IMG/VR virus record: IMGVR_UViG_3300042882_000899
Location: 50,961-114,960 of that record
DNA length: 64,000 nucleotides
Strand: one strand, 5' to 3'
Source: a virus
Of the stretch, positions 1 to 64,000 are shown piece by piece (position 1 is the stretch's first letter; the number at the start of each line of letters is the position of its first letter). The translations under genes and the position numbers were made by a program. Under the pieces are notes generated by a model. The model was not told the origin of the DNA. It did not search any database and saw nothing but the letters and a program-made list of their open reading frames with translations.

Positions 1-181
1 TATCTTTCATGTAATTATCTTGAAAATCTAGTAACGCCTCATTGTAAGCAATTGGGTCACAATCTTTTAAGATTTGGGAGGGATAGAAAACAGCGTTACC
101 CATTTCATAGACGGGATAACAATCATCAAGCATTTCATCAAATAATTGTTTAATCGCAAAAGTAATTTCGAAATCTAGCAT
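1..181 (-). CDS. hypothetical protein, C-terminus beyond window edge
   Basis: This is a partial minus-strand gene. The ATG at 181 shares a base with the stop of the upstream gene (TAATG), so the two are probably translationally coupled. Sixty codons are open to the window edge; the protein starts MLDFEITFAIKQLFDEM and is acidic and soluble-looking. I recognise no family. It is the most distal gene seen in the short operon read from the promoter near 550. Confidence 0.7.
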   Translation of the reverse strand, partial: MLDFEITFAIKQLFDEMLDDCYPVYEMGNAVFYPSQILKDCDPIAYNEALLDFQDNYMKD

Positions 182-342
182 TAGTTAGTTTCCTTATCTT
201 TTAGAATGTTAAGAATAATTTGTAATTGTTCAACAGAAAGAAGTGCTTGAGCACAACCCCATGTAAATGCTAAATCCATTTCTTGATAATGTTTTTTAGC
301 AAGTGTATTTATTTCTTGCGTTAATTCGAAATTAGTTTTCAT
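181..342 (-). CDS. hypothetical 53-residue protein
   Basis: The protein begins MKTNFELTQEINTLAKKHY and is predicted mostly helical. Its ATG overlaps the stop of the gene before it (ATGA, 339-342) and its own stop overlaps the next start (TAATG), which is the best evidence that it is real despite its size. No domain or membrane segment was recognised. It is co-transcribed with its neighbours from the CRP-box promoter near 550-625. Confidence 0.75.
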   Translation of the reverse strand: MKTNFELTQEINTLAKKHYQEMDLAFTWGCAQALLSVEQLQIILNILKDKETN

Positions 343-515
343 TTAGATACATACCAATCTGTCCACATAGGAAGTTGCTCAGGGTCACTATCATAGTAGT
401 AACGCTCAATGTTTTGTTCACAATCCATACAGAAAGTGTATTGCTCATCTCCGATTTCTGAGATAGCGGATTTCATAGGGTTATGTTCTTTACATAGCGT
501 GTTTAGTGTAGTCAT
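339..515 (-). CDS. small putative zinc-binding protein
   Basis: A 58-residue protein starting MTTLNTLCKEHNPMKS, with a CxxxH near the N-terminus and CMDC near residue 39; these four ligands could bind one zinc. The frame stays open upstream to 572, but that part would run through the promoter. The ATG at 515 follows an AAAGG-type ribosome site and is the likelier start. It is the first gene after the promoter at 543-625. Its function is unknown. Confidence 0.75.
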   Translation of the reverse strand: MTTLNTLCKEHNPMKSAISEIGDEQYTFCMDCEQNIERYYYDSDPEQLPMWTDWYVSK

Positions 516-542
516 TTGAGACCACCTTTCTTTTTGTTTGTA

Positions 543-625
543 TGTCGCTATTGTAGCAGGGGGGTCTGACATTTTGACCTGTTTCTCGGGCGTGTCGCAA
601 AACTATTTTTGTGATAAAAATCACA
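543..625 (-). promoter_or_regulatory. CRP/GlxR-box promoter P1 (minus strand)
   Basis: Read on the minus strand: a perfect TGTGA-N6-TCACA palindrome (610-625), then a 19-nt block shared exactly with P3 (584-602), then TGTCAGACCC, then a TACAAT -10 box (550-555). The box centre lies 62.5 bp from the near end of the -10 hexamer, identical to P3. CRP in proteobacteria and GlxR/Crp in actinobacteria bind this consensus. It would drive the genes from 515 leftwards. Binding and activation are inferred. Confidence 0.7.
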
Positions 626-637
626 TAAATCCTGGGG

Positions 638-669
638 TTTTCCACAGATGCCCGTAAGCCTGTGGATAA
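638..669. other. pair of inverted DnaA-box-like sites
   Basis: TTTTCCACA (638-646) differs by one base from the DnaA box TTATCCACA. TGTGGATAA (661-669) is a perfect box in the opposite orientation. They lie in a non-coding gap between two minus-strand genes, beside a CRP-type box and an 18-bp palindrome. They may be an origin element or a host DnaA-responsive site; two boxes alone do not establish an origin. Confidence 0.5.
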
Positions 670-671
670 CT

Positions 672-689
672 CCCGCAAGTACTTGCGGG
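672..689. repeat. perfect 18-bp palindrome
   Basis: CCCGCAAGT is followed immediately by its reverse complement ACTTGCGGG, with no spacer. It has no T-run on either side, so it is a poor terminator; a protein-binding site is more likely. It sits 3 bp from the perfect DnaA box. Confidence 0.6.
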
Positions 690-724
690 CCAGCTTGATA
701 ATGTCAAGCCGACACGCCGTTAGG

Positions 725-847
725 CTAGTGTGACTCTTGCCACAATTCACGCATCTCTGCCATGAAGTCATGGTAGGCGATCCTCGCCATGTATAGGGCG
801 GGAATAGCAATGGCTAATTGTACTAGTGTAGTAAGTAGTCTATTCAT
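725..847 (-). CDS. 40-residue single-pass membrane protein
   Basis: The sequence MNRLLTTLVQLAIAIPALYM forms one hydrophobic segment near the N-terminus, followed by a charged tail ending LWQESH. The ATG overlaps the stop of the upstream gene (ATGA at 844-847), strong evidence for coupled translation. It lies at the end of a four-gene operon driven by promoter P2. Function unknown; small membrane peptides of phages often act on the host envelope or in superinfection exclusion, but nothing here shows that. Confidence 0.7.
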   Translation of the reverse strand: MNRLLTTLVQLAIAIPALYMARIAYHDFMAEMRELWQESH

Positions 848-1017
848 AGTGTAGCAACCGCCTTTATGTCCATTACATTAGCAGTAAACTTTTTACTCTT
901 TCCTAATTCGCTCTCATTAAGAGCATTGATTAGATTATCAATAGCCTTTACATCATGAGCAACATTATCGATTGAGATTAGTTTAGAGCCTTGCCAAATT
1001 GAGTAAGTGATAGTCAT
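844..1017 (-). CDS. hypothetical 57-residue protein
   Basis: I chose the ATG at 1017 (MTITYSIWQGSKL) because GGGAGA lies seven bases upstream and the stop of the previous gene ends 2 bp before it; an ATG at 1032 is possible but overlaps that gene. The protein has an alternating N-terminal half suggesting beta strands and then a helix. No family was recognised. It is the third gene of the P2 operon. Confidence 0.75.
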   Translation of the reverse strand: MTITYSIWQGSKLISIDNVAHDVKAIDNLINALNESELGKSKKFTANVMDIKAVATL

Positions 1018-1019
1018 TA

Positions 1020-1208
1020 TTAGTTCTCCCATGTTAGTGCGTATAGTTTTGCTAGTGCTTCATCATCTTCATCATCAAAGTCATCAAAGTCAAGCGCTGG
1101 CGCTTCATCTAGTTCATCATCAAGGTGACGATAGGCGTCTGATACATCTGATTGGATAGTGTCCCACTTAGAGACGGAATTATTTTCGTATGAGTATGCG
1201 TATGACAT
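1020..1208 (-). CDS. very acidic 62-residue protein
   Basis: The middle third is a run of Asp and Glu with little else (LDFDDFDDEDDEALAKL), giving a strongly negative protein. Small acidic phage proteins often mimic DNA or bind host basic proteins; that is only a general possibility here. The start has an AAGGAG ribosome site and overlaps the upstream stop by one base (TAATG). Second gene of the P2 operon. Confidence 0.75.
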   Translation of the reverse strand: MSYAYSYENNSVSKWDTIQSDVSDAYRHLDDELDEAPALDFDDFDDEDDEALAKLYALTWEN

Positions 1209-1321
1209 TATTTATTCATCTCCTTAGCGATAGCCTCTGACTTAGTTAGTGCCTCTAGGGCGATTGCTAGGGAGGCAAGGCGTTGCGCCTCTACCATTTG
1301 CTTGTATTCATCTAGGTTCAT
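1208..1321 (-). CDS. 37-residue helical protein
   Basis: The sequence MNLDEYKQMVEAQRLASLAI continues as one alanine-rich amphipathic helix ending AKEMNK. The stop overlaps the next start as TAATG, and GAAAGAAGG lies before the ATG, so translation is well supported although the gene is very short. It is the first gene after promoter P2. Function unknown. Confidence 0.7.
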   Translation of the reverse strand: MNLDEYKQMVEAQRLASLAIALEALTKSEAIAKEMNK

Positions 1322-1346
1322 TTATGACCTTCTTTCGTTGTTGTTA

Positions 1347-1418
1347 TTCTGTAATTGTAGCGTATGGGTCTGACAAATTGGGGAGGTTGGCTAGTGTGTC
1401 GGTGTGATACTAGTCACA
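1347..1418 (-). promoter_or_regulatory. CRP/GlxR-box promoter P2 (minus strand)
   Basis: On the minus strand this has a perfect TGTGA-N6-TCACA (1403-1418), a TTGTCAGACCC block and a TACAAT -10 box (1354-1359). The box is 51.5 bp from the -10 hexamer, 11 bp (one helical turn) closer than in P1 and P3. It overlaps the last codons of the upstream gene and would drive the four genes down to 725. Confidence 0.7.
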
Positions 1419-1586
1419 CTCTCCACATGGGCATTGAGGAAACTCTCGCTCTTGCTTTATGCGGTTAGCGAGTCGCTCTACCTTTAGGTATGTATCAGCG
1501 GAGGCACCTCGGAAAGATACTACCTTTCCTTCAGCGATAAGGTGAGCAGCCTTAGCAATCTTTTGCTCTAGTGTTAGTGAAGTCAT
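1410..1586 (-). CDS. 58-residue protein with C-terminal CxCxxC
   Basis: The N-terminus MTSLTLEQKIAKAAHLIAEG is helical, and the C-terminus ends FPQCPCGECD, a compact cysteine cluster that could bind a metal. The start follows an AAGGAAG ribosome site. Its last codons overlap the CRP box of promoter P2. It is the only gene between promoters P3 and P2. Function unknown. Confidence 0.7.
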   Translation of the reverse strand: MTSLTLEQKIAKAAHLIAEGKVVSFRGASADTYLKVERLANRIKQEREFPQCPCGECD

Positions 1587-1611
1587 TATTTAACTTCCTT
1601 TCTTTTTGTTA

Positions 1612-1694
1612 TACCTTAAGCATAGCATGGGGGACTGACAAATTGACGCAAATCTCGGGCGTGTCGCAAAAAAACCTTTGTGATTAGCATCACA
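1612..1694 (-). promoter_or_regulatory. CRP/GlxR-box promoter P3 (minus strand)
   Basis: On the minus strand this has a perfect TGTGA-N6-TCACA (1679-1694), the same 19-nt block as P1 (1653-1671), TTGTCAGTCCC and a weaker -10 box TATGCT (1619-1624). The distance from box to -10 is exactly that of P1. It would drive the gene ending at 1410. Confidence 0.65.
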
Positions 1695-1810
1695 CTCACG
1701 CTCAAGGCTCAAATAATTATGGGCGCACTATCCAAAATGTCCGTTTTGTCTAGGATGTGTATCATACATGTAAAAAATATATTAACATTTTTAGAAATCC
1801 TAAAAAGCAG

Positions 1811-1839
1811 TCGACTGGAATATAATGCGGTGGTACAAT
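1811..1839 (+). promoter_or_regulatory. leaderless-type promoter of the methyltransferase
   Basis: The -35 box TCGACT (1811-1816) is separated by 17 bp from the extended -10 TGGTACAAT (1831-1839). The ATG at 1846 is 6 nt after the -10 hexamer, so transcription would begin at or next to the start codon. Confidence 0.65.
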
Positions 1840-1845
1840 AGAAAC

Positions 1846-2586
1846 ATGGAAGATAAAACCTACAAAGAAGCTAACGATATATTCGGAGACAATCAAATAT
1901 TGTTTATGAATCACGGGTTTTGTCCAGTATCAGAAGATATACAGGATCTTGAATTTAAACATCAGGTAGAGTTATATAATCAAGCTATTAAAGAAATAGA
2001 TTTAGATGACAAAGTAGTTTTAGAAATTGGTTGCGGAAGAGGCGGGGGATCAAAATGGATTTCAAGCAAACACAATGTGCCTACATATCATGCTTGCGAT
2101 ATATCTGAAGAAAATATAAACTTTTGTAATAAAACAAATACTAATAATAATATAATATACTCAATTATGGATTCTCAAAATTTACAATATCCAGATGATT
2201 TCTTTGATCTTGTAATATGCGTAGAGTCTTCTCACAATTATAAAAACATGGAACTATTTTTTGAGAACGTAAGACGTGTGTTGAAAAAAACTGGTCAACT
2301 GGTTTTATTAGATAACTATGTTCTTGGAGAGGAAGCAATCCAAAATAAGCTGATGTCTATAGATAGCGTAAAAGGGTCGGCAGTAGGATTTAATGTTTTA
2401 GAATATGTCGACATTACTGAAAATGTAAAAGCATCCTGTAAAGAAGATATCGAATTAATAGACAATTGGGTTTCTGACATAAACGCAGCGGAAAAATTAA
2501 AGTCTATATCTTCTGGTTCATACAAAAGATATGAAAATAACCGCTGGGCCTATTTTAAATTTAAATTTGGTATGATAGATCTATGA
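1846..2586 (+). CDS. class I SAM-dependent methyltransferase
   Basis: A 246-residue enzyme with a Rossmann-type SAM site: VLEIGCGRGGGSKWISS is motif I near residue 60, and ACDIS supplies the acidic residue of motif II. The GCGRGGGS form is usual in small-molecule and lipid O- or C-methyltransferases. The substrate cannot be told from the sequence. The start at 1846 (MEDKTYKE) is preferred over 1825 because the promoter -10 box lies between them. The stop overlaps the start of the next small gene. Neighbouring sulfotransferase-like and oxygenase genes suggest a group of modifying enzymes. Confidence 0.85.
   Translation: MEDKTYKEANDIFGDNQILFMNHGFCPVSEDIQDLEFKHQVELYNQAIKEIDLDDKVVLEIGCGRGGGSKWISSKHNVPTYHACDISEENINFCNKTNTNNNIIYSIMDSQNLQYPDDFFDLVICVESSHNYKNMELFFENVRRVLKKTGQLVLLDNYVLGEEAIQNKLMSIDSVKGSAVGFNVLEYVDITENVKASCKEDIELIDNWVSDINAAEKLKSISSGSYKRYENNRWAYFKFKFGMIDL
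2568..2576 (+). promoter_or_regulatory. extended -10 element before a small gene
   Basis: TGGTATGAT lies inside the end of the methyltransferase gene, with its hexamer 6 nt before the ATG at 2583. It is another member of the leaderless set. Confidence 0.5.
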
Positions 2587-2693
2587 CATGTTCATTTTGC
2601 GATAAATACGCATATACAAGTATAATAGATAACCGCGGGGTTAAATATCGACTTTGCGAAGTACATGTCAAAAAAATTAGCACAACTTCTTGA
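2583..2693 (+). CDS. 36-residue zinc-finger-like protein
   Basis: MTCSFCDKYAYTSIIDNRG is followed by YRLCEVH. The CxxC plus CxxH spacing suits one treble-clef or ribbon zinc site. Its ATG overlaps the methyltransferase stop (ATGA) and is also 6 nt after an extended -10 element, so it may be translated from two kinds of transcript. It resembles the larger zinc protein at 3914-4171 (CEYCDEDAYV). Role unknown. Confidence 0.65.
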   Translation: MTCSFCDKYAYTSIIDNRGVKYRLCEVHVKKISTTS

Positions 2694-2719
2694 CTTCGAT
2701 AAAAGTTAAATGCTACACT
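2690..2719 (+). promoter_or_regulatory. promoter with 180-nt leader
   Basis: The -35 TTGACT (2690-2695), an 18-bp spacer and the extended -10 TGCTACACT (2711-2719). The next gene starts at 2905, leaving a long leader that contains G-runs at 2730-2736 and 2831-2845 and no clear open frame. Confidence 0.55.
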
Positions 2720-2904
2720 TAGTTTGCTTTGTGGGGGGCTTACCCTGAAACTCAATATGTACCAGATAGTATCTGAGAATATATGTTCCAGGAATTGCTT
2801 TCTCTATCTTTCCAAAAAGAAAAAATTTGGGGGGTAGGGGGGCTTTCCTAAAATCTAATATCCCCAGATAAATCTATAAATACAAACAGAAAAGAAGGTG
2901 TATA

Positions 2905-3588
2905 GTGGATAATGGAATAGTCGACAAAGACAAAAACGTATACTTTTTGCATATTGCTGGTAATGGTGGAAGAGCTTTAAAAGAATATGTTTTAAATCCA
3001 TTGTTTGGTAAGCAATCTGATATAGTAGGAAAACATAACGGGTGGTCAGATTTTATTAATGATCAAACATATGTTATTTGCATATTAAGAGATCCTGTAA
3101 AGCATGCTTGCGGATTTTATCTTCACTTTGTATATAAAGAAAAAGAAGGAACTGATGTAAAGTCCCGATTCCTTGATTACTATAGAAATACAAAGCAGCT
3201 TCACAATTTTCAATCTCAAAATATACTTGTTTCAGGACAACATTTTAATTATGGGAATGGAAAACACTTTAATGAAGATCTAGCTGATACAGACTTAGAT
3301 CTACTTAACAGTAGAATTAAAAGAATAGATCTGCTTATAAGCCAAGATATGCTCCTTAATGACATTCAGCATGTCTCTAATGTTTTGGCTGAAAATTTAG
3401 ATCTACCAACAATCAAAATTAAAGAAGTTGACAAAACAAAATATTCAAATTATATGTCACGCAACTTGTATAAATCTCTTACAGAAGAAGAAAAACAGGA
3501 AATTCAAAATTTAAATAGTATTGATTATAAAATTTATAGTCAACTAAGATTAGAAGAAATAAAAAAACGGGGAGAGTACAAAAATTAA
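2905..3588 (+). CDS. sulfotransferase-family-like protein
   Basis: A 227-residue protein with the two landmarks of PAPS-dependent sulfotransferases. The first is a phosphosulfate-loop-like segment near the N-terminus, FLHIAGNGGRAL, where the family has HIPKTGGT. The second is a 3'-phosphate-binding-like RDPVKHACGFYLHF near residue 65, for RdPveRalSay. The loop lacks the usual catalytic lysine, so activity is uncertain. The GTG start follows AGAAGG. Phage and cyanobacterial members of this family are thought to modify surface sugars; that role is a guess here. Confidence 0.65.
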   Translation: MDNGIVDKDKNVYFLHIAGNGGRALKEYVLNPLFGKQSDIVGKHNGWSDFINDQTYVICILRDPVKHACGFYLHFVYKEKEGTDVKSRFLDYYRNTKQLHNFQSQNILVSGQHFNYGNGKHFNEDLADTDLDLLNSRIKRIDLLISQDMLLNDIQHVSNVLAENLDLPTIKIKEVDKTKYSNYMSRNLYKSLTEEEKQEIQNLNSIDYKIYSQLRLEEIKKRGEYKN

Positions 3589-3661
3589 GACTCTATATGC
3601 CATTATCATAGTCACAGTAATGACTACTATCCTTGGCATACTATATCAGATATGGCTCTAA
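3584..3661 (+). CDS. possible 25-residue hydrophobic peptide with ATT start
   Basis: Starting at ATT (3584), after GGGGAGA at a normal distance, a frame encodes a peptide rich in Ile, Leu, Val and Thr that looks like one membrane helix (LYAIIIVTVMTTILGILYQI). It overlaps the stop of the previous gene and ends just before the tRNA. There is no ATG or GTG at the right place; an internal ATG would leave 13 residues. Support is the hydrophobicity and ribosome site only. Confidence 0.35.
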   Translation: MKTLYAIIIVTVMTTILGILYQIWL

Positions 3662-3666
3662 TATTA

Positions 3667-3741
3667 GGGCCTATAGCTTAATCTGGTTAAAGCACTTGTC
3701 TTATATACAAGCGACTTTGGGTTCAAATCCCAATGGGCCTA
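3667..3741 (+). tRNA. tRNA-Ile (anticodon UAU)
   Basis: A full cloverleaf can be drawn: acceptor GGGCCTA/TGGGCCT with a G-U first pair, D stem GCTT/AAGC, anticodon stem CTTGT/ACAAG with loop CTTATAT, T stem TTGGG/CCCAA with loop TTCAAAT, discriminator A. The anticodon at 3702-3704 is TAT, which reads AUA. CCA is not encoded. Most bacteria read AUA with a lysidine-modified CAU tRNA; a direct UAU tRNA would help translate the many AUA codons of this AT-rich genome. Confidence 0.9.
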
Positions 3742-3759
3742 CTTGGTTTAAATAGGGAG

Positions 3760-3765
3760 TATAAT
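3760..3765 (+). promoter_or_regulatory. -10 box TATAAT of a leaderless gene
   Basis: A consensus TATAAT is placed 6 nt before the ATG at 3772, directly after the tRNA. No clear -35 hexamer is seen. Confidence 0.5.
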
Positions 3766-3771
3766 ACTTAT

Positions 3772-3921
3772 ATGTTAGCTTATGATGTTCCTCTTTCCGC
3801 CCTCCTTTTTATTCTATGGGCAGGTGTACCTGTTGAGGAATACATAAAAGGTCCGTCTCAGGAAGAAACTCTAGCTTATATTGAGATGTTGAAGAGGATA
3901 CAGGAGAATGAAAATGAGTAA
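3772..3921 (+). CDS. small protein with N-terminal hydrophobic segment
   Basis: A 49-residue protein, MLAYDVPLSALLFILWAGVP, then a charged helix ending MLKRIQENENE. The first 20 residues could form a membrane helix. The frame extends back into the tRNA gene, so the ATG at 3772 is the realistic start; it is 6 nt downstream of TATAAT, consistent with a leaderless message. It overlaps the next gene by 8 bp. No family recognised. Confidence 0.65.
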   Translation: MLAYDVPLSALLFILWAGVPVEEYIKGPSQEETLAYIEMLKRIQENENE

Positions 3922-4171
3922 ATACAGTATACTTACTGGTTTAAACAAAGAGCCTGGAAAATGCGAATATTGTGATGAAGATGCCTATGTTAAGTTAACC
4001 ATAAAATTAGAAAGTGCTAAAGACCTAAATGATCCTCATAAATGCGAATCTAGATTCTGCTCTATAAGAGGTGGAGTACAATTAGAAAGCATTAAGTGGT
4101 TATGTGCTGAATGTCTAAATGAAAAGCTTCCGCACGATTTTACGCACATGGGTAAATATGTCAATCTTTAA
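3914..4171 (+). CDS. zinc-binding protein with multiple CxxC motifs
   Basis: An 85-residue protein with CEYCDEDAYVKL near residue 17, then CESRFC and CAEC towards the C-terminus; five or six cysteines could hold one or two zinc ions. The ATG at 3914 is chosen over 3908 because GGAGA lies seven bases upstream of it. It overlaps the end of the preceding gene. Its N-terminal motif resembles the 36-residue protein at 2583. Function unknown. Confidence 0.75.
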   Translation: MSKYSILTGLNKEPGKCEYCDEDAYVKLTIKLESAKDLNDPHKCESRFCSIRGGVQLESIKWLCAECLNEKLPHDFTHMGKYVNL

Positions 4172-4227
4172 TATTGAGGTCTCTATTTTTCGGCTCACTT
4201 TTCGACGCACTTTAGGACTAATCTAAT

Positions 4228-5010
4228 ATGATAAATATTGATCAAGATATACTTTACTTAAACAATAAACTTCTTTCTAATGATAGATTTGAAAAAATTC
4301 ACGATGAAATATACATATGCAAAAAATTTTTATCTGAAGAAGAGTGCTATATTCTAGTTGAGGATGCAAAAAAAGATATTGGTGCTCAAGGTAAACAATA
4401 TACAAGCAACCTTTTGATTAATTATAAGGACAGGCTTTTGAGCTTGATTGATTTTGAGAGTCAAGGCAATATAAAAGAGAGCAATATAAACGGTGGCTGG
4501 GATAAGCTTGTCTTACGATCAGATGGTGATTCCGATAAATTCCACATAGACATATATAATTATTTAAACAAGTATATGGAATCATCACAGATACAGTTTG
4601 ATGAAAGACTTGAAAAAATTAATACTTCATTCATGTCATTTGTGATTTACTTTTCAGAAGACTTTGATGGTGGAAGTATATCTTACCCAGAATACAACTT
4701 TAAGTACAAGCCATCTATTGGAGATATGATATTGCATAATGTTCAAATTGTTCACGGTGTTGAGCCAGTTACAAGCGGCGAGAGATGGTCGTATCAAGGA
4801 TCTATAGATATGGTTAAATATATTGAAAAAGATTTATTTACTAAGTTTATCGTTGACAATGAATATTTTCAAAATAGACATGACGCTTTAAAGATGCCTA
4901 AAGAGCCAGACCATAAGATGAAGGACGATATGTTTTTTTATAGAGAAGATCAGTCCCCTCTTTTAAACAAAAGATTACTTAAGTATGTTACTCAGGAGCC
5001 ATATCTTTAA
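4228..5010 (+). CDS. 2OG-Fe(II) oxygenase (prolyl-hydroxylase-like) 1
   Basis: A 260-residue member of the 2-oxoglutarate and iron-dependent dioxygenase superfamily. A probable HxD is H106-I-D108; the core strand IYFSEDFDGGSISYPEY and VHGVEPVTSGERW supply the distal His176 and Arg186, which bind iron and 2-oxoglutarate. It would hydroxylate a protein or small substrate in the cytoplasm. The iron-site assignment is less certain than in its paralogues, because the spacing from HxD to the core strand is longer. It converges with, and overlaps by 23 bp, the oxygenase on the opposite strand. Confidence 0.8.
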   Translation: MINIDQDILYLNNKLLSNDRFEKIHDEIYICKKFLSEEECYILVEDAKKDIGAQGKQYTSNLLINYKDRLLSLIDFESQGNIKESNINGGWDKLVLRSDGDSDKFHIDIYNYLNKYMESSQIQFDERLEKINTSFMSFVIYFSEDFDGGSISYPEYNFKYKPSIGDMILHNVQIVHGVEPVTSGERWSYQGSIDMVKYIEKDLFTKFIVDNEYFQNRHDALKMPKEPDHKMKDDMFFYREDQSPLLNKRLLKYVTQEPYL

Positions 5011-5824
5011 AGAATTCAGCTGCAAGTTCTTTGCCTTTTAGTCCAGATTCTTGCATAGCTTTAATTTTTTCTTTAGTAAACTGAGGATTTTGTATTAAAG
5101 GCTTCATCCATTCAAGTTCATATCTTTCTGATTTGTCTCCGATTTGATTGTAGTACTCATCAGTTTTGTAATTATAAAATGTTCCTGGATTATCTTCTGC
5201 TCTTAAAACAAAGTTTGAGTATGCGTATCTTGTTCCTGATGTAACTTCTCTAACACCGTGTGCATAATCAGCAAAAGCTCCATGTATTACAACATCTCCT
5301 TCTTCTGGCTGATATTCTAGGCATGGTCCGTCAAAATTAGTTGTTTTCTTTGTGCCATCTGGATTAAAGTTTGGATAAAATACAGCACCGCCTTCAAATT
5401 TTCCAAAATACCCAACTAGGCCATAATCAATTATGCAGCATGTTTGAAAAACATCTGGCTGCGATAGAAGGTGGCATGAGTGCTTTCCTGGAGAATCTGA
5501 GTGGATAAACATTCCTCCATCGCCAGGCTTAACTTTTAAAAAGTTTCTAGATGGATGGATTACGTATTCTGGATATATAAGTTCTGATATATACTCCCAG
5601 ATATCTATAATTCCACCGATAGGATTAGTAGTTTTTTCAGCATACCAATCAATTAATGTTTCTTCGTATTGAGTTGTCATCTGAGATTCTTTTTCCAGCT
5701 GTTCTCTAACTGACTCTAATATACTTTCTGGTATTATTTTTTTAAAAACAAAAACTCCTGTTTTTGTACCATATTCATCGATTGTTGAAACAATAGTTTC
5801 ACACTCTGGTTTATCGTAAAACAT
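4988..5824 (-). CDS. 2OG-Fe(II) oxygenase 2
   Basis: A 278-residue double-stranded beta-helix dioxygenase. Iron ligands are H108-S-D110 (MFIHSDSPG) and H189 (YAHGVREVTSGTRY), with R199 for 2-oxoglutarate; the FEGGAVFYPNF strand is typical of the prolyl 4-hydroxylase branch. It is the second gene of a minus-strand pair, with its ATG overlapping the stop of the 44-residue gene upstream (TAATG). Along its length it differs from the neighbouring plus-strand copy, so it is an old paralogue or a separate acquisition. Substrate unknown. Confidence 0.88.
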   Translation of the reverse strand: MFYDKPECETIVSTIDEYGTKTGVFVFKKIIPESILESVREQLEKESQMTTQYEETLIDWYAEKTTNPIGGIIDIWEYISELIYPEYVIHPSRNFLKVKPGDGGMFIHSDSPGKHSCHLLSQPDVFQTCCIIDYGLVGYFGKFEGGAVFYPNFNPDGTKKTTNFDGPCLEYQPEEGDVVIHGAFADYAHGVREVTSGTRYAYSNFVLRAEDNPGTFYNYKTDEYYNQIGDKSERYELEWMKPLIQNPQFTKEKIKAMQESGLKGKELAAEFFKDMAPE

Positions 5825-5958
5825 TACTTCCCCCTAAAAAATTTATCCATAAGTTTTTCAATTTTGCATAACCAGGATTTACATTTATGATCTTTGTAGT
5901 TATTGAAATTAGCAAAGTACGGCCTTGTAGCAACTTGCTTAAAGTGATCTCTTGCCAT
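5824..5958 (-). CDS. 44-residue basic protein
   Basis: MARDHFKQVATRPYFANFNN is followed by a basic C-terminus with two cysteines (CKSWLC). The stop overlaps the start of the oxygenase gene, so the pair is coupled. The ATG is 6 nt after a perfect extended -10 on the minus strand, suggesting a leaderless transcript. No family recognised. Confidence 0.7.
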   Translation of the reverse strand: MARDHFKQVATRPYFANFNNYKDHKCKSWLCKIEKLMDKFFRGK

Positions 5959-5964
5959 TTCTTA

Positions 5965-5973
5965 ATTATACCA
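5965..5973 (-). promoter_or_regulatory. extended -10 TGGTATAAT (minus strand)
   Basis: A consensus extended -10 element whose hexamer ends 6 nt before the ATG at 5958. It would drive the 44-residue gene and the oxygenase behind it. Confidence 0.65.
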
Positions 5974-5984
5974 CCAATAATAAA

Positions 5985-6006
5985 AAAACCCCATTTCTGG
6001 GGTTTT
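5985..6006 (-). terminator. intrinsic terminator
   Basis: The stem AAAACCCC/GGGGTTTT has a 6-nt loop and, on the minus strand, is followed by a run of T. It ends the minus-strand block that begins with the lysozyme-like gene. Confidence 0.85.
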
Positions 6007-6010
6007 CTTA

Positions 6011-6196
6011 TTACTTCAATAAATTATTAGCTAGCAACTCATCATACACTTCTGAAAGAAGGTATTCCATTGCCACTAGGCCTTCAGAAATCTTTGCTTC
6101 AACTTCCTCTTCTGGCATTCCAGAACCTTTGCCTAGGTATCTATTTCCTTCGAGAAACTTTTCAAGCATTAACTTTATTACAGACTCTTTATCCAT
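6011..6196 (-). CDS. hypothetical 61-residue acidic protein
   Basis: Begins MDKESVIKLMLEKFLEGNRY and is predicted helical and acidic. Its start overlaps the end of the upstream gene by 8 bp. It is the last gene before the terminator at 5985. No family recognised. Confidence 0.7.
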   Translation of the reverse strand: MDKESVIKLMLEKFLEGNRYLGKGSGMPEEEVEAKISEGLVAMEYLLSEVYDELLANNLLK

Positions 6197-6419
6197 TTTC
6201 TTCCCTTAAGTTGTTGTAAGCTGGACTGGGACCAAGGAGGAACCCATCTTTATGATATCCTATCATTTTTTCTATTTTTTGTAAATCTTCATCTGATTTA
6301 GCAAGCATATTAGCAATTAGGACCATAATGTCATATATTCTGTGAGACATTATATAATTTACAAGTGGTAAATTGTCTTCTAGAGCATCACTTTTTTCTG
6401 GACCCGCCTCATTCAACAT
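6189..6419 (-). CDS. hypothetical 76-residue protein
   Basis: Begins MLNEAGPEKSDALEDNLPLV. The middle (IYDIMVLIANMLAKSDEDLQ) is helical and moderately hydrophobic. It overlaps both neighbours by a few bases, as expected within one operon. No known domain was identified. Confidence 0.7.
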   Translation of the reverse strand: MLNEAGPEKSDALEDNLPLVNYIMSHRIYDIMVLIANMLAKSDEDLQKIEKMIGYHKDGFLLGPSPAYNNLREENG

Positions 6420-6600
6420 CTTTAGTCTTAATTCCGTCTATTGCTTCTTGAAGAGTGCTGCCACTTTCAAGGTGGTGATTTAAATATTTAATAAATACAG
6501 AAATGGCATTGGCAGCCAAAAAATCAGTATTCATATGTATGCATGGGATATTTCTAGAAACAGCCCTAACTAAATCTTGGTCTAGATCAATTTTTTTCAT
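6409..6600 (-). CDS. hypothetical 63-residue protein
   Basis: Begins MKKIDLDQDLVRAVSRNIPC and is mixed helical. It overlaps the gene downstream by 11 bp and the small zinc-ribbon gene upstream by 14 bp. Ribosome site weak (GGAAAAAG), so translation may depend on coupling. Function unknown. Confidence 0.7.
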   Translation of the reverse strand: MKKIDLDQDLVRAVSRNIPCIHMNTDFLAANAISVFIKYLNHHLESGSTLQEAIDGIKTKDVE

Positions 6601-6796
6601 TAATTTCTTTTTCCATTCTGCTGTAAAGTGCTAGTCCTATTTGTTTTTTATAATTGCAAGCTAAACAGTATAAGAATATTTCATCTTCTGTGTTAGCATT
6701 GGCAAAAAGAAAGCCTTGGCATAATGGGCAATCCATAGATGCAACAAGGCCTTCTCTTGCAAGAGTTAAATATGTAGATACTAGCTGTATCTTAAT
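6587..6796 (-). CDS. small zinc-ribbon-like protein, unusual start
   Basis: CPLC and CLAC about 26 residues apart suggest a zinc ribbon. The first ATG (6736) gives 49 residues but has no good ribosome site. An in-frame ATT at 6796, with AAAGGGG just upstream, would give 69 residues starting KIQLVSTYLTLAREG. No ATG, GTG or TTG lies near that ribosome site. It lies between the lysozyme-like gene and its small neighbours in the same operon. Confidence 0.55.
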   Translation of the reverse strand: MKIQLVSTYLTLAREGLVASMDCPLCQGFLFANANTEDEIFLYCLACNYKKQIGLALYSRMEKEINEKN

Positions 6797-6808
6797 ATTA
6801 ACCCCTTT

Positions 6809-7369
6809 CTAATTTTTAGATGGAAACTTGTCTAACCACTCTTTTGTTCGAGGAGTCAAACCTTTCCATGACGACCAATTTTGACCGCCATTGGTCATGT
6901 AATACGTTATCTCTGCGTTGATTGCTGGATCAAATAACGAATAGTTACTATCCAGTTTGAATTTTTCTTTACGATCATCACCTAGGTTGCCCAGCATGTT
7001 GATCTGAAAAATTCCATAGGAACTGTCTCCAGTTTTCCTGTTGCCGTTATAAGCCATTGGGCGTCCATTAGACTCCTTTTTAGCTACAGCCCACGCCATT
7101 TTAAGGGCGCTACCCTCAAAGCCTACAGCCTTGAGAAGTTCAACCAATTCTTTGTCCGTTAAAGATTCAGATGGTTTCCACACAGTATTGCTGAATTCCT
7201 CCAGCTTTTCCTTGTTAAGTTGTGCTTCGGTTTTTACATCTGGTTTTACAACCAGAGCAGACGCAGATTGAATTACTTCTGTTTGACCAGTAAATAAAAA
7301 CAACACTGCTACTGATATTGCAACGTAGTGATGTAGAACATCGCTAAGTTTTTCTTTTATATTCTCCAT
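6809..7369 (-). CDS. lytic transglycosylase / lysozyme-like protein with membrane or signal segment
   Basis: A 186-residue protein. Residues 12-30 (VLHHYVAISVAVLFLFTGQT) form a hydrophobic segment that could be a signal peptide or anchor. The C-terminal half has the SLT/lysozyme pattern: a catalytic glutamate in AVAKKESNGRP, then GDSSYGIFQINM. It should cleave peptidoglycan. The ATG at 7369 is chosen because GGAGG lies eight bases before it; TTG 7384 and ATG 7375 are less well placed. A strong promoter precedes it. It may be the endolysin, or a secreted cell-wall enzyme, as it lies apart from the holin-like gene on the other strand. Confidence 0.8.
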   Translation of the reverse strand: MENIKEKLSDVLHHYVAISVAVLFLFTGQTEVIQSASALVVKPDVKTEAQLNKEKLEEFSNTVWKPSESLTDKELVELLKAVGFEGSALKMAWAVAKKESNGRPMAYNGNRKTGDSSYGIFQINMLGNLGDDRKEKFKLDSNYSLFDPAINAEITYYMTNGGQNWSSWKGLTPRTKEWLDKFPSKN

Positions 7370-7402
7370 AGGCATTTCCTCCAATAGAGATAACGAGCTA
7401 TA

Positions 7403-7432
7403 AGAATACCATTAAAAACTTTAATCTGTCAA
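7403..7432 (-). promoter_or_regulatory. strong sigma70-type promoter (minus strand)
   Basis: A perfect -35 TTGACA (7427-7432), an 18-bp spacer and the extended -10 TGGTATTCT (7403-7411). It drives the lysozyme-like gene and the genes down to the terminator at 5985. Confidence 0.75.
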
Positions 7433-7521
7433 CTTAAAAAATATTTTATTTTATTCTAGTTAACTAATAAATATGGCTATTTTTATGTATTATTTATAAA
7501 GTCTTCACTTTCGTAAGAAAC

Positions 7522-7546
7522 TTTGATAGAATAGGACTCTATCAAA
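7522..7546. promoter_or_regulatory. inverted repeat upstream of the ribonucleotide reductase
   Basis: TTTGATAGA and TCTATCAAA form perfect 9-bp arms around a 7-bp spacer, 36 bp before the start codon. A TAGAAT hexamer overlaps the left arm, so it looks like an operator across a promoter. It does not match the NrdR box. A second small stem (CCGC/GCGG) follows near 7557. Confidence 0.55.
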
Positions 7547-7581
7547 TTAAATTTAACCGCTAAGCGGAGAAAAGGTCATAC

Positions 7582-9516
7582 ATGTCAAATACCATTGCAA
7601 ACCCATACGAAAATTTTATTGCTTTATCACGTTACGCTAGATGGATTCCAGAAGAGAACCGTCGTGAAACGTGGGGTGAGACGGTAGATAGATATTTTGA
7701 CTTTATGCTAAACCATCTTAGAGAAAATCACAATTACATTCCAACTGAAAAGCTTGTAGCGGAATTAAAAGACGGTGTATTCAAAAGAAACGTAATGCCC
7801 TCTATGCGCTCCGTTATGACTTCAGGAGCAGCACTAGAAAGAGATAATGTTGCAGGATACAATTGTTCATTTGTCCCAGTTGATTCTCCAAGATCTTTTG
7901 ATGAAACTATGTATATTCTTATGTGTGGAACAGGTGTTGGTTTTTCTGTTGAATACAAGTATGTTAACAAACTTCCTTCCGTTCCAGAAACATTTGAAAA
8001 ATCTACAACAGTTATTACAGTAGAAGATTCAAAGCAAGGTTGGGCAAAAGCCTACCGTGAACTTCTTGCACTGCTTTGGTCAGGACAAATTCCAGCAATT
8101 GATGTTTCAAAGGTTAGACCAGCGGGTGCACGTTTAAAAACAATGGGCGGAAGATCTTCAGGTCCTCAGCCACTAGTCAATCTTTTTGATTTTACAATTG
8201 CAAAGTTTAAAGCAGCAGCAGGCCGAAATTTAAAGCCAATTGAGGCGCATGACATTATGTGCAAGATTGGTGAAGTTGTTGTTGTTGGCGGAGTTCGCCG
8301 ATCAGCTATGATTTCTCTTTCAAACATTAACGATATTGAAATGGCTGCAGCCAAGTCAGGAAACTGGTGGGAAAACAATACACAACGTGCTCTTTCAAAT
8401 AACTCTGTAGCTTATTCTCGTAAGCCAGACATGGAGCAATTTATTGCAGAATGGAAATCACTTTATGATTCAAAATCAGGAGAGCGTGGAATATACAATG
8501 TTGCAGCAGCTCAAAAACAAGCCTCAAAGTATGGACGAAGAGATCCAGAAATTCATTATGGAACAAACCCCTGTTCAGAAATTATTTTACGCCCCTATCA
8601 ATTTTGTAATCTTTCAGAAGTCGTACTACGTGAAAGCGATACAAAGAAGGATATTGAGCGCAAAGTTGAGCTCGCAACAATCCTTGGAACATGGCAAGCA
8701 ACATTAACAGATTTTAAGTACCTTAGAAAAATCTGGAAAGACAATACAGAAGAGGAAAGACTTTTAGGGGTTTCTCTTACTGGACAATTCGGTCATAAAT
8801 TTATGTCTGGTAAAGAAGATATCATTGCCCTAGAGTCTTTTCTAATGTCTATGCGTGAAAAAGCTAGGGATACAAATAAAGAAGAGGCTGCTAAAATAGG
8901 TATTCCAGAGTCAGCAGCAATTACATGCGTAAAACCTTCTGGAACTGTTTCACAGCTTGTAGGAGTATCTTCAGGCATGCATCCTTGGCATTCACCATAT
9001 TACATTCGCACAGTTCGTGGATCCAAAGGCGACCCAATTTCTGTTTTCTTAAAAGAAGTTGGAATCCCAGTAGAAGATGATGTTATGAAACCAAATGAAA
9101 CTTATGTTTTTTCATTTCCAGTAAAAGCCCCAGAAGGTGCAATTGTAAGAAGTGATTTAACTGCATTAGATCACCTAAACACTTGGTTGGTGTATCAACG
9201 TGCATGGTGCGAGCACAAGCCGTCTATTACAGTTTCTGTAAAAGAAGACGAGTGGATGGAAGTTGGTGCGTGGGTCTACAAACACTTCGATGAAGTTTCA
9301 GGTATATCATTCTTACCTCATTCAGATCACACCTACAAACAAGCCCCTTACCAGGAGGTAACTAAAGAAGAGTACGAAACCCTTGTTGCAAAAATGCCTA
9401 AGCAAATTAGGTGGGAAGATTTATCTTTTTATGAAACAAAAGACGGAACTTCTGTAAATGCAACACTTGCATGCAGCTCTGATGGAAATTGCGAATTGGT
9501 AGATATTAGCGCATAG
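7582..9516 (+). CDS. nrdJ: adenosylcobalamin-dependent ribonucleotide reductase (class II, monomeric type)
   Basis: A 644-residue enzyme reducing ribonucleotides, probably triphosphates, to supply deoxynucleotides for phage replication. The active site NPCSEI contains N329, thiyl-radical C331 and E333, and the reducing cysteines are C95 (YNCSFVP) and C342; the 11-residue gap from C331 to C342 equals that of the Lactobacillus leichmannii enzyme. C631 and C637 near the end are the likely shuttle pair. It is shorter than that enzyme (739 residues). No small subunit or activase lies nearby, consistent with B12 use. Start set by AAGG and an inverted repeat upstream. Confidence 0.93.
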   Translation: MSNTIANPYENFIALSRYARWIPEENRRETWGETVDRYFDFMLNHLRENHNYIPTEKLVAELKDGVFKRNVMPSMRSVMTSGAALERDNVAGYNCSFVPVDSPRSFDETMYILMCGTGVGFSVEYKYVNKLPSVPETFEKSTTVITVEDSKQGWAKAYRELLALLWSGQIPAIDVSKVRPAGARLKTMGGRSSGPQPLVNLFDFTIAKFKAAAGRNLKPIEAHDIMCKIGEVVVVGGVRRSAMISLSNINDIEMAAAKSGNWWENNTQRALSNNSVAYSRKPDMEQFIAEWKSLYDSKSGERGIYNVAAAQKQASKYGRRDPEIHYGTNPCSEIILRPYQFCNLSEVVLRESDTKKDIERKVELATILGTWQATLTDFKYLRKIWKDNTEEERLLGVSLTGQFGHKFMSGKEDIIALESFLMSMREKARDTNKEEAAKIGIPESAAITCVKPSGTVSQLVGVSSGMHPWHSPYYIRTVRGSKGDPISVFLKEVGIPVEDDVMKPNETYVFSFPVKAPEGAIVRSDLTALDHLNTWLVYQRAWCEHKPSITVSVKEDEWMEVGAWVYKHFDEVSGISFLPHSDHTYKQAPYQEVTKEEYETLVAKMPKQIRWEDLSFYETKDGTSVNATLACSSDGNCELVDISA

Positions 9517-9525
9517 TGGTACAAT
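9517..9525 (+). promoter_or_regulatory. extended -10 TGGTACAAT before holin-like gene
   Basis: Starts one base after the reductase stop. It gives a leader of about 55 nt that holds two hairpins (TTGGG/CCCAA at 9533-9548 and CTAGGC/GCCTAG at 9554-9570) and then AAGGAGG. Confidence 0.6.
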
Positions 9526-9586
9526 AATATAATTGGGCTAAAACCCAAAATTCCTAGGCAACCCGCCTAGAAATAAGGAGGATCTA

Positions 9587-9811
9587 ATGAAACAAGATCT
9601 TAATGGAGATGGAAAGGTTACAATGCAGGAGAAGATTCTAGCAGCACTAGCAAGTTACGGACGTCATTTTCTAGGAGCAGCAATTGCCCTATACATGACT
9701 GGCAACACTAGTCCAAGAGACCTACTGTTGGGCGGATTTGCTGCCACAGCACCCGTAATTTTGAAAGCGCTCAACCCAAATGAGCCATCGTTCGGCTTCA
9801 CAAACAAGTAA
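9587..9811 (+). CDS. holin-like membrane protein with EF-hand loop
   Basis: A 74-residue protein. The N-terminus DLNGDGKVTMQE fits the 12-residue EF-hand calcium loop (D1, N3, D5, E12). Residues 17-60 hold hydrophobic stretches (HFLGAAIALYMTGN; LLLGGFAATAPVIL) that could be two membrane helices. Size, topology and position between reductase and tail fibres suit an actinophage holin, but no direct proof exists. A calcium-binding loop could tune insertion or timing. Excellent ribosome site AAGGAGG. Confidence 0.6.
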   Translation: MKQDLNGDGKVTMQEKILAALASYGRHFLGAAIALYMTGNTSPRDLLLGGFAATAPVILKALNPNEPSFGFTNK

Positions 9812-9830
9812 GCAAAAATAGTCAATTAAG

Positions 9831-9864
9831 AATACTCCTGTGCTAAAATTAGTACAGGAGTATT
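9831..9864 (+). promoter_or_regulatory. 11-bp inverted repeat enclosing a -10 box
   Basis: AATACTCCTGT and ACAGGAGTATT are perfect arms with a 12-nt loop that contains the extended -10 TGCTAAAAT (9841-9849). As DNA it looks like an operator around a promoter for the fibre operon; as RNA it could be a weak terminator for the holin-like gene, though no T-run follows. Confidence 0.55.
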
Positions 9865-9886
9865 CCTATTTAGGAGACTATGGCAA

Positions 9887-10234
9887 ATGGCAGGACAAAA
9901 GAATTTCGAAGTAGATCAAAACGCAACATTTAGCTTTGTAGTAGAATATAAAGACGAAAGTGATAATGCCATTGATCTGAGTGGCGCATCTGCAAAAATG
10001 CAAATCCGTGATACAAAAGGCGGAACTAAATTAGCCGTCACATTAACATCACCTTCAGGCGGCATTACAATTGATGGACCAAATGGTAAATTAACTGTAA
10101 AGATGACACCAACACAAACTAGCAAAATCTTTTATCCTAAATCATCTTATGATGTAATGGTTATAGATTCTAATGGGAATAAAATAAAACTCCTTGAGGG
10201 TTTCATGACCCTAAATAGATCGGTAACTATATAA
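9887..10234 (+). CDS. baseplate/fibre adaptor protein (BppU-N-terminal-like)
   Basis: A 115-residue, all-beta protein. The pattern FEVDQNATFSFVVEYKDESD... SGASAKMQIRD... YDVMVIDSNGNKIKLLEGFM is like the N-terminal domain of siphophage upper baseplate proteins, which attach fibres to the tail tip. It is the first gene of the fibre operon, ending with an ATG overlap into the next. Ribosome site AGGAGA, with the ATG at 9887. Confidence 0.65.
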   Translation: MAGQKNFEVDQNATFSFVVEYKDESDNAIDLSGASAKMQIRDTKGGTKLAVTLTSPSGGITIDGPNGKLTVKMTPTQTSKIFYPKSSYDVMVIDSNGNKIKLLEGFMTLNRSVTI

Positions 10235-10674
10235 TGGTTGAATCAGTAGTTGTCAGAGAACAAATAAATAAAATTGTAGTATCTTCTCCAGGTCCGCAAG
10301 GACCAAGAGGAAGAACAATTCTAAATGGATCTGGAGATCCTTCAGCAAATTTAGGACTCACAGGAGATTTTTATTTTGATAATCTTTCAGCAGCTTTTCA
10401 TGGACCAAAACTTTCTGATCAATCGTGGTCAGGATCTAGCAAAATATTTTTAACAAATAACACTTTAGCTTATTCATGGGAGCTTGCTCAAGTAACTGGG
10501 CCATCCCAAGGAGTTTACTCTGTTGTTATTTCTCATGGACTTGGTTATCAACCAAATGTTACAGTTAAGTCAAGTGCTGGAGATATTTTGGAAACTGGAA
10601 TAGACTACAATAGTACTAATCAAATAACACTGACTATGGCTCAACCATTTTCAGGGACAGCATACCTGTCATAA
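10234..10674 (+). CDS. short tail-fibre protein with collagen-like triplets
   Basis: A 146-residue protein. Residues 19-27 (PGPQGPRGR) form a very short Gly-x-y collagen-like stretch, and the C-terminus (VYSVVISHGLGYQPNVTVKS) is a beta domain common at the ends of phage fibres. It overlaps the preceding gene by one base. Gly-Pro triplets are potential prolyl hydroxylase substrates, relevant to the oxygenases nearby. Role as a virion fibre is inferred from content and position. Confidence 0.65.
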   Translation: MVESVVVREQINKIVVSSPGPQGPRGRTILNGSGDPSANLGLTGDFYFDNLSAAFHGPKLSDQSWSGSSKIFLTNNTLAYSWELAQVTGPSQGVYSVVISHGLGYQPNVTVKSSAGDILETGIDYNSTNQITLTMAQPFSGTAYLS

Positions 10675-10685
10675 GGAGATAGCAA

Positions 10686-11966
10686 ATGGCAAGAAAATTT
10701 TTAGTTAGCGTTGATCTCAACAAGAATGAGTTGCTCAATGCTAGAATCCAAAACTTAGGCGCAGCGCCTTCAAATCCAGTATCTGGTCAAATATACTACA
10801 ACACTGGAACAAATGTTCTTTACTTCTACAATGGTACAGAGTGGACACCAGCTTCTGGTTCTACTGAAGTAATTCAAGACCTCATTGGTTCTTCTGTAAT
10901 AGGGGGAACAGGGTTAACATCAACATATGATGATGCAGCAGGAACAACAACTTTAAAATTAAATGATACATCAGTTACAACTGGATCTTATGGTTCACAA
11001 ACAAAAATTCCTACATTTACAGTAGATCAGCAAGGTAGACTAACTGCAGCTGGCGAAGTTGATGTAGCAACAGAGCTTGGAATAACTGGAGATACTGGAA
11101 CTACATCTATTTCGTTACTAACAGAAGGATTAACAGTATCTGGCGGAGAAGGAATTGATGTAGCAGTAACAAATAACACAATTACAGTTTCTGCAGAAGA
11201 TGCAACATATACAAATAAAGGCGTAGCATCATTTGATTCAACAGACTTTACAGTAACAGCAGGAGCTGTGTCCCTAAATAAAGATCCAGTAATTACTCTT
11301 TCAGGAGATGTAACTGGTTCTGCAACAATGACCAATCTTGGCGATGTAACTATTTCAACTACAATTGAGCCAAACTCTGTTGCATTGGGAACAGATACAA
11401 CTGGAAGCTATGTTTCAACAATCACTGGAACAACTGGAGAAATTACAGTATCTGGATCTGGATCAGAATCAGCGGCAGTAACAATTGGTTTGCCAGACGA
11501 TGTAACAATTGCTGGTGACTTAACAATTAATGGAAACCTCGACGTACAAGGATCTATCAACTCTATAAGCACAACAGAAGTTAATATTGTTGATAACAAA
11601 GTTGTTCTTAACACAAACGTTACTGGAGCTCCATCAGCAGATGCTGGGCTAAAAGTAAATCGTGGAACCTCAGCAGACGTAGAGCTTCTATGGAATGAAA
11701 CGGCAGACCAGTGGACATTAACAAATGATGGCACAAGCTATCATGAAATAACAAGAAAGTATAAGACTACACTAAACACATCAGCAACATCTTATACTGT
11801 AACCCATAATTTAGGTACAAAAGATACAGTAGTTTCTATATATGAAGTTGCTTCCCCATTTGCAGAAGTACTTGCAGATGTTGAGCATACATCAGATTCA
11901 GATATAACTATTAAATTTGCAGTTGCACCAACAGCTGGAGAATATAGAGTAGTTGTAATAGGGTAA
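10686..11966 (+). CDS. tail-fibre protein
   Basis: A 426-residue, Thr/Ser/Gly/Val-rich beta protein. The N-terminus contains QIYYNTGTNVLYFYNGTEW, a repeat motif of phage fibres; a middle segment has FTVDQQGRLTAAG; and the C-terminus (TSYTVTHNLGTKDTVVSIYE) is a terminal beta domain resembling that of the gene before it. Such proteins trimerise and bind host surfaces. Ribosome site AAGGAG; the next gene follows after 9 bp. Confidence 0.75.
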   Translation: MARKFLVSVDLNKNELLNARIQNLGAAPSNPVSGQIYYNTGTNVLYFYNGTEWTPASGSTEVIQDLIGSSVIGGTGLTSTYDDAAGTTTLKLNDTSVTTGSYGSQTKIPTFTVDQQGRLTAAGEVDVATELGITGDTGTTSISLLTEGLTVSGGEGIDVAVTNNTITVSAEDATYTNKGVASFDSTDFTVTAGAVSLNKDPVITLSGDVTGSATMTNLGDVTISTTIEPNSVALGTDTTGSYVSTITGTTGEITVSGSGSESAAVTIGLPDDVTIAGDLTINGNLDVQGSINSISTTEVNIVDNKVVLNTNVTGAPSADAGLKVNRGTSADVELLWNETADQWTLTNDGTSYHEITRKYKTTLNTSATSYTVTHNLGTKDTVVSIYEVASPFAEVLADVEHTSDSDITIKFAVAPTAGEYRVVVIG

Positions 11967-11975
11967 GGATTTCAA

Positions 11976-12350
11976 ATGGCTAAAAAGTTTAAGTCCTTAC
12001 TCAATCTACTTACACTTACAGAAGACCCTATTGTAGGATCATCTGGAGATGTATACTTCAATGTTACAAGTAAAAATATTAAGATATACAATGGCAGTAT
12101 TTGGGTTGACTTAACACCAGCTTCTGATGATCCCGCCCCATTTTACATGCACACACATTCTTACGATGGAAATGTTCACACAGTTAACTTAAATGAAACT
12201 GTATATTTTGATAATTTAAATCAAAATGTTGGCGTTGAAGAAACGGTTCCTGCTATAATTGGCATAGACGGTGGTTCTCCAACATCATCGTATGTAGACG
12301 CAAGCTATAAGCAATTAACATTGTTGGATGGAGGCCAAATTGGCGACTAA
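11976..12350 (+). CDS. small tail-fibre / adaptor protein
   Basis: A 124-residue protein that begins like the preceding fibre (GDVYFNVTSKNIKIYNGSIW) and ends with IDGGSPTSSYVDASY, a DGGSPTS motif also found at the end of the 14573-14938 protein. It probably belongs to the fibre assembly. It ends 11 bp inside the next gene. Confidence 0.65.
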   Translation: MAKKFKSLLNLLTLTEDPIVGSSGDVYFNVTSKNIKIYNGSIWVDLTPASDDPAPFYMHTHSYDGNVHTVNLNETVYFDNLNQNVGVEETVPAIIGIDGGSPTSSYVDASYKQLTLLDGGQIGD

Positions 12351-12891
12351 TTACCCTACATCAAAAGATAATCTTAGCAACCCTGCCGCAAGCGAATCAA
12401 TGGAAGGCCATGCAGAGTTGCATGGTAATGTAAATGATGCGATTGAAGCAATTGAAAACAAACTTGGTGTAAACGGATCAACAGATACAAATTCAATAGA
12501 TTACAAAGTAACTCAGCTTGAGTCATCATTAGCAATCCTTGATTCAGAAAATGCATCAGAGCTTTTAGGACTTGACGGAAACAATGATTTAACTATAGAC
12601 GGCATAGAAAACAAAACTGCTATAGATTCATTTTCAAAGACAGTATACAAAACAGCTAAATACTCACTACAGATTCATAAATCTGTTGGGAACCTAACAT
12701 CCACATCAACCATACTTTTGTTAAACGATGGAAATGATTTTTACATATCAGAATCAGATATAGTATCAAACACAGATTTATCTTTAGCTACAGTTACTTT
12801 TGAAGAAAATAACGGTATAATAAGTTTATGCGTAACTCCTGTTTCAGGATCAATAAAAGTAAGATATTTTAGAACAGCACTAAAAGCATAA
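12340..12891 (+). CDS. tail-fibre protein
   Basis: A 183-residue protein starting from TTG at 12340 as MATNYPTSKDNLSNPAAS, a start often seen in actinophage fibres, with GGAGG ten bases before. An upstream in-frame ATG at 12328 has no ribosome site. The sequence holds a helix (NVNDAIEAIENKLGV) then a beta C-terminus (CVTPVSGSIKVRYFRTALKA). It follows the other small fibre proteins in one operon. Confidence 0.7.
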   Translation: MATNYPTSKDNLSNPAASESMEGHAELHGNVNDAIEAIENKLGVNGSTDTNSIDYKVTQLESSLAILDSENASELLGLDGNNDLTIDGIENKTAIDSFSKTVYKTAKYSLQIHKSVGNLTSTSTILLLNDGNDFYISESDIVSNTDLSLATVTFEENNGIISLCVTPVSGSIKVRYFRTALKA

Positions 12892-12925
12892 AAGTATAAA
12901 AAAGCAGTAAAAGGGAGTCATATCA

Positions 12926-14503
12926 ATGGCAACAGTAAATAAAAACTTTAGAATTAAAAATGGTCTTATCGTTGAGGGTGCTACCGCTACCGTTAACGGT
13001 TTTGGTGTATTAACCAAGGCTCAGGCAGACCAAGACTACATTGTTGGTCTTATTGGTGGTACATCAACTTCAGCCAATACAGCAAATACTGTAGTAAAGC
13101 GTGACGCTAACGGAAACTTTGCCGCAGGAACAATTACTGCTACATTTGTTGGTAACCTTACTGGTGACGTAACAGGTACAGTTTCAAGTCTTTCAAACCA
13201 CGATACAGGAGACCTTGCAGAAGGAACTAACCTTTACTTTACAAATGATCGTGCAATAAGCGCAACAGCCGCATCATACGATGCAGCAGGCTCAGCAGCA
13301 TCAGCTCAGTCAGCAGCAATTACTGCAGCAGCAACAGATGCAACTACTAAGGTAGCAGCAGAAGCAGCACTTAGAGTATCAGGCGACGCAGCTTCAGTAT
13401 CAACCGCAGCAGCAGATGCAACATCTAAGGCAGATGCAGCCCAGGCAGCAGCAATCTCAGCAGCAGCAGCAGATGCAACATCTAAAGCAGATGCAGCCCA
13501 GGCAGCAGCAATCTCAGCAGCAGCAACAGACGCTACTACAAAGGCTAACGCAGCTCAGGCAGCAGCAATCTCAGCAGCAGCAACAGACGCTACTACAAAG
13601 GCTAACGCAGCACAAGCAGCAGCAATCTCAGCAGCAGCAGAAGCAGCTGGAACAGCAATTGCAACCGCAGTAGACGGTCTTGTTGACGGAGCACCAGCAC
13701 TTCTTAATACATTAAATGAATTGGCAGCAGCAATTAATGATGATGCTAATTACACAACAACTATTACAACAGCTCTAGGAACAAAAGCACCACTTGCTTC
13801 ACCAGAACTTACTGGTGTACCTACAGCACCGACTGCAGCAGCAGATACTAATACAACTCAAATTGCTACAACAGCATTTGCTAAGGCAGAAGCAGACGCA
13901 GCTCAGGCAGCAGCAGAAGCAACTGCAGCATCAGATGCAACTACTAAGGTAGCAGCAGAAGCAGCACTTAGAGTATTAGGCGACGCAGCTTCAGTATCAA
14001 CCGCAGCAGCAGATGCAACATCTAAGGCAGATGCAGCTCAAGCAGCAGCAATATCAGCAGCAGCAACTGATGCCACTACAAAGGCTAACGCAGCTCAAGC
14101 AGCAGCAGAATCCACAGCGGCAGCAGCTAATACAGCTCAGCAAAATGGAACTACATCATTTACAGCAATTAATTACAACGATGTCGCTAAGCAAGTTGCG
14201 GCAACAACTGGAAATATTGCGGTAGCAGCAGAAACAACAGCTATCTCATGGGTGGCAGCAGATTACAGAAGCGCTAAGTTTGTAGTCAAGGTAAAAAATG
14301 GTGTACATACTCAGGTCTCAGACCTAGTAGTTACCCTTGATACAGCTAACAACGTAGCAGTTTCTGAATATGGAATTACATATTCAAACGGAACAGAACT
14401 AGCTGCAGTAACAGCAGATTACTCTGGATCAGATGTAAGAATTAGAGTAACTCCAGCAAACGCTAACACAGAAGTTGTCGTTGTTGGAACATTAATTAAA
14501 TAA
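12926..14503 (+). CDS. alanine-rich coiled tail fibre
   Basis: A 525-residue fibre. The N-terminus MATVNKNFRIKNGLIVEG is shared with the 14573 protein and probably docks to the tail. Residues about 100-250 and 350-400 consist of 18-residue units such as ADATSKADAAQAAAISAA, which should form a long helical or coiled stalk. The C-terminal 100 residues are beta-rich and may bind the host (YRSAKFVVKVKNGVHTQVSD). The repeat DNA is nearly identical between units, so the length may vary between isolates. Confidence 0.75.
   Translation: MATVNKNFRIKNGLIVEGATATVNGFGVLTKAQADQDYIVGLIGGTSTSANTANTVVKRDANGNFAAGTITATFVGNLTGDVTGTVSSLSNHDTGDLAEGTNLYFTNDRAISATAASYDAAGSAASAQSAAITAAATDATTKVAAEAALRVSGDAASVSTAAADATSKADAAQAAAISAAAADATSKADAAQAAAISAAATDATTKANAAQAAAISAAATDATTKANAAQAAAISAAAEAAGTAIATAVDGLVDGAPALLNTLNELAAAINDDANYTTTITTALGTKAPLASPELTGVPTAPTAAADTNTTQIATTAFAKAEADAAQAAAEATAASDATTKVAAEAALRVLGDAASVSTAAADATSKADAAQAAAISAAATDATTKANAAQAAAESTAAAANTAQQNGTTSFTAINYNDVAKQVAATTGNIAVAAETTAISWVAADYRSAKFVVKVKNGVHTQVSDLVVTLDTANNVAVSEYGITYSNGTELAAVTADYSGSDVRIRVTPANANTEVVVVGTLIK
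13411..13650 (+). repeat. 54-bp tandem repeats in fibre stalk
   Basis: About four copies of an 18-codon unit encoding (A-DATSKADAAQAAAISAA), differing at a few bases. A shorter second array with the same unit occurs at about 14010-14115. Confidence 0.8.
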
Positions 14504-14572
14504 TTAAATAAGAAGGTTATGGGGTTCCTTTTAAAAACCCCACCAAAACACTTAGGGGATATGTGAACTTAA

Positions 14573-14938
14573 ATGGCAACAGAGAATAAGAATTTTAAAG
14601 TAAAGAACGGACTCAATGTAGCAGGTACTGCCACATTTGAGTCTAACGTTGTTTTAGGAGAAACACCCCTTAGATTTGATACAACAACAAATAAGCTTCA
14701 AATTCAGCTAAATGGAACATGGGTTCCAATAGCTTTTAATTCAGAAATTCCAGATCCATCCACTCAAATTGGGTTTATGGATATTGGCTTGGCTATAGAC
14801 TATAATGGTCAGCCAATATATACGCTTCAAGCAAATGGAGTCAGCCCTGCTGGAACAAGCAAGTTTGTAGATGGCGGATCTCCAACATCAACAGATGCAG
14901 ATATCTCAATAATATTTGATTCTGGAGTTATATCTTAA
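14573..14938 (+). CDS. small tail-fibre / adaptor protein
   Basis: A 121-residue protein whose first 25 residues (MATENKNFKVKNGLNVAGTA) parallel those of the 12926 fibre, and whose C-terminus (FVDGGSPTSTDADISIIF) parallels the 11976 protein. It looks like an adaptor or a short fibre sharing the docking domain. It is preceded by a hairpin (GGGGTT/AACCCC, 14521-14539) and a ribosome site AGGGGA. Confidence 0.65.
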   Translation: MATENKNFKVKNGLNVAGTATFESNVVLGETPLRFDTTTNKLQIQLNGTWVPIAFNSEIPDPSTQIGFMDIGLAIDYNGQPIYTLQANGVSPAGTSKFVDGGSPTSTDADISIIFDSGVIS

Positions 14939-14947
14939 AGCAATAAA

Positions 14948-14956
14948 TGATACAAT
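14948..14956 (+). promoter_or_regulatory. extended -10 TGATACAAT before large fibre gene
   Basis: Lies 36 bp upstream of the ATG at 14992, leaving a short leader with the ribosome site AAGGGG. Confidence 0.45.
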
Positions 14957-14991
14957 AAGCAGTATAAATAAAATATATAAGGGGTAATAAA

Positions 14992-17895
14992 ATGGCAACA
15001 GTAAGATTGCAGTTAAGAAGAGGCACAGCTTCACAATGGACCTCAGCAAATCCAATTTTGGCAGCAGGAGAGCTTGGAGTTGAGTCAGATACTAACCTCT
15101 TTAAGTTTGGTAACGGTTCAACAACTTGGACAGCTCTAGCTTATGCAAATAACTCAGATGTAGCGATTGGTGAAATCTCCCAAGACGCAATTAATAATGC
15201 CCTATCTATGGGCGCAGGTCTTTCAAAGACGTATGATGACGGCGCAAATACAATTACAATTACAGTAGATTCAACAATTGCAACAAAAACATACGCAGAT
15301 GATGCTGTTACAGCACATCAAAATGATACAACATCTGTACACGGAATAACTAACACAGAAGATATTGTGTACTTGACAGGCGCTCAAACCCTTAGCGGAA
15401 AAACACTTTCTAACGTTGTATTGAGTGGAACACCTACAGCTCCTACTCAAGCTGCAAACGATAACTCTACTAAAATTGCAACAACAGAATATGTGCAAAC
15501 AGAGCTTGCTGATCTTATAGGCACAGCCCCAGCTTTGCTAGATACACTTGGCGAATTGTCAGACGCACTTAACGATAATGAAAACTATGCAGCAGCAATG
15601 ACATCAACAATCACAGGTATCAACAACAGCTTGGCAACTAAATTACCTACAACAGATTTTACCGCACACCTTACTGATACAACAGATGTCCATGGAATTT
15701 CAGACACAGCAAATCTAGTTTATACATCTGACTCAAGACTTTCAGATAACAGAACTCCAGTAAATGGATCTGTAGTAGCAGCATCAATGGCAACAGATTC
15801 AATAACAACACAAAGCATTACAGATGCCGCCGTAACAGGACAAAAAATTGCAGACGATGCAGTAACTGCAGCTAAAATTGCTGCTTCAGCAGTTGGAACT
15901 TCAGAGATTGCAGACGATGCAGTAACTGCAGATAAGATTGCCACAGGGTCAGTTGGTTCTTCAGAGATTGCATCAAATGCTGTCGGTTCAGACCACATTG
16001 CAGCATCTGCAGTTGGAACTTCAGAGATTGCAGACGATGCAGTAACTGCAGATAAAATTGCTGCCTCAGCAGTTGGAACTTCAGAGATTGCAGATTATGC
16101 AGTAACTGCAACTAAGATTGCCACAGGGTCAGTTGGTTCTTCAGAGATTGCATCAAATGCTGTCGGTTCAGACCACATTGCAGCATCTGCAGTTGGAACT
16201 TCAGAGATTGCAGACCTAAATATTACAACAGCAAAGATTAACGATTCAGCAGTTACAGAAGGCAAAATTGCAGGACTGGCAGTTACAGAAGGCAAAATTG
16301 CAGATGGCTCAGTATCTACTGTTAAAATTGCAGATTCTGCAGTAACTTCAGGGAAAATTGCAAACGGAACAATTGTTGATGCAGACATAAATGCAACAGC
16401 AGCAATTGCAATAACAAAAATTGACGGGCTTGGAACATCACTTGATTCTAAGTTAGCTTCATCAACTGCAGCTTCAACATACGCTCCAATTGCTAGCCCA
16501 ACATTTACTGGAACAGTTTCTGGTGTTACTAAATCTCACGTAGGTCTTGGAAATGTTGATAACACAGCAGATGCAGATAAGCCAGTTTCAACAGCTACAC
16601 AAACTGCACTTGATCTAAAGTCACCACTTGCTTCACCAACATTTACGGGTACTGTAACAACAGGACATGTTCTACCAGCAACAGACATTACATTTGACTT
16701 AGGCTCCCCTACTAAAATGTGGAGAGATATTTATGTCGGACCAGGATCCCTGTACGTTAACGGACAAAAAGTTCTTCAAACTGACGCAGGTGACGTTGTC
16801 ATTACTGCCGACGCTAATGAAAACTTGGCATTAAGAACTAGCGGAAGTGGTAACATTGAACTAGATCCAACAGGTGCTGGTACTGTAAGTATAAAAGGAC
16901 CAATGGTTATTGAGGCATCAGCTAACATAACAAGCGCAGATGGCAACGGAATTAACTTTGGAAGCACAGTTAATGTTGATGCCATTACAAGCAAAACCTT
17001 AAATACAGACTTATCGCTATCAGGAAATGGTACAGGAAAAGTTTACCTTAATGATAACGCAGAAGTAAATGGAAACCTTGTTGTTGGTGGAAACCTAACA
17101 GTAAGCGGAACAACTACAACTGTTAACAGCGAAACAATTTCTTTAGCTGACAACATTATTGACTTAAACAGCAACTTTACTACTGGAACTCCAACAGAGA
17201 ATGCAGGAATAAAAATTAAGCGTGGAGATTCTTCTGATGTTCAAATACGTTGGAATGAATCTACTGATAAGTGGGAGTTTACAAATGACGGAACAAACTA
17301 TTATTCAGTAGCAGGTCTTGAATCACCAACATTTACAGGTACTGTATCTGGTGTTACAAAGACAATGGTAGGTCTTGGAAATGTTGATAACACAGCAGAC
17401 ACAGCCAAGCCAGTTTCAACAGCTACACAAACTGCACTTGATGCAAAACTTGCTTCTGCAACAGCAGCAACAACTTATGCGCCAATTGCTTCACCAACTT
17501 TTACTGGAACAGTAACAGTTGCTGCAGCAGGAGTGGCATTTACAGATAAGACACAGACAAAGGCTGGCGTACCATCACTTACAACAATTGGAACAACTGT
17601 TTCGTCAAACACTACACTTGATCTACTTGGAACAGACGCAGCAGTTCGGGATTCATTAATTCCACTGTCTGGTGCAGTAAATATTAACTTTGAAGCAACA
17701 GGAAATGCAAAGTATTCAATCGGCTCTTCAATAAGCTTCTATCAGTCTTCAAGTACTGGTGCAAATATAACTGGAACTGGTGGAATAACAGTTCTTTCAA
17801 CTCCAGGCGCAACATTAAGAGCACTAAATTCATCAGTAACAGCAACAAAAATTGCAGCTACAACCTGGTTGTTAGCTGGAGACTTGAAGGCATAA
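14992..17895 (+). CDS. large tail-fibre protein with pentad repeats
   Basis: A 967-residue fibre. The N-terminus MATVRLQLRRGTASQWTSAN...ELGVESDTNLFKFGNGSTTW is the fibre start motif seen in many phages. Residues about 270-470 are repeats of the form AVGTSEIADDAVTADKIA, a right-handed repetitive structure with I-A steps every 7-8 residues. Two segments repeat SPTFTGTVSGVTK-hVGLGNVDNTAD, also typical of long fibres. The C-terminus is a beta domain (ITGTGGITVLSTPGATLRAL). It probably forms the main receptor-binding fibre with its neighbours. Confidence 0.8.
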   Translation: MATVRLQLRRGTASQWTSANPILAAGELGVESDTNLFKFGNGSTTWTALAYANNSDVAIGEISQDAINNALSMGAGLSKTYDDGANTITITVDSTIATKTYADDAVTAHQNDTTSVHGITNTEDIVYLTGAQTLSGKTLSNVVLSGTPTAPTQAANDNSTKIATTEYVQTELADLIGTAPALLDTLGELSDALNDNENYAAAMTSTITGINNSLATKLPTTDFTAHLTDTTDVHGISDTANLVYTSDSRLSDNRTPVNGSVVAASMATDSITTQSITDAAVTGQKIADDAVTAAKIAASAVGTSEIADDAVTADKIATGSVGSSEIASNAVGSDHIAASAVGTSEIADDAVTADKIAASAVGTSEIADYAVTATKIATGSVGSSEIASNAVGSDHIAASAVGTSEIADLNITTAKINDSAVTEGKIAGLAVTEGKIADGSVSTVKIADSAVTSGKIANGTIVDADINATAAIAITKIDGLGTSLDSKLASSTAASTYAPIASPTFTGTVSGVTKSHVGLGNVDNTADADKPVSTATQTALDLKSPLASPTFTGTVTTGHVLPATDITFDLGSPTKMWRDIYVGPGSLYVNGQKVLQTDAGDVVITADANENLALRTSGSGNIELDPTGAGTVSIKGPMVIEASANITSADGNGINFGSTVNVDAITSKTLNTDLSLSGNGTGKVYLNDNAEVNGNLVVGGNLTVSGTTTTVNSETISLADNIIDLNSNFTTGTPTENAGIKIKRGDSSDVQIRWNESTDKWEFTNDGTNYYSVAGLESPTFTGTVSGVTKTMVGLGNVDNTADTAKPVSTATQTALDAKLASATAATTYAPIASPTFTGTVTVAAAGVAFTDKTQTKAGVPSLTTIGTTVSSNTTLDLLGTDAAVRDSLIPLSGAVNINFEATGNAKYSIGSSISFYQSSSTGANITGTGGITVLSTPGATLRALNSSVTATKIAATTWLLAGDLKA
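15892..16251 (+). repeat. 60-bp repeats and 180-bp tandem duplication in fibre gene
   Basis: The segment from GCAGTTGGAACTTCAGAGAT at 15892 recurs at 16012 and 16072 and 16192. A 180-bp block (15892-16071) is nearly identical to the block starting at 16072. This suggests recent expansion by unequal exchange or slippage. Confidence 0.8.
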
Positions 17896-17917
17896 TTAAG
17901 GGAAATAGGAGAATAAA

Positions 17918-18814
17918 ATGTCAAAAAATATAGGAAGAAGATCTTCCGCACAAGATAACTTTATTGGACCAAATCCAGTAACAAATGTTACAGCATCAGA
18001 CTACTTAAATGGAGCTAATAACCAAAGAGCTTTTAATGATGGTGCAATTAGCGTTTCATGGTCAGCTCCAGTAGGAGGTAATACTCCTACTGGCTACAAG
18101 GTATATGAAGCTGGTGTTCTAAAAGCAACAGTCCCATTTGGAACAAACACAGCTTTGATAACTGGGTTAGGTTCAAATACATCTCACACATATTCAGTTT
18201 CATCTTATGACTCCTATTTAGACAATTCATCAAATGCAGTTGCGGCAAATGCAGCAACTGCTACAACAGTTCCAGGCACACCAGCCAACCCAACAGCAAC
18301 AGCTGGTGTTGATTTAGACACAATTGCGTGGGTTGTTCCAGCAAATGGTGGAAAAGTCATTATCGATATTTATATTGAATCGAATGAGCCAACGCCAAAA
18401 AATAAAACTGTTACAACAGATGCCAATGGAAGCACAACTATTGCAAATGAAGCAAATACAGCACAGGCCTACAAGGTAAGAGCAAGAAATGCTAACGGTT
18501 CAGGAGCCTTTTCAGGATTCTCTAATACTGTTACTACTCAAGCACCTTCATTCTTTAGCCCACCGTTCTTCCCACCTGGCTTCTTTAGCCCACCGTTCTT
18601 CCCACCTGGCTTCTTTAGCCCACCGTTCTTCCCACCTGGCTTCTTTAGCCCACCGTTCTTCCCACCAGTATTCTTTAGCCCACCATTCTTTCCACCTGGC
18701 TTCTTTAGCCCACCGTTCTTCCCACCTGGCTTCTTTAGCCCACCGTTCTTCCCACCTGGCTTCTTTAGCCCACCAGGATTTGGTGGCGGAGGCTGGAACT
18801 TGAGAGCTTACTAA
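17918..18814 (+). CDS. FN3-domain fibre protein with proline-rich decapeptide tail
   Basis: A 298-residue protein. Residues about 45-110 and 120-205 are fibronectin type III-like (ISVSWSAPVGGNTPTGYKVY; IAWVVPANGGKVIIDIYIES). From residue 212 the chain becomes FFSPPFFPPG repeated seven times (one copy ends in V), plus a partial copy, then GFGGGGWNLRAY. The tract is about 40 percent proline and 40 percent phenylalanine, probably a rigid hydrophobic polyproline rod. A 134-residue gene and then five prolyl-hydroxylase-like genes follow directly. Confidence 0.75.
   Translation: MSKNIGRRSSAQDNFIGPNPVTNVTASDYLNGANNQRAFNDGAISVSWSAPVGGNTPTGYKVYEAGVLKATVPFGTNTALITGLGSNTSHTYSVSSYDSYLDNSSNAVAANAATATTVPGTPANPTATAGVDLDTIAWVVPANGGKVIIDIYIESNEPTPKNKTVTTDANGSTTIANEANTAQAYKVRARNANGSGAFSGFSNTVTTQAPSFFSPPFFPPGFFSPPFFPPGFFSPPFFPPGFFSPPFFPPVFFSPPFFPPGFFSPPFFPPGFFSPPFFPPGFFSPPGFGGGGWNLRAY
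18551..18775 (+). repeat. 30-bp tandem repeat, 7.5 copies
   Basis: Seven 30-bp copies encoding FFSPPFFPPG lie at 18551-18760, with a 15-bp partial copy after. Copy 4 ends in GTA instead of GGC (Gly to Val), and copy 5 has two third-position changes; the others are identical at the DNA level. Confidence 0.9.
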
Positions 18815-18844
18815 TATGAAAAAAACTATAAATGAGGTATATCT

Positions 18845-19249
18845 ATGAGTAAAAATTATGCAATCTTGTCTTTAGGTAAAGTTATTGATAAGATAGAAGT
18901 AGAAAACGTAGAAGAAGATGCAAATAGAGTAGACAGATTTTCTGAAATATTCAACTCTAATTTCTTCTGCAAGGATATAACTGATCACAAGAAAGTAAAG
19001 CTAAACTCAATATGGGATGGCCAAGCATTTTCTGAATCGGATGAGGAAAGAAAAGAGGTTGCACCATATTCAGTAGCCTTTGTTTCTGACAATATAATCA
19101 AAGCAGTTGTTAGAGTGTATACAGCAAAAAGGTATAACCTCTATAAAGAAGCAGAGGTCAATGGGGTTTCTGCAATTGATGTTACCGACATGGATGTTAC
19201 AGCTATAAAAACTGGAATGTCATGGGACGGTACCTCTTTTACAGAATAG
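18845..19249 (+). CDS. hypothetical virion-associated protein
   Basis: A 134-residue protein (MSKNYAILSLGKVIDKIEVE) with two segments of the type IWDGQAF and SWDGTSF; a similar WDGESF ends the 78-residue protein at 55733. Such W-D-G-x-x-F ends are common in small phage tail proteins. It sits between the proline-rich fibre and the oxygenase cluster, so it could be a partner of either. No catalytic motif is visible. Confidence 0.6.
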   Translation: MSKNYAILSLGKVIDKIEVENVEEDANRVDRFSEIFNSNFFCKDITDHKKVKLNSIWDGQAFSESDEERKEVAPYSVAFVSDNIIKAVVRVYTAKRYNLYKEAEVNGVSAIDVTDMDVTAIKTGMSWDGTSFTE

Positions 19250-19261
19250 GAAGTCCTAACA

Positions 19262-19957
19262 TTGAGTAAAGATATTTTAAAGCATGAAATATCTCCTGGT
19301 CTATGGGTTTATAAAAATCAAATAGATAAAAGCATTATTGATGACGTCGAAGGCTTTTTGTCTCAGTACGAAGAAGACTTTGAGTGGCGTGAAGCTACTG
19401 TTGGATATGATGTAAAAGTTCCTTCGTATAGAGACTGCGTAGATTTTAAAATACAAAAACATGAAATGCCAAATATGCCAAAAAGCAGAAAAGATCTAAA
19501 TGATATTTGGCAAAAAGCATACGATATGCAAATTGATGCTGTTAAAGATTACTGCAAGGTTTACAATATTGACATGCAGTATTGGGAAGCCATGAACTTT
19601 ATTAAGTATGGCGAAGGCCAGCATTTCCAAGAGCACTCAGATCATGGATTCTCATACATAGCAACAGTTTCATTAGTGTCTTATCCAAATGATAACTACG
19701 AAGGCGGGGAGCTATATTTCCCTAAACTTAACTTAACAATAACTCCAGAGGCTGGAGATATTGTTATATTCCCATCAACATATTTATTCTCACACAGAGC
19801 AATGCCAGTTAAATCAGGAGTCAAGTATTCAATCGTAACAATGCTGGACTATAATGATAATACACATAACCAAGAGTTTGATATTCTTAGAATGAAAAGG
19901 ACTAATTCTGCTTCTGCAAGAGAAAGTGCAAAAAGTGGAAATAATAAAAGCCTATAA
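19262..19957 (+). CDS. 2OG-Fe(II) oxygenase 3 (prolyl-hydroxylase-like)
   Basis: A 231-residue dioxygenase with iron ligands H125-S-D127 (QEHSDHGF) and H178, core strand NDNYEGGELYFPKL, and PVKSGVKYS where K188 replaces the usual Arg/Lys that binds 2-oxoglutarate. It is the first of five related genes. The TTG start follows AGGAAG and is 12 bp after the preceding stop. The branch is that of prolyl and lysyl hydroxylases; substrate unknown, but proline-rich fibre DNA lies 500 bp upstream. Confidence 0.88.
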   Translation: MSKDILKHEISPGLWVYKNQIDKSIIDDVEGFLSQYEEDFEWREATVGYDVKVPSYRDCVDFKIQKHEMPNMPKSRKDLNDIWQKAYDMQIDAVKDYCKVYNIDMQYWEAMNFIKYGEGQHFQEHSDHGFSYIATVSLVSYPNDNYEGGELYFPKLNLTITPEAGDIVIFPSTYLFSHRAMPVKSGVKYSIVTMLDYNDNTHNQEFDILRMKRTNSASARESAKSGNNKSL

Positions 19958-20651
19958 AACTAAAGAAGGATATTCTGAGCTAAACACACTGCCAGTAAAA
20001 AGAGACTGGATGGATGCAACTTGGCAAAAGCATGCCTACCATTGTTTCCCAGTAACTTTAACAAATACAATGGGGTGGTACTTAAGTTTTCCAGAAGATA
20101 TAACATTTATTTGGGACGGAGTTTCAAATTTTGATCCTTCTCATGTAAAGATATTATCTGGAGAAAAGTATGCGTATTCTGGTAGAGCAAATGGAACAAT
20201 AAGCTTTAATACAGGCATAAAGTTTAAAACTGAAAAAGATGTAACTCTATTAACTATGCCAGCACCTAATTTTTTTATTGATGGTGCTTCATGTTTTACA
20301 ACATTAATTAGCACATCATTTTTTAGAGCTGACTTGCCAGTAGCATGGATGATTACTTCTCCTAATAAAAAAATTACTATTCCTGCAGGCCACCCCATAT
20401 GCTCAATAATTCCAGTAAAATTAAATGATCTTAATAATTCTGAGATTAGAATTGAAAAAGAGCCAGAGGATGAAGTAGTTTCTCAAAAAGAGTTATACGA
20501 ATATTCTATGGCAATTAATGAGATAAATAAAAAATTTAGTTGGTCTGATTTTTACAGAAATGGGATTGACCACAAAGGCAACGATCTTGGCCAACATGAT
20601 GTAAAGTCTTTAAAGCTAAAAGTCATACAGGAATCTCCTGGTGATATTTAA
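19926..20651 (+). CDS. DUF6065-like protein
   Basis: A protein of about 240 residues with KRDWMDATWQKHAYHCFPVTLTNTMGWYLSFP, then AYSGRANGTISFNTG and PVAWMITSPNKKITIPAGHPICSIIP. This arrangement matches my memory of the DUF6065 family, found in phages and bacteria near oxygenase genes, with no established activity. The GTG at 19926 overlaps the previous gene by 32 bp; GTG 19935 is an alternative with better ribosome spacing. Being embedded in the oxygenase cluster suggests a shared pathway. Confidence 0.6.
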   Translation: MQKVEIIKAYKTKEGYSELNTLPVKRDWMDATWQKHAYHCFPVTLTNTMGWYLSFPEDITFIWDGVSNFDPSHVKILSGEKYAYSGRANGTISFNTGIKFKTEKDVTLLTMPAPNFFIDGASCFTTLISTSFFRADLPVAWMITSPNKKITIPAGHPICSIIPVKLNDLNNSEIRIEKEPEDEVVSQKELYEYSMAINEINKKFSWSDFYRNGIDHKGNDLGQHDVKSLKLKVIQESPGDI

Positions 20652-20660
20652 TATGAAATA

Positions 20661-20669
20661 TGGTATATT
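20661..20669 (+). promoter_or_regulatory. extended -10 TGGTATATT, leaderless type
   Basis: The hexamer ends 6 nt before the ATG at 20676. No clear -35. It would allow the second half of the oxygenase cluster to be transcribed separately. Confidence 0.55.
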
Positions 20670-20675
20670 ATAGAT

Positions 20676-21422
20676 ATGGAAATAGTTAATAAAGGAATTA
20701 TGGGCGGAGGAAGAGCCCCTATATCAATAACGCCATCTGGATTCTTTGGCGACTCAATTGATAATATTGTTGAGCTGGAAAATTTTATAACGGAAGAAGA
20801 GCAGCAGAGACTTATTAATTTTGCACTAACTAATAAAATCTGGGATAAAACTGAGACTCATGTCGATGAAGACGGTCTCGTCCTTTATGACGCAAATATT
20901 TGGGAAGATAGAGTTTGCACTGCAGACTCATTAAAAAGATCTGACCCAGGAATAATTGATTTGTTATGGGATATGATTGATAGACTAAAAGTAGAAGTTG
21001 ATAAATTTTTTGATGTTAATGTTCAAGCCACTGGGCCAGCAATTGTTAGGTGGCCAGTTGGAGCAAGACAAGAACCTCACGCAGACAAAGAGTTTCATAC
21101 TGGAGAAGAAGAAGGAAGACCAAATGATTTTCCTTATTATGACATAGCTGGACTATTTTATTTTGACGATAATTATGAAGGTGGAGAGCTATATTTTCCA
21201 AGACATGGTATTGAATTTAAGCCAAAGCCTAGGGCAGCTTATTTTTTCCCAGGAGATAAATATTATGCTCATGGCGTTAGACCAGTAAAGTCTGGAAATA
21301 GATTCACTGCCCCATTTTTTTGGACGATTGTAAAGCATACTGGAGAAAAACAACCTCCGCAAGATTATTCAGATCAGTTTAAGTCGCCATCATGGCAAAA
21401 GCTTTATGGAGATAGGGGTTAA
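20676..21422 (+). CDS. 2OG-Fe(II) oxygenase 4
   Basis: A 248-residue dioxygenase with H135-A-D137 (EPHADKEF), core strand FDDNYEGGELYFPRH, distal H199 and R209 (YAHGVRPVKSGNRFT). The N-terminal 110 residues are an alpha/beta extension (SIDNIVELENFITEEEQQRL), as in many phage members. It appears leaderless. Intact ligands indicate a working enzyme. The next gene starts 4 bp after its stop. Confidence 0.88.
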   Translation: MEIVNKGIMGGGRAPISITPSGFFGDSIDNIVELENFITEEEQQRLINFALTNKIWDKTETHVDEDGLVLYDANIWEDRVCTADSLKRSDPGIIDLLWDMIDRLKVEVDKFFDVNVQATGPAIVRWPVGARQEPHADKEFHTGEEEGRPNDFPYYDIAGLFYFDDNYEGGELYFPRHGIEFKPKPRAAYFFPGDKYYAHGVRPVKSGNRFTAPFFWTIVKHTGEKQPPQDYSDQFKSPSWQKLYGDRG

Positions 21423-21425
21423 AAA

Positions 21426-22271
21426 ATGCATAGTTTAAATATAGTTGACGATATAGATTCTTTAGACTGGACAGAGTTGCTTCCAGGTGTAATACTTTAT
21501 AGAGGAATGTTAAAGGATCCAGACCTCGCATATAATATAATGATGCGCTCAGAATCTTCAGAAGAAAGTAATTTTTTTCAACAATGGACACCATGGGCTC
21601 AATACGGAACTTACACACAGGCTAAAGAACAGCCTATGATTGAGTTAGCAGAAAAAAATGAAATTTTTAATGAAGAAAAAGCACTATATGAAGAAATTGC
21701 AAATTCTTACGATAAGGCAATATCGCATTATTTTAAACATACTGGAATTGAAATTCCAGAAGGCGCAAGGTATAGCGGACAGTCTTGGTGTAAGTATTTC
21801 AACTTGATTGACACATTAAAAAATAAAATGACAATGCAGTATCATACTGATTTTATTATTTCTCAAAAAGATATGCCTGGGGAAAAATTCCATACAACCT
21901 GCACTTTTTATATTAATGACAACTATAATGGTGGCGATATAGAGTTTTTTGTAGACGGTAAGTTTGTAAACCATAAACCATCTGCTGGAGACCTGCTAGT
22001 ATTCCCATCAGGAGAACCTTTTTATCATGGGGTAAAAACAATACCAGATGGCAATAAGTTCTTTATCAGAAACTTTGTAATGTTTGATTATGATGGCTCT
22101 AAAGAGTGGCTAGCAAATCAAAAGAGATATGGCGCATATAAGTGGGCAAAGCAAGAAATTGAAAGAATTGCAAATGACGATCCAAGAAATATGATCTATA
22201 TAAGAGATAACGAAGTTATATCTTATGAAGAAATTATGGACATAAAGATTGACGGGGGAATATACAATTGA
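21426..22271 (+). CDS. 2OG-Fe(II) oxygenase 5
   Basis: A 281-residue dioxygenase with H140-T-D142 (QYHTDFII), core strand INDNYNGGDIEFFVDGK, distal H201 and K211 (YHGVKTIPDGNKFF). It has a longer N-terminal domain than its neighbours, and the basic cofactor residue is Lys, as in prolyl 4-hydroxylases. It ends in a TTGA overlap with the next start, so translation is coupled. Confidence 0.88.
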   Translation: MHSLNIVDDIDSLDWTELLPGVILYRGMLKDPDLAYNIMMRSESSEESNFFQQWTPWAQYGTYTQAKEQPMIELAEKNEIFNEEKALYEEIANSYDKAISHYFKHTGIEIPEGARYSGQSWCKYFNLIDTLKNKMTMQYHTDFIISQKDMPGEKFHTTCTFYINDNYNGGDIEFFVDGKFVNHKPSAGDLLVFPSGEPFYHGVKTIPDGNKFFIRNFVMFDYDGSKEWLANQKRYGAYKWAKQEIERIANDDPRNMIYIRDNEVISYEEIMDIKIDGGIYN

Positions 22272-23047
22272 ACCTAATTAAAGTTAGAGACAATGAGCAC
22301 CCAGTATATTTATACGAAGAGTTTTTGACTAAAGAGGAGTGCGCTGGAATTATTAAGATGTTTAATAATCTTATAGCCAGCGGAGATTTTGAATGGCACC
22401 CAATCTCTTTTTATGAGTCATATGCTTATAACATGCCTAACCAGTTAACAGATGACAAGAATAAGCTATCTCAATGGTATGCAGATGCTGGTCTGCCAGA
22501 CAATTTCCTGGACGATCTAGAGGAAAAGTTTAAAAATGCAGCTCGTGAAATCATAGGGGGGGAAGCATATAAAATAAGTTTTCATAGTCAAAAATGGATA
22601 CCTGGAGCTTATGCAGCTTTTCATTCAGATAACAGCTATGACGGTAAGCCAAGCGCATTTGAAAGAAGTAGATACGCAGGATTCCTTTATTTAAACGATG
22701 ACTTTGACGGCGGTGAGCTTAATTTTAAAAACTTTGATTTGAGCGTTAAGCCAAAAACAGGAATGTTTGCTATTTTTGATGGAGGTCATGAGAATACCCA
22801 TGAGGTTACTCCAGTATTTAAAAGCGACAGATACACTGTCGGATCATTCTGGGATGATCGGTCAGAGGAAGATTACCCACAAGAAACTAGAGACAGATGG
22901 GCAGAAGAAATTGAAGAGACTAGAAAAAAGCAAAAAGTAGAGCAAGAAGAGTGGAAAGAAATACGAGATAGCGGAAAAAGAAGAACACCAGATGGCAGAG
23001 AATACGATGCAGTCTTAGCAGAAAGCGGAGAAGTCGATGGAGATTAA
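22268..23047 (+). CDS. 2OG-Fe(II) oxygenase 6
   Basis: A 259-residue dioxygenase with H119-S-D121 (AAFHSDNS), core strand LNDDFDGGELNFKNF, distal H178 and R188 (THEVTPVFKSDRYT). The last 60 residues are a charged helix (EEIEETRKKQKVEQEEWKEI) not seen in the other copies, possibly a coiled-coil contact. TTG start overlapping the previous stop by 4 bp; its end overlaps the next gene by 11 bp. Confidence 0.88.
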   Translation: MNLIKVRDNEHPVYLYEEFLTKEECAGIIKMFNNLIASGDFEWHPISFYESYAYNMPNQLTDDKNKLSQWYADAGLPDNFLDDLEEKFKNAAREIIGGEAYKISFHSQKWIPGAYAAFHSDNSYDGKPSAFERSRYAGFLYLNDDFDGGELNFKNFDLSVKPKTGMFAIFDGGHENTHEVTPVFKSDRYTVGSFWDDRSEEDYPQETRDRWAEEIEETRKKQKVEQEEWKEIRDSGKRRTPDGREYDAVLAESGEVDGD

Positions 23048-23729
23048 AGAAGTTCAACCAAGATCAATGTACACAATGTTTGATATTGTTTACCACGATA
23101 GAGGGATTGTGTATTTTGAAAATGTTATTAGCTATCCTCAAAAGCTTTTAGATACGATTGAAGATCTTGATGCAAATCCAAAATCTCATGCTGGAATACC
23201 TAAATGGAATGCTTGGGGAGCAAGCAACGATGAAAAATATGGTTATGGAATTCAAAAGTTTATAGACACATCAAAAAGGTATTTGAACTCGGATGACGAT
23301 TTTCTAAACAAGCAAGTACTTTATGTTGTAAACAGCTTAATTATGGCACCAGAAATGTGTGCAAAAAGATATGCCGAAATTATGCGTAGAGATGCATCTA
23401 ATATTCAAAAGATAGACAGTACGCCAGAACAGGTTAAAATGGGGCTAGACTATATTAAGGTAGCAAAGTACGATACAGGCAAGGGGATGGGGCCACACTG
23501 CGATGCAGAAGATCCATCTGGTACTGGCGAAAATCTGAAGTACTCCCTTGTTTGCTACCTTAATGATGACTACGAAGGTGGAGAAATTTACTTTAAAAAC
23601 CAAGATATTAAGATTAAGCCAAAGGCTGGAAGCTTGGTATTATTCCCTTCAGTTCACCCGTACCTACATGAATCTTTACCTGTTACAAAAGGTAACAAGA
23701 TTATGTTTACGACTCACTGGATGGTTTAG
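23037..23729 (+). CDS. 2OG-Fe(II) oxygenase 7
   Basis: A 230-residue dioxygenase with H154-C-D156 (GPHCDAED), core strand LNDDYEGGEIYFKNQ, distal H211 and K221 (YLHESLPVTKGNKI). The HCD form and core strand also occur in the separate copy at 55092, so these two may be the closest pair. It is the last of the cluster; a LamG-type tail protein follows under its own promoter. Confidence 0.88.
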   Translation: MEIKEVQPRSMYTMFDIVYHDRGIVYFENVISYPQKLLDTIEDLDANPKSHAGIPKWNAWGASNDEKYGYGIQKFIDTSKRYLNSDDDFLNKQVLYVVNSLIMAPEMCAKRYAEIMRRDASNIQKIDSTPEQVKMGLDYIKVAKYDTGKGMGPHCDAEDPSGTGENLKYSLVCYLNDDYEGGEIYFKNQDIKIKPKAGSLVLFPSVHPYLHESLPVTKGNKIMFTTHWMV

Positions 23730-23753
23730 TCGATATCCAATAAGATGGGTATC

Positions 23754-23762
23754 TGATATAAT
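23754..23762 (+). promoter_or_regulatory. extended -10 TGATATAAT, leaderless type
   Basis: The TATAAT hexamer ends 6 nt before the ATG at 23769. Confidence 0.6.
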
Positions 23763-23768
23763 TTAAAT

Positions 23769-25532
23769 ATGTCATATTACCTTTCTGCCATTAAAGACTT
23801 CCCAATAGGACTATGGAAGTTAGATGAATCATCTGGCTCAGTAGCCTATGATATTTCTGGGTGCGGAAATAATGGATTGTACGTCGGTCAAATATCTAAA
23901 TCTGGCATGCCAATTGTATCTGGTGGCACACACTCTAATAAAATAGATAGTTTAAATTATGTGCAATTCAACCTGTCAAAAGATTTTTCTGGAACTATTG
24001 GCACAGGAGGATTTGCAACAGATTCAACATACGATAATGACTTTACATTAGAAGCATGGATACACCCCAAAACATTAACTGCACTAACTCCAATACTGGC
24101 AGACTCTAGTGGCATAGGATTATATTGGGATAAAGGAAATGCTGTATTTAAATTAGAAAATGAACGAATTGATTATTCAGTAATAAACCCAAACAGAGTT
24201 ATTCACCTTGTTGGAATATATTCAGTTAACTCAATGAGCTTATATGTTGATGGCGCTTTGGTAGCATCCAAACCTGTATCTATTAAGTTTACAAATACTA
24301 GCGTAACATTATCTTCTGGGCCATGTGCATCTGGAGAGCATTTTATAATTGATTGTCCAGCCGTATACAGATATTCGTTGTCGGAAAGATCAATCCTTTC
24401 GCATTATAATAATTTATTTCTTAATAATGACGAGCAAGTTTCTGTTCCAGAGTTAGGAGAATTATTTAGGGCGGGAGAAAGATATCAAAGCGTAGAAACA
24501 AAATATGTATACCCAGCTCAAGTTTCGTGGGACACTCTTATATATGACAATGAAAATCTTTCTTACAACAAAAATAATAATAGTGTTTATTTAAATTCAG
24601 GATTTACATCTGGTGAATTTATTGAGGATATGGTTCTAAATGTTACTAAAGACTACATGTCGTCAAAAATTGATTGGGTTTCTTCTAATGGCGTATCAAT
24701 ATATGTTTCTGAATCTTCAGAAAATGGACCATGGGTTTTGTGTACAAATGGATCTTCTATCCCAGGATTTACGCAAGGATCTGCTTTTTCTAATTCAAAA
24801 GTTTTATATTTTAAAGTTCTATTTCAGTCCACAAATTCAGATGTATATATCCCAGAACTATACTCATTAAAAATTTATTTCTATTCTGAAAAAAAGATGT
24901 TTGCACATAATGGTGGTGGCTTTCTTGCAACATCACAACCTGCAACAGGATCTATATGGGACATTGACATAGCAAATGAACCTTATCAGGTCAGGCTAAG
25001 AAGTAGCACAAACGGAATAAGACCAAAATCCTCAGCTTTCTTTGTTAACTCTTTAAATGAAAATCGTAATATCGAAATGATATTTACTCCAAAATCTCTA
25101 TCCAGTGGTCACCTAATGTTTAATAAAACGGGATCAGTTGAGACGGCATTATCTTGGGCGGCAGGCGGAGCAATAGCAAAATCTAACATTAGCAATATAT
25201 ATATTAATGGCCAAGATGCCTCATCCGCTACCAACATATCATCATATTTATATATAGATGAGCCTAACTATATATTAATAAAAACCTCTAGTGCTATTAG
25301 TGGAGAAATTTGGTTTAATGGCAAGCAGCTTCTAGGAGTAAGATCAGGCGTATTGGATGATAATTTATACCAAAACTTAGCCTTGTACACAAATCCATCA
25401 ATTAGTCACCAGGAGCATTATGACTTATATATTGGCAAACCTGCTTCTATTGCTGAAGGATCGTCGATGGCAATGACAGAAGAGTCCGTATCCACATATT
25501 CTAGAGACAGAGTAGTGCTTCAAATCATATAG
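23769..25532 (+). CDS. LamG/concanavalin-like tail protein
   Basis: A 587-residue protein. Residues 10-210 form a LamG-type jelly roll: FPIGLWKLDESSGSVAYDIS, NDFTLEAWIHPKTLT and SMSLYVDGALVASKP are its standard strands. A second beta-rich half follows (res. 290-580) with another lectin-like part. Such domains bind sugars, and in phages they decorate tails or capsids. It lies between the oxygenase cluster and the head genes; leaderless start. Confidence 0.75.
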   Translation: MSYYLSAIKDFPIGLWKLDESSGSVAYDISGCGNNGLYVGQISKSGMPIVSGGTHSNKIDSLNYVQFNLSKDFSGTIGTGGFATDSTYDNDFTLEAWIHPKTLTALTPILADSSGIGLYWDKGNAVFKLENERIDYSVINPNRVIHLVGIYSVNSMSLYVDGALVASKPVSIKFTNTSVTLSSGPCASGEHFIIDCPAVYRYSLSERSILSHYNNLFLNNDEQVSVPELGELFRAGERYQSVETKYVYPAQVSWDTLIYDNENLSYNKNNNSVYLNSGFTSGEFIEDMVLNVTKDYMSSKIDWVSSNGVSIYVSESSENGPWVLCTNGSSIPGFTQGSAFSNSKVLYFKVLFQSTNSDVYIPELYSLKIYFYSEKKMFAHNGGGFLATSQPATGSIWDIDIANEPYQVRLRSSTNGIRPKSSAFFVNSLNENRNIEMIFTPKSLSSGHLMFNKTGSVETALSWAAGGAIAKSNISNIYINGQDASSATNISSYLYIDEPNYILIKTSSAISGEIWFNGKQLLGVRSGVLDDNLYQNLALYTNPSISHQEHYDLYIGKPASIAEGSSMAMTEESVSTYSRDRVVLQII

Positions 25533-25555
25533 TTTTGTCAGACTGAGTGACAAAA
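25533..25555. repeat. inverted repeat after the LamG gene
   Basis: TTTTGTCA and TGACAAAA are perfect 8-bp arms with a 7-nt loop, starting at the stop codon. Too AT-rich for a strong terminator; it overlaps the region just before the -35 of the next promoter, so an operator is equally likely. Confidence 0.45.
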
Positions 25556-25558
25556 AGC

Positions 25559-25587
25559 TGGACTTGTAGACACAAAGATGGTAAAAT
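25559..25587 (+). promoter_or_regulatory. promoter of the head-gene operon
   Basis: The -35 TGGACT (25559-25564), a 17-bp spacer and the extended -10 TGGTAAAAT (25579-25587), with the ATG 8 nt after the -10 hexamer. It resembles the methyltransferase promoter. Confidence 0.6.
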
Positions 25588-25595
25588 AATTAACT

Positions 25596-25940
25596 ATGGA
25601 CATAAAAAGAATTAATGCTCAAATGAAATCTGGCGATACCAGGTTAGGAGTCTATGTCTGGGAGATGCCAGATGGAAGATGGGTCGGAGACGAAGACAAC
25701 AACTTCCTATCAATAGCATCAATGATTGGTAATAAAGAAAGAATTGCTCTGTTAGCATCAGCAGTTGCTCACTATGGAATTGATGTCGGCCAGCCTAAGT
25801 TTATTGAAGGAAGCAGGCAGATTGACGATGAAGAATTTGAATATCAAAAGCAAAGACTTAGATGGGGACTCACTCCAGATCCTTTGGATATAAGTGTTCA
25901 CAAAGAAGAAATGGCTAAACTGAATGGTGGTAAAAAATGA
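25596..25940 (+). CDS. hypothetical protein preceding portal
   Basis: A 114-residue protein (MDIKRINAQMKSGDTRLGVYVWEMPDGRWV). Position and a 4-bp overlap with the portal gene suggest a small head-associated role. No motif recognised and no terminase features are present, so the terminase genes must be elsewhere in the genome. Confidence 0.65.
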   Translation: MDIKRINAQMKSGDTRLGVYVWEMPDGRWVGDEDNNFLSIASMIGNKERIALLASAVAHYGIDVGQPKFIEGSRQIDDEEFEYQKQRLRWGLTPDPLDISVHKEEMAKLNGGKK

Positions 25941-27517
25941 TTGAGTACGATGAAGACACTGTTATGAATAACATAGAGGTTTCTAACGTGGCAGACTGGA
26001 TGAGATTTAACAATCCAACTACTCAGAAATCAGATGACGCATTTGATGTAGAGGGCGAAGACATTTTAAAGCTTTCTGGTCTAGGTGCCTCATTTAGAAG
26101 AAAAGTTTCCAGAGATCTTCAGAAATCTTTTGTAGGAAAAGATGGAGCAGTAAGCCAGCAGCTTCAGCATCAGCAAGCAGTTAGTGGCTATGCCACATTT
26201 GATCTAATTCAACCAGAATATAATTTAGATTATTTATCAACAATTTACGAAATTTCTCCATACAACTATGCTGCTATAAATGCAAAGGTGGCAAACATTG
26301 TTGGCCTAGGATTTGATTTTGTTGAATCAAGAAAAACGACTGATGCACTTGATGAAATTAGTGATGAGAAGCAATTAGAAAGAGCCCGAAAGAAGTTAAA
26401 TAGAATTAAACAAGATTTAAACAAGTGGCTTGAAGATTGCAATGAAGACGAAACTTTTAAAGAAACACTTATAAAGTTCTACACTGATATAGAGGCTACT
26501 GGTAATGGCTACCTAGAGGTCGGTAGAACGACAACTGGCAAGATAGGATACATCGGACACATCCCTTCAAAGACAATGCGTGTAAGGCGCCTTAGAGACG
26601 GTTTTATCCAGCTTCTTTATGGCAAGGCTGTTTTCTTTAGAAACTTCGGGGACACAGAAACAGTAAACCCTATAGCAGGTCAAGAAGATAGGCCTAATGA
26701 AATTATTCATTTAAAAAAGTACACGCCAAAGAATAATTATTATGGAATTCCAGATATTATTGCTGCCCAGAATGCTATGGCTGGTAACGAGTTTGCTGGC
26801 AAGTACAACCTGGACTACTTTGAAAACAAGGCAGTGCCTAGATACATTATTACGGTAAAGGGAGCAAAACTTTCTCCAGAATCTGAAAGAAAGCTGCTTG
26901 AGTTTTTCCAGGTGGGACTAAAGGGAAAAAACCACAGATCTCTGTATATACCACTTCCACCAGACTCACCAGACTCAAAGACTGAGTTTAAGATGGAGCC
27001 AATTGAGGCTGGCTCACAAGAGTCTTCATTTAACATTTATCGTCAATCAAATAGAGACGAAATTCTAATGGCACATAGAGTTCCAATTAATAAAATTGGC
27101 ACACCAGCAGGCATTAATTTGGCTGCAGCCAGAGACGCAGATAAGACATTTAAAGAGCAGGTATGTCGTCCAGCTCAGGAAAACCTAGAAAAGAAATTAA
27201 ATAAAATAATTCAAGAAATGACTGATGCCATGGAGCTTAAGTTTAATGAATTAAGCTTGACAGATGCAGACACTCAGTCTAAGATAGATGAAAGATATCT
27301 TAGATTCCAGGTAATTACTCCAAATGAAATTAGAGTAAGAATGGGAATGGTTCCACGAGAAGGTGGGGATGTCCCAGTAGACCTTGCAGCACAGGCAGCC
27401 GAAATTAAGGCTCAGGCTACTCAAAGTAGAACCCGTGACCAAGAAAGATCAGCAAATTCCCCAGATAAATCTGGGGAGGGCAGAAATGCAAAGGGAGATG
27501 GAAGACAAGTCAACTAG
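25937..27517 (+). CDS. portal protein
   Basis: A 526-residue portal of the HK97/PBSX-like class: ISPYNYAAINAKVANIVGLG near residue 120, YYGIPDIIAAQNAMAGNEFA near 270, and PINKIGTPAGINLAAARDAD near 385 are standard segments of the clip, stem and wing domains. A dodecamer at one capsid vertex would guide DNA packaging and join the tail. The C-terminal 30 residues are Gln/Arg-rich. It starts 4 bp inside the preceding gene. Confidence 0.88.
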   Translation: MIEYDEDTVMNNIEVSNVADWMRFNNPTTQKSDDAFDVEGEDILKLSGLGASFRRKVSRDLQKSFVGKDGAVSQQLQHQQAVSGYATFDLIQPEYNLDYLSTIYEISPYNYAAINAKVANIVGLGFDFVESRKTTDALDEISDEKQLERARKKLNRIKQDLNKWLEDCNEDETFKETLIKFYTDIEATGNGYLEVGRTTTGKIGYIGHIPSKTMRVRRLRDGFIQLLYGKAVFFRNFGDTETVNPIAGQEDRPNEIIHLKKYTPKNNYYGIPDIIAAQNAMAGNEFAGKYNLDYFENKAVPRYIITVKGAKLSPESERKLLEFFQVGLKGKNHRSLYIPLPPDSPDSKTEFKMEPIEAGSQESSFNIYRQSNRDEILMAHRVPINKIGTPAGINLAAARDADKTFKEQVCRPAQENLEKKLNKIIQEMTDAMELKFNELSLTDADTQSKIDERYLRFQVITPNEIRVRMGMVPREGGDVPVDLAAQAAEIKAQATQSRTRDQERSANSPDKSGEGRNAKGDGRQVN

Positions 27518-27543
27518 TCCTACTCAACTAGTTATTTGCCTTT

Positions 27544-27564
27544 TGATACAATAATCTCTATAAT
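27544..27564 (+). promoter_or_regulatory. two candidate -10 boxes before protease gene
   Basis: The extended -10 TGATACAAT (27544-27552) is followed by TATAAT (27559-27564), 9 nt before the ATG at 27574. Either could start the message. Confidence 0.45.
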
Positions 27565-27573
27565 ATATAACAT

Positions 27574-28893
27574 ATGATCATAGAAAAGTCACATTGGTCC
27601 TCTAATGGAAATGCTATTAATTTATCAGTTCCATTTACAAAGGTCAATAGAGAAAAAAGAACAGTCTCAGGATTCGCTACACTAGATAACCTGGATCAGA
27701 CTGGTGACGTCGTTACGCAAGAAGCTTCAATGAAAGCATTCGAAAGCTTCAGAGGAAATCTAAGAGAGATGCATCAGCCACTTGCAGTTGGCAAGGTTGC
27801 ATCATTCCGTCCAGAAACTTTTTACGATCCAACAACAAAAGAATTTTACAACGGAGTTTACGTTGATGCATACATTTCAAAGGGCGCACAGGATACCTGG
27901 GAGAAAGTTCTAGATGGAACTCTAACTGGATTTTCAATCGGCGGAAAGATTCTTGAATCAGATAACGAAGTAAACAAATCAACTGGAGCATCTGTAAGAT
28001 TTATTAAAGACTATGCACTAGTAGAACTATCAATCGTTGATTCACCAGCAAATGAACTATGTAACATTTTATCTATTGAAAAAGTAAACGGACAAATGAT
28101 TTTTAAAGGCATCGCAGCAGATGTCAAAATGGAAAATATTTTTTATTGTGCAGATAGCGATTCTGTTTTTATGTCAACAGAATCAGAATACTTGTCTCCA
28201 GTTACTGGAAAGAAAACAGAACTTATTGGATGGGTTGAATCTAACGACGTAAACAAAGCAAAAGAAATAGAGAAGATTCTTGATTCACGTAGATCAAGAT
28301 TGCAAACATTGCCTGACAACACAAATATAAATATGGCAATTGCAGAAGGAGGAAATGAAGTGGAAAAGCTTAATGTAACAGAAGCAACTCCAGTAGTAGA
28401 AGAAGCAGTAGCTCCAGAAGCACCTGCAGAAATTATTGAAGAAGTTGCCCCAGTAGAACAAGAGTCTGCTGAAGTTGTAGCTGAAGAAACTTCTGCCGAA
28501 GTTCTGGAAAAATCAGCAGAACTAACAACTCAGGAATCACCTGACTTTGTTAAAATGCTAGGCGACCTTAAGGGTTTCTTCTCAGAGACTTTGGAAAAGG
28601 CCTCTGAGGCAAACGCTGCTCAGGTTTCAACAATCAAGGAGACAGTCGAAGCTTTTAGCAAGAATGTCGATTTGAGAATTTCAGAATTAGCAGAAAAGCA
28701 CACAGAACTCTCAACAGCAGTTGATTCAATCAAGTCCATAATGGACACAGTTGAAAAAAGAGTAGACGCAGTAGAATCAGACACTGCAATCAAGAAGTCC
28801 TCTGACCTTGGCGGGTCAGCGGGAGTAACAACAATCAAAAAATCAAAATGGAACGGCACTTTCCTCGGTTCCGTTAGCGAATTAACAAAATAA
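27574..28893 (+). CDS. prohead protease (XkdF-like) fused to scaffold-like domain
   Basis: A 439-residue protein. Residues 1-170 match the phage serine protease XkdF pattern: RTVSGFATLDNLDQTGDVVT, then LREMHQPLAVGKV with the likely catalytic His, and ALVELSIVDSPANEL with the likely catalytic Ser. The remainder is acidic (VVEEAVAPEAPAEIIEEVAP) and then coiled coil (about 330-410), typical of a scaffold. One gene would thus supply both scaffold and protease for procapsid maturation, as in several siphophages. It lies between portal and capsid. Confidence 0.8.
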   Translation: MIIEKSHWSSNGNAINLSVPFTKVNREKRTVSGFATLDNLDQTGDVVTQEASMKAFESFRGNLREMHQPLAVGKVASFRPETFYDPTTKEFYNGVYVDAYISKGAQDTWEKVLDGTLTGFSIGGKILESDNEVNKSTGASVRFIKDYALVELSIVDSPANELCNILSIEKVNGQMIFKGIAADVKMENIFYCADSDSVFMSTESEYLSPVTGKKTELIGWVESNDVNKAKEIEKILDSRRSRLQTLPDNTNINMAIAEGGNEVEKLNVTEATPVVEEAVAPEAPAEIIEEVAPVEQESAEVVAEETSAEVLEKSAELTTQESPDFVKMLGDLKGFFSETLEKASEANAAQVSTIKETVEAFSKNVDLRISELAEKHTELSTAVDSIKSIMDTVEKRVDAVESDTAIKKSSDLGGSAGVTTIKKSKWNGTFLGSVSELTK

Positions 28894-28911
28894 GGGTATG
28901 GTGAAAAACTA

Positions 28912-29961
28912 ATGAGTAATGAACTATTAGCAAAAGCAGCTGAAGCAGGCACAACACTAACAGGTGGAATGACTGGCGCAGCAAACCCTACCGACGGAAT
29001 TCACGTAGGTTCCGAGGGTAAGGGAGGCTTGCTCAATCCTGAGCAATCCGCAAGATTCCTTGATTACATGTTCGATGCAACAGTAATCGGTAAAGTAGCA
29101 CGTACAGTTCGAATGAGAGCTGACACTACAGAGATTGATCGTATTGGCGTTGGCGAGAAGCTTATGAAGCTTGCAGCTGAAGCAGAGAACACTGGCTCAA
29201 ATGCAGCCGTACAGTTCTCAAAGATTTCTCTCACAACAAAGAAGCTTCGTCTAGATTGGGAGCTTTCAACTGAGTCTCTAGAAGACAACATTGAAGGTGC
29301 AGATCTAGAAGATCACATTGCAAGACTTATGGCGACACAAGCTGGTAACGACCTTGAGGACGTAGTTCTTAACGGTAACACAGCTCTAACTGGAGATGCA
29401 CTTTATAAGTCATTCGACGGTGTTGTTAAGATTGCAAAGGCAAACGGCCACGTAGTAGCTGGAGCGGGCGCAGTAATTTCCCGTGAAATCTTCAACAAGG
29501 CTCTTAAGGCAATGCCACGTAAGTACAAGCAGCGTCGTCCAGACCTACGCTTCCTTGCAGGCTCAAACCTAATTCAAGACTACTTGTACTCAACATCACA
29601 GAACATCCAGAACGTCAACCCACAAGATATTGCTTCAAGCATTATCCGTGGTGACCAGGGTGGTCTAGGTGGTCCAGCAGGGTATGTAGCTCCATTCGCA
29701 TTTGGTATTCCAATTGTTGAAGTTCCGCTACTAAAAGAAACTCAGACTGGTTCATATGCAACACCAACAGGAGATCATGGAGACGTTCACTTGACATTCC
29801 CTAATAACGTAGTTATTGGTATCAAGCGTGACGTAACTGTTTACCGATTCTTCTGGCCAAAGAAGGACTCAATCGAATATACAATGTATACTCGTGTTGG
29901 AACCCAAATTGAGCAGGCAGATGCATGGGTAGTCGTTAAAGACGTTAAGGTTGCTTCTTAA
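28912..29961 (+). CDS. major capsid protein
   Basis: A 349-residue protein of the HK97 fold class in sequence pattern: an N-terminal segment (LLNPEQSARFLDYMFDATVI), an extended E-loop region, LRLDWELSTESLEDNIEG, and the C-terminal IGIKRDVTVYRFFWPKKDSIEYTMYTR. Position after the protease/scaffold and before the connectors is typical. Codons use C/G at third positions more than in neighbouring genes, as often in highly expressed genes. A strong terminator follows. Confidence 0.9.
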   Translation: MSNELLAKAAEAGTTLTGGMTGAANPTDGIHVGSEGKGGLLNPEQSARFLDYMFDATVIGKVARTVRMRADTTEIDRIGVGEKLMKLAAEAENTGSNAAVQFSKISLTTKKLRLDWELSTESLEDNIEGADLEDHIARLMATQAGNDLEDVVLNGNTALTGDALYKSFDGVVKIAKANGHVVAGAGAVISREIFNKALKAMPRKYKQRRPDLRFLAGSNLIQDYLYSTSQNIQNVNPQDIASSIIRGDQGGLGGPAGYVAPFAFGIPIVEVPLLKETQTGSYATPTGDHGDVHLTFPNNVVIGIKRDVTVYRFFWPKKDSIEYTMYTRVGTQIEQADAWVVVKDVKVAS

Positions 29962-29984
29962 TTAAATAAGAAATAACTTGCTGG

Positions 29985-30014
29985 AAAGGCCCCCAATTAA
30001 TTTTGGGGGCTTTT
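29985..30014 (+). terminator. intrinsic terminator after capsid gene
   Basis: The stem AAA-GCCCCCAA/TTGGGGGC-TTTT with a short AT loop ends in a T-run. It should limit capsid-level transcription from entering the connector genes. Confidence 0.85.
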
Positions 30015-30030
30015 CATTTTAATTTTCTAG

Positions 30031-30039
30031 TGCTATAAT
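30031..30039 (+). promoter_or_regulatory. extended -10 TGCTATAAT
   Basis: Restarts transcription after the capsid terminator; the gene at 30065 has the ribosome site AAAGGAG. Confidence 0.6.
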
Positions 30040-30064
30040 TTATATACATACCAAAGGAGTATAT

Positions 30065-30463
30065 ATGTCATTTGACACACTTAAGGTCAAGGATCTAAAG
30101 ACATTAGCAGCAAACTTTGCAGTTGATGTCGATGGACTAAAAAATAAAGCAGATGTAATTGCAGCACTTGCAGAAGAAGGGGTTACTTGGTCAGTTTATC
30201 AAGGAACACTAAAAAATATTGAAAGTGCAAAAGAAGATGCAGATGAGATTCTTCCTAGACTGGATCCAAATCAAAAACTTGATGAAGATATGATTCTAGT
30301 AAAGATGGATAGACCAAATGCTAGATACGATGCCCTAGGCTTCACATTTACAAGAGATCATCCATTTGTAGCAATGAAGCCCGATGTGGCTCAAGAAATT
30401 TTTGATAAGGAGGAAGGGTTTAGATTAGCTACCCCTAGAGAAGTACAGGAGTACTATAACTAA
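30065..30463 (+). CDS. head protein with SAP/HeH-like N-terminus
   Basis: A 132-residue protein. Residues 5-40 (LKVKDLKTLAANFAVDVDGL) match the helix-extension-helix pattern used for DNA contacts and often seen in phage head genes. The C-terminus (FTRDHPFVAMKPDVAQEIFD) is alpha/beta. Located between capsid and connector, it is a candidate head decoration or completion protein. Confidence 0.65.
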   Translation: MSFDTLKVKDLKTLAANFAVDVDGLKNKADVIAALAEEGVTWSVYQGTLKNIESAKEDADEILPRLDPNQKLDEDMILVKMDRPNARYDALGFTFTRDHPFVAMKPDVAQEIFDKEEGFRLATPREVQEYYN

Positions 30464-30472
30464 GCCTAACAA

Positions 30473-31456
30473 ATGGCAGAGATATATGTAAACACAAGCA
30501 CACCCGCAACAACAAAGATTTACGTGAAGGGTGAAGCTGTAACACCTAGCTCTCCAGTAACTGTCAAAGTTTATGACATAACTGGTGACCCAGTCATATC
30601 TCCACCAATTAATCCAGCATCAATACTTACAACTCTTACGGCGGAACAAAGCGAAGTCGATACAGGCTCTTACGTAGTTTATTTACCACTATCCTACACA
30701 GCAAGAACAAGAAAGTTTAAGCTAGTATGGGAATGGCAATATGAAAGTGTTGCATATTCTAACACTACAATGCTTGATATCGTAACTCCTTATGTGGATA
30801 TGCAAGAGGCTGCACAAGAAATGGGATTAGGTTCAGATTCAAATGATCCAAACCATAAAACATATCAAGAACTTAAGCTTGCTGAAAGATATGCAAGAAA
30901 TATAATTGATGGTTATACTGGTCAAAAGTTTTTCCTACATGATGATTATTTTTCTTCAGTAGGAAATGATTCTGACACTATGCCTCTTACTAAAAAAGTA
31001 AATAGACTTCACACCCTTCACGCAAATGATCAGCTACTTGTTGATAATTTAAATGAAGTCAATAACCTTGGGCTTACCATAGATATCACTACAAGCGGTT
31101 TTGGGCTAAAGGTAAACATAGCATCTATTTTAGATAACGATGTTTATATAGCTAACGGAATGGTGCCTCCGTCAATTCACGACTCTTCTCCAGATATATT
31201 TAGAAGGTCTAAGAATTATAAGGTCTACGCCAGATTTGGTTGGGAGTATGTTCCAAATGAGGTTCGTGATGCAGCTGTAGAAATAATGAAGATGTACTTT
31301 GCAAAGGATCGTGTTTGGAAAGACAGGTACGTTAAAAAGGTTTCCACAACAGATTGGGACTTTGAGTATTCTTCAGAAGCATTTAGCGGAACTGGCTCTT
31401 CATACGCAGACAAGCTACTTGCAGACTATGTAATAACACAAATGGTTCTGGTGTAA
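30473..31456 (+). CDS. head-tail connector (adaptor) protein
   Basis: A 327-residue protein. Residues 1-100 are an Ig-like beta domain (STPATTKIYVKGEAVTPSSP); residues 115-150 (AQEMGLG...KLAERYARNIIDGYTGQ) and the C-terminal helices (VRDAAVEIMKMYFAKDRVWK) resemble the helical adaptor that binds under the portal. The Ig-like extension is unusual for the family. The stop overlaps the next start (TAATG). Confidence 0.7.
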   Translation: MAEIYVNTSTPATTKIYVKGEAVTPSSPVTVKVYDITGDPVISPPINPASILTTLTAEQSEVDTGSYVVYLPLSYTARTRKFKLVWEWQYESVAYSNTTMLDIVTPYVDMQEAAQEMGLGSDSNDPNHKTYQELKLAERYARNIIDGYTGQKFFLHDDYFSSVGNDSDTMPLTKKVNRLHTLHANDQLLVDNLNEVNNLGLTIDITTSGFGLKVNIASILDNDVYIANGMVPPSIHDSSPDIFRRSKNYKVYARFGWEYVPNEVRDAAVEIMKMYFAKDRVWKDRYVKKVSTTDWDFEYSSEAFSGTGSSYADKLLADYVITQMVLV

Positions 31457-31881
31457 TGTTTGATTTAGTAGATGGCCTTATGACCATGAAGATGGATGTG
31501 TATAGACAAACTGAGCAGCAGGATAAAGATACTGGGGCAATGATAAGAGAGTTTTCTTTTATAAAAACAATTGATTGCTATGCTAGAGGAGTAATTACCG
31601 AAAGCAGAAACAGGTCTAATGATAGCCAGAAGTTTTCAAATAAATATTCAAACAACCAATACATAGAGGCTAGAACATCTGACAGATTAACTGCAAGAGA
31701 TAAGGTTAAGAATATCCGAGATGTAAATGGAAAGCCTATCTGGTATGAGCTAAACTATCCAAGCGATACAGATACAGTTTTTGATGTCGTAGGAACCACA
31801 CCAATCTCAGACCCATTTGGAAATGTTGTAGGTTACAACTCTTCATTACAAAGAGCGGAGAATCAACAAATTGGCATCTGA
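31456..31881 (+). CDS. head closure / stopper protein candidate
   Basis: A 141-residue protein (MFDLVDGLMTMKMDVYRQTE...GAMIREFSFIKTIDCYARGV). The pattern of a short N-terminal helix, then strands with RLTARDKVKNIRD and WYELNYPSDTDTVFDVVG, fits the small beta-barrel stopper that seals the portal. The assignment rests on size and order. Overlaps the next gene by 11 bp. Confidence 0.6.
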   Translation: MFDLVDGLMTMKMDVYRQTEQQDKDTGAMIREFSFIKTIDCYARGVITESRNRSNDSQKFSNKYSNNQYIEARTSDRLTARDKVKNIRDVNGKPIWYELNYPSDTDTVFDVVGTTPISDPFGNVVGYNSSLQRAENQQIGI

Positions 31882-32662
31882 AGTTTTAGCAATTAAAGCA
31901 GCAAGCGGATTAGTTAACCTTATGGCTAATAAGCCAGTAAGTGGTGCAATAAGAGATAGTACAGTTGCACAAATATCTGCTGCATTGTTTTATAAAACAA
32001 ATGTCATGGCCAAGCTTGCAGAAAATCCTCAATTTCAATCGGCATTTAGAAATGTAATCTTTGATCAACTTCAAGTTGATTTTGGAGACTATGTAGATGC
32101 TAAGGCAAGAACAGCACCTAAATCTTTTCACCATGTTTATGAGTGGGGTAGAATAGGCGACGATCAGGCAAGATTATTTAAACTAAAGCAGCTCCCAGCC
32201 GATGGACTTTCTCTAAAAGTTAATTATGAACTAACGGACTCCAAATCTTTTGTTCCTTCTGAAAACTCTAACAATAAACATGTGTTTGTCAAGAAAGCTT
32301 CGATTATGGAAGAAGGCAAGACAGTAGTTATTGCCCCAAGGTTTTCTGAAAGACTCGTATTTGATATTGATGGATACACAATATTTATGCCAAAGGGAGA
32401 ATCTGTTACTGTTAAAAAGCCAGGCGGAGCTGCAACTAAAAATGCATTCTTTGCACAATACAGATACTTCTTTACTGGGCAGCTAGTTAATATGTCTATA
32501 AAAAAATCGGGATTCCAAAGACTATTTAATTCATCATTGTCTAGAGCATTAGGTGTACCAGCACAAGTTAAATCAGTTAAATATAGCTTCTCTCCAAATC
32601 AATTGGCAAATGAAGCAGAAATTGCAACATCAGCAGCATTTGCGAGGTTAGTAAATGGCTAA
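31871..32662 (+). CDS. tail completion / neck protein candidate
   Basis: A 263-residue protein (MASEVLAIKAASGLVNLMAN); the segment KARTAPKSFHHVYEWGRIG occurs in phage neck proteins of the HK97-gp10 type, but this one is about twice the usual length. TTG start with GGAG upstream. It overlaps both neighbours in the connector operon. Confidence 0.6.
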   Translation: MASEVLAIKAASGLVNLMANKPVSGAIRDSTVAQISAALFYKTNVMAKLAENPQFQSAFRNVIFDQLQVDFGDYVDAKARTAPKSFHHVYEWGRIGDDQARLFKLKQLPADGLSLKVNYELTDSKSFVPSENSNNKHVFVKKASIMEEGKTVVIAPRFSERLVFDIDGYTIFMPKGESVTVKKPGGAATKNAFFAQYRYFFTGQLVNMSIKKSGFQRLFNSSLSRALGVPAQVKSVKYSFSPNQLANEAEIATSAAFARLVNG

Positions 32663-33164
32663 TTATAAACTAGATGCAATGTTTGAAATAAGAAAGTTCT
32701 TATGGAATAGACTTACATGGCTTGGCATATTTAATGAAGAAGATTATTATTCAGACAATCTAAATGAGACACTTGTACCGATTGTCCCAGTACAGCAACA
32801 GCCAGAAATGAATCAGTTCCTTAGCGGAAAGAAGCATATAGTCTATGACAAGGTTGGAATGTCATATGAGAACAACTGGATGATATGCTGCGAGCAGATC
32901 CTTCTTACCCTATATTCACCAGACTTGCTAGATATTGTTGAGATACGAAACTTCCTTACAGACGAATTTAGAAGAATGGATGAGTCTGCCAGAGATGTGA
33001 ATAAATGGGCGGGGCTATCAGATAAATTCAAGTTCCATAGTATCCATATAGCAGATATATCATCTACAGCCCCATCAGAAGAAATACAGGGCTTCTATGC
33101 AGCAGATGTAATATTAGAAGTAAAGTATTCAAGAATAACAGATGGACAAGGCAGATTTTCCTAA
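32655..33164 (+). CDS. tail terminator protein candidate
   Basis: A 169-residue alpha/beta protein (MANYKLDAMFEIRKFLWNRL...IVEIRNFLTDEFRRMDESAR...YAADVILEVKYSRI). Size and place just before the tail tube suit the terminator that caps the tail at the head side. A short non-coding stretch of about 100 bp with a TAAAAT box near 33192 separates it from the tube gene. Confidence 0.6.
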   Translation: MANYKLDAMFEIRKFLWNRLTWLGIFNEEDYYSDNLNETLVPIVPVQQQPEMNQFLSGKKHIVYDKVGMSYENNWMICCEQILLTLYSPDLLDIVEIRNFLTDEFRRMDESARDVNKWAGLSDKFKFHSIHIADISSTAPSEEIQGFYAADVILEVKYSRITDGQGRFS

Positions 33165-33267
33165 TTTGCCTTTTATACCCTAGTAGAGTAAAATTAGACT
33201 AGAGGAAAGGGCCTAGCCAGCCACATATATATATATCAATTTCATGAAATCAGGAGGCAATACAATT

Positions 33268-34029
33268 ATGGCATATCAAAATACAGGAGACGCCCGCAAC
33301 ATTCTTGTTGGAGCATCACCACTATTTTTGTCAGTAGAAGATTCAACAGTTTCTGGTTATGATTCAAGCATGGATGCAGGCGAAGCAAACGCTTTTGTTG
33401 CATCAAAGAATCGTTTCGTACCAGCATTCTCATCGGGAGAGTCTTACACTACAACACTAAACAAGGTTCTAACAACAACAGGTGCTACACAGACAGCAAC
33501 GCCTACAGAAAGCACACCAGCAATTGGTGGAGCTTACCGTAACGTTGGTTACACAAATAACGGTCTTCAGATCAGCTACCAGCCAACATTTGACTCGGTA
33601 ACTGTAGATCAGTTGCTAGATACAGCTAAGCTGTTTAAGTCTGCGATGATGGTTCAAATTTCAACAGAAATGGCAGAAGGTACTCTAGAGAACGTTCTTG
33701 CAGTATTTGGTCAAAAGGGATCAACTCTTACATCATCAGGAACTGGCGCAACAGCAGTCGACACACTAGGTTTGGAAGCAGGTGCACTTGGTGCAGCTCC
33801 AACAGAGCGTCAGCTAATTGCAGTTGGACAGGCTCCAACTTCAGAAGCATCAGCAACTGAGCGTGTATACTATGCACGTCGTGTTTTGTCTGTTGAACAG
33901 TCACAGTTCTCTTTGGCTCGTACAGCAGCAACTACATTCCCAGTAACATTCCGCTTGCTACCATCAGGTGACGCAGCGCATGCTGGTTCAGAGTACGGTA
34001 AGATTATTGACCGTGTTCTAACAGTTTAA
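33268..34029 (+). CDS. major tail tube protein
   Basis: A 253-residue protein (MAYQNTGDARNILVGASPLF) rich in Thr, Ser, Ala and Gly, with VYYARRVLSVEQSQFSLART and PVTFRLLPSGDAAHAGSEYG near the C-terminus. Position between neck genes and tail chaperones, and a terminator directly after it, mark it as the tube subunit. I chose the ATG at 33268 (AGGAGG 7 bp upstream) over an in-frame ATG at 33244. Codon use is capsid-like, consistent with high expression. Confidence 0.85.
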   Translation: MAYQNTGDARNILVGASPLFLSVEDSTVSGYDSSMDAGEANAFVASKNRFVPAFSSGESYTTTLNKVLTTTGATQTATPTESTPAIGGAYRNVGYTNNGLQISYQPTFDSVTVDQLLDTAKLFKSAMMVQISTEMAEGTLENVLAVFGQKGSTLTSSGTGATAVDTLGLEAGALGAAPTERQLIAVGQAPTSEASATERVYYARRVLSVEQSQFSLARTAATTFPVTFRLLPSGDAAHAGSEYGKIIDRVLTV

Positions 34030-34048
34030 TTATATTAATAATTAATAT

Positions 34049-34076
34049 CAAAGCCCCCAAGAAATTGGGGGCTTTG
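34049..34076 (+). terminator. intrinsic terminator after tail tube gene
   Basis: CAAAGCCCCCAA/TTGGGGGCTTTG is a perfect 12-bp stem with a GAAA loop. Its core GCCCCCAA is the same as in the capsid terminator. The following bases are only weakly T-rich. Confidence 0.75.
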
Positions 34077-34099
34077 CTGTTGTACCCGTATAATGGTTA

Positions 34100-34108
34100 T
34101 GCTATAAT
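34100..34108 (+). promoter_or_regulatory. extended -10 TGCTATAAT
   Basis: Same element as at 30031. It precedes the tail chaperone gene, whose leader has AAGGAGG. Confidence 0.6.
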
Positions 34109-34136
34109 AATTTAGACGATCCTTAAGGAGGATAAA

Positions 34137-34469
34137 TTGGCAAGTACAGTATATGATGTAGAAGAGATTGAACTACAAAGCGGAGCTAAAGTAAAGCTCA
34201 AGCCATTATCAATCAAGCAACTACGAAAGTTTATGGAAGTAATTAAGAAAGTGCAAGACGCAGAAGACGAGACAGCAACACTCGGTATTCTTGTTGAGGC
34301 ATGCGGAGTAGCACTAGAGACTCAGCTACCAGATCTCGTTGCAGATCTCGACAAGCTTGAAGATGCACTGGACGTTCCAACAATTAACAGAATCCTTGAA
34401 GTTTGCGGAGGAATTAAGATGGACGACCCAAACCTAATAGCGGCAGCGGTACTGGCTGGTCAGAACTAG
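34137..34469 (+). CDS. tail assembly chaperone (short form)
   Basis: A 110-residue protein (TTG start after AAGGAGG) with VDVEEIELQSGAKVKLKPL-type N-terminus and IKQLRKFMEVIKKVQDAEDE helices. It precedes the tape measure, where siphophages encode the G chaperone. Its frame ends at 34469, but ribosomes can shift at CCCAAAC (34427-34433) to make the long form listed separately. Chaperones of this type coat the tape measure during tail assembly and are absent from the mature virion. Confidence 0.85.
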   Translation: MASTVYDVEEIELQSGAKVKLKPLSIKQLRKFMEVIKKVQDAEDETATLGILVEACGVALETQLPDLVADLDKLEDALDVPTINRILEVCGGIKMDDPNLIAAAVLAGQN

Positions 34470-34807
34470 ATTTAGCCGCTTTAGAGGGACAAGTTTTTCT
34501 TTTAGGACATTGGAAGAATTACGAAGATTTAGAAGAAAATTTATCAATGCCAGAATTGATTCAGACCCTAACAGCGATGAATCAAAAAGAACATAACCAG
34601 AGAAAGTTTGCAGCATCACTAAAAGGAATCCAATTAGATGATGATGCAGAAGAAGAAAAAGAAAAAGGTTCTACCTTTGAAGATATCCAAAGAAGAGCTC
34701 TTGGGATTAAAGCATCAGCAGATGATGTTGTTAGTTTACAAGGACCCTTCGCAGCACAAGCTGGATTTGGAATTGGCGCAGGGTTAGGATACTCTAGGAG
34801 TAATTAG
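34137..34807 (+). CDS. tail assembly chaperone long form (programmed -1 frameshift product)
   Basis: Reading 99 codons in frame 0 and then slipping back one base at CCCAAAC gives a protein of about 223 residues. The second part (PKPNSGSGTGWSELDLAALE, then LLGHWKNYEDLEENLSMPEL) is open from 34418 to 34807 in the -1 frame and lacks an own good start before 34547. The arrangement equals the lambda G and GT proteins. The T part would link chaperone to tail tube. The stop overlaps the tape measure start by one base. Confidence 0.82.
34427..34480 (+). promoter_or_regulatory. -1 ribosomal frameshift signal
   Basis: The slippery heptamer C CCA AAC (34427-34433) fits X XXY YYZ. After a 5-nt spacer, AGCGGC (34439-34444) can pair with GCCGCT (34475-34480). 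The 6-bp stem closes a loop containing the frame-0 stop. Confidence 0.8.
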
Positions 34808-37800
34808 TGGCTGACGAACAAATTGTAACCTCCATAGTCGCCAAAGCCGACTTGTCTAGCCTTGTGTCTGAAGTACACAGGGCTAGTGCTAGTCTTCAGC
34901 AACTCCAAAGAGAATTACTTGCTTCCAACAAGGCAATTTCTTCTTCAACAAAATTAGCAAACAATTTATTTAGAGACACACTAACTGGAAGCGGACAATT
35001 CTCCAGCCACTTTGTAAACCTTAATTCAGATGTTGATAAGTTCGGTAAGAATTTAGATGCAGGCAGATTAAAGCTTAAAAACTATTTCCAAACTTTTAGA
35101 GAGCATGCTACTACTCAAAAGGGAATGATCAGAGAACTTGCCAAAGAGCAAGTTATGCTTCAAAACTCAGTCCTGCAACCTTTAGGCAGAAATGCTCAAG
35201 GTTTAATGCAGTACAACGTCATGATCCCAAGAGGATTAGATGCTGTAAAGAATAGCGCACAGCTAGCTCGTATGGAACTGCAAATAATGAATCGTGCACT
35301 ATCTGAAGGAGCAGGATCTTTAATTAACTGGGGTAAGAATACTCAGTGGGCAGGTCGTCAGCTTACAGTTGGTCTTACAGTACCATTAACAATGTTTGGT
35401 GCCGCAGCTTCAAAAGCTTTTAGAGAAGCAGACCAAGAGCTCGTAAGACTTACAAAGGTTTATGGTGGACTAGCAGCAACATCTGCAACAGATTTAAAAG
35501 CAATTAGAGAAGAAGTTATTCAGACAGCAAAGTCTTTATCTCAAACAATGGGTGCTTCTTTTAAAGATACAATTGCTTTAGGTGCAGATATTGCAGCAAC
35601 TGGAAAGATGGGTAACGAGCTGCTTGGCTCAATAGAAGAAACAACAAGACTATCTATTCTTGGTGAAGTAGACAGACAAGATGCAATGAAGGCTACACTT
35701 TCAATTCAAACAGCATTTAAGCAGAACACAGAACAACTTACAGAATCAATTAACTTCCTTAACGCAGTTGAAAACCAGACATCTACAACTCTTAACGATT
35801 TAGTAGAAGCTATTCCAAAAGCTGGTCCAGTTATACAGCAACTAGGCGGAAGCATTGAAGACCTAGCTCTCTATATGACAGCAATGAGAGAGGGTGGTAT
35901 TAATGCATCTGAAGGAGCAAACGCATTAAAGTCAGGACTTGCTTCTTTAATTAACCCAACAAAGCAAACAGTTGGAATCATGTCAGACTTCGGTATAGAT
36001 GTAATGGGAATGGTTGCCAAAAATACTGGAAACACAACTGGCATGTTGATGGATCTACAAACTGCTCTTAATAAGCTAGACCCATTGAGTAAAGCAAGAG
36101 CGCTAGAGCAAATGTTTGGAAAGTTCCAGTTTGCAAGAATGAGCGCACTGCTCAATAACCTTGGAAAAGAAGGAAGCCAGACGCTTCAGGTTATGGATTT
36201 AATGAAAGCAAGTACTTCAGATTTGGCTGGTATTGCAGAGCGAGAATTAGGAATGATTACAGAATCTGCATCTGGTAAATACAGAAAGGCTATGGAAAGC
36301 CTAAAGGCAGAGCTAGCAAGCGTAGGAGAAGAGTTCCTCGGTATAGGAACTAAGATTCTAAATGCAGCATCAAAGATTCTGAATTTCTTTACTGAGTTGC
36401 CAACACCAATTAAAAAAGCTCTTACATTTATGGCAGGATTCACAGCATTAGTTGGTCCACTTATTATGTTAACTGGTGTGCTTGCAAACTTCTTCGGCTA
36501 TATAACAAAGGGAATAGTCCAGCTTAGATCTTTCTTTATGAGAGCAAACGGATGGAAAATGCTCACCCCAGAAATTATTGCTGCTCAAAAAGCAGCAGAG
36601 ATGGTTGAGAATGCGTTCTATTCAGATGCAGCAGCAGCTCAAGTTTTACACAACGCATTACAAAAGCTTGTTTTAGATTATCAAAACCTGCAAGCAGCTT
36701 CAATGAAAAATGCAGTTCCTGTAAACCCAGGAGTTAGCACAGTTGATGGAAATGCAGTTGTTGCAGCTGGAAGAAGATTCGTAGACCCTAACGATCCGTA
36801 TGTAGGAGATCCTAATACTAGAGCAATGTCTCACATTAGACCAAGAGATATAAATAACCCAGCAACTATATTTGGCGGGGTACCAGGAGCTATTCCAGTT
36901 AATAGAGGAATATCAAGAACTCCACAAATGTACATGCATGATAGACTTCCAAATATTGAAGGTCTAACAAGCGTTAAGGGGATATCCACAGGAATTGTTC
37001 CAGGAGAAGCAGCTAAGTTCCACGCATTAATGGCAACACTTGGAATGCAAACTGAGCAAGAAGTTGCTACATTAAAGAAGACTATTGCTATGGGCGGAAC
37101 AGTAAGTAGAGAGCTATTAGATACATTTGATGACATACTTCCTATAACTCAAAGATTTGCAAATAGCGCAGCAGAGCAATCTGCATTAATTGTGCAACAA
37201 ATGAGAAATGCTGAAATTACTGTAGACCAAGCAAAGGCAAGAATACTTGCACTAAATGCACAGATAGAAGCAGAAATGGGATCTGCTGTAAGTGCATATG
37301 CAGTAGGCAGAGGACGTACATTAGATTTAACAAAAGCTCCAATGATGAATCAACCAGTTGTTGATGCAAATGGACAATTTACATTAAGAGATTTATATAA
37401 GAAAGAATCCAACAGGGCAGTCATGGAAGAGTTTGGAAGAGTTCGTGGAGTAAGAACATTTGGAGCTCCTTACAGCATTCAGACAACAAGAATGCCTAAG
37501 TTCAATGATGGTGGAGGAGTTGAGTCCTTTGGTCCAGGAAAGACAATGGTATCTGGACCATCTTCAATTAACTATGACGACAGGCTTGGTAGCGTTCCAA
37601 TCGGAGGTTATGTACTAAATCAGTCTGCTTCAATGGACCCAGCGAATGCCCCACTCGTTGAAATGGCTGCAGCTACATATGAAGACGGCGGAAAGATAAC
37701 AGCAGCACTTACTCCACGGGAAGTAGTGTTTGGTCCTAAGATTCAAAGAATGCCTGAGCTGTATGCAGCAGTAGATGCAGCAAATAGCGGATATAGTTTT

Positions 37801-40800
37801 GGCGGTCAGATTATGAGAGGCACATATGGATATGGAAGAGACAGCGTTCTATCAATATGGGCAAAGCTAGTTAACTCTAAAGATTATCCAGTTGTAATTA
37901 AATCAGCAACAGTTGCTTCTGATGCTGCTATATTATCACAGCTTACTGGCATGGATATTAAAGATGCCACAAAGAGAGTTTCTTCAGATTATGATGAAGC
38001 AACAGAGTACGCTAAAAAGGCAGCAAATAAAAATGGAACAAGAAAAACAGAAGAGTTTGTAAAAGCAAGAACAGCCCAGCTTATTAGATTAAGCAAAGAG
38101 TACCCAGGTGCAAATTTAATTTTAGATCAATATTCAAGCAAAAATAAGTACAATCAAAGTGCAAAAGCAGCTGGTATGAAAGCTATAGCTCCTGAAACAT
38201 ATGCAGGAACAATGAGAGCTGTAGTTAAGGATTTAATAGATGATGGAGTTTTAACTCCAGCACAAGCAAAGAAAGTTTTTGGAATTTTAGGAGGAGTAAC
38301 AGATACGTACGATCCAATTTCTAAATCTCACACCATGACTGCACAAAGAAGTGCTTCAATATTCAAGCCAGGCGAATTACAAGCCCTACTTGTTAAAGAA
38401 GGAATGTCAAAAGCAGAAGCAGCAAAATTTGCCGATGTCACTGGAGTTAGATCAAATAATTTTGTTGGTCAGTCGACTGGGCTTGCAAAATCATTTAACA
38501 CTATGGGAAGATGGCTAGAGGTATCAACTGATGGAACTTTTAGAGATGAAGTTTCACCATTTCAAGACGAAGCAAAGGGCAACTTTATATCAGGAATTAA
38601 AAAACTTAAAACTAAGTTGGGAATTACAGGCCCCACAACAATGAAGGAAATTATTAAACAGCTAACATTGATGAGAATGAAATCTGCATCGGGCTTTAAT
38701 TCTAAAATGGTTACAACATTGCGTGGAAAGCTGTCACACATATCGTTTGCAAAACCAGCACTAGGCCCACTTGCTGGAGAATTTAATATGGGCGGAATGA
38801 TTCCAGGTGGATCTATATCTAGAAATAGAAAAAACTACGGAAATCCTGCTCAGTTAATAAAGCTTTTAGCTGCAGATAAGCAGCTAAAGATTTTAGCAAA
38901 AGCTAGAGAATTAAGCTCAAGAGCCCACCTAGGCAAGTTTGCTGATACACCAGTAACTGAATATGGACATCAAATTTCACCTAGCTCTGGTATGAGTTAT
39001 CCTATACCTGGCGTATCTGGATTGTATAAAGTTGATAAGAAAAAAGTTTTCGTTAAAGGCGTAGATCATGAAGTAGTTGCAACACATGAGCCAATCGGAA
39101 CCAGAATTGCAAGAGATCTTTTCGGAATAGAGGCTCCAGTTCAAACAGCTAGAACAGTTGTCAACCCGTTAGATCCAAAAAGAAAAAGCAAGCTGCTTGC
39201 ACTAGAATCAGACTATGATCCACGATTTGCAAACACTAATGTGCCATGGGATGAAGACACGATAATTAGACAGCTTGCTAATTCTCTTCTACTCAACAAT
39301 AAAGACTTATCTAGAGGTAACGTATACGGTAATTTTAACCCAGATGTTGGAAATGCTGGAGTGTTTAAAAAAGCATCTGGAAACACAGCACTTGCAGAAG
39401 CCCATGAAATGAACTCTATGGAAAAGCAAGCAATGATTAATTTACTTGCTGTTAAAGGTGGAGCAAGAAAAGACTTTGCACGTGATACAGCCCCAATAAT
39501 TGCTAAAATGAGCCCAAAAAAATATGGTCGAAAAATGAAAAAGGTGTTAGAGGATGCTCGTCCAAAATTATTACAACTAATAAATGATCTACCTGTAGAT
39601 CTTAGACCACCTTACCAAGCAATGCTCAAAAGATTGGATGATGGAATAGATGTTGATTGGAGTAAGTATCATGCTGTACATTCTAATCCAAAATATCTTA
39701 ATGCTGGAGGGCCAGTTGGTGGAGGACCAATAAAATCAGGAAGACGTGCCTATGGTCGAAAAGACGGGTCACGTAGACCAGGAAACCCTGCCGCCAGAGC
39801 TTCCTGGGAGGCAGAACAACGTGCACAAAGAGAAAGAGATGCAGCAGCAGAAAGATCTAGAGCTTCATCTCGTCAAATTACTGGCCAGCAGGCCTTAACA
39901 AGCGGGCTAGGAAGAGAAGCGGTAAGAACAGGAACAACAAGCTTCTATAATCCTGGGCAAGTAATGGTTAACAATATGCTTGACCCATTTAAAAATTCAG
40001 CAGCAATGAAAGCTCAGTACTTATCAGCAGCTTTTAGATCTATGGGAAATTCAATTAAAGTAGACTCTATGCAGCTAGCAAAAGCCATAGATATAAATGC
40101 AAGGGTTATTACTCAGTCTATAAAGAATACTGCTGCATCTATGAGCAGTGCTGTAAGATCAGCTGCTACATCAACATTAAATTTTGCCAAGAGAGCACAA
40201 AACGCAATCATAAGAGAGCAAAATGCATTTGCAGCAGCTAGATATCCTGTTGGACAAGCACCAGCACAAGGATTCTTTGGCCCAGGTTTTGTTGGAAATT
40301 ATAAGGACATGGGCGATGGTATTCAGTCTAGAAAAGTAGGAACTCTCGGAATGAGAAGAACAGAGTACCTTGTTGATGGAACCAGCATGACTGCAAAGCA
40401 AGCAGCAGCAGCAGGAGTAGTAATACCAAGACGAGCAAACGGTATGAGCATGGGCTCTCAAATGGGAATTGGTATGGCTGGCTCTATGGGCGGAATGGCA
40501 TTGATGAACCAGGAAAAAGTTTTGGGAATGAGTGGAATGCAGGCTGGAATGGGATTAATGGCTGCAACTTCAATCCTTCCAATGCTTCCATGGGCCAAGG
40601 TAGGTACTGGAATAAAATCTGCTGGAACTGCCTTAAAGGGATTTTCATTGACAATGGGAGGGTTAGCAAAATTTGGAGCAATGCTTGCAAGATTTGCTAA
40701 GGGCTTTGGATTAATAGGAGCAGCAATTACCGTTGCAAGTGCTGCATTCAAGATATACAAGGATTATAAGGATGCTCAGCAAGACGCCTCTATGGGTCTT

Positions 40801-43212
40801 TCTATGACAGCAAAAGCTGCAGAGCAAGCTGGAGTAAAATATTTTAATCTTCAGGAAACAATGCAAGGCTACATAGATAAGCAAAAGCTTGTCGCAGCAG
40901 CAGCAAAGGGATCAGAAAATAGCTCTATCGGAATGCCTGGTCTTCCTCAGTCTATAGAAGATATGAAGAAGGCAAAAGAAGAAGGCAAGGGCTTAAAGGA
41001 TCTTATTGAATCTATAAATAGATCAACCAGCACACAAGAAACACAAAGGCTTGTATCAAATCAAAAAGCTCAGTATATAGCAGCTGGAATGAGCATAGAG
41101 GAAGCAAATAAAAAGATATACGGTGCCTTAGCTAATAGCGATAAGGCGTCCCAAGCATATACAATGCTTGCAAATACAGAATTTGGATCAATTATAGATA
41201 AAGCTTCTGCAGCAGAATTTTCTGTTGGTAACCTTGTAAATACTTTAAATAAAGGCCCAGGAACAGCTGATTGGTACAAAGAAGTAGGCAATGGCTTTGA
41301 AGGTCTTATAAATGTTTTCTCTAACGCTACCACTTCATTGGTCGGAACTAAGGACGAGCTTGGAAATGTTATAGATGAGTATGAGGCTTATCAGATAGTT
41401 ATGTCAAAGGCAGAAGCAAATAATCCTGGAATGAATAAGGAAATTGGCGCAGATGCATACAGCAATCTTGAAAGAACACAGCCCCTACTGGCATCGATCA
41501 CAAATCAAACAGATAGTATAAAAGGTATTTTAGCAAAATGGAAACTTTTTACCTCTGGTATCAATGTAGATTTAAGTAAAATTGATTCAACACTAGCAAT
41601 AAAGCTAGCTGGATTTACTTCAGCAATTGGAACAGGAATTGCCGAATTAACTAAAGCTGCTGACAATTCAACAACATATGGAAAAACTGGGGCAGCATTA
41701 TCTAAATTACAAAAAACAATTGCCGCAACTTCTGCAGCCGCCCAAAGAGCAAATGCAGCTTCTCAAAGAAGCGCACAGGAAGAGCTAAAGGCAATTGCAA
41801 AAAAGATCAAGCTTATAGAGGAAGAAAAAAATAAAAAGCTAGAAGCATTAAGAGCAACCCAAGATGCTTCCAACTATGCATTAGAGCTACAGAAGCTACA
41901 AATTGAATATGCTGATGCAGTATCTCGTGGAGATACAGCTGCGGCAGCATCGGCAAGACTAAGCATTGATCAGCTTACTTCAAATAGACAGAGCGATCTT
42001 GCGGCTAAGGCAATTGAAGATGCTGCCAATAAGGCAAAAGCACCTTTAGAAAAAGACGCAGAAAGAATTCAAGATCGTCAAGATAAAAAGAATATTTCTT
42101 TCCAAAATGCTACAGATAATTCTGCAGTAGCTGGAGAAATAATGACAACCATTACTGGGTTTCAAACAAAGTATAATGATTTAACAACTAGAGCAATTAA
42201 CGCAAAGCTTCTTCCTGATAAAGAAAGAGCAGCAGAAGAAGCAAAGATTGTTACAGAACTTGTAGCTCTTATTAAAGAAATACAGAAAGCTGGATCTGGG
42301 AATACTACATCTGCAAAAACAATAAGAGACGCATTTGGCACCTATTTTGACAAAGACGGTAAGCCTATGTCCCCAGGAACCACTACATCAGGATCGCCAA
42401 TAGGATTTGATAAAAATGGTAAGCCTATATTGTCAAGTACTACGACGCCAAGTAAGGGAGTCACAGACGCATTTCAAAAAGACTTAGCTGCAGTAGAAAA
42501 GCTGGCAACATCAATTACTGGAGGAGTAACATTAAAAAATCTTCGTGACGATGTTGTAAGAGCTTTGGGTGGATACAAGTCAACAGCACCAAAGGGTACA
42601 GTAGAATTTGGAAAAGATACAGTTCAGCAAGGAAAAGGCAAAAATGCAATAGAGGCTGCTAAAAATGCAAGATCTTCTGGGTCTTCAAAGATGGTAAGTA
42701 TTAATGATGTTGTATGGTATAGATTCAGCTGGAATGGTAAAGACTACATAAGTAATGATTCTGGAACAGAAGTTTACTCTTGGGATGATCAGAAAAAAAC
42801 TAAGGGTGCTAGGGTTAAAATGGCTGACGGAGGAATGGTTAAACATTTTGGTCCTGGTGGAGGAGTTTACGGTCCAGGAACTGGAACTTCTGACTCTATA
42901 CCAGCTATGCTATCAAATGGAGAATATGTAATTAGAGCTGCATCAGTTCAGGCAGTAGGAGTTCCTATGCTAGATAAGATAAATAAGCTAGCAGGAGGAG
43001 GCATGGTTAGTTATGACATACCTAAGTATTCAGGTGGAGGCAGAGTGAGATTTGCAGATGGAGGCCTTGCTTCCTCTTCAAGTTCATTGTATAATATTAA
43101 TGTACAGCTAAACGGAACCAACTTGACAGCAGATGACGTTGCAGCTTCAATTCATAAAGAAATGAGACTTAGAGAAATGGCTTCTGGCGTAAATAGAAGG
43201 GTTGGTGGATAA
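34807..43212 (+). CDS. tape measure protein
   Basis: A 2801-residue tail tape measure (GTG start). Residues about 190-520 match the TP901-type core (GLTVPLTMFGAAASKAF; LSQTMGASFKDTIALGADIA). Residues 530-580 and 1880-1990 hold glycine-rich hydrophobic membrane-like segments. The C-terminus has FGPGGGVYGPGTGTSDSIPA-like repeats usual for this family. Residues about 1395-1510 look like a kinase fold, with K1417, E1428, D1500 and N1505 in the right order. At about 0.15 nm per residue the tail could reach about 400 nm if the full length spans it. Confidence 0.93.
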   Translation: MADEQIVTSIVAKADLSSLVSEVHRASASLQQLQRELLASNKAISSSTKLANNLFRDTLTGSGQFSSHFVNLNSDVDKFGKNLDAGRLKLKNYFQTFREHATTQKGMIRELAKEQVMLQNSVLQPLGRNAQGLMQYNVMIPRGLDAVKNSAQLARMELQIMNRALSEGAGSLINWGKNTQWAGRQLTVGLTVPLTMFGAAASKAFREADQELVRLTKVYGGLAATSATDLKAIREEVIQTAKSLSQTMGASFKDTIALGADIAATGKMGNELLGSIEETTRLSILGEVDRQDAMKATLSIQTAFKQNTEQLTESINFLNAVENQTSTTLNDLVEAIPKAGPVIQQLGGSIEDLALYMTAMREGGINASEGANALKSGLASLINPTKQTVGIMSDFGIDVMGMVAKNTGNTTGMLMDLQTALNKLDPLSKARALEQMFGKFQFARMSALLNNLGKEGSQTLQVMDLMKASTSDLAGIAERELGMITESASGKYRKAMESLKAELASVGEEFLGIGTKILNAASKILNFFTELPTPIKKALTFMAGFTALVGPLIMLTGVLANFFGYITKGIVQLRSFFMRANGWKMLTPEIIAAQKAAEMVENAFYSDAAAAQVLHNALQKLVLDYQNLQAASMKNAVPVNPGVSTVDGNAVVAAGRRFVDPNDPYVGDPNTRAMSHIRPRDINNPATIFGGVPGAIPVNRGISRTPQMYMHDRLPNIEGLTSVKGISTGIVPGEAAKFHALMATLGMQTEQEVATLKKTIAMGGTVSRELLDTFDDILPITQRFANSAAEQSALIVQQMRNAEITVDQAKARILALNAQIEAEMGSAVSAYAVGRGRTLDLTKAPMMNQPVVDANGQFTLRDLYKKESNRAVMEEFGRVRGVRTFGAPYSIQTTRMPKFNDGGGVESFGPGKTMVSGPSSINYDDRLGSVPIGGYVLNQSASMDPANAPLVEMAAATYEDGGKITAALTPREVVFGPKIQRMPELYAAVDAANSGYSFGGQIMRGTYGYGRDSVLSIWAKLVNSKDYPVVIKSATVASDAAILSQLTGMDIKDATKRVSSDYDEATEYAKKAANKNGTRKTEEFVKARTAQLIRLSKEYPGANLILDQYSSKNKYNQSAKAAGMKAIAPETYAGTMRAVVKDLIDDGVLTPAQAKKVFGILGGVTDTYDPISKSHTMTAQRSASIFKPGELQALLVKEGMSKAEAAKFADVTGVRSNNFVGQSTGLAKSFNTMGRWLEVSTDGTFRDEVSPFQDEAKGNFISGIKKLKTKLGITGPTTMKEIIKQLTLMRMKSASGFNSKMVTTLRGKLSHISFAKPALGPLAGEFNMGGMIPGGSISRNRKNYGNPAQLIKLLAADKQLKILAKARELSSRAHLGKFADTPVTEYGHQISPSSGMSYPIPGVSGLYKVDKKKVFVKGVDHEVVATHEPIGTRIARDLFGIEAPVQTARTVVNPLDPKRKSKLLALESDYDPRFANTNVPWDEDTIIRQLANSLLLNNKDLSRGNVYGNFNPDVGNAGVFKKASGNTALAEAHEMNSMEKQAMINLLAVKGGARKDFARDTAPIIAKMSPKKYGRKMKKVLEDARPKLLQLINDLPVDLRPPYQAMLKRLDDGIDVDWSKYHAVHSNPKYLNAGGPVGGGPIKSGRRAYGRKDGSRRPGNPAARASWEAEQRAQRERDAAAERSRASSRQITGQQALTSGLGREAVRTGTTSFYNPGQVMVNNMLDPFKNSAAMKAQYLSAAFRSMGNSIKVDSMQLAKAIDINARVITQSIKNTAASMSSAVRSAATSTLNFAKRAQNAIIREQNAFAAARYPVGQAPAQGFFGPGFVGNYKDMGDGIQSRKVGTLGMRRTEYLVDGTSMTAKQAAAAGVVIPRRANGMSMGSQMGIGMAGSMGGMALMNQEKVLGMSGMQAGMGLMAATSILPMLPWAKVGTGIKSAGTALKGFSLTMGGLAKFGAMLARFAKGFGLIGAAITVASAAFKIYKDYKDAQQDASMGLSMTAKAAEQAGVKYFNLQETMQGYIDKQKLVAAAAKGSENSSIGMPGLPQSIEDMKKAKEEGKGLKDLIESINRSTSTQETQRLVSNQKAQYIAAGMSIEEANKKIYGALANSDKASQAYTMLANTEFGSIIDKASAAEFSVGNLVNTLNKGPGTADWYKEVGNGFEGLINVFSNATTSLVGTKDELGNVIDEYEAYQIVMSKAEANNPGMNKEIGADAYSNLERTQPLLASITNQTDSIKGILAKWKLFTSGINVDLSKIDSTLAIKLAGFTSAIGTGIAELTKAADNSTTYGKTGAALSKLQKTIAATSAAAQRANAASQRSAQEELKAIAKKIKLIEEEKNKKLEALRATQDASNYALELQKLQIEYADAVSRGDTAAAASARLSIDQLTSNRQSDLAAKAIEDAANKAKAPLEKDAERIQDRQDKKNISFQNATDNSAVAGEIMTTITGFQTKYNDLTTRAINAKLLPDKERAAEEAKIVTELVALIKEIQKAGSGNTTSAKTIRDAFGTYFDKDGKPMSPGTTTSGSPIGFDKNGKPILSSTTTPSKGVTDAFQKDLAAVEKLATSITGGVTLKNLRDDVVRALGGYKSTAPKGTVEFGKDTVQQGKGKNAIEAAKNARSSGSSKMVSINDVVWYRFSWNGKDYISNDSGTEVYSWDDQKKTKGARVKMADGGMVKHFGPGGGVYGPGTGTSDSIPAMLSNGEYVIRAASVQAVGVPMLDKINKLAGGGMVSYDIPKYSGGGRVRFADGGLASSSSSLYNINVQLNGTNLTADDVAASIHKEMRLREMASGVNRRVGG

Positions 43213-43802
43213 TGAGCTTTCAAAATTTATCAAAAGGCTCAATACTTTACATAGAAGCACTAGACCCATTTGCAATTGATCCAGCAACAAACTCATTCAA
43301 TTATAAAGGCGAAACAGTTGTTGCACCTGGTAATACATATACTGCATCCACAGCAACTACAAATGGTTTATCGCTATCAAGCGCAAACTCTTTAAGATTT
43401 AGAAGACTTACAGAACACAACAGATTACCACTTTCTTTGAATACAGAAAGAATTGAGTCTAGCCAAAGAATGGCAAACGGAGCTCTTAGAAAATATTTTA
43501 TTGCAGATAAGCTAAATCTGAATGTCTCATGGGAAATGATACCTTCGTTTAGAAATGAAACAGTAGATGGAGCATGGGGAGCAGAAGACATAAAGAATTT
43601 TTATGAAAGTGCTGCAGGTCGTGGTCCTTTTAGAATTAAAATTAATCCAACAGTTTTTTCTACTTCTTTAGTTGAGCAGTCAGATGGGGCATTGGCAGAT
43701 GACTATACATATACTATGGCATTTACTTCATGCGATTTCTCTATTATAAAAAGAGGTCTGCAGCCATTTTGGAGCGTCAATATATCCCTGGAGCAGGTAT
43801 GA
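43212..43802 (+). CDS. distal tail-type minor tail protein
   Basis: A 196-residue beta-rich protein (MSFQNLSKGSILYIEALDPF). It directly follows the tape measure, where siphophages encode the distal tail protein that joins tube and tip. The stop is in an ATGA overlap with the next gene. The family match is by position only. Confidence 0.65.
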   Translation: MSFQNLSKGSILYIEALDPFAIDPATNSFNYKGETVVAPGNTYTASTATTNGLSLSSANSLRFRRLTEHNRLPLSLNTERIESSQRMANGALRKYFIADKLNLNVSWEMIPSFRNETVDGAWGAEDIKNFYESAAGRGPFRIKINPTVFSTSLVEQSDGALADDYTYTMAFTSCDFSIIKRGLQPFWSVNISLEQV

Positions 43803-46800
43803 TATCTGTATCTACTGCAACGAGTGATCTTTTAAAAAAGGGATACGCCTTATCAACTTCTGCGGGGGCGACGCTAGAATATAATCTTAACTCTATGGTA
43901 GAGCATATATCTGCAAAAACAAATCCAGAGAGTATATCTAATCCTTATTCAAATGCTTTTAAGAAGCTATTTCCAATAGACACGATATATAAACCATTTA
44001 GGCCACTATCCCCAGGTATTAAATATTTAGTTAATACAATAGGCAATACAGATACCCCTTCAAATTCTTTTGAAAGACCAAGAGATCTTGATATGGGAAC
44101 AAAGCCTAGACTTTATTATCCTGGGCCAGATATGGTTTACAAATACTGGCTTGCCCCTAAAAATACGAATATTGATATTTCTTTAGAGTATTTTTCAGAT
44201 GAAGCAAAAACTACTGCTAAATTAATACCATCTAATAAAATAGTAGCCAGATTTGAAACTAGCCACGACACACCGACATTTTGGACTATATCTGCTGTTA
44301 AGCAGGATAACACTTTAATAACAGTTTCTGGTACCTCATTAAATTCAAGCGGGGAAGCAGTAATACATTTTAATGGTACTTCATGGTCAACAACTGAGCC
44401 ATCTACATATACTACAACTCAGTATATTAAAAAGGTTTCATTGCAAGCAGTTAACTCAAATACTGGAAAGTTAATAGGTGTCATAGAGCTTGTTCCAAAA
44501 TGGGTTCTGCCTGTAGACTCAGACATAGTATCATTTTCTGTGAATAAAGAAACAACTGCAGATGATAGCTCAATTGTTCCAGTTGGCATAATTACAGCGA
44601 ACTACTTGACTCTTTCTCTTATGAAGCCTCATACAACATCAAGATCTATTGTTGAATACAACACAAAAAATGCAATAGATAATACAAAAATTTATCTTTT
44701 TAAGAACACAATAGTTAAGCCACATGTAAACATTGGAAATGGAACAACATCTGAAAAAGCCCCCCAAGGCATATTCTATGTAAATTCATGGAACCTATCA
44801 GAGTTTGGAGATGCAACAGTAGAGGCAACAGATGCAGCAAAGATATTGCAGGACACACTTTGCCCACAGCTGCTAGTTCAGGATGCTCCAGTAACTTCTA
44901 TTATTAAAAGAGTTTTAGACTCAGTTGGATTTTCTACTTATAAAATTAATGTTAAAAAGGTTGATGGTAAAGTTGAAGACGACTCAATCCCATCATTAGC
45001 ATACTGGTGGTCTGAAGGAGATAAGACTGTGTGGGATGTTCTGCAGGAACTCTGTAGAGATATTCAAATGAATGCTTTTGTCGATGAGTACAACGTGCTT
45101 AATTTTTACAGCAGAAACTTTATATATGACACATCGGCACAAACTAAATGGGTATTTACTAGTGAAGAAATAAAAACTGGATCAGTTGTAGATTATGTCC
45201 CAAACATAATAAGCCTATCTTCCAGAGAAATTTTTTCTGCTAACCAGGTTAGAGTCAGATATTCAACAGCATTTGTTTCAACTAATCAGCAATCATCTCA
45301 ACCACTATGGACGTCTCCTGAGTCTTTTTTGGGAGCTGGAGCGTTAGCCACAGACATAAATGATGACACTGAAATTTTTCAGCTAAATCCAAACACTATA
45401 AACTCTGCAAGACCAGATAAAGTTTTAGATCAGTTTAGTGGATATGTTTTAATTAATGGGGAAATTATTGAATATGATGGCTTATGGTATCAGTATGTTC
45501 CATTATCTGGAGGGGCTCCAAGCAGAGTTCTCATAAAGAATCAGTCAGACATTTGGAAGTATTCAGCTTTGTCAAAGCCAGGTTATAAAAACTTTTACCC
45601 AACTGGAGAATATAATATAAAAACAAGAGGCGCTCTATCTACTCCAAAATCAGATCATAAAAAAGCATTAGATTCCTATATAAATAAATCTGGAGAGTCT
45701 GACCCAAACAAGTTTAATCTTTATAACATCACTTTAGCTACACCAGATACCGCAAAGTTAAAAGCTGGCGTAGGACAGATATCTTCTCCTGCACAGCCAG
45801 CTGGAGAGACTGTACAAAAAAGCTTCCTTGCCATATCAAACTTAGATAAAGATAAAAAAACATTTGATATAGCAGTCAAATCATTTAATTCGATAGATAC
45901 GTCTAAAGCTTTTTTTGCATGCGGCACTAGAATGTTTTTTGATAGTCAGCTCAATACCCCAGAGCAGGTTGGCGGAGTTGGATTTTGCCTGGACTCTACT
46001 GGAAAGAATGGTTACTACCTTTTAGTTAGAACAACAGCGTTTGCTGGTTTACAAAAGGATATAATGATAGTTAAGGTTAGAAATAATAAACTTACTGTTT
46101 TAAAAGATAGCCAACAGACTTCTACAAAAACACTAGCTGGTATTTATGCTGGGAGCTCTTACAATATAGATGTTTTAGTAAAGAGAGAGTCGATGGCAGG
46201 TAACACATTTAAAAACACTATCACTGTATTTATTAATGGATTTAAAATAACCGCAATTGATGCTGGTTCTGATTCTGTAAATGAATATATACCACCTACA
46301 ACAATTACTAAAAATGTAGGTTTGCATTGCGGGCAAGGCGTATCCTATTTTGAATATGTTTATGCAAAAAGCATAGACGAGGCGGAGTATAAAGAAAAAA
46401 GTTTAAATAAGGCTTACCAATATAACGGAGTATATTCAGACGACACAGTATCAATGCTTTATGGAGATATTATTTATAATGATGGGAATACTACCGTAGA
46501 CCAGAGTGGTAGCATAATTGAGTTTGGAACTGTAGCTAGAGAGATTAGAAAAGTAAAAGATTCTTATGATGAAAATAGACCAGCGGTCCCAATTCAGTTT
46601 AGAACTTCTATGAATAAATATGCCACTATCTTGGATCAAAGACTACAGCCTTTTACTGCAGAAGCGTATGTACTAAACAATACATCAACCTCAGTTATAC
46701 TTCACGATAATAACTACACAAGCTTTTACGTCCTTGGAAACTCTATTCAAAGGTCTGGAATTATTGATTACGATACAGACCAATCAAATGATTCAGAGAA

Positions 46801-47071
46801 TAAGGAGTCTGTAATTTTTGACTCATCATGGATTCAGTCAGAAGAAGATGCAAAATCTTTGGCAGAGTGGATTAAATCAAACAGCTTAAACAAAGGCAGA
46901 TTTGTTGATTTGAGGGTATTTGGAAATCCAGTATTATCTGCTGGAGATATTGTAAGTATAAATTATCCTATTTTAGGCATGTCTCCTAGTGATACTAAGT
47001 ATATAATAACAAGGTGCTCTTTAGAGTATTCGGAAGGAGTAAGTACCTCAATTTCGTGTAGAGCTATCTAA
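43799..47071 (+). CDS. tail tip / minor tail protein
   Basis: A 1091-residue protein from the ATG at 43799, which overlaps the previous stop and has GGAGCAGG before it. Residues about 390-500 (WWSEGDKTVWDVLQELCRDI...NVLNFYSRNF) and the C-terminus (GNPVLSAGDIVSINYPILG) are typical tail-hub segments as in gp27-like proteins of actinophages. Residues about 690-860 contain a lectin-like beta insertion (KAFFACGTRMFFDS; GNTFKNTITVFINGFKITAI). It probably forms the hub ring. Confidence 0.75.
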   Translation: MISVSTATSDLLKKGYALSTSAGATLEYNLNSMVEHISAKTNPESISNPYSNAFKKLFPIDTIYKPFRPLSPGIKYLVNTIGNTDTPSNSFERPRDLDMGTKPRLYYPGPDMVYKYWLAPKNTNIDISLEYFSDEAKTTAKLIPSNKIVARFETSHDTPTFWTISAVKQDNTLITVSGTSLNSSGEAVIHFNGTSWSTTEPSTYTTTQYIKKVSLQAVNSNTGKLIGVIELVPKWVLPVDSDIVSFSVNKETTADDSSIVPVGIITANYLTLSLMKPHTTSRSIVEYNTKNAIDNTKIYLFKNTIVKPHVNIGNGTTSEKAPQGIFYVNSWNLSEFGDATVEATDAAKILQDTLCPQLLVQDAPVTSIIKRVLDSVGFSTYKINVKKVDGKVEDDSIPSLAYWWSEGDKTVWDVLQELCRDIQMNAFVDEYNVLNFYSRNFIYDTSAQTKWVFTSEEIKTGSVVDYVPNIISLSSREIFSANQVRVRYSTAFVSTNQQSSQPLWTSPESFLGAGALATDINDDTEIFQLNPNTINSARPDKVLDQFSGYVLINGEIIEYDGLWYQYVPLSGGAPSRVLIKNQSDIWKYSALSKPGYKNFYPTGEYNIKTRGALSTPKSDHKKALDSYINKSGESDPNKFNLYNITLATPDTAKLKAGVGQISSPAQPAGETVQKSFLAISNLDKDKKTFDIAVKSFNSIDTSKAFFACGTRMFFDSQLNTPEQVGGVGFCLDSTGKNGYYLLVRTTAFAGLQKDIMIVKVRNNKLTVLKDSQQTSTKTLAGIYAGSSYNIDVLVKRESMAGNTFKNTITVFINGFKITAIDAGSDSVNEYIPPTTITKNVGLHCGQGVSYFEYVYAKSIDEAEYKEKSLNKAYQYNGVYSDDTVSMLYGDIIYNDGNTTVDQSGSIIEFGTVAREIRKVKDSYDENRPAVPIQFRTSMNKYATILDQRLQPFTAEAYVLNNTSTSVILHDNNYTSFYVLGNSIQRSGIIDYDTDQSNDSENKESVIFDSSWIQSEEDAKSLAEWIKSNSLNKGRFVDLRVFGNPVLSAGDIVSINYPILGMSPSDTKYIITRCSLEYSEGVSTSISCRAI

Positions 47072-47079
47072 TAACGTAA

Positions 47080-47088
47080 TGGTATAAT
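47080..47088 (+). promoter_or_regulatory. extended -10 TGGTATAAT, leaderless type
   Basis: A consensus extended -10 box whose hexamer ends 6 nt before the ATG at 47095, in the 23-bp gap after the tail hub gene. Confidence 0.65.
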
Positions 47089-47094
47089 AAATAA

Positions 47095-47436
47095 ATGGGA
47101 ATTGAAGTAGGAAAGATACCAGTCATATTTGATGACGACCCACGCCTTGCCGCAGTCTGGAAGGGTGAGTCTGGTTTTGTTAGAACATCATCTGGGTCCT
47201 TTCCATTTTCACAATCTTCCTCTGGCGAGAATGACGGTGGAGACGATCCAGGAAATCCTAGCGGCAAAAGACCTCAGCTAAGTGATATTGTTTTAAAAGG
47301 ATTTGAGCTATATGAGGATGCTTCTGGAATGCAAAGAGCAAAAGCAAAATTTAGAATTTATAATTCAAGCGAAGAGCAAATAGATGGATTCCTTTACGCT
47401 ATAACTATTTCGGATACACAGGGAGGAAGATCTTGA
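47095..47436 (+). CDS. hypothetical tail protein
   Basis: A 113-residue protein (MGIEVGKIPVIFDDDPRLAA), with a Ser/Gly/Asp-rich linker in the middle (SSSGENDGGDDPGNPSG) between two small ordered parts. It appears leaderless and overlaps the next gene by 4 bp. It may be a spacer between hub and spike; no family recognised. Confidence 0.65.
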   Translation: MGIEVGKIPVIFDDDPRLAAVWKGESGFVRTSSGSFPFSQSSSGENDGGDDPGNPSGKRPQLSDIVLKGFELYEDASGMQRAKAKFRIYNSSEEQIDGFLYAITISDTQGGRS

Positions 47437-48293
47437 TAACTAAATTTGGTAAAAGATTCCTTTCTAATTTTGTTGCAGGCAATTCTTCATTTTCTTCAAA
47501 AGAAATGGCTCTTGGAATTGCAACAGAAACAGAGTATCCAGTGTTAGATACAAACTCAAGACTTGGATTTGAATTTTATAGAGTTCCAATTAGACAGGGC
47601 GGAATAGATATAGACTCTTCTGTTTCACCAGTAAAGTATACAATTATATACTCAGCTACAATTCCTACTAATATAGCAGGTAAGATAAATGAGATTGGAA
47701 TATACTCTGGACAATCATATTCTAGAAATCTTTATGAAAGCAAATTTATATCTAATTTTGAATTGCCATATGAGTGGAGCCCAGAGCCAACATTAGATCA
47801 ATCTGATTATAGAGTTGGAGATAGCTCTTTAATATTTACATCAAATGGGACGGCAGCAAGAGAGTATACATATTCTCTTAATAGCATAGACATATCTGGA
47901 TACAATCCATCTGACACACTATCATTTTCATACAAGGCAAATGACGCAAACCTATCTTCATTGAAAGTTAGGATGTATAGTTCAAATACTGATTATATAG
48001 AGTTCACATTTACTGGACACTCTGTTGGCAATAACATTAGATCAGTTAATATGTCCACAGGAGTTTCATCTGGTACATTTAACCCACAAAGTGTTGTTAA
48101 GCTGGGTATACTCGTTACACCAACTTCTGCACAAACATCAGTGTCTATGGACGGATTAAGAATTAATGATGAAGACACGTTTGATCCAGAGTATGGATTG
48201 ATTGCAAGATCGGTACTTGATTCAACAATGATTAAGGTAATTGGTAGAGAAGCAGCTATTGAATTTAAACTAGACCTATCGTTTGGAGACTAA
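47433..48293 (+). CDS. minor tail protein
   Basis: A 286-residue beta-rich protein (TTG start, MITKFGKRFLSNFVAGNSSF). The N-terminal part resembles tail-collar proteins (MALGIATETEYPVLDTNSRLGFEF; GKINEIGIYSGQSYSR), and residues 105-230 form a jelly-roll-like domain (SLIFTSNGTAAREYTYSLNS). GGAGG lies upstream. Probably a baseplate component. Confidence 0.7.
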   Translation: MITKFGKRFLSNFVAGNSSFSSKEMALGIATETEYPVLDTNSRLGFEFYRVPIRQGGIDIDSSVSPVKYTIIYSATIPTNIAGKINEIGIYSGQSYSRNLYESKFISNFELPYEWSPEPTLDQSDYRVGDSSLIFTSNGTAAREYTYSLNSIDISGYNPSDTLSFSYKANDANLSSLKVRMYSSNTDYIEFTFTGHSVGNNIRSVNMSTGVSSGTFNPQSVVKLGILVTPTSAQTSVSMDGLRINDEDTFDPEYGLIARSVLDSTMIKVIGREAAIEFKLDLSFGD

Positions 48294-48294
48294 A

Positions 48295-51200
48295 ATGTCT
48301 GAACGGTATGAAGATCTAGGAATTACTCAGAGTCAAGACGGAGACTACTGGGACGTAGTCATACCAGACCTAGATTGCAGTACCAACTACGCATTGCAAG
48401 CTGCCTGGATTTTTAGCGATAAATCTTTAGGTACTAGCGAATTTTCTGATAGATTTAATTTCACAACCCCAGGACCATCTAGAGTTTGTCCAGCAAACGT
48501 TGCGGCAACTTGGGATGCAAAAGCTGGATTAAATGTAACGTGGCAAAAAAATGATACAAGGGTTAAGAACTATGTAATTAACTTACAAGCAGGTGGATAC
48601 ACTAGATCCTACTTAGTACCAGCTACTTCAGCACAAACAAACTACTCTTGGGTTCTAACTAGAGAAAATAATATATTTCAGTTTGGTGGAACATTTAGAA
48701 CATCATTTACTTCTTTTTCGATTCAAAGTGTTTACGGAGACGGCAGCTCAGATCAGTGCCCAGTAACAGTAGAGCCATTTGTAGATCTTGTATGTACCCA
48801 TGCGATACTAGACGCATCATGGAATGTTGTTAGTCAAAATAATGGAATATTGGTTTCTTGGCAGGATAGCGGAACGGCTTATGGAACTTACCGTGAAACT
48901 AGAGTTTATGTCTCTGAAAACAACAATCCGTATTCATGGGAACTTAAGTATACTGGAATAGGACCCGCATCCATCACACTTGATACGCTGGCTACAGTGT
49001 ATGTTAAGCTAAACCATCTTTCATATTCAGATTGTGAGTCTTTAAGCTCAAGCGTAAAAGAGGCAAAAGCATTTGACCCATTTGAGTTTGACGATACTCC
49101 TCCAGACCCAATTGTAAATCCTTCTGTTGCATGGAGTGGCTCAGACCTAATAGTTTCATTTTCAATGCCAGCTACAAACATACCGACATACGTTAAGTTT
49201 CATTTAACTTCATTAGGACAAACTGAGTATTTTGAAAAAACAATTTCTGGAGTGTCTGCAGGAGCTTCAACATCCGTAAAGATTAGTAGAGAAGAAATGA
49301 TAGAAGGATTTGGCTTTAGTCCATTATCATTTACTGGGGGGTACGCAACAGATTTAGATATTTACAGAAATGAAAATTTTACTCAAGTAAGCATATCTGG
49401 AATATCAGCTATAGTAAAACCAAATCTGCTACAGGGAATTACAACTACTATATCCGTAACTGGTTTATCTAATGGATATGTTGTCTCATCAAACTTAAAC
49501 GCAAAAGCTACTGGAATAAAAGTTTATCAAAGCTCTACGCAAAACGGAACCTACACCCTTGTAGCATCGTCCAACTCAAGCCCAGTTATTGTTTATGATG
49601 AAACAAATGCTGGCAACACTGTTTGGGTACAAGCTCAATGGACTTCAGAAAATGGCAACGCAGATATGTCAGTACCTGCTTCTGTTTTAATAATAGATGT
49701 TGCCTCACTATCCTTAATTGAAAATCCAGTTAAAATAAAAACAGATGGCTCTATATTTGCTGGAACCTTAGATTCAAACGATGAACCAGTTTTAACTGGC
49801 GCAAGAATGCTTATAAACAAACGAGGTTTATTTTTATACGATTCAAATGATACAAATGGAACAAATCCAACAACTCAAATAATTGGTGAAGAGAATGGAA
49901 TCACTGCAACATTTATTACAAAGAAAGCTAAAATAGCTAATTGGATAATATCTGAGAACAAGTTTGAGAATGTTTTAACTTCATCTACAAATACCTTTAC
50001 TGGAATTTCACCATCTGGAACCTATGCATTTTGGGCTGGAGCTGGAGTAGCTGGCGGATACTCACTAAATGCAAACGAAGATGCAAAATTTTCTGTAACA
50101 AAAGAAGGTGCTGTAACTGCAAGGAATATAAAGGTTCTTGGCGGACAGATATCTGTAGGGTCTAAATTTAGTGTAGACACACAAGGAAAAGTTGTAGCAA
50201 CAGATGCGGACCTATCTGGAGAAATTAAAGCAGCATCTGGAATACTTGGAAATTTAGCAATTGGCGGAACCATAAATGGAGTATCATATAGTGGACAACT
50301 TCTCATTGATGCTGGAAATGGATCTAAGGTAGAAATTGGAAAGTATACAAGTGGTGAAATAAACAATCCTTTAGTAGGATTTTCTGGAATACAAATTACT
50401 GGAGCAAACCAAAAGTACGTACAGCTTGATCCAGTTAGTGGAATTATTGCAAATAAAGGAACTATAGCTGGATGGACAATTGATAATACTTCAATAAACA
50501 AAGCTGGTAATGTCGGTCTGTTTGCAACAACAACCCCCACAGATGTTGCAATTTGGGCTGGAGGATCTAGAACAGTTAGTCCTAATTTTTCTGTTACCTA
50601 TGCTGGAAAAATGGTTGCAAGGGATGCCGTTCTTCGTGGAATGGTTCAGGCAGGAGAGGGCGGATTTGGAATATTAGAAGTTGATTCTACAACAGCAACT
50701 GGGTATAAAGTTTCTAACGGATGGACAATTGATTCTGCAAAAATAAAATCTACAAATACTTCTTCTCAAATAACTCTTGACGGACTTCAGGGTTCTATAG
50801 TTGGTGGAAACATTGTTGGCTCAAATCACTATTTTATGAGTCCATCTGCATGGACAACTGCTTATCCTGGGGAAGGAAGCGGTAACCCAGGAAATGTTGA
50901 CTATATATCTTCATCTGGTAATTTTAGACTTGCTAATGGAAAGCTAACATATGATGGAGATTCATTTAAGGTCCAAACAGATTTAGTTGCATCTAATATA
51001 TTTTTAGGTACGGCAGAAAGTTTTTCAAATGATTATATATTGGGAAAAAATACTACCATAGGTGGAGTTACAAAAAATGTTGGAAGCTTTAGCCTAGCAG
51101 GCGGAATGATGACTTATTCAAGTAATATTTTTCAAATAAATCAATCGAGAAACCCTAATTTTAAAATTTATTTAAATGTTGGTAATAATTTTGATGGCAC

Positions 51201-51381
51201 ATTTGGAGATCCAACAGTAGTTCAAGATGTTGAAACTGGAGAGCTTACAAGAGGAAGGTCTTTTTTTTACGGAGGAAATAATTACCCAGGAAGTACTACG
51301 GATAGAATACAGCATGCAGATGGAGATCAAGGCGGAGGCGCCTTCGTTAAGGGCGACATATGGTTAAGTAGGAAAGCATAA
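48295..51381 (+). CDS. large tail tip / receptor-binding protein with FN3 domains
   Basis: A 1028-residue protein. The N-terminal half has at least three fibronectin type III-like domains (GLNVTWQKNDTRVKNYVINL; GILVSWQDSGTAYGTYRETR; SDLIVSFSMPATNIPTYVKF). The second half (FSVTKEGAVTARNIKVLGGQ; AGWTIDNTSINKAGNVGLFA) is like the C-terminus of lambda J-type central fibres. The ATG at 48295 follows GGAGACTAAA; an ATG at 48283 is in frame but less well placed. It would be the central host-recognition protein. Confidence 0.78.
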   Translation: MSERYEDLGITQSQDGDYWDVVIPDLDCSTNYALQAAWIFSDKSLGTSEFSDRFNFTTPGPSRVCPANVAATWDAKAGLNVTWQKNDTRVKNYVINLQAGGYTRSYLVPATSAQTNYSWVLTRENNIFQFGGTFRTSFTSFSIQSVYGDGSSDQCPVTVEPFVDLVCTHAILDASWNVVSQNNGILVSWQDSGTAYGTYRETRVYVSENNNPYSWELKYTGIGPASITLDTLATVYVKLNHLSYSDCESLSSSVKEAKAFDPFEFDDTPPDPIVNPSVAWSGSDLIVSFSMPATNIPTYVKFHLTSLGQTEYFEKTISGVSAGASTSVKISREEMIEGFGFSPLSFTGGYATDLDIYRNENFTQVSISGISAIVKPNLLQGITTTISVTGLSNGYVVSSNLNAKATGIKVYQSSTQNGTYTLVASSNSSPVIVYDETNAGNTVWVQAQWTSENGNADMSVPASVLIIDVASLSLIENPVKIKTDGSIFAGTLDSNDEPVLTGARMLINKRGLFLYDSNDTNGTNPTTQIIGEENGITATFITKKAKIANWIISENKFENVLTSSTNTFTGISPSGTYAFWAGAGVAGGYSLNANEDAKFSVTKEGAVTARNIKVLGGQISVGSKFSVDTQGKVVATDADLSGEIKAASGILGNLAIGGTINGVSYSGQLLIDAGNGSKVEIGKYTSGEINNPLVGFSGIQITGANQKYVQLDPVSGIIANKGTIAGWTIDNTSINKAGNVGLFATTTPTDVAIWAGGSRTVSPNFSVTYAGKMVARDAVLRGMVQAGEGGFGILEVDSTTATGYKVSNGWTIDSAKIKSTNTSSQITLDGLQGSIVGGNIVGSNHYFMSPSAWTTAYPGEGSGNPGNVDYISSSGNFRLANGKLTYDGDSFKVQTDLVASNIFLGTAESFSNDYILGKNTTIGGVTKNVGSFSLAGGMMTYSSNIFQINQSRNPNFKIYLNVGNNFDGTFGDPTVVQDVETGELTRGRSFFYGGNNYPGSTTDRIQHADGDQGGGAFVKGDIWLSRKA

Positions 51382-54300
51382 ATGAGCTGGTGGAGAAAGT
51401 CAAATTTAGATGATGCTGGCAATCTTGATGGCTGGATAAAAATAAGAAGCATATGGAGAAAGACTAATATCGGTGATGCTGGCTCAACAGATGGCTGGCT
51501 AAAAATAAAAAGTGCCTGGAGATTTCAAGGGCTAAATGATTTAGGTGCTGGCATATGGTATAAAATTTTTGGATCTGAATCTCCTTATCCAAAAGAAAAC
51601 CCAAAACTTATATTTGTTTCTACGGATTCAAGCACATCTGAAACAGAATGTACTCAGCAAGACAAAATGTATGTTACAAGAGGCAAATGGTATGAAGAAC
51701 CAATATCATTTTTAATTAAAATACAAAAGTCTATAATTACAAATTGGGATGCACCAACAACATTAATTAGCCAAGAGCTTGAGTATTTAGAGTATAAGGA
51801 TTCAGATTATTTAGATGAAGTTCCTAAACTAGTTGCAGATAGACCAACAATAACACTAGATGACATTAAAAATAAAATAGGCTTTAGGGCACAAGTTGCA
51901 GCTGGTCAAGATGCTAATCCAACAGCAGATGACTACCTACTTGCAACCTCATGGTATCCAAGTGCTACAGGAATTTTCCCAAGACTTAATTTTGGGTTTA
52001 CTACATACAGCACTGGTGATCAAATAGTTGAAGATGAAACTCTAAGTATGCCAGAGTTTAAAATATTTGGATTTAAGTGGCAGTATTTAACATCATCTGC
52101 TGCATCATATCCAAATGGACAATACTTCCCGTCATCTAGAACTGATGAGTTTATTGGAAAGCAAATAATAGAGTTAACTGATTTTTATGGAACAAGAATT
52201 GGCGCATTGCAAAACGTAGATGTGTTGCCAAACCATCAGTATTCTGGAACCATATCTTACACCCAAGCTATGATAGATTCCAATGAAGATTACATAATAA
52301 ACGTCTATGCATTTGCAAAAGATTATTATTATAATGCTAGCAATTCTTTAGAGTCCCACTTAAATGATATGAATGAGACTCAAAGGATTGCGTCATATGT
52401 GTTTGTACCACCAAGAGAAATAGAAGACCCAGAAATTACTATATCTAATAGAACAAAAAGTTCTGTGGATATAAATTGGTATTCCCCAGATGCAGAAAGG
52501 TATAAAGTTGAATTAATAGATTCAATTACAGCAGATTCTTTGGGGGGATACCCAAAACTTTCAACTGAAGATGTTTCTGCCAGCCCTTTCGGTTTAACTG
52601 AAAATAGACTATATACTGTTTCAGTAACCGCACTTGCTGGAGAAAATGATAAATACAAAAGCGAGAGAGTCTCTAAAAGTTTTAGAACATTAAAAACTGG
52701 AATAGCCGCAGAGTTAGGAGTTCCTTACGATATAACTTCAACTGGATATAAGGTAAATATAGAAAATTGGAGTACAATAAGTTCATTTGATATAACCGTT
52801 TCCGCAACATTTGGGACAGCGTCAAGGTCTTCTGACGTTATATCTGTTACCAATGTTCCAGCAAATTCTAATTCATGTTTAACTGCTACAACTTCTAAAA
52901 TTGATAATGTAGATTTAACAGCCGTTTCATATGATTTTGCAGAGTCTTCTCCTGTATGTATAGTTATCGGAGGAACTTGGTATTGCTTAAATTTTGTTCC
53001 TGGCGGAGGGTGTTCTAAATCTATAGAACCTTATGACAAAACTTTAAGCGGTTCTGGATTTTCTATTAATTGTTCACAAACAGATCAATGCTGCCCATCT
53101 GTAGTTTTAGAGCCAAAAGTTTACACAGAATGGGTAATTGGATTGTGTACAGTTGCACCCGCAGATCCTCAAAGACCAAGAACTAGAACATGGACTCAGA
53201 TACAAAAAACAACTTCTCAAAATTGCGTTGTTACTAACGTAGAGCTATCTGGATCAGAAACAGAATATATTGATTGTTGTGTTCCAACATCCACACTTGG
53301 GGCTAAGACTTATGGGACACCAAATGATTGGGGTACATGCAATTTAAATACTGGACAAATCGGAAGAACGGTTCCGTGGACAGCAACAAGAACTAATTTT
53401 ACTAGAGACTGTACTACAACTACGACAGAAGAAAGCGGGCTTGAAGTTCAGTATAAAGATTGCTGCACTGCCAGCTCATCTTTAGGAACTAAAACTTATA
53501 GCGACTGGTCTCCATATGGCTCATGTATTCAAGGAGAGAGAGCGAGCTATAGAACTTGGACAGCTATTCAAACAAACAATACAATTAATTGTACTACTAC
53601 AACTAACGAAGTTAATGGAACAGAGTATAGGTACACCTCATGTTGTACTGCTGGCTGCACACTAGGAACAAAAACTTATGGAGATTGGTCTGCTTATGGA
53701 TCATGTGTTCAGGGGGAGAGAAGAAGACAAAGATCCTGGACAGCAATAAATACGTGTATAGATTCAAGCTGCAATATAATTTCTCAAAATGAATTAAATA
53801 GCGTTGAGTATGAGTATACATCATGCTGCGTACAGTCCTGTACTACTGGAGCTAAGACATACGGAGCCTGGACAGCATACGGTAGCTGTATACAAGGTCA
53901 ACGTGCCAGATCAAGAAGCTGGACAGCAACTGAATCATGTTTTACGACAAGTTGCACTAATACAACTGAAACAATTAGCGGTACCGATTTTGAGTATACT
54001 TCATGCTGTGTCCCAAGCAGCACTACTGGCACGAAAACTTACAGTGCTTGGTCTGCATACGGAAACTGTATCCAAGGAGAAAGGGCTCGATATAGAACTT
54101 GGACAGCCATACAAACCAATATTGATTCTAGTTGCAATAGCACAACCACAGAAGTTAACGGAACAGAATATGAGTACACTTCATGTTGTACTGCTGGTTG
54201 TACTACTGGTACAAAAGATTATAGCGCATGGGGATCATGGGGGTCTTGCAGTCAAGGGGAGCAAGCTAGAATTAGAACATGGACTGCGATTGAGACATGT

Positions 54301-55080
54301 ATAAACTCAAGTTGCAATACTTTGTCTACTAGGGAAGTCAGTGGATTTGAAATAGAGTATAGAGGCTGTACCACCATCAATACGATTAACACCATCAATA
54401 CGATTAACACCATCAATACGATTAACACCATCAATACGATTAACACCATCAATACAGTTAATACCGTTAACACAGTTAATACCGTTAACACGGTTAATAC
54501 CGTTAACACAGTTAATACCGTTAACACAGTTAATACCGTTAACACAGTTAATACCGTTAACACAGTTAATACCGTTAACACAGTTAATACGGGAGGTGGA
54601 GGCTGCCACGTATTTGGAACAAGAATCCAGATGGCAGACGGATCATTTAAGAATATTGAAGATTTATATATTGGTGATGAGGTCATGGCAGCTGACATAC
54701 CAGGCTTGGGAGACAAAGAAACCGACATAAACAATTTATCATTATGGTCATCTGAAGATATTTCTGGAACATCTAAAACTACAGCTAATGTTACAAATGT
54801 TGTTATTAGATCTTATGGACAGCACTATGTGATAAATGATACAATTAAAATAACTTACGAGCATATTATTCCAGCAAAACAAAATAATTTATGGAAGTTT
54901 ATTAAAGTTGAAGATTTAAATGTTGGGGACGTAATTGTAGATGAAAACTTGAGTAATGTAATAGTTGTCTCAAAAATTTTAGTTGAAGAGACAGTTGAAA
55001 CAGTTTCAATTGATATTGAAAATAAAGACATATATTTTGTTGAGGGCTTAATGGCTCACAACAACAGTGAGAAAGCTTAA
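51382..55080 (+). CDS. tail protein with thrombospondin-like repeats, TxN tract and C-terminal Hint domain
   Basis: A 1232-residue protein. The N-terminus has two MSWWRKSNLDDAGNLDGWIK-type copies. Residues 340-440 are FN3-like. Residues about 579-996 hold seven cysteine-rich units of about 58 residues (TKTYSAWSAYGNCIQGERAR ... YTSCC), similar to thrombospondin type 1 repeats. Then come 24 T-[IV]-N triplets, GGGG, and a Hint/intein-like domain from C1075 (CHVFGTRIQMADGSFKNIED) through TYEHIIPA to a terminal HNN (H1226). Only five residues follow the HN, so it is a cleavage-type Hint domain, not a splicing intein. It is the last large tail gene. Confidence 0.8.
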   Translation: MSWWRKSNLDDAGNLDGWIKIRSIWRKTNIGDAGSTDGWLKIKSAWRFQGLNDLGAGIWYKIFGSESPYPKENPKLIFVSTDSSTSETECTQQDKMYVTRGKWYEEPISFLIKIQKSIITNWDAPTTLISQELEYLEYKDSDYLDEVPKLVADRPTITLDDIKNKIGFRAQVAAGQDANPTADDYLLATSWYPSATGIFPRLNFGFTTYSTGDQIVEDETLSMPEFKIFGFKWQYLTSSAASYPNGQYFPSSRTDEFIGKQIIELTDFYGTRIGALQNVDVLPNHQYSGTISYTQAMIDSNEDYIINVYAFAKDYYYNASNSLESHLNDMNETQRIASYVFVPPREIEDPEITISNRTKSSVDINWYSPDAERYKVELIDSITADSLGGYPKLSTEDVSASPFGLTENRLYTVSVTALAGENDKYKSERVSKSFRTLKTGIAAELGVPYDITSTGYKVNIENWSTISSFDITVSATFGTASRSSDVISVTNVPANSNSCLTATTSKIDNVDLTAVSYDFAESSPVCIVIGGTWYCLNFVPGGGCSKSIEPYDKTLSGSGFSINCSQTDQCCPSVVLEPKVYTEWVIGLCTVAPADPQRPRTRTWTQIQKTTSQNCVVTNVELSGSETEYIDCCVPTSTLGAKTYGTPNDWGTCNLNTGQIGRTVPWTATRTNFTRDCTTTTTEESGLEVQYKDCCTASSSLGTKTYSDWSPYGSCIQGERASYRTWTAIQTNNTINCTTTTNEVNGTEYRYTSCCTAGCTLGTKTYGDWSAYGSCVQGERRRQRSWTAINTCIDSSCNIISQNELNSVEYEYTSCCVQSCTTGAKTYGAWTAYGSCIQGQRARSRSWTATESCFTTSCTNTTETISGTDFEYTSCCVPSSTTGTKTYSAWSAYGNCIQGERARYRTWTAIQTNIDSSCNSTTTEVNGTEYEYTSCCTAGCTTGTKDYSAWGSWGSCSQGEQARIRTWTAIETCINSSCNTLSTREVSGFEIEYRGCTTINTINTINTINTINTINTINTINTINTVNTVNTVNTVNTVNTVNTVNTVNTVNTVNTVNTVNTVNTVNTVNTGGGGCHVFGTRIQMADGSFKNIEDLYIGDEVMAADIPGLGDKETDINNLSLWSSEDISGTSKTTANVTNVVIRSYGQHYVINDTIKITYEHIIPAKQNNLWKFIKVEDLNVGDVIVDENLSNVIVVSKILVEETVETVSIDIENKDIYFVEGLMAHNNSEKA
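54373..54588 (+). repeat. 18-bp tandem repeat, 12 copies
   Basis: Units 1-4 are ACCATCAATACGATTAAC; unit 5 is mixed; units 6-12 are ACCGTTAACACAGTTAAT with one change. Each unit encodes two T-I-N or T-V-N triplets with different codons in each half, so the DNA period is 18 bp while the protein period is 3 residues. Confidence 0.92.
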
Positions 55081-55091
55081 GGAGAATTTAA

Positions 55092-55673
55092 TTGAAAGTA
55101 GAAGACCTAGGAAATAAAATATTTATGTATAAAGATGTTGTCGGTAGCAGCTTAGACGTCCTTTCCGAGCTTAATAAAATATTTTCTGAATACAATCAAG
55201 ATTATAAGGAATCAACAATGAATAATAAAGATTATGACGATTCACTGCGTTCGTGCACTGTTTTTTCATTGTATGTAGGTTTACAGGATGGTCCTGAATA
55301 CTCTAATGCAAAGAGGGTACTTAATAAAAAAATAGATATAGCGCTATCTAAATGCATACTTCATTTTGTAAAATCAACTGATATTAAAATAAAAGAAAGA
55401 GAGCCGTGGGAAATATTGAGGTACGAGAAAACCCAGAAAGTAACATGGCACTGTGACGACGGAGAAGTTCACCCATCTAAAGTATCTTTTGTTTATTACA
55501 TCAACGACGACTATGAAGGCGGAGAAATTCAATTTAAAGACAAGGCTTATAGTATACCCATAAAGCCAAAAAAAGACAGCTTGATAGTATTCCCATCAAG
55601 CTTAGAATATATTCATAGAGTTTTACCAGTATCAAACGGAGTGAAATATTCAATAATATCATTTGGAAAATAG
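55092..55673 (+). CDS. 2OG-Fe(II) oxygenase 8
   Basis: A compact 193-residue dioxygenase with H120-C-D122 (TWHCDDGE), core strand INDDYEGGEIQFKDK, distal H175 and K185 (YIHRVLPVSNGVKYS). TTG start, with AGGAGA upstream, 11 bp after the Hint-domain tail gene. It is the only oxygenase near the tail tip, and its HCD motif resembles that of copy 7. Its position suggests that it acts on the preceding protein; unproven. Confidence 0.88.
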   Translation: MKVEDLGNKIFMYKDVVGSSLDVLSELNKIFSEYNQDYKESTMNNKDYDDSLRSCTVFSLYVGLQDGPEYSNAKRVLNKKIDIALSKCILHFVKSTDIKIKEREPWEILRYEKTQKVTWHCDDGEVHPSKVSFVYYINDDYEGGEIQFKDKAYSIPIKPKKDSLIVFPSSLEYIHRVLPVSNGVKYSIISFGK

Positions 55674-55702
55674 ACTTTATGATAGACAGAATTTATAATA
55701 AA

Positions 55703-55711
55703 TGATATGAT
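55703..55711 (+). promoter_or_regulatory. extended -10 TGATATGAT
   Basis: Lies 22 bp upstream of the ATG at 55733; the leader holds AAGGAGA. Confidence 0.45.
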
Positions 55712-55732
55712 TTCATACATTAAGGAGATACT

Positions 55733-55969
55733 ATGAATAAGTCTGAAATGGGTGGAAGCACCTATATGGTTTTGGTAAATGGAGAATACGCTGGTTGGTT
55801 TAATATTGCTGGTCCAGGAACTGATCTTCTTAGGGCTGGTCTTTCTAGCAATCCCACTTTAGTTGATATGGCAGATGTAGATATAGATTTGCCAAACCTT
55901 CCAAAAGCGGGCGCAGACTATTACTGGGATGGCGAATCTTTTGAATTGAGGTCTTCTGATGGCCAGTAA
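55733..55969 (+). CDS. hypothetical small tail protein
   Basis: A 78-residue protein (MNKSEMGGSTYMVLVNGEYA) ending GADYYWDGESFEL, the W-D-G-x-x-F ending seen also in the 18845 protein. It overlaps the next gene by 11 bp. Function unknown, probably virion-associated or an assembly helper. Confidence 0.65.
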   Translation: MNKSEMGGSTYMVLVNGEYAGWFNIAGPGTDLLRAGLSSNPTLVDMADVDIDLPNLPKAGADYYWDGESFELRSSDGQ

Positions 55970-56195
55970 GTGGGATCAGGTTAAAAAGCTGGTAAATTCA
56001 AATGAAGTAAAGCCATGGGATTTTTTAAACCCAAATACGGAATACTCTTCAGAAGAAGAGTCTAATTCTAGATACTCGTTGTGTAAGGCATGCCCTAAAT
56101 TTAATGACGGGGTTAAAACCTGTCAAGAATGCGGTTGCTTTATGCCAGCAAAAACAAAGCTTAAGGGCGCAACTTGCCCTATAGGCAAATGGTAA
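55959..56195 (+). CDS. DUF6171-like zinc protein
   Basis: A 78-residue protein with the pattern YSLCKACPKF...TCQECGCFMPAKTKLK...CPIGKW. These cysteines and the final GKW are the hallmark of a small family (I recall DUF6171) common beside phage tail genes. It would bind zinc; the function is unknown. Its end is followed at once by an extended -10 box. Confidence 0.75.
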   Translation: MASKWDQVKKLVNSNEVKPWDFLNPNTEYSSEEESNSRYSLCKACPKFNDGVKTCQECGCFMPAKTKLKGATCPIGKW

Positions 56196-56204
56196 TGGTA
56201 TAAT
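56196..56204 (+). promoter_or_regulatory. extended -10 TGGTATAAT
   Basis: Starts right after the stop at 56195; the next gene at 56230 has AGGAGG-type GGAGG in its leader. Confidence 0.6.
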
Positions 56205-56229
56205 AATATAATAAACATGGAGGCACAAA

Positions 56230-56451
56230 ATGGCAGAATACGAATTAACTAATGAAGAAAAAAGCTCAATTATTGAATCTCACCTAAGAACATTGGGTTA
56301 TTCAAAGTACAACCTTGAGATAAATCTTATGGAAGAAGAGTCAGCAACGGCTCCAGCAGCAGATGCGATTGCATCTGTTAATGCACAGATTACTTCAGTA
56401 AATAAAAAAATAGCAGCTCTTGTCGAAGAGCTCGCTTCTCTATCAGAATAA
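56230..56451 (+). CDS. hypothetical 73-residue protein
   Basis: An acidic helical protein (MAEYELTNEEKSSIIESHLR) ending in a probable coiled coil (INAQITSVNKKIAALVEELA-type). GGAGG ribosome site. It and the next two genes form a small operon of unknown role between tail and replication genes. Confidence 0.7.
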   Translation: MAEYELTNEEKSSIIESHLRTLGYSKYNLEINLMEEESATAPAADAIASVNAQITSVNKKIAALVEELASLSE

Positions 56452-56462
56452 GTTAGGTTAAT

Positions 56463-56651
56463 ATGTCTTCTAGGGAAGAATTGATTATAACTGCGTTGCA
56501 GGAAAGAATTGGACAAATGGCGGCAAATCATGAGCTGCAGGTTGCAGTTCTTAGGGCTGAGCTCACAACTTTTGCAAATGAAAAAGAAGAAAAAGAAAAA
56601 GCTATTGCCGAATACTCTAATTCTATAGAGTCAAAAGTGGGGGAAATTTAA
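56463..56651 (+). CDS. hypothetical coiled-coil protein
   Basis: A 62-residue protein (MSSREELIITALQERIGQMA) predicted to be one long helix with heptad spacing up to KEKAIAEYSNSIESK. It may pair with the preceding coiled-coil protein. The next gene starts 1 bp after its stop, with TTG. Confidence 0.68.
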   Translation: MSSREELIITALQERIGQMAANHELQVAVLRAELTTFANEKEEKEKAIAEYSNSIESKVGEI

Positions 56652-57074
56652 TTGACTGTTGTATTCCAAGACGGTGAGCCAGTAGACCCAAAGAAGCTAC
56701 AGGATCTACAAACTCAAATCGATGCTATTCAGCTAAAGACAGACGAGTCATATAACTTAAGCACAAGCACAGCCAACAGCGTAACACAGCTTGCAGTTAT
56801 GCATTTAAAAGCTGGGGTTGTAACATTTGAAAATGGTCTTACTGGTGGTAAAGTAAACTCAATAGAAATTGATTTAGGTTGGGGAGCAGACTATGAAGTG
56901 GCATATGTTGTTGCAACACCAAGGCTCCAAGATCCAAAAACAAATAATATTAGATGGTCACTTTCTGGAAATATGGCTGCAACTAAGCTTAATGTTTACG
57001 CTGAAAAAACTATTAACGGAGCAATTAACTTTCATTGGATGAGTGCTGGTAAAAAGGTTGTTTCTGGTTCATAA
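56652..57074 (+). CDS. small virion or fibre-tip protein
   Basis: A 140-residue protein (TTG start after GGGGGA). Residues 1-45 are helical (PKKLQDLQTQIDAIQLKTDE), followed by a beta domain (AGVVTFENGLTGGKVNSIEI; TKLNVYAEKTINGAINFHWM). The helix plus beta head is like a short fibre tip. It is the last gene before the promoter of the replication block. Confidence 0.62.
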   Translation: MTVVFQDGEPVDPKKLQDLQTQIDAIQLKTDESYNLSTSTANSVTQLAVMHLKAGVVTFENGLTGGKVNSIEIDLGWGADYEVAYVVATPRLQDPKTNNIRWSLSGNMAATKLNVYAEKTINGAINFHWMSAGKKVVSGS

Positions 57075-57081
57075 CAAGGTG

Positions 57082-57109
57082 TTGACAACCTAAAGTAATA
57101 TGTTACAAT
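57082..57109 (+). promoter_or_regulatory. strong promoter of the replication block
   Basis: A perfect -35 TTGACA (57082-57087), a 16-bp spacer and TACAAT (57104-57109) preceded by TG. It is one of the two best promoters in the window. A terminator-like palindrome begins 12 bp after the -10. Confidence 0.8.
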
Positions 57110-57121
57110 TACTATAACATT

Positions 57122-57141
57122 AAGCCACGATATCGTGGCTT
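57122..57141 (+). terminator. palindromic hairpin in the leader, terminator-like
   Basis: AAGCCACGAT/ATCGTGGCTT is a perfect 10-bp inverted repeat followed by TTTATATAT. It starts about 6 nt after the expected transcription start, so it may attenuate, stabilise the 5' end, or stop transcription from the tail genes. Confidence 0.65.
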
Positions 57142-57162
57142 TTATATATATTAAGGGTTTTA

Positions 57163-57963
57163 ATGAGCAACGATTTAAAATGGATGATTTCATCTGATCA
57201 GCAGTTTCCATATCAGGACGATAAAATGATTGCACTTTGGTTTAAGGTAATGAAATGGTTTAAGCCAGATGTCGTTGACTACCTTGGTGATACAGATGAT
57301 CAGGCATGCTATAGCAAATACACTGAAGGAAAATCAGCAGAGTTTCTAAACTACCATAAGAATGATAGTAAAGATCTTATTGTCCCAATGATGCGCCATG
57401 AAGCAAAAGGCGCAAGAGATTTTTATGCAAAGACTAGGGAAATGCTTCCAGATGCACAGCTATTCTCAGCGCTTGGAAACCACGATGTTAGAATTTTTAA
57501 TTATGTGGATGCAAAGCTTCCAGAATATATTTCAGAAGTTACCCCAGAAGCTCTGTGGGGATTAGACTCGTTAGGATATGAGTATATTCATTACAATGAA
57601 TTGCCAAAGCGACGCTTTGGGGATATTCACGTTCACCATGGTCTTTCAATTGCATCAACTGGATCTGTTCGTAAAGATATGGAAGACCTTCAGGTTTCAT
57701 TGATAAGAGGCCACTCTCATAGAATTGCTTCACACTTAGTCACATATGAGCTTAGAAATAATGGCGAAGGAGAAACACTTCGTGGATATGAGCTTGGGCA
57801 CATGTGTGATGAAAAGGGTCCAGGAATGAAATATATGCAGCACCATGATTGGCAAAAAGGATTTGCTATTGCACATATTGTAAATGATTATCCACATATT
57901 CAAATGATCCATGTGGCACCAGATTACTCATGTGTTGTTGATGGGAAGCTATTTACGCTATGA
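57163..57963 (+). CDS. calcineurin-like metallophosphoesterase
   Basis: A 266-residue enzyme with the full motif set: SSDQQFPYQD (first Asp), YLGDTDD, ALGNHDVR, VHHG and GHSHRI, which bind two metal ions. It hydrolyses phosphoesters; the substrate, whether DNA end, nucleotide or protein, cannot be told. Phage genes of this type often sit with replication genes and may act as nucleases or phosphatases. The next gene overlaps by 4 bp. Confidence 0.88.
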   Translation: MSNDLKWMISSDQQFPYQDDKMIALWFKVMKWFKPDVVDYLGDTDDQACYSKYTEGKSAEFLNYHKNDSKDLIVPMMRHEAKGARDFYAKTREMLPDAQLFSALGNHDVRIFNYVDAKLPEYISEVTPEALWGLDSLGYEYIHYNELPKRRFGDIHVHHGLSIASTGSVRKDMEDLQVSLIRGHSHRIASHLVTYELRNNGEGETLRGYELGHMCDEKGPGMKYMQHHDWQKGFAIAHIVNDYPHIQMIHVAPDYSCVVDGKLFTL

Positions 57964-58148
57964 TGAAATGTAATAAATGCCAGGGTAGAGTTTTTGTAGA
58001 TAGAGTATTTTCTCAAAAATTACACGTAGAGCTTTTCTGCATGATGTGCGGTAAAAGATGGATGATCAATAAGGATACGAGTGCATTAGGTAAATGGATA
58101 GAAAAAAGAGAAAACAGTCAGCTAAAAGCATTCGGTATTTCTTCTTAA
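57960..58148 (+). CDS. zinc-ribbon protein
   Basis: A 62-residue protein with CNKCQGRVFVDRVF and CMMCGKRWMI, two CxxC knuckles about 24 residues apart, like transcription-factor zinc ribbons. It overlaps the metallophosphoesterase stop (ATGA) and the next gene by 55 bp. Possible role: DNA or RNA polymerase contact; not shown. Confidence 0.78.
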   Translation: MMKCNKCQGRVFVDRVFSQKLHVELFCMMCGKRWMINKDTSALGKWIEKRENSQLKAFGISS

Positions 58149-58576
58149 ATAACAAGATACATAAAGTATTAAGTCATTCAAGATCTAAAGACCAAATAGT
58201 TGCTTGGTGTTACCCAGATAAAAAAAGGTTGCTTTATTCTTATTCTCAAGTTTTAAAAACTATGGAAAATGCATATTCAACTAAGCAGGTAGCACAGATG
58301 CTTGGAAAGCATAAGGTTACAATAGAAGATTATATTTTGGACGGGAAGATAAGGTATCCTCAAAAGGTATATCCTATAGGTAATCCAGATAGCACATGGT
58401 ACAAATTTATGTATAGTGAATCAGACATAATGGAAATTCATGAATTTATATTAGAATCAGGATACTCCAACAATATGCCTTCAAGAAATGAGATGAAAGC
58501 TCTTCTCAAACATAACACTATATTGTATACTAAGACCACTGAAGGAAAATTTGTACCAGTATGGAGAGCAGAGTAA
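58094..58576 (+). CDS. helix-turn-helix protein (MerR/excisionase-like domain)
   Basis: A 160-residue protein. Residues about 57-80 (AYSTKQVAQMLGKHKVTIED) match the winged helix-turn-helix of the MerR/excisionase class. The N-terminal 40 residues are basic (MDRKKRKQSAKSIRYFF), and the first 55 bp overlap the zinc-ribbon gene. It may be a transcriptional regulator, a DNA-bending protein or a replication factor. Confidence 0.72.
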   Translation: MDRKKRKQSAKSIRYFFLNNKIHKVLSHSRSKDQIVAWCYPDKKRLLYSYSQVLKTMENAYSTKQVAQMLGKHKVTIEDYILDGKIRYPQKVYPIGNPDSTWYKFMYSESDIMEIHEFILESGYSNNMPSRNEMKALLKHNTILYTKTTEGKFVPVWRAE

Positions 58577-58683
58577 TGTCTAGCAGAGTAGTGGTTTGTG
58601 ATATATGCAAAAAAGAAATAGAATTACGTTGGGGTATTTTTGCCCATGACAGTTTAAGTAGACATAGAAAGGCTGAGCACTAA
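58576..58683 (+). CDS. 35-residue zinc-finger protein
   Basis: MSSRVVVCDICKKEIELRWG continues to AHDSLSRHRKAEH: CxxC then HxxxxH, a C2H2-like finger. Start and stop each overlap the neighbours as TAATG, so it is surely translated in the operon although too short for usual gene calling. It may bind DNA. Confidence 0.78.
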   Translation: MSSRVVVCDICKKEIELRWGIFAHDSLSRHRKAEH

Positions 58684-58892
58684 TGGAAAAAGGAACTCAA
58701 GTTAGAGTAGACTTGTCTTTTACACGCAACCTTGGAAATTTTGAAAGCATTAAGATTGGCATCGGTGTCGACGACTTTGTTCGAGAGGGTGAAACAGTTG
58801 ATGCCGCAGCAGATCGAGTATACAAGTTTGTTGAAGATAAGCTTATTCAAAAGACTCAAGAGGTAGAAGAGGAATTGCGTGGCAGTAAATAA
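58683..58892 (+). CDS. hypothetical 69-residue protein
   Basis: A small protein (MEKGTQVRVDLSFTRNLGNF) with a beta part and a C-terminal helix (VYKFVEDKLIQKTQEVEEEL). It resembles small replication-associated phage proteins by position only. Overlaps the next gene by 14 bp. Confidence 0.7.
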   Translation: MEKGTQVRVDLSFTRNLGNFESIKIGIGVDDFVREGETVDAAADRVYKFVEDKLIQKTQEVEEELRGSK

Positions 58893-59196
58893 AGAGCCTT
58901 ATATCCTACTTTCCCTATATTCAAATTTATATGAGGGCATGTATAACACCAAGCCAACAATAAATCGATATAAGGAAAAGTGGGCTATGCAAGATGTTAT
59001 AGACAGCATAGGTTTTGATAGATCTAAGGATGTTTTATATTACTACTTTAAGACTGGGAAAAATAGGCACCCATTAAATTTCTTTTATAACAACTTTGAA
59101 AGAATAGAAGATATGATGATGCAGATTAAAGAAGATAAAGCTAACAGAAGCCGTCTGTTGCAGGAAACAAAAAAGATGATTGAGGGTAACGAATGA
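58879..59196 (+). CDS. hypothetical protein preceding helicase
   Basis: A 105-residue basic helical protein (GTG start; NRYKEKWAMQDVIDSIGFDR; LLQETKKMIEGNE). It lies directly before and overlaps the DnaB-like helicase, where phages often encode a helicase loader or primosome partner; nothing in the sequence confirms that. Confidence 0.65.
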   Translation: MAVNKEPYILLSLYSNLYEGMYNTKPTINRYKEKWAMQDVIDSIGFDRSKDVLYYYFKTGKNRHPLNFFYNNFERIEDMMMQIKEDKANRSRLLQETKKMIEGNE

Positions 59197-60443
59197 ATAC
59201 AGAAGCCGAGCTAATCTCAGCGGTATGCAAGAATAAAGACATAAGCACCATACTTGCAGATAACTCAGACGATTTGTTTGTGTCCCATAAAGATATTTGG
59301 GAAGGCCTTAAGTCTTACTACTATAAGTTTAGAGCGGTTCCAGAAGCTGGAATCCTGCAAGACAAATTTAAAGACTTCGAGCCAGTTGAAACTAAAGGAG
59401 AGACTGGGTACTATCTAGATAAGCTTAAAAATGAATTTGTTGGCAATAAGCTAAAAACAATTCTTCTGCAAGCTGGCTCATCATTAAAAGAAGATGCTCC
59501 GTCCAGAGTTCTTGGGACTATGCAATCTCAGCTTGCAACATTAAGTAGATACACAAACAATGTTAAAGATTTGGATATTACCGATTTAGATTCAGCAGAA
59601 AGACATTATGAGTCAGTAAGAACCAGATCTTTGGCTATGGGCGGTAGCCCAGGAATCCTAACTGGATTTGAGGCTATAGATAAAGCCTACCCAACAGGAA
59701 TGGCCCCAGGACATCTTATCGTCGCTATTGGCTGGCCAGGCCGTGGTAAGACATGGTTCACGTCCTACCTTGCATGCAAAGCATGGGAGCAGGGGTTCAA
59801 GCCAATGATTGTTTCTCTCGAAATGGCTCCAGAAAACATGAGAGATAGAATCTATACAATGCTTGGCTCTGGCTTGTTTAGAGCAAGCGATTTGTCTAAG
59901 GGTGACATTAATATTGATGATTTTAAAACATGGGGAAAGAAAAAAACAGAAGGTAAGAATAGCTTTATTCTAGTTTCCAATGAGGGTGCAGGAGAGGTTA
60001 CGCCTGCAACTATTCAAGGAAAGATTGACCAGCATAAGCCAGACTTAGTTATTCTTGATTATCATCAGCTGTTTAATGATAATAAGCGAAGTAATTCTGA
60101 AGTAGAAAGAAATAGAAATATTTCAAGAGACTTTAAGTTGCTAGCGGTAACTAATGGAATTCCGATTATTGATATCACTGCTGCTACAGCAGATGATATT
60201 TCTGATCAAAAAGAACCTCCAATGATGAGCCAAGTTGCTTGGTCCAAGGCTATTGAGTATGATGCTGACATGGCTATTGCTATTCATAAACATGCCAATA
60301 CTGATTTAATTGAGGTGGTGTCTAGAAAGAATAGACATGGACACGACTTCAGATTCTTCCTTGATTGGGATATCAATAGAGGAGTTATTACACCAATATA
60401 TGAAGATCTTCCAGAGTTGAGCAATGACTCATCGAAAAATTAA
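59193..60443 (+). CDS. dnaB: DnaB-like replicative helicase
   Basis: A 416-residue RecA-fold helicase. The N-terminal domain has SAVCKNKDISTILADNSDDL; the motor domain has Walker A GWPGRGKT (residues 180-187), Walker B LVILDYHQLF, and the segment RFFLDWDINRGVITPIY near the C-terminus. It should unwind DNA ahead of the phage polymerase. It overlaps the preceding gene by 4 bp. The primase gene lies 200 bp downstream. Confidence 0.9.
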   Translation: MNTEAELISAVCKNKDISTILADNSDDLFVSHKDIWEGLKSYYYKFRAVPEAGILQDKFKDFEPVETKGETGYYLDKLKNEFVGNKLKTILLQAGSSLKEDAPSRVLGTMQSQLATLSRYTNNVKDLDITDLDSAERHYESVRTRSLAMGGSPGILTGFEAIDKAYPTGMAPGHLIVAIGWPGRGKTWFTSYLACKAWEQGFKPMIVSLEMAPENMRDRIYTMLGSGLFRASDLSKGDINIDDFKTWGKKKTEGKNSFILVSNEGAGEVTPATIQGKIDQHKPDLVILDYHQLFNDNKRSNSEVERNRNISRDFKLLAVTNGIPIIDITAATADDISDQKEPPMMSQVAWSKAIEYDADMAIAIHKHANTDLIEVVSRKNRHGHDFRFFLDWDINRGVITPIYEDLPELSNDSSKN

Positions 60444-60723
60444 AAGATTTCAAATTGAAGTACAGTTTCATGACGATTCTCAAATAATAAGCTTAAGACC
60501 ACAGTACGAAAATCTTTTAACACAAGACATGAGGGGTAAAGGGTACGTAAGGGTTCTTGACATAGACCCAGCCTTTTCGGTAGAATTTACTGGAGAAACC
60601 TGGAGGTTCTTAATGAGCATTCATGGAATTTATGTAGGAAAGAAGAAGGCATGGCAATTCGAGGGTATAACTCAAGGCAAGCTAATAGCTCGGAGTACAC
60701 CCCTGCTCATATTAAATCCATAG
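60424..60723 (+). CDS. hypothetical protein between helicase and primase
   Basis: A 99-residue protein (MTHRKIKRFQIEVQFHDDSQ), mostly beta in pattern. It overlaps the helicase end by 20 bp and the primase start by 73 bp in another frame. The long overlap with the primase makes one of the two starts uncertain. No family recognised. Confidence 0.6.
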   Translation: MTHRKIKRFQIEVQFHDDSQIISLRPQYENLLTQDMRGKGYVRVLDIDPAFSVEFTGETWRFLMSIHGIYVGKKKAWQFEGITQGKLIARSTPLLILNP

Positions 60724-61640
60724 TACAAAGTCTTGGAATAGATATGGTGGGTGAAACATCAAATGATTACCTAGCGTACTGCCCATTTCATTCGAATAGA
60801 CATACTTCAAGTTTTAGTATTAGTAAAACAAAAGGTGCCTACATATGCTTTAACCCTTCATGCGGTGAAGCTGGAACCCTTAGCGATTTAGTTAAGAGGA
60901 TTCTAAATAAAAATGAATTCCAATCTTTAAGGTATATCGAGTCTAAGCAGTCTGAAGCTTTAGAAAATTTTGATGAGTCTTTAAAAGACATGCTAGAAGA
61001 CAAGCCAGACTTCGTTGAGTTTTCAAAAGACACATTGGTAAGCCTGCATAATGGTTTACTTAATAATGATAAAGCTAAGCAGTATTTAGAATCTCGTGGA
61101 ATTAATTCAGAATCAATTGAATATTTTTCATTAGGATATTCAGACAATATGGACATGATAACTGTTCCAGTTCATAGTCCAGATGGAACTCCAGTTGGTG
61201 TTGTTGGCAGATCTATATCTGATAAAAGATTTAAAAATAGTAAAGACCTTCCAAGAAGCAAAACAATGTTTAATATACATCGTGCAAAGAAAATTGGGGA
61301 CAGAGTTATTGTCGTAGAGTCCAGCTTTGATGCAATTCGTGTTCACCAAGCAGGATTTCCAAACGTTGTTGCTACTTTAGGTGGCCACATATCTGGGGAT
61401 AACTTGGGTCTACTAAATAGGTATTTTAATACGGTGCTTATTATGACAGATGCAGATAAGGCTGGAAGAGATTTAGGCTCATCAATTGCTTATAAATTAA
61501 GTAATAAAAACATCTTGTGGGCATCGCATTCTTATGGTAGAATATATCCAGAGGGTGTAAAAGATGCAGGTGATATGTCTGATGAAGATATTAAAGCCTG
61601 TATAACAAATGCCATATCTAATTTTGAATATCGAACTTAA
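60651..61640 (+). CDS. dnaG: DNA primase (CHC2 zinc finger and TOPRIM)
   Basis: A 329-residue primase. Zinc ligands are C44-x2-H47 and C66-x4-C71 (AYCPFHSNRH; YICFNPSCGE). The TOPRIM domain has VIVVESSFDAIRVHQAG (catalytic Glu) and LIMTDADKAGRDLG (Asp-x-Asp). It lacks the helicase-binding C-terminal domain of long DnaG. It would make RNA primers at the phage fork with the adjacent helicase. Confidence 0.9.
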   Translation: MAIRGYNSRQANSSEYTPAHIKSIVQSLGIDMVGETSNDYLAYCPFHSNRHTSSFSISKTKGAYICFNPSCGEAGTLSDLVKRILNKNEFQSLRYIESKQSEALENFDESLKDMLEDKPDFVEFSKDTLVSLHNGLLNNDKAKQYLESRGINSESIEYFSLGYSDNMDMITVPVHSPDGTPVGVVGRSISDKRFKNSKDLPRSKTMFNIHRAKKIGDRVIVVESSFDAIRVHQAGFPNVVATLGGHISGDNLGLLNRYFNTVLIMTDADKAGRDLGSSIAYKLSNKNILWASHSYGRIYPEGVKDAGDMSDEDIKACITNAISNFEYRT

Positions 61641-61692
61641 AAAATACGTGGTTACAAACGGATATATACCGTTACATACATAAGGAGAAAAA

Positions 61693-62367
61693 ATGGGAAT
61701 AGTAAAAGGTTTGTCAGGAATGACAAAGGCAATGGACAAGGTTACATACACAAGTTCAGAAGATAGCAAGGCAAAGTGGTTAAAGATTGAAGATGGGGAA
61801 GCAGTAAAGATTCGCTTCCTGCAGGAACTTGATCCAGATTCACCACACTATAATGAAAAAATGGGTTGCGGATTTTTTGCAATTGAACACACGAACCCTA
61901 AAGATTATCGCCGTAAGGCACTAGACACAATGGAAGATGAAGGCCGTGACTGGGCTCAAGAGCAGCATCGCAAGGATCCAAAGGCTGGTTGGGGTGCAAG
62001 AAAACGCCTATACATTAATGTTCTAGTTGATGACGGAAAGACTGAGCCATATGTAGCAATTCTTTCTCAAGGCGTAAGCGGTAAAACAATTACACCAACA
62101 CTAATTGAATATGCAAACGAAATGGGAAGCATCACAAACCTAATGTGGCGTGTAAAGCGTAGTGGTCTTAAGACAGACACAAGCTACACAATTATCCCAC
62201 TTGCTAAAGATGAGAAGCCATTTGATTTCTCTGCTGTAGAGCTATTTGATCTAGAGAAGACAGCCGTCAGAAGCGTACCATACGCAGAGCAAGAAGCTTT
62301 CTATACTGGAGAATCAGCTCCAGAAGAAAGAGAATCTTCTTCAACAAGCAGCAGCGTAGACTGGTAG
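61693..62367 (+). CDS. probable single-strand DNA-binding protein
   Basis: A 224-residue protein with an OB-fold-like centre (KRLYINVLVDDGKTEPYVAI; LMWRVKRSGLKTDTSYTIIP) and a disordered acidic-serine C-terminus ending SSTSSSVDW; an acidic tail with a final aromatic residue is typical of SSB proteins that recruit partners. Position between primase and polymerase supports the call. Codon use is like that of highly expressed genes. Ribosome site AAGGAG. Confidence 0.7.
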   Translation: MGIVKGLSGMTKAMDKVTYTSSEDSKAKWLKIEDGEAVKIRFLQELDPDSPHYNEKMGCGFFAIEHTNPKDYRRKALDTMEDEGRDWAQEQHRKDPKAGWGARKRLYINVLVDDGKTEPYVAILSQGVSGKTITPTLIEYANEMGSITNLMWRVKRSGLKTDTSYTIIPLAKDEKPFDFSAVELFDLEKTAVRSVPYAEQEAFYTGESAPEERESSSTSSSVDW

Positions 62368-62376
62368 TATTAAATA

Positions 62377-62402
62377 GTGGAGGCGGTATTGACCGCCTCC
62401 AC
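62377..62402 (+). terminator. terminator-like hairpin after SSB gene
   Basis: GTGGAGGCGGT/ACCGCCTCCAC, 11 perfect base pairs with a 4-nt loop. The T-run afterwards is weak (ATTATTTA), so termination may be partial. Confidence 0.7.
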
Positions 62403-62411
62403 ATTATTTAG

Positions 62412-62417
62412 TAGAAT
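62412..62417 (+). promoter_or_regulatory. -10 box TAGAAT, leaderless type
   Basis: Ends 6 nt before the ATG at 62424, directly after the hairpin. No -35 seen. Confidence 0.5.
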
Positions 62418-62423
62418 AACACA

Positions 62424-62630
62424 ATGAGAACATACGAGATACCAGACCCATTTGAAACTTTTGTTTCCAATAAGTATAAAAACTACACGGGCGCCTTGTA
62501 TGATTTTTTTGCCAGAGAATGGCACATGAAATGCGGGTGTTGCAAAGAAGATTTATACGCACCAACAAAAAAGATATTAACTAAAATTAGATTATATCAT
62601 ACTAGGAATGAATGCTGTGGTGGTTACTAA
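62424..62630 (+). CDS. small cysteine-rich protein
   Basis: A 68-residue protein with MKCGCCKEDLYAP in the middle and NECCGGY at the end, probably a zinc site. The stop overlaps the polymerase start (TAATG). It may be a coupled accessory factor of the polymerase; no family recognised. Confidence 0.68.
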   Translation: MRTYEIPDPFETFVSNKYKNYTGALYDFFAREWHMKCGCCKEDLYAPTKKILTKIRLYHTRNECCGGY

Positions 62631-64000
62631 TGAGCTTTACGCACTTACATGTTCACTCGTATTACTCTCTTATGGACGGACTAAACTCTCCAGAAGAGTT
62701 GTGTCAAGCAGCATTAGATGCAGGGCAAACAGCAATTGCCATAACAGATCATGGAACACTGTCTTCTCATCGTGATATGCAGATCGCAGCAAAGAAGCTT
62801 GGCATAAAGCCGATACTTGGAGTAGAAGCTTACATATCACCAACAGATAGATTTGATAGATCTTCTAAAACAGATAAATCTATTCAGGCGTATAATCATA
62901 TTATTCTTTTGGCTAAGAATAAAAAGGGCTTAGAGAATATAAACACCCTGCAAGAGCTTGCATGGACAGAAGGTTTTTATCATAAGCCACGTATTGATAG
63001 AGAGGTGCTTAAGGAATATGCGGAAGGTATTATTATACTCTCTGGATGCCTTAATGGTCTTATCTCTAAGGCTATCGAAAAAGGCGAGTTCTCTGAAGCT
63101 AAACTTATTCTCAAAGACTTTCAAAAAACTTTCGGTAAAGATTTTTATATTGAGGTACAGTCTCACAATCCAGAAGAAATAAATTCAAAGCTGCTTGAAT
63201 TGGCAGATGAACTTAAAATTAAGGCGGTGGCAACAGGTGATGCCCACTTTGCTAAAGAAGAAGATAGAGTCTTAGAAGAAGCAATGCTTATTTTATCTAC
63301 ATCTCCTAAATCAGATAAAGATGCAGACTTTGAAATGTCTAGACAAATGCCAGATATGCTAGATAGATTTAACTATCTATATCCAGACCGCAAGATATCA
63401 TTTGCTGACTATAATTTATTTATCCAAAGTAGGTCTGAAATTGAGGCGGACTTTAATAAAGCAGGTATTACTCGTACAGATATATATGATAATACAATGG
63501 AAATTGCTGATAAGATTGAAGAATATGACTTCAATAGGGGATTAGATCTGCTCCCTATCCCAAAGACCAATGCTGACAAGAAACTGTCTGATATGGCCTT
63601 AGAAGGCCTTAAAAGACTATCTCTGGACAAAGATCAGGTCTACTTAGATAGAATTGCAGAAGAGTTATCTATAATTAAAGATAAGTCGTTTGCATCATAT
63701 TTCCTAGTTGTAGCCGATATGATTACATGGGCTAAGTCAAATAATATTATGGTTGGTCCTGGCCGTGGTTCTGCTGCAGGCTCATTAGTTTGTTATGCTC
63801 TTGGAATTACAGATGTAGATCCCATTAAGTATGACCTTCTATTCTTCCGCTTTATTAATCCAGAAAGAAATGATTTTCCAGATATCGATACAGACTTTGA
63901 GGATCGTCGTCGTAAAGAGGTTAAAGATTATTTAAAGAAGAAGTTCAAGCACGTTGCGTCTATTTCTACATTCACTTACTTTAAAGATAAGGGTGTTATT
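62630..64000 (+). CDS. dnaE: DNA polymerase III alpha subunit, C-terminus beyond window
   Basis: 457 residues are visible. The N-terminal PHP domain has HLHVHSYYSLMDG and AIAITDHGTLSSH; then the palm begins with MVGPGRGSAAGSLVCYALGI and FPDIDTDFEDRRR, which carries the catalytic aspartates of family C polymerases. It is the phage's own replicase; bacterial-type DnaE genes occur in large actinophages. The gene runs off the right edge. Confidence 0.93.
   Translation, partial: MSFTHLHVHSYYSLMDGLNSPEELCQAALDAGQTAIAITDHGTLSSHRDMQIAAKKLGIKPILGVEAYISPTDRFDRSSKTDKSIQAYNHIILLAKNKKGLENINTLQELAWTEGFYHKPRIDREVLKEYAEGIIILSGCLNGLISKAIEKGEFSEAKLILKDFQKTFGKDFYIEVQSHNPEEINSKLLELADELKIKAVATGDAHFAKEEDRVLEEAMLILSTSPKSDKDADFEMSRQMPDMLDRFNYLYPDRKISFADYNLFIQSRSEIEADFNKAGITRTDIYDNTMEIADKIEEYDFNRGLDLLPIPKTNADKKLSDMALEGLKRLSLDKDQVYLDRIAEELSIIKDKSFASYFLVVADMITWAKSNNIMVGPGRGSAAGSLVCYALGITDVDPIKYDLLFFRFINPERNDFPDIDTDFEDRRRKEVKDYLKKKFKHVASISTFTYFKDKGVI

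Follow-up and report, generated by a model that had tools for sequence, protein, structure and literature searches.

The cassette at 19262–23729 of the window, the 64,000-nucleotide stretch of viral DNA analysed here, comprises five 2OG-Fe(II) oxygenase genes and a DUF6065 gene, and it is coupled near-obligately to an adhesin with an aromatic-proline repeat tail. Sequence comparison makes it fairly probable that the cassette is a dedicated maturation operon that hydroxylates the Fn3 adhesin repeats of the phage itself, with the DUF6065 protein as a partner. 2OG-Fe(II) oxygenases are among the commonest unexplained 'auxiliary' genes of aquatic phages, and a large class of them is tied here to a specific adjoining substrate candidate by a near-perfect presence/absence rule. 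Because of this rule and the neighbouring candidate, 'function unknown' becomes testable at the bench with one peptide and five enzymes.

Genes of the cassette and its surroundings

Six consecutive open reading frames on the plus strand start at 19262, 19926, 20676, 21426, 22268 and 23037, the last ending at 23729, in agreement with the original prediction. Their order, oxygenase A, DUF6065 and oxygenases B, C, D and E, is kept in about 20 divergent cassettes of environmental phages, and the cases surveyed had DUF6065 within the cassette. All five oxygenases scored above the Pfam cut-off for PF13640 (9.8e-7 to 6.7e-15) and retain the predicted HxD...H motif with the 2OG-binding Lys/Arg, which places them in the PF13640 superfamily by profile and by motif. 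Class A (19262–19957; PF13640, 1.6e-13), defined by its orthologue clade, has a TTG start preceded by GGAAG, the triad H125, D127 and H178, and K188 as the predicted 2OG ligand. The corresponding residues are H135, D137, H199 and R209 in class B (20676–21422), the slowest-evolving class; H140, D142, H201 and K211 in class C (21426–22271); and H119, D121, H178 and R188 in class D (22268–23047), which also has a TTG start. Class E (23037–23729) has the triad H154, D156 and H211. The catalytic H, D and H are invariant within each class among 14–16 diverged orthologues. Each position in the cassette corresponds to its own orthologous class, and the original claim that these genes are not recent duplicates holds, since the five separate clades in the tree rule out recent tandem duplication; local identity between the cores is about 24–41%. 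The DUF6065 gene occupies 19926–20651 (PF19541, 4.4e-32).

The surrounding genes, all on the plus strand, encode mainly virion proteins. Upstream are a long tail-fibre/adhesin protein with an Mtd_N (major tropism determinant N-terminal) domain (14992–17895; PF18454, 3.2e-13) and the candidate substrate, an Fn3 protein (17918–18814; PF00041, 1.7e-5) within about 1 kb of which the cassette starts. Its tail, read from the sequence at 18548–18811, consists of seven FFSPPFFPP[G/V] units, that is (FFSPPFFPPG)7; this architecture recurs in the homologues of relatives, which often have a C-terminal Hint domain as well. A 134-aa gene (18845–19249) lies between this protein and the cassette, and searches of Pfam and PHROG gave no match to it. 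The downstream boundary is a LamG/concanavalin-A-like virion protein (23769–25532; PF13385, 1.1e-12), which is also found in relatives without the cassette. An RNA family search of 17.5–26 kb of the window found none. The portal protein (25937–27517) served as lineage anchor. It is 59% identical to the portals of Streptomyces phages of the Stanwilliamsviridae and WhiB is present, which places the source, a freshwater actinobacterial phage, with the actinophages.

Eight oxygenases had been predicted in the window, and all eight, including the copies at 4228, 4988 and 55092, were confirmed. This was even an understatement; the 114,960-bp virus record encodes at least 14 oxygenase proteins. The further ones lie at 3741, 4751, 5817, 10581 and 30915 of the record, where a two-domain AspH + P4H-like protein is also encoded at about 34038, and the trio at 3741–6893 is a tandem array with 32–34% identity along its length. 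Within the window, an additional P4H-type oxygenase on the plus strand (4228–5010; PF13640, 4.2e-6) exceeded the cut-off. The minus-strand oxygenase at 4988–5824 has an intact motif but falls under the Pfam threshold and matches PHROG 61 weakly (8.7e-4); it is an orthologue of the sixth or seventh cassette oxygenase of loci L028, L083, L034 and L043 (clade support 99). The plus-strand oxygenase at 55092–55673 (PF13640, 2.7e-15, above the cut-off) is directly 3' of a plus-strand fibre gene (51382–55080) with Fn3, (NTI/NTV)n repeats (about 54370–54590) and a C-terminal Hint-like domain (about 54604–55077). Both this fibre architecture and its pairing with a downstream oxygenase are conserved in L179–L192. 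The predicted virion-modification pathway with DUF6065 as partner is favoured by comparative genomics and by the prolyl-hydroxylase neighbours of the enzymes, but the linked repeat had been misassigned in part: proline stands, chiefly as FFxPP of the Fn3 protein, whereas TxN belongs to the separate fibre and the oxygenase at 55092.

Coupling of the cassette to the repeat protein

A survey of the cluster against repeats in related phages, which the original prediction had proposed, indicated that the cassette and the repeat adhesin are gained and lost together. A repeat-bearing protein was present at 45/45 DUF6065-anchored loci with at least 3.6 kb upstream, a count inflated by near-identical contigs (22, 14 or 5 DUF6065 clusters at 90, 70 and 60% identity). 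Repeats were detected by a composition score, which was bimodal; a strict FFxPP DNA pattern overlooked variants such as HFPPFFPP and YFPYFPP. Conversely, 27 of 28 loci chosen by repeat DNA alone had at least three oxygenases and DUF6065, and DUF6065 was found at 0/16 glycine-repeat control loci. In the apparent exceptions, L042 and L267, the sequence ends at the locus edge. When the survey was anchored on the portal, the repeat protein was present in all 16 determinable cassette loci and in none of 22 cassette-free loci; portal-sharing relatives with other fibres have neither. A tree-corrected test of co-occurrence comprised only five pairs (four concordant, zero discordant, p = 0.125). L118 has DUF6065 and one oxygenase, with the repeat absent within 10 kb of sequence. 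Oxygenases often occur without the repeat (L162, L170 and cyanophages), and the dependence is therefore one-directional only.

One mobile module inherited intact would produce the same co-occurrence. The oxygenases and the repeat adhesin might form an exchangeable host-range module whose enzymes act elsewhere, for example on the LamG or Mtd-type fibre, on glycans of that fibre or on host surface proteins. The cassette does sit among several virion genes, it is swapped with glycine-rich fibres at one site, and AspH, TauD, sulfotransferase and SDR genes accompany it in some relatives. We consider this explanation unlikely, however, as the Mtd-like and LamG fibre families are present in cassette-free relatives too, whereas the repeat follows the cassette. 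In addition, in a second group of phages, where the flanking genes differ, all that is kept is a short repeat protein adjoining oxygenase, oxygenase, DUF6065 and oxygenase.

Still less probable is a role as host-directed auxiliary genes, in which the enzymes would, in the infected cell, modify proteins of the host or divert metabolism that depends on 2-oxoglutarate or oxygen. PHROG classes phrog_61 as auxiliary metabolic or host takeover, and a translation factor can be the substrate of a bacterial P4H (according to the title of PDB 5v7y), but the cassette is within the virion gene block and strictly coupled to a virion repeat protein. Nine cassette-bearing records had 7–13 PF13640 matches each, whereas a profile search found no PF13640 oxygenase in seven cassette-free portal-sharing records, StarPlatinum among them.

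Neither DUF6065 nor the repeat protein was found in the isolate phage collection. Cellular DUF6065 was limited to a single short contig of a bacterial bin; as the fibre and cassette genes are present there too, this contig is probably phage.

Enzyme class, the DUF6065 protein and a proposed pathway

The closest solved structures to the cassette oxygenases are prolyl 4- and 3-hydroxylases. By nearest catalytic core the enzymes fall among the peptidyl-prolyl hydroxylases (P4H/P3H), weakly in the case of class C (0.0067), and identity over the whole protein is low, under about 20% in fold alignments. The class B model is nearest by fold to the PBCV-1 viral prolyl hydroxylase (5c5t, 6.9e-11), class D is closest to prolyl 3-hydroxylase 1 (P3H1, 1.7e-8), and the best profile match of class E is PBCV-1 prolyl 4-hydroxylase (2.4e-9). 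The best three oxygenases scored 31–41 bits against the PKHD-type family NF003974 (PRK05467/YbiX/PiuC; NCBIfam equivalog cut-off, 143), and they are relatives rather than members of that family. TET/JBP or AlkB was the best match of none, the Pfam scan yielding only PF13640 and weak relatives. A P4H-type fold alone does not determine the substrate.

The DUF6065 protein scored 111.9 bits against PF19541 (cut-off, 26.6). Its AlphaFold2 model (pLDDT 91) predicts a dUTPase-like beta-clip fold and matches dUTPase 3ecy (TMt 0.76, E 2.8e-4), while its sequence profile had no significant match among solved structures. This fold could hint at nucleotides, in which case the oxygenases would modify or repair bases and DUF6065 would be a dUTPase-like nucleotide-binding protein; a role in DNA repair has been proposed for phage 2OG oxygenases (PMC9146016). 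However, a profile search of the genome found no PF00692 (dUTPase / dCTP deaminase), and DUF6065 had no profile similarity to one phage dCTP-deaminase-like protein, so a canonical dUTPase was rejected. By eye, the string STSFFRGEL in DUF6065 (A1) resembles motif 3, with Ser where dUTPases have Asp. As modelled, the likeness to dUTPases is one of fold only. Among solved structures the oxygenases are closest to protein hydroxylases, their surroundings are fibre genes, and nucleotide or DNA chemistry is the most improbable of these explanations.

Maturation of the adhesin is the explanation we favour, and from the sequence we infer the following pathway. Five non-redundant P4H/PKHD-type peptidyl hydroxylases would be expressed late, in the structural-gene block, and act on the (FFSPPFFPPG)n tail of the Fn3 protein, whose gene lies a short way upstream. 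Prolines at several positions are the most likely targets, and the enzymes would differ in the position that they modify or in their chemistry. DUF6065, encoded between classes A and B, most likely has no catalytic activity and serves as a scaffold or as a partner that presents the substrate. The AspH and sulfotransferase genes added in other cassettes also speak for this pathway. The remaining oxygenases, including the AspH-like fusion and the neighbour of the NTI fibre, may serve other virion repeats. The benefit might be a repeat that hydroxylation makes rigid or adhesive and perhaps protects from proteases. If the pathway is real, the adhesins that phages build are hydroxylated and resemble collagen or extensin, attachment to the host would require oxygen and iron while virions assemble, and a role can be assigned to DUF6065.

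Comparison with known systems

Streptomyces phages of the Stanwilliamsviridae (StarPlatinum) have a related portal (58–59%) preceded by a gene in the LamG position, but between ribonucleotide reductase and portal they have no adhesin block or cassette, and no PF13640 was found in 134 kb. The phrog_7084 proteins of HF2 and related haloarchaeal viruses are distant paralogues of DUF6065 (hhalign E 2.9e-5, probability 74%). A phrog_7084 gene is often the next gene in cassettes, whereas HF2 and VOLN27B have zero annotated oxygenases within 8 kb of it. The original prediction spoke of single copies in phages, which was incorrect, as cyanophage S-SZBM1 with nine copies was already published (PMC9146016). 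T4-like cyanophages such as S-SZBM1 resemble the present phage as aquatic phages with numerous diverged P4H-type oxygenases in a single genome, and they share PHROG 61 with it. Those of S-SZBM1 are described as scattered and of unassigned substrate (PMC9146016), and, unlike the cassette phages, the collected isolate phages have no match to DUF6065.

The PBCV-1 enzyme vCPH (PDB 5c5t/5c5u) is likewise viral and has the same fold and motif as the cassette oxygenases. It is active, turning peptides with Pro into peptides with Hyp (PMC7019647, which cites Eriksson 1999), yet hydroxyproline was sought unsuccessfully in PBCV-1 virions (PMC7019647), which counts against the proposed pathway. Unlike the cassette enzymes, it is a small enzyme of an algal virus, described alone, with no described DUF6065 partner or coupled repeat adhesin.

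In collagen and extensin (C-P4H, P3H1 and algal P4H), as in the proposed pathway, several 2OG hydroxylases serve one Pro-rich repeat structural protein. Those enzymes are eukaryotic and secretory, their orthology to the cassette is limited to the catalytic core, and the repeat is Gly-X-Y or Ser-Pro rather than Phe/Tyr-Pro. It is somewhat short of an even prospect that phages have a bacterial-virus counterpart of collagen/extensin maturation, widespread among environmental phages but absent from the isolates searched, in which at least five hydroxylases and a beta-clip scaffold pattern aromatic-proline repeats, followed by Hint self-processing in several relatives. Because the enzyme set adjoins the Phe-Phe-Pro-Pro repeat adhesin wherever phages carry one, the analogy suggests that these phages may give their own attachment proteins a chemical finish comparable to that of collagen in animals.

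Cassette architecture and predicted oxygenase chemistry

The module is real and conserved. Six plus-strand genes lie in a row at 19262-23729, overlapping or almost abutting, and the first has a TTG start with GGAAG upstream. Genes 1, 3, 4, 5 and 6 encode P4H-type 2OG-Fe(II) oxygenases (PF13640) with scores exceeding Pfam's cut-off, and gene 2 encodes DUF6065 (PF19541, 4.4e-32). These matches and the intact HxD...H motifs bear out the original prediction of five clustered oxygenases plus a DUF6065-like gene. Its count of eight oxygenases holds for the window, where HxD...H...[K/R] is intact in all eight copies, but is too low for the genome. The 114,960-bp virus record contains five more outside the window (at 3741, 4751, 5817, 10581 and 30915 of the record) and, at 34038-35336 of the record (L497 1249-2547), a two-domain protein in which an aspartyl/asparaginyl beta-hydroxylase (AspH) is fused to a P4H-like oxygenase. 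The gene preceding this fusion looks sulfotransferase-like by eye but has no Pfam match, and a sulfotransferase (PF03567) and AspH pair is present at the cassette of L048.

When IMG/VR was scanned with the DUF6065 protein, 80 loci were recovered, many of the shorter ones being contig ends. In nearly all of them the gene order was oxygenase, DUF6065, then two to six further oxygenases, often overlapping; DUF6065 was sometimes accompanied at its position by a second DUF6065 or by its distant paralogue phrog_7084. In a tree of 126 oxygenases, the five positions fell into five main clades (classes A-E) across about 20 cassettes. Position labels required 33 changes, compared with 84.7 after shuffling (0 of 200 shuffles as low), and the leftover changes arose mainly from numbering-shifting insertions and from the most diverged cassettes. 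The catalytic H, D and H did not vary within any class. The minus-strand oxygenase at 4988 grouped with an oxygenase that other phages carry as a sixth or seventh member of the cassette, whereas the trio at 3741-6893 of the record grouped with class C.

The class A-E profiles matched solved structures of prolyl 4-hydroxylases (3itq, 5hv0 and PBCV-1 5c5t), prolyl 3-hydroxylase 1 (8k0e) and the PKHD enzyme PiuC, and the predicted class B model (pLDDT 85) was nearest to the PBCV-1 enzyme. These matches fit hydroxylation of protein, probably on proline, although they do not prove the substrate. As a caution, hydroxyproline has been sought unsuccessfully in PBCV-1 virions (PMC7019647). Because its gene has a fixed place between those of classes A and B, DUF6065 may be a scaffold or substrate-presenting protein. 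Its predicted model (pLDDT 91) matched the dUTPase fold, but homology was seen neither with the dUTPase profile nor with hhalign against a dCTP-deaminase-like protein.

Coupling to an aromatic-proline repeat protein

The candidate substrate is an Fn3 protein (17918-18814, plus strand), encoded two positions upstream of the cassette and ending in seven FFSPPFFPP[G/V] units. Among relatives, the repeat unit of this protein is FFAPPG, FFPPHFPP or YFPYFPP, and a Hint-like domain often comes after the repeats. Codons inside the repeats differ synonymously, and therefore the protein sequence is what is conserved. A repeat score, the smaller of the Pro and Phe+Tyr counts per 50 residues, was bimodal over about 2,500 ORFs (nearly all at most 9, repeat proteins at least 15). 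A repeat protein was present at all 45 DUF6065 loci with at least 3.6 kb upstream.

A portal-anchored scan, blind to the cassette, gave 40 loci with at least 7.5 kb upstream, 18 with at least three oxygenases and 22 with fewer. The repeat protein was found in 16/16 readable loci of the former (four read after contig extension; two others end too early) and in 0/22 of the latter. In the examined loci without the cassette, other fibre genes, many glycine-rich, occupy the same place. Mapped on the portal tree, gain or loss of the cassette required nine changes, with good support for at least four. A test on phylogenetically independent pairs gave four concordant, none discordant and one tied (p = 0.125, underpowered). 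From the repeat side, IMG/VR was scanned only for DNA encoding PPxFFxPPxFFxPP, and at least three oxygenases and DUF6065 occurred in 27 of 28 loci with at least 4 kb downstream; the sole exception stops within its Fn3 gene. Clustering their DUF6065 proteins reduced the 27 to 22 groups at 90% identity, 17 at 70% and 8 at 60%. Glycine-repeat control loci had any oxygenase in 3/16 and DUF6065 in 0/16. In a second phage group with different flanking genes (L287, L331), a short repeat protein lies beside Ox, Ox, DUF6065, Ox, and L289 has a comparable Ox, Ox, DUF6065 set.

Nine cassette-bearing records (91-120 kb) had 7-13 PF13640 matches each, whereas six portal-sharing IMG/VR records without the FFxPP pattern (44-91 kb) had none; in the five of these six that were read upstream (all but G034), the 10 kb before the portal contains no cassette. 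Oxygenase load therefore tracks the repeat adhesin rather than phage lineage, with the reservation that contigs may be incomplete.

Modification of the adhesin by the cassette is a prediction. The module is apparently new to the literature: our searches found no paper naming DUF6065 and none on phage fibre hydroxylation.

Other repeat proteins and neighbouring genes

Just before the oxygenase gene at 55092 lies a fibre gene whose product has (NTI/NTV)n repeats and, at its C-terminus, a Hint-like domain. The closest relatives of this oxygenase keep the pairing, and in two of them (L188, L190) the fibre carries FFPYFPYFPP repeats as well. In the present phage, 54370-55077 covers the NTI/NTV repeat together with the Hint (intein-like) domain that ends the fibre, the Cys of this domain standing immediately after a GGGG linker, and a Hint-like domain is also C-terminal to the FFxPP repeat in many cassette relatives. 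The position of these domains after both kinds of repeat suggests that repeat-bearing virion proteins may self-cleave or ligate.

L118 (4800-6849) has DUF6065, one oxygenase and a phrog_7084-like neighbour, with no aromatic-proline repeat within the 10 kb examined. Upstream of the portal, L150, L162 and L170 have cassette-free fibre modules with phrog_7084-like proteins, and the modules of L162 and L170 also include two oxygenases and an SDR gene; these are possibly a different modification system. At L010, a gene (2186-2980) resembling luciferase-like monooxygenases by eye, without a Pfam match, adjoins an oxygenase gene, and a similar gene adjoins the cassette in L034 and L043. L010 also encodes an Ala-rich secreted protein (303-1493; signal peptide MNSFKKIALAMVAAMTLGTMVATPASA) that recalls host surface proteins.

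Relationship to Streptomyces phages

The portal (25937-27517) is 58-60% identical to those of Streptomyces phages of the Stanwilliamsviridae, and the phage genome encodes a WhiB regulator, which together point to a likely actinobacterial host. A search of the StarPlatinum genome gave no PF13640 match. Unlike the present phage, StarPlatinum lacks the whole adhesin and cassette block between ribonucleotide reductase and portal.
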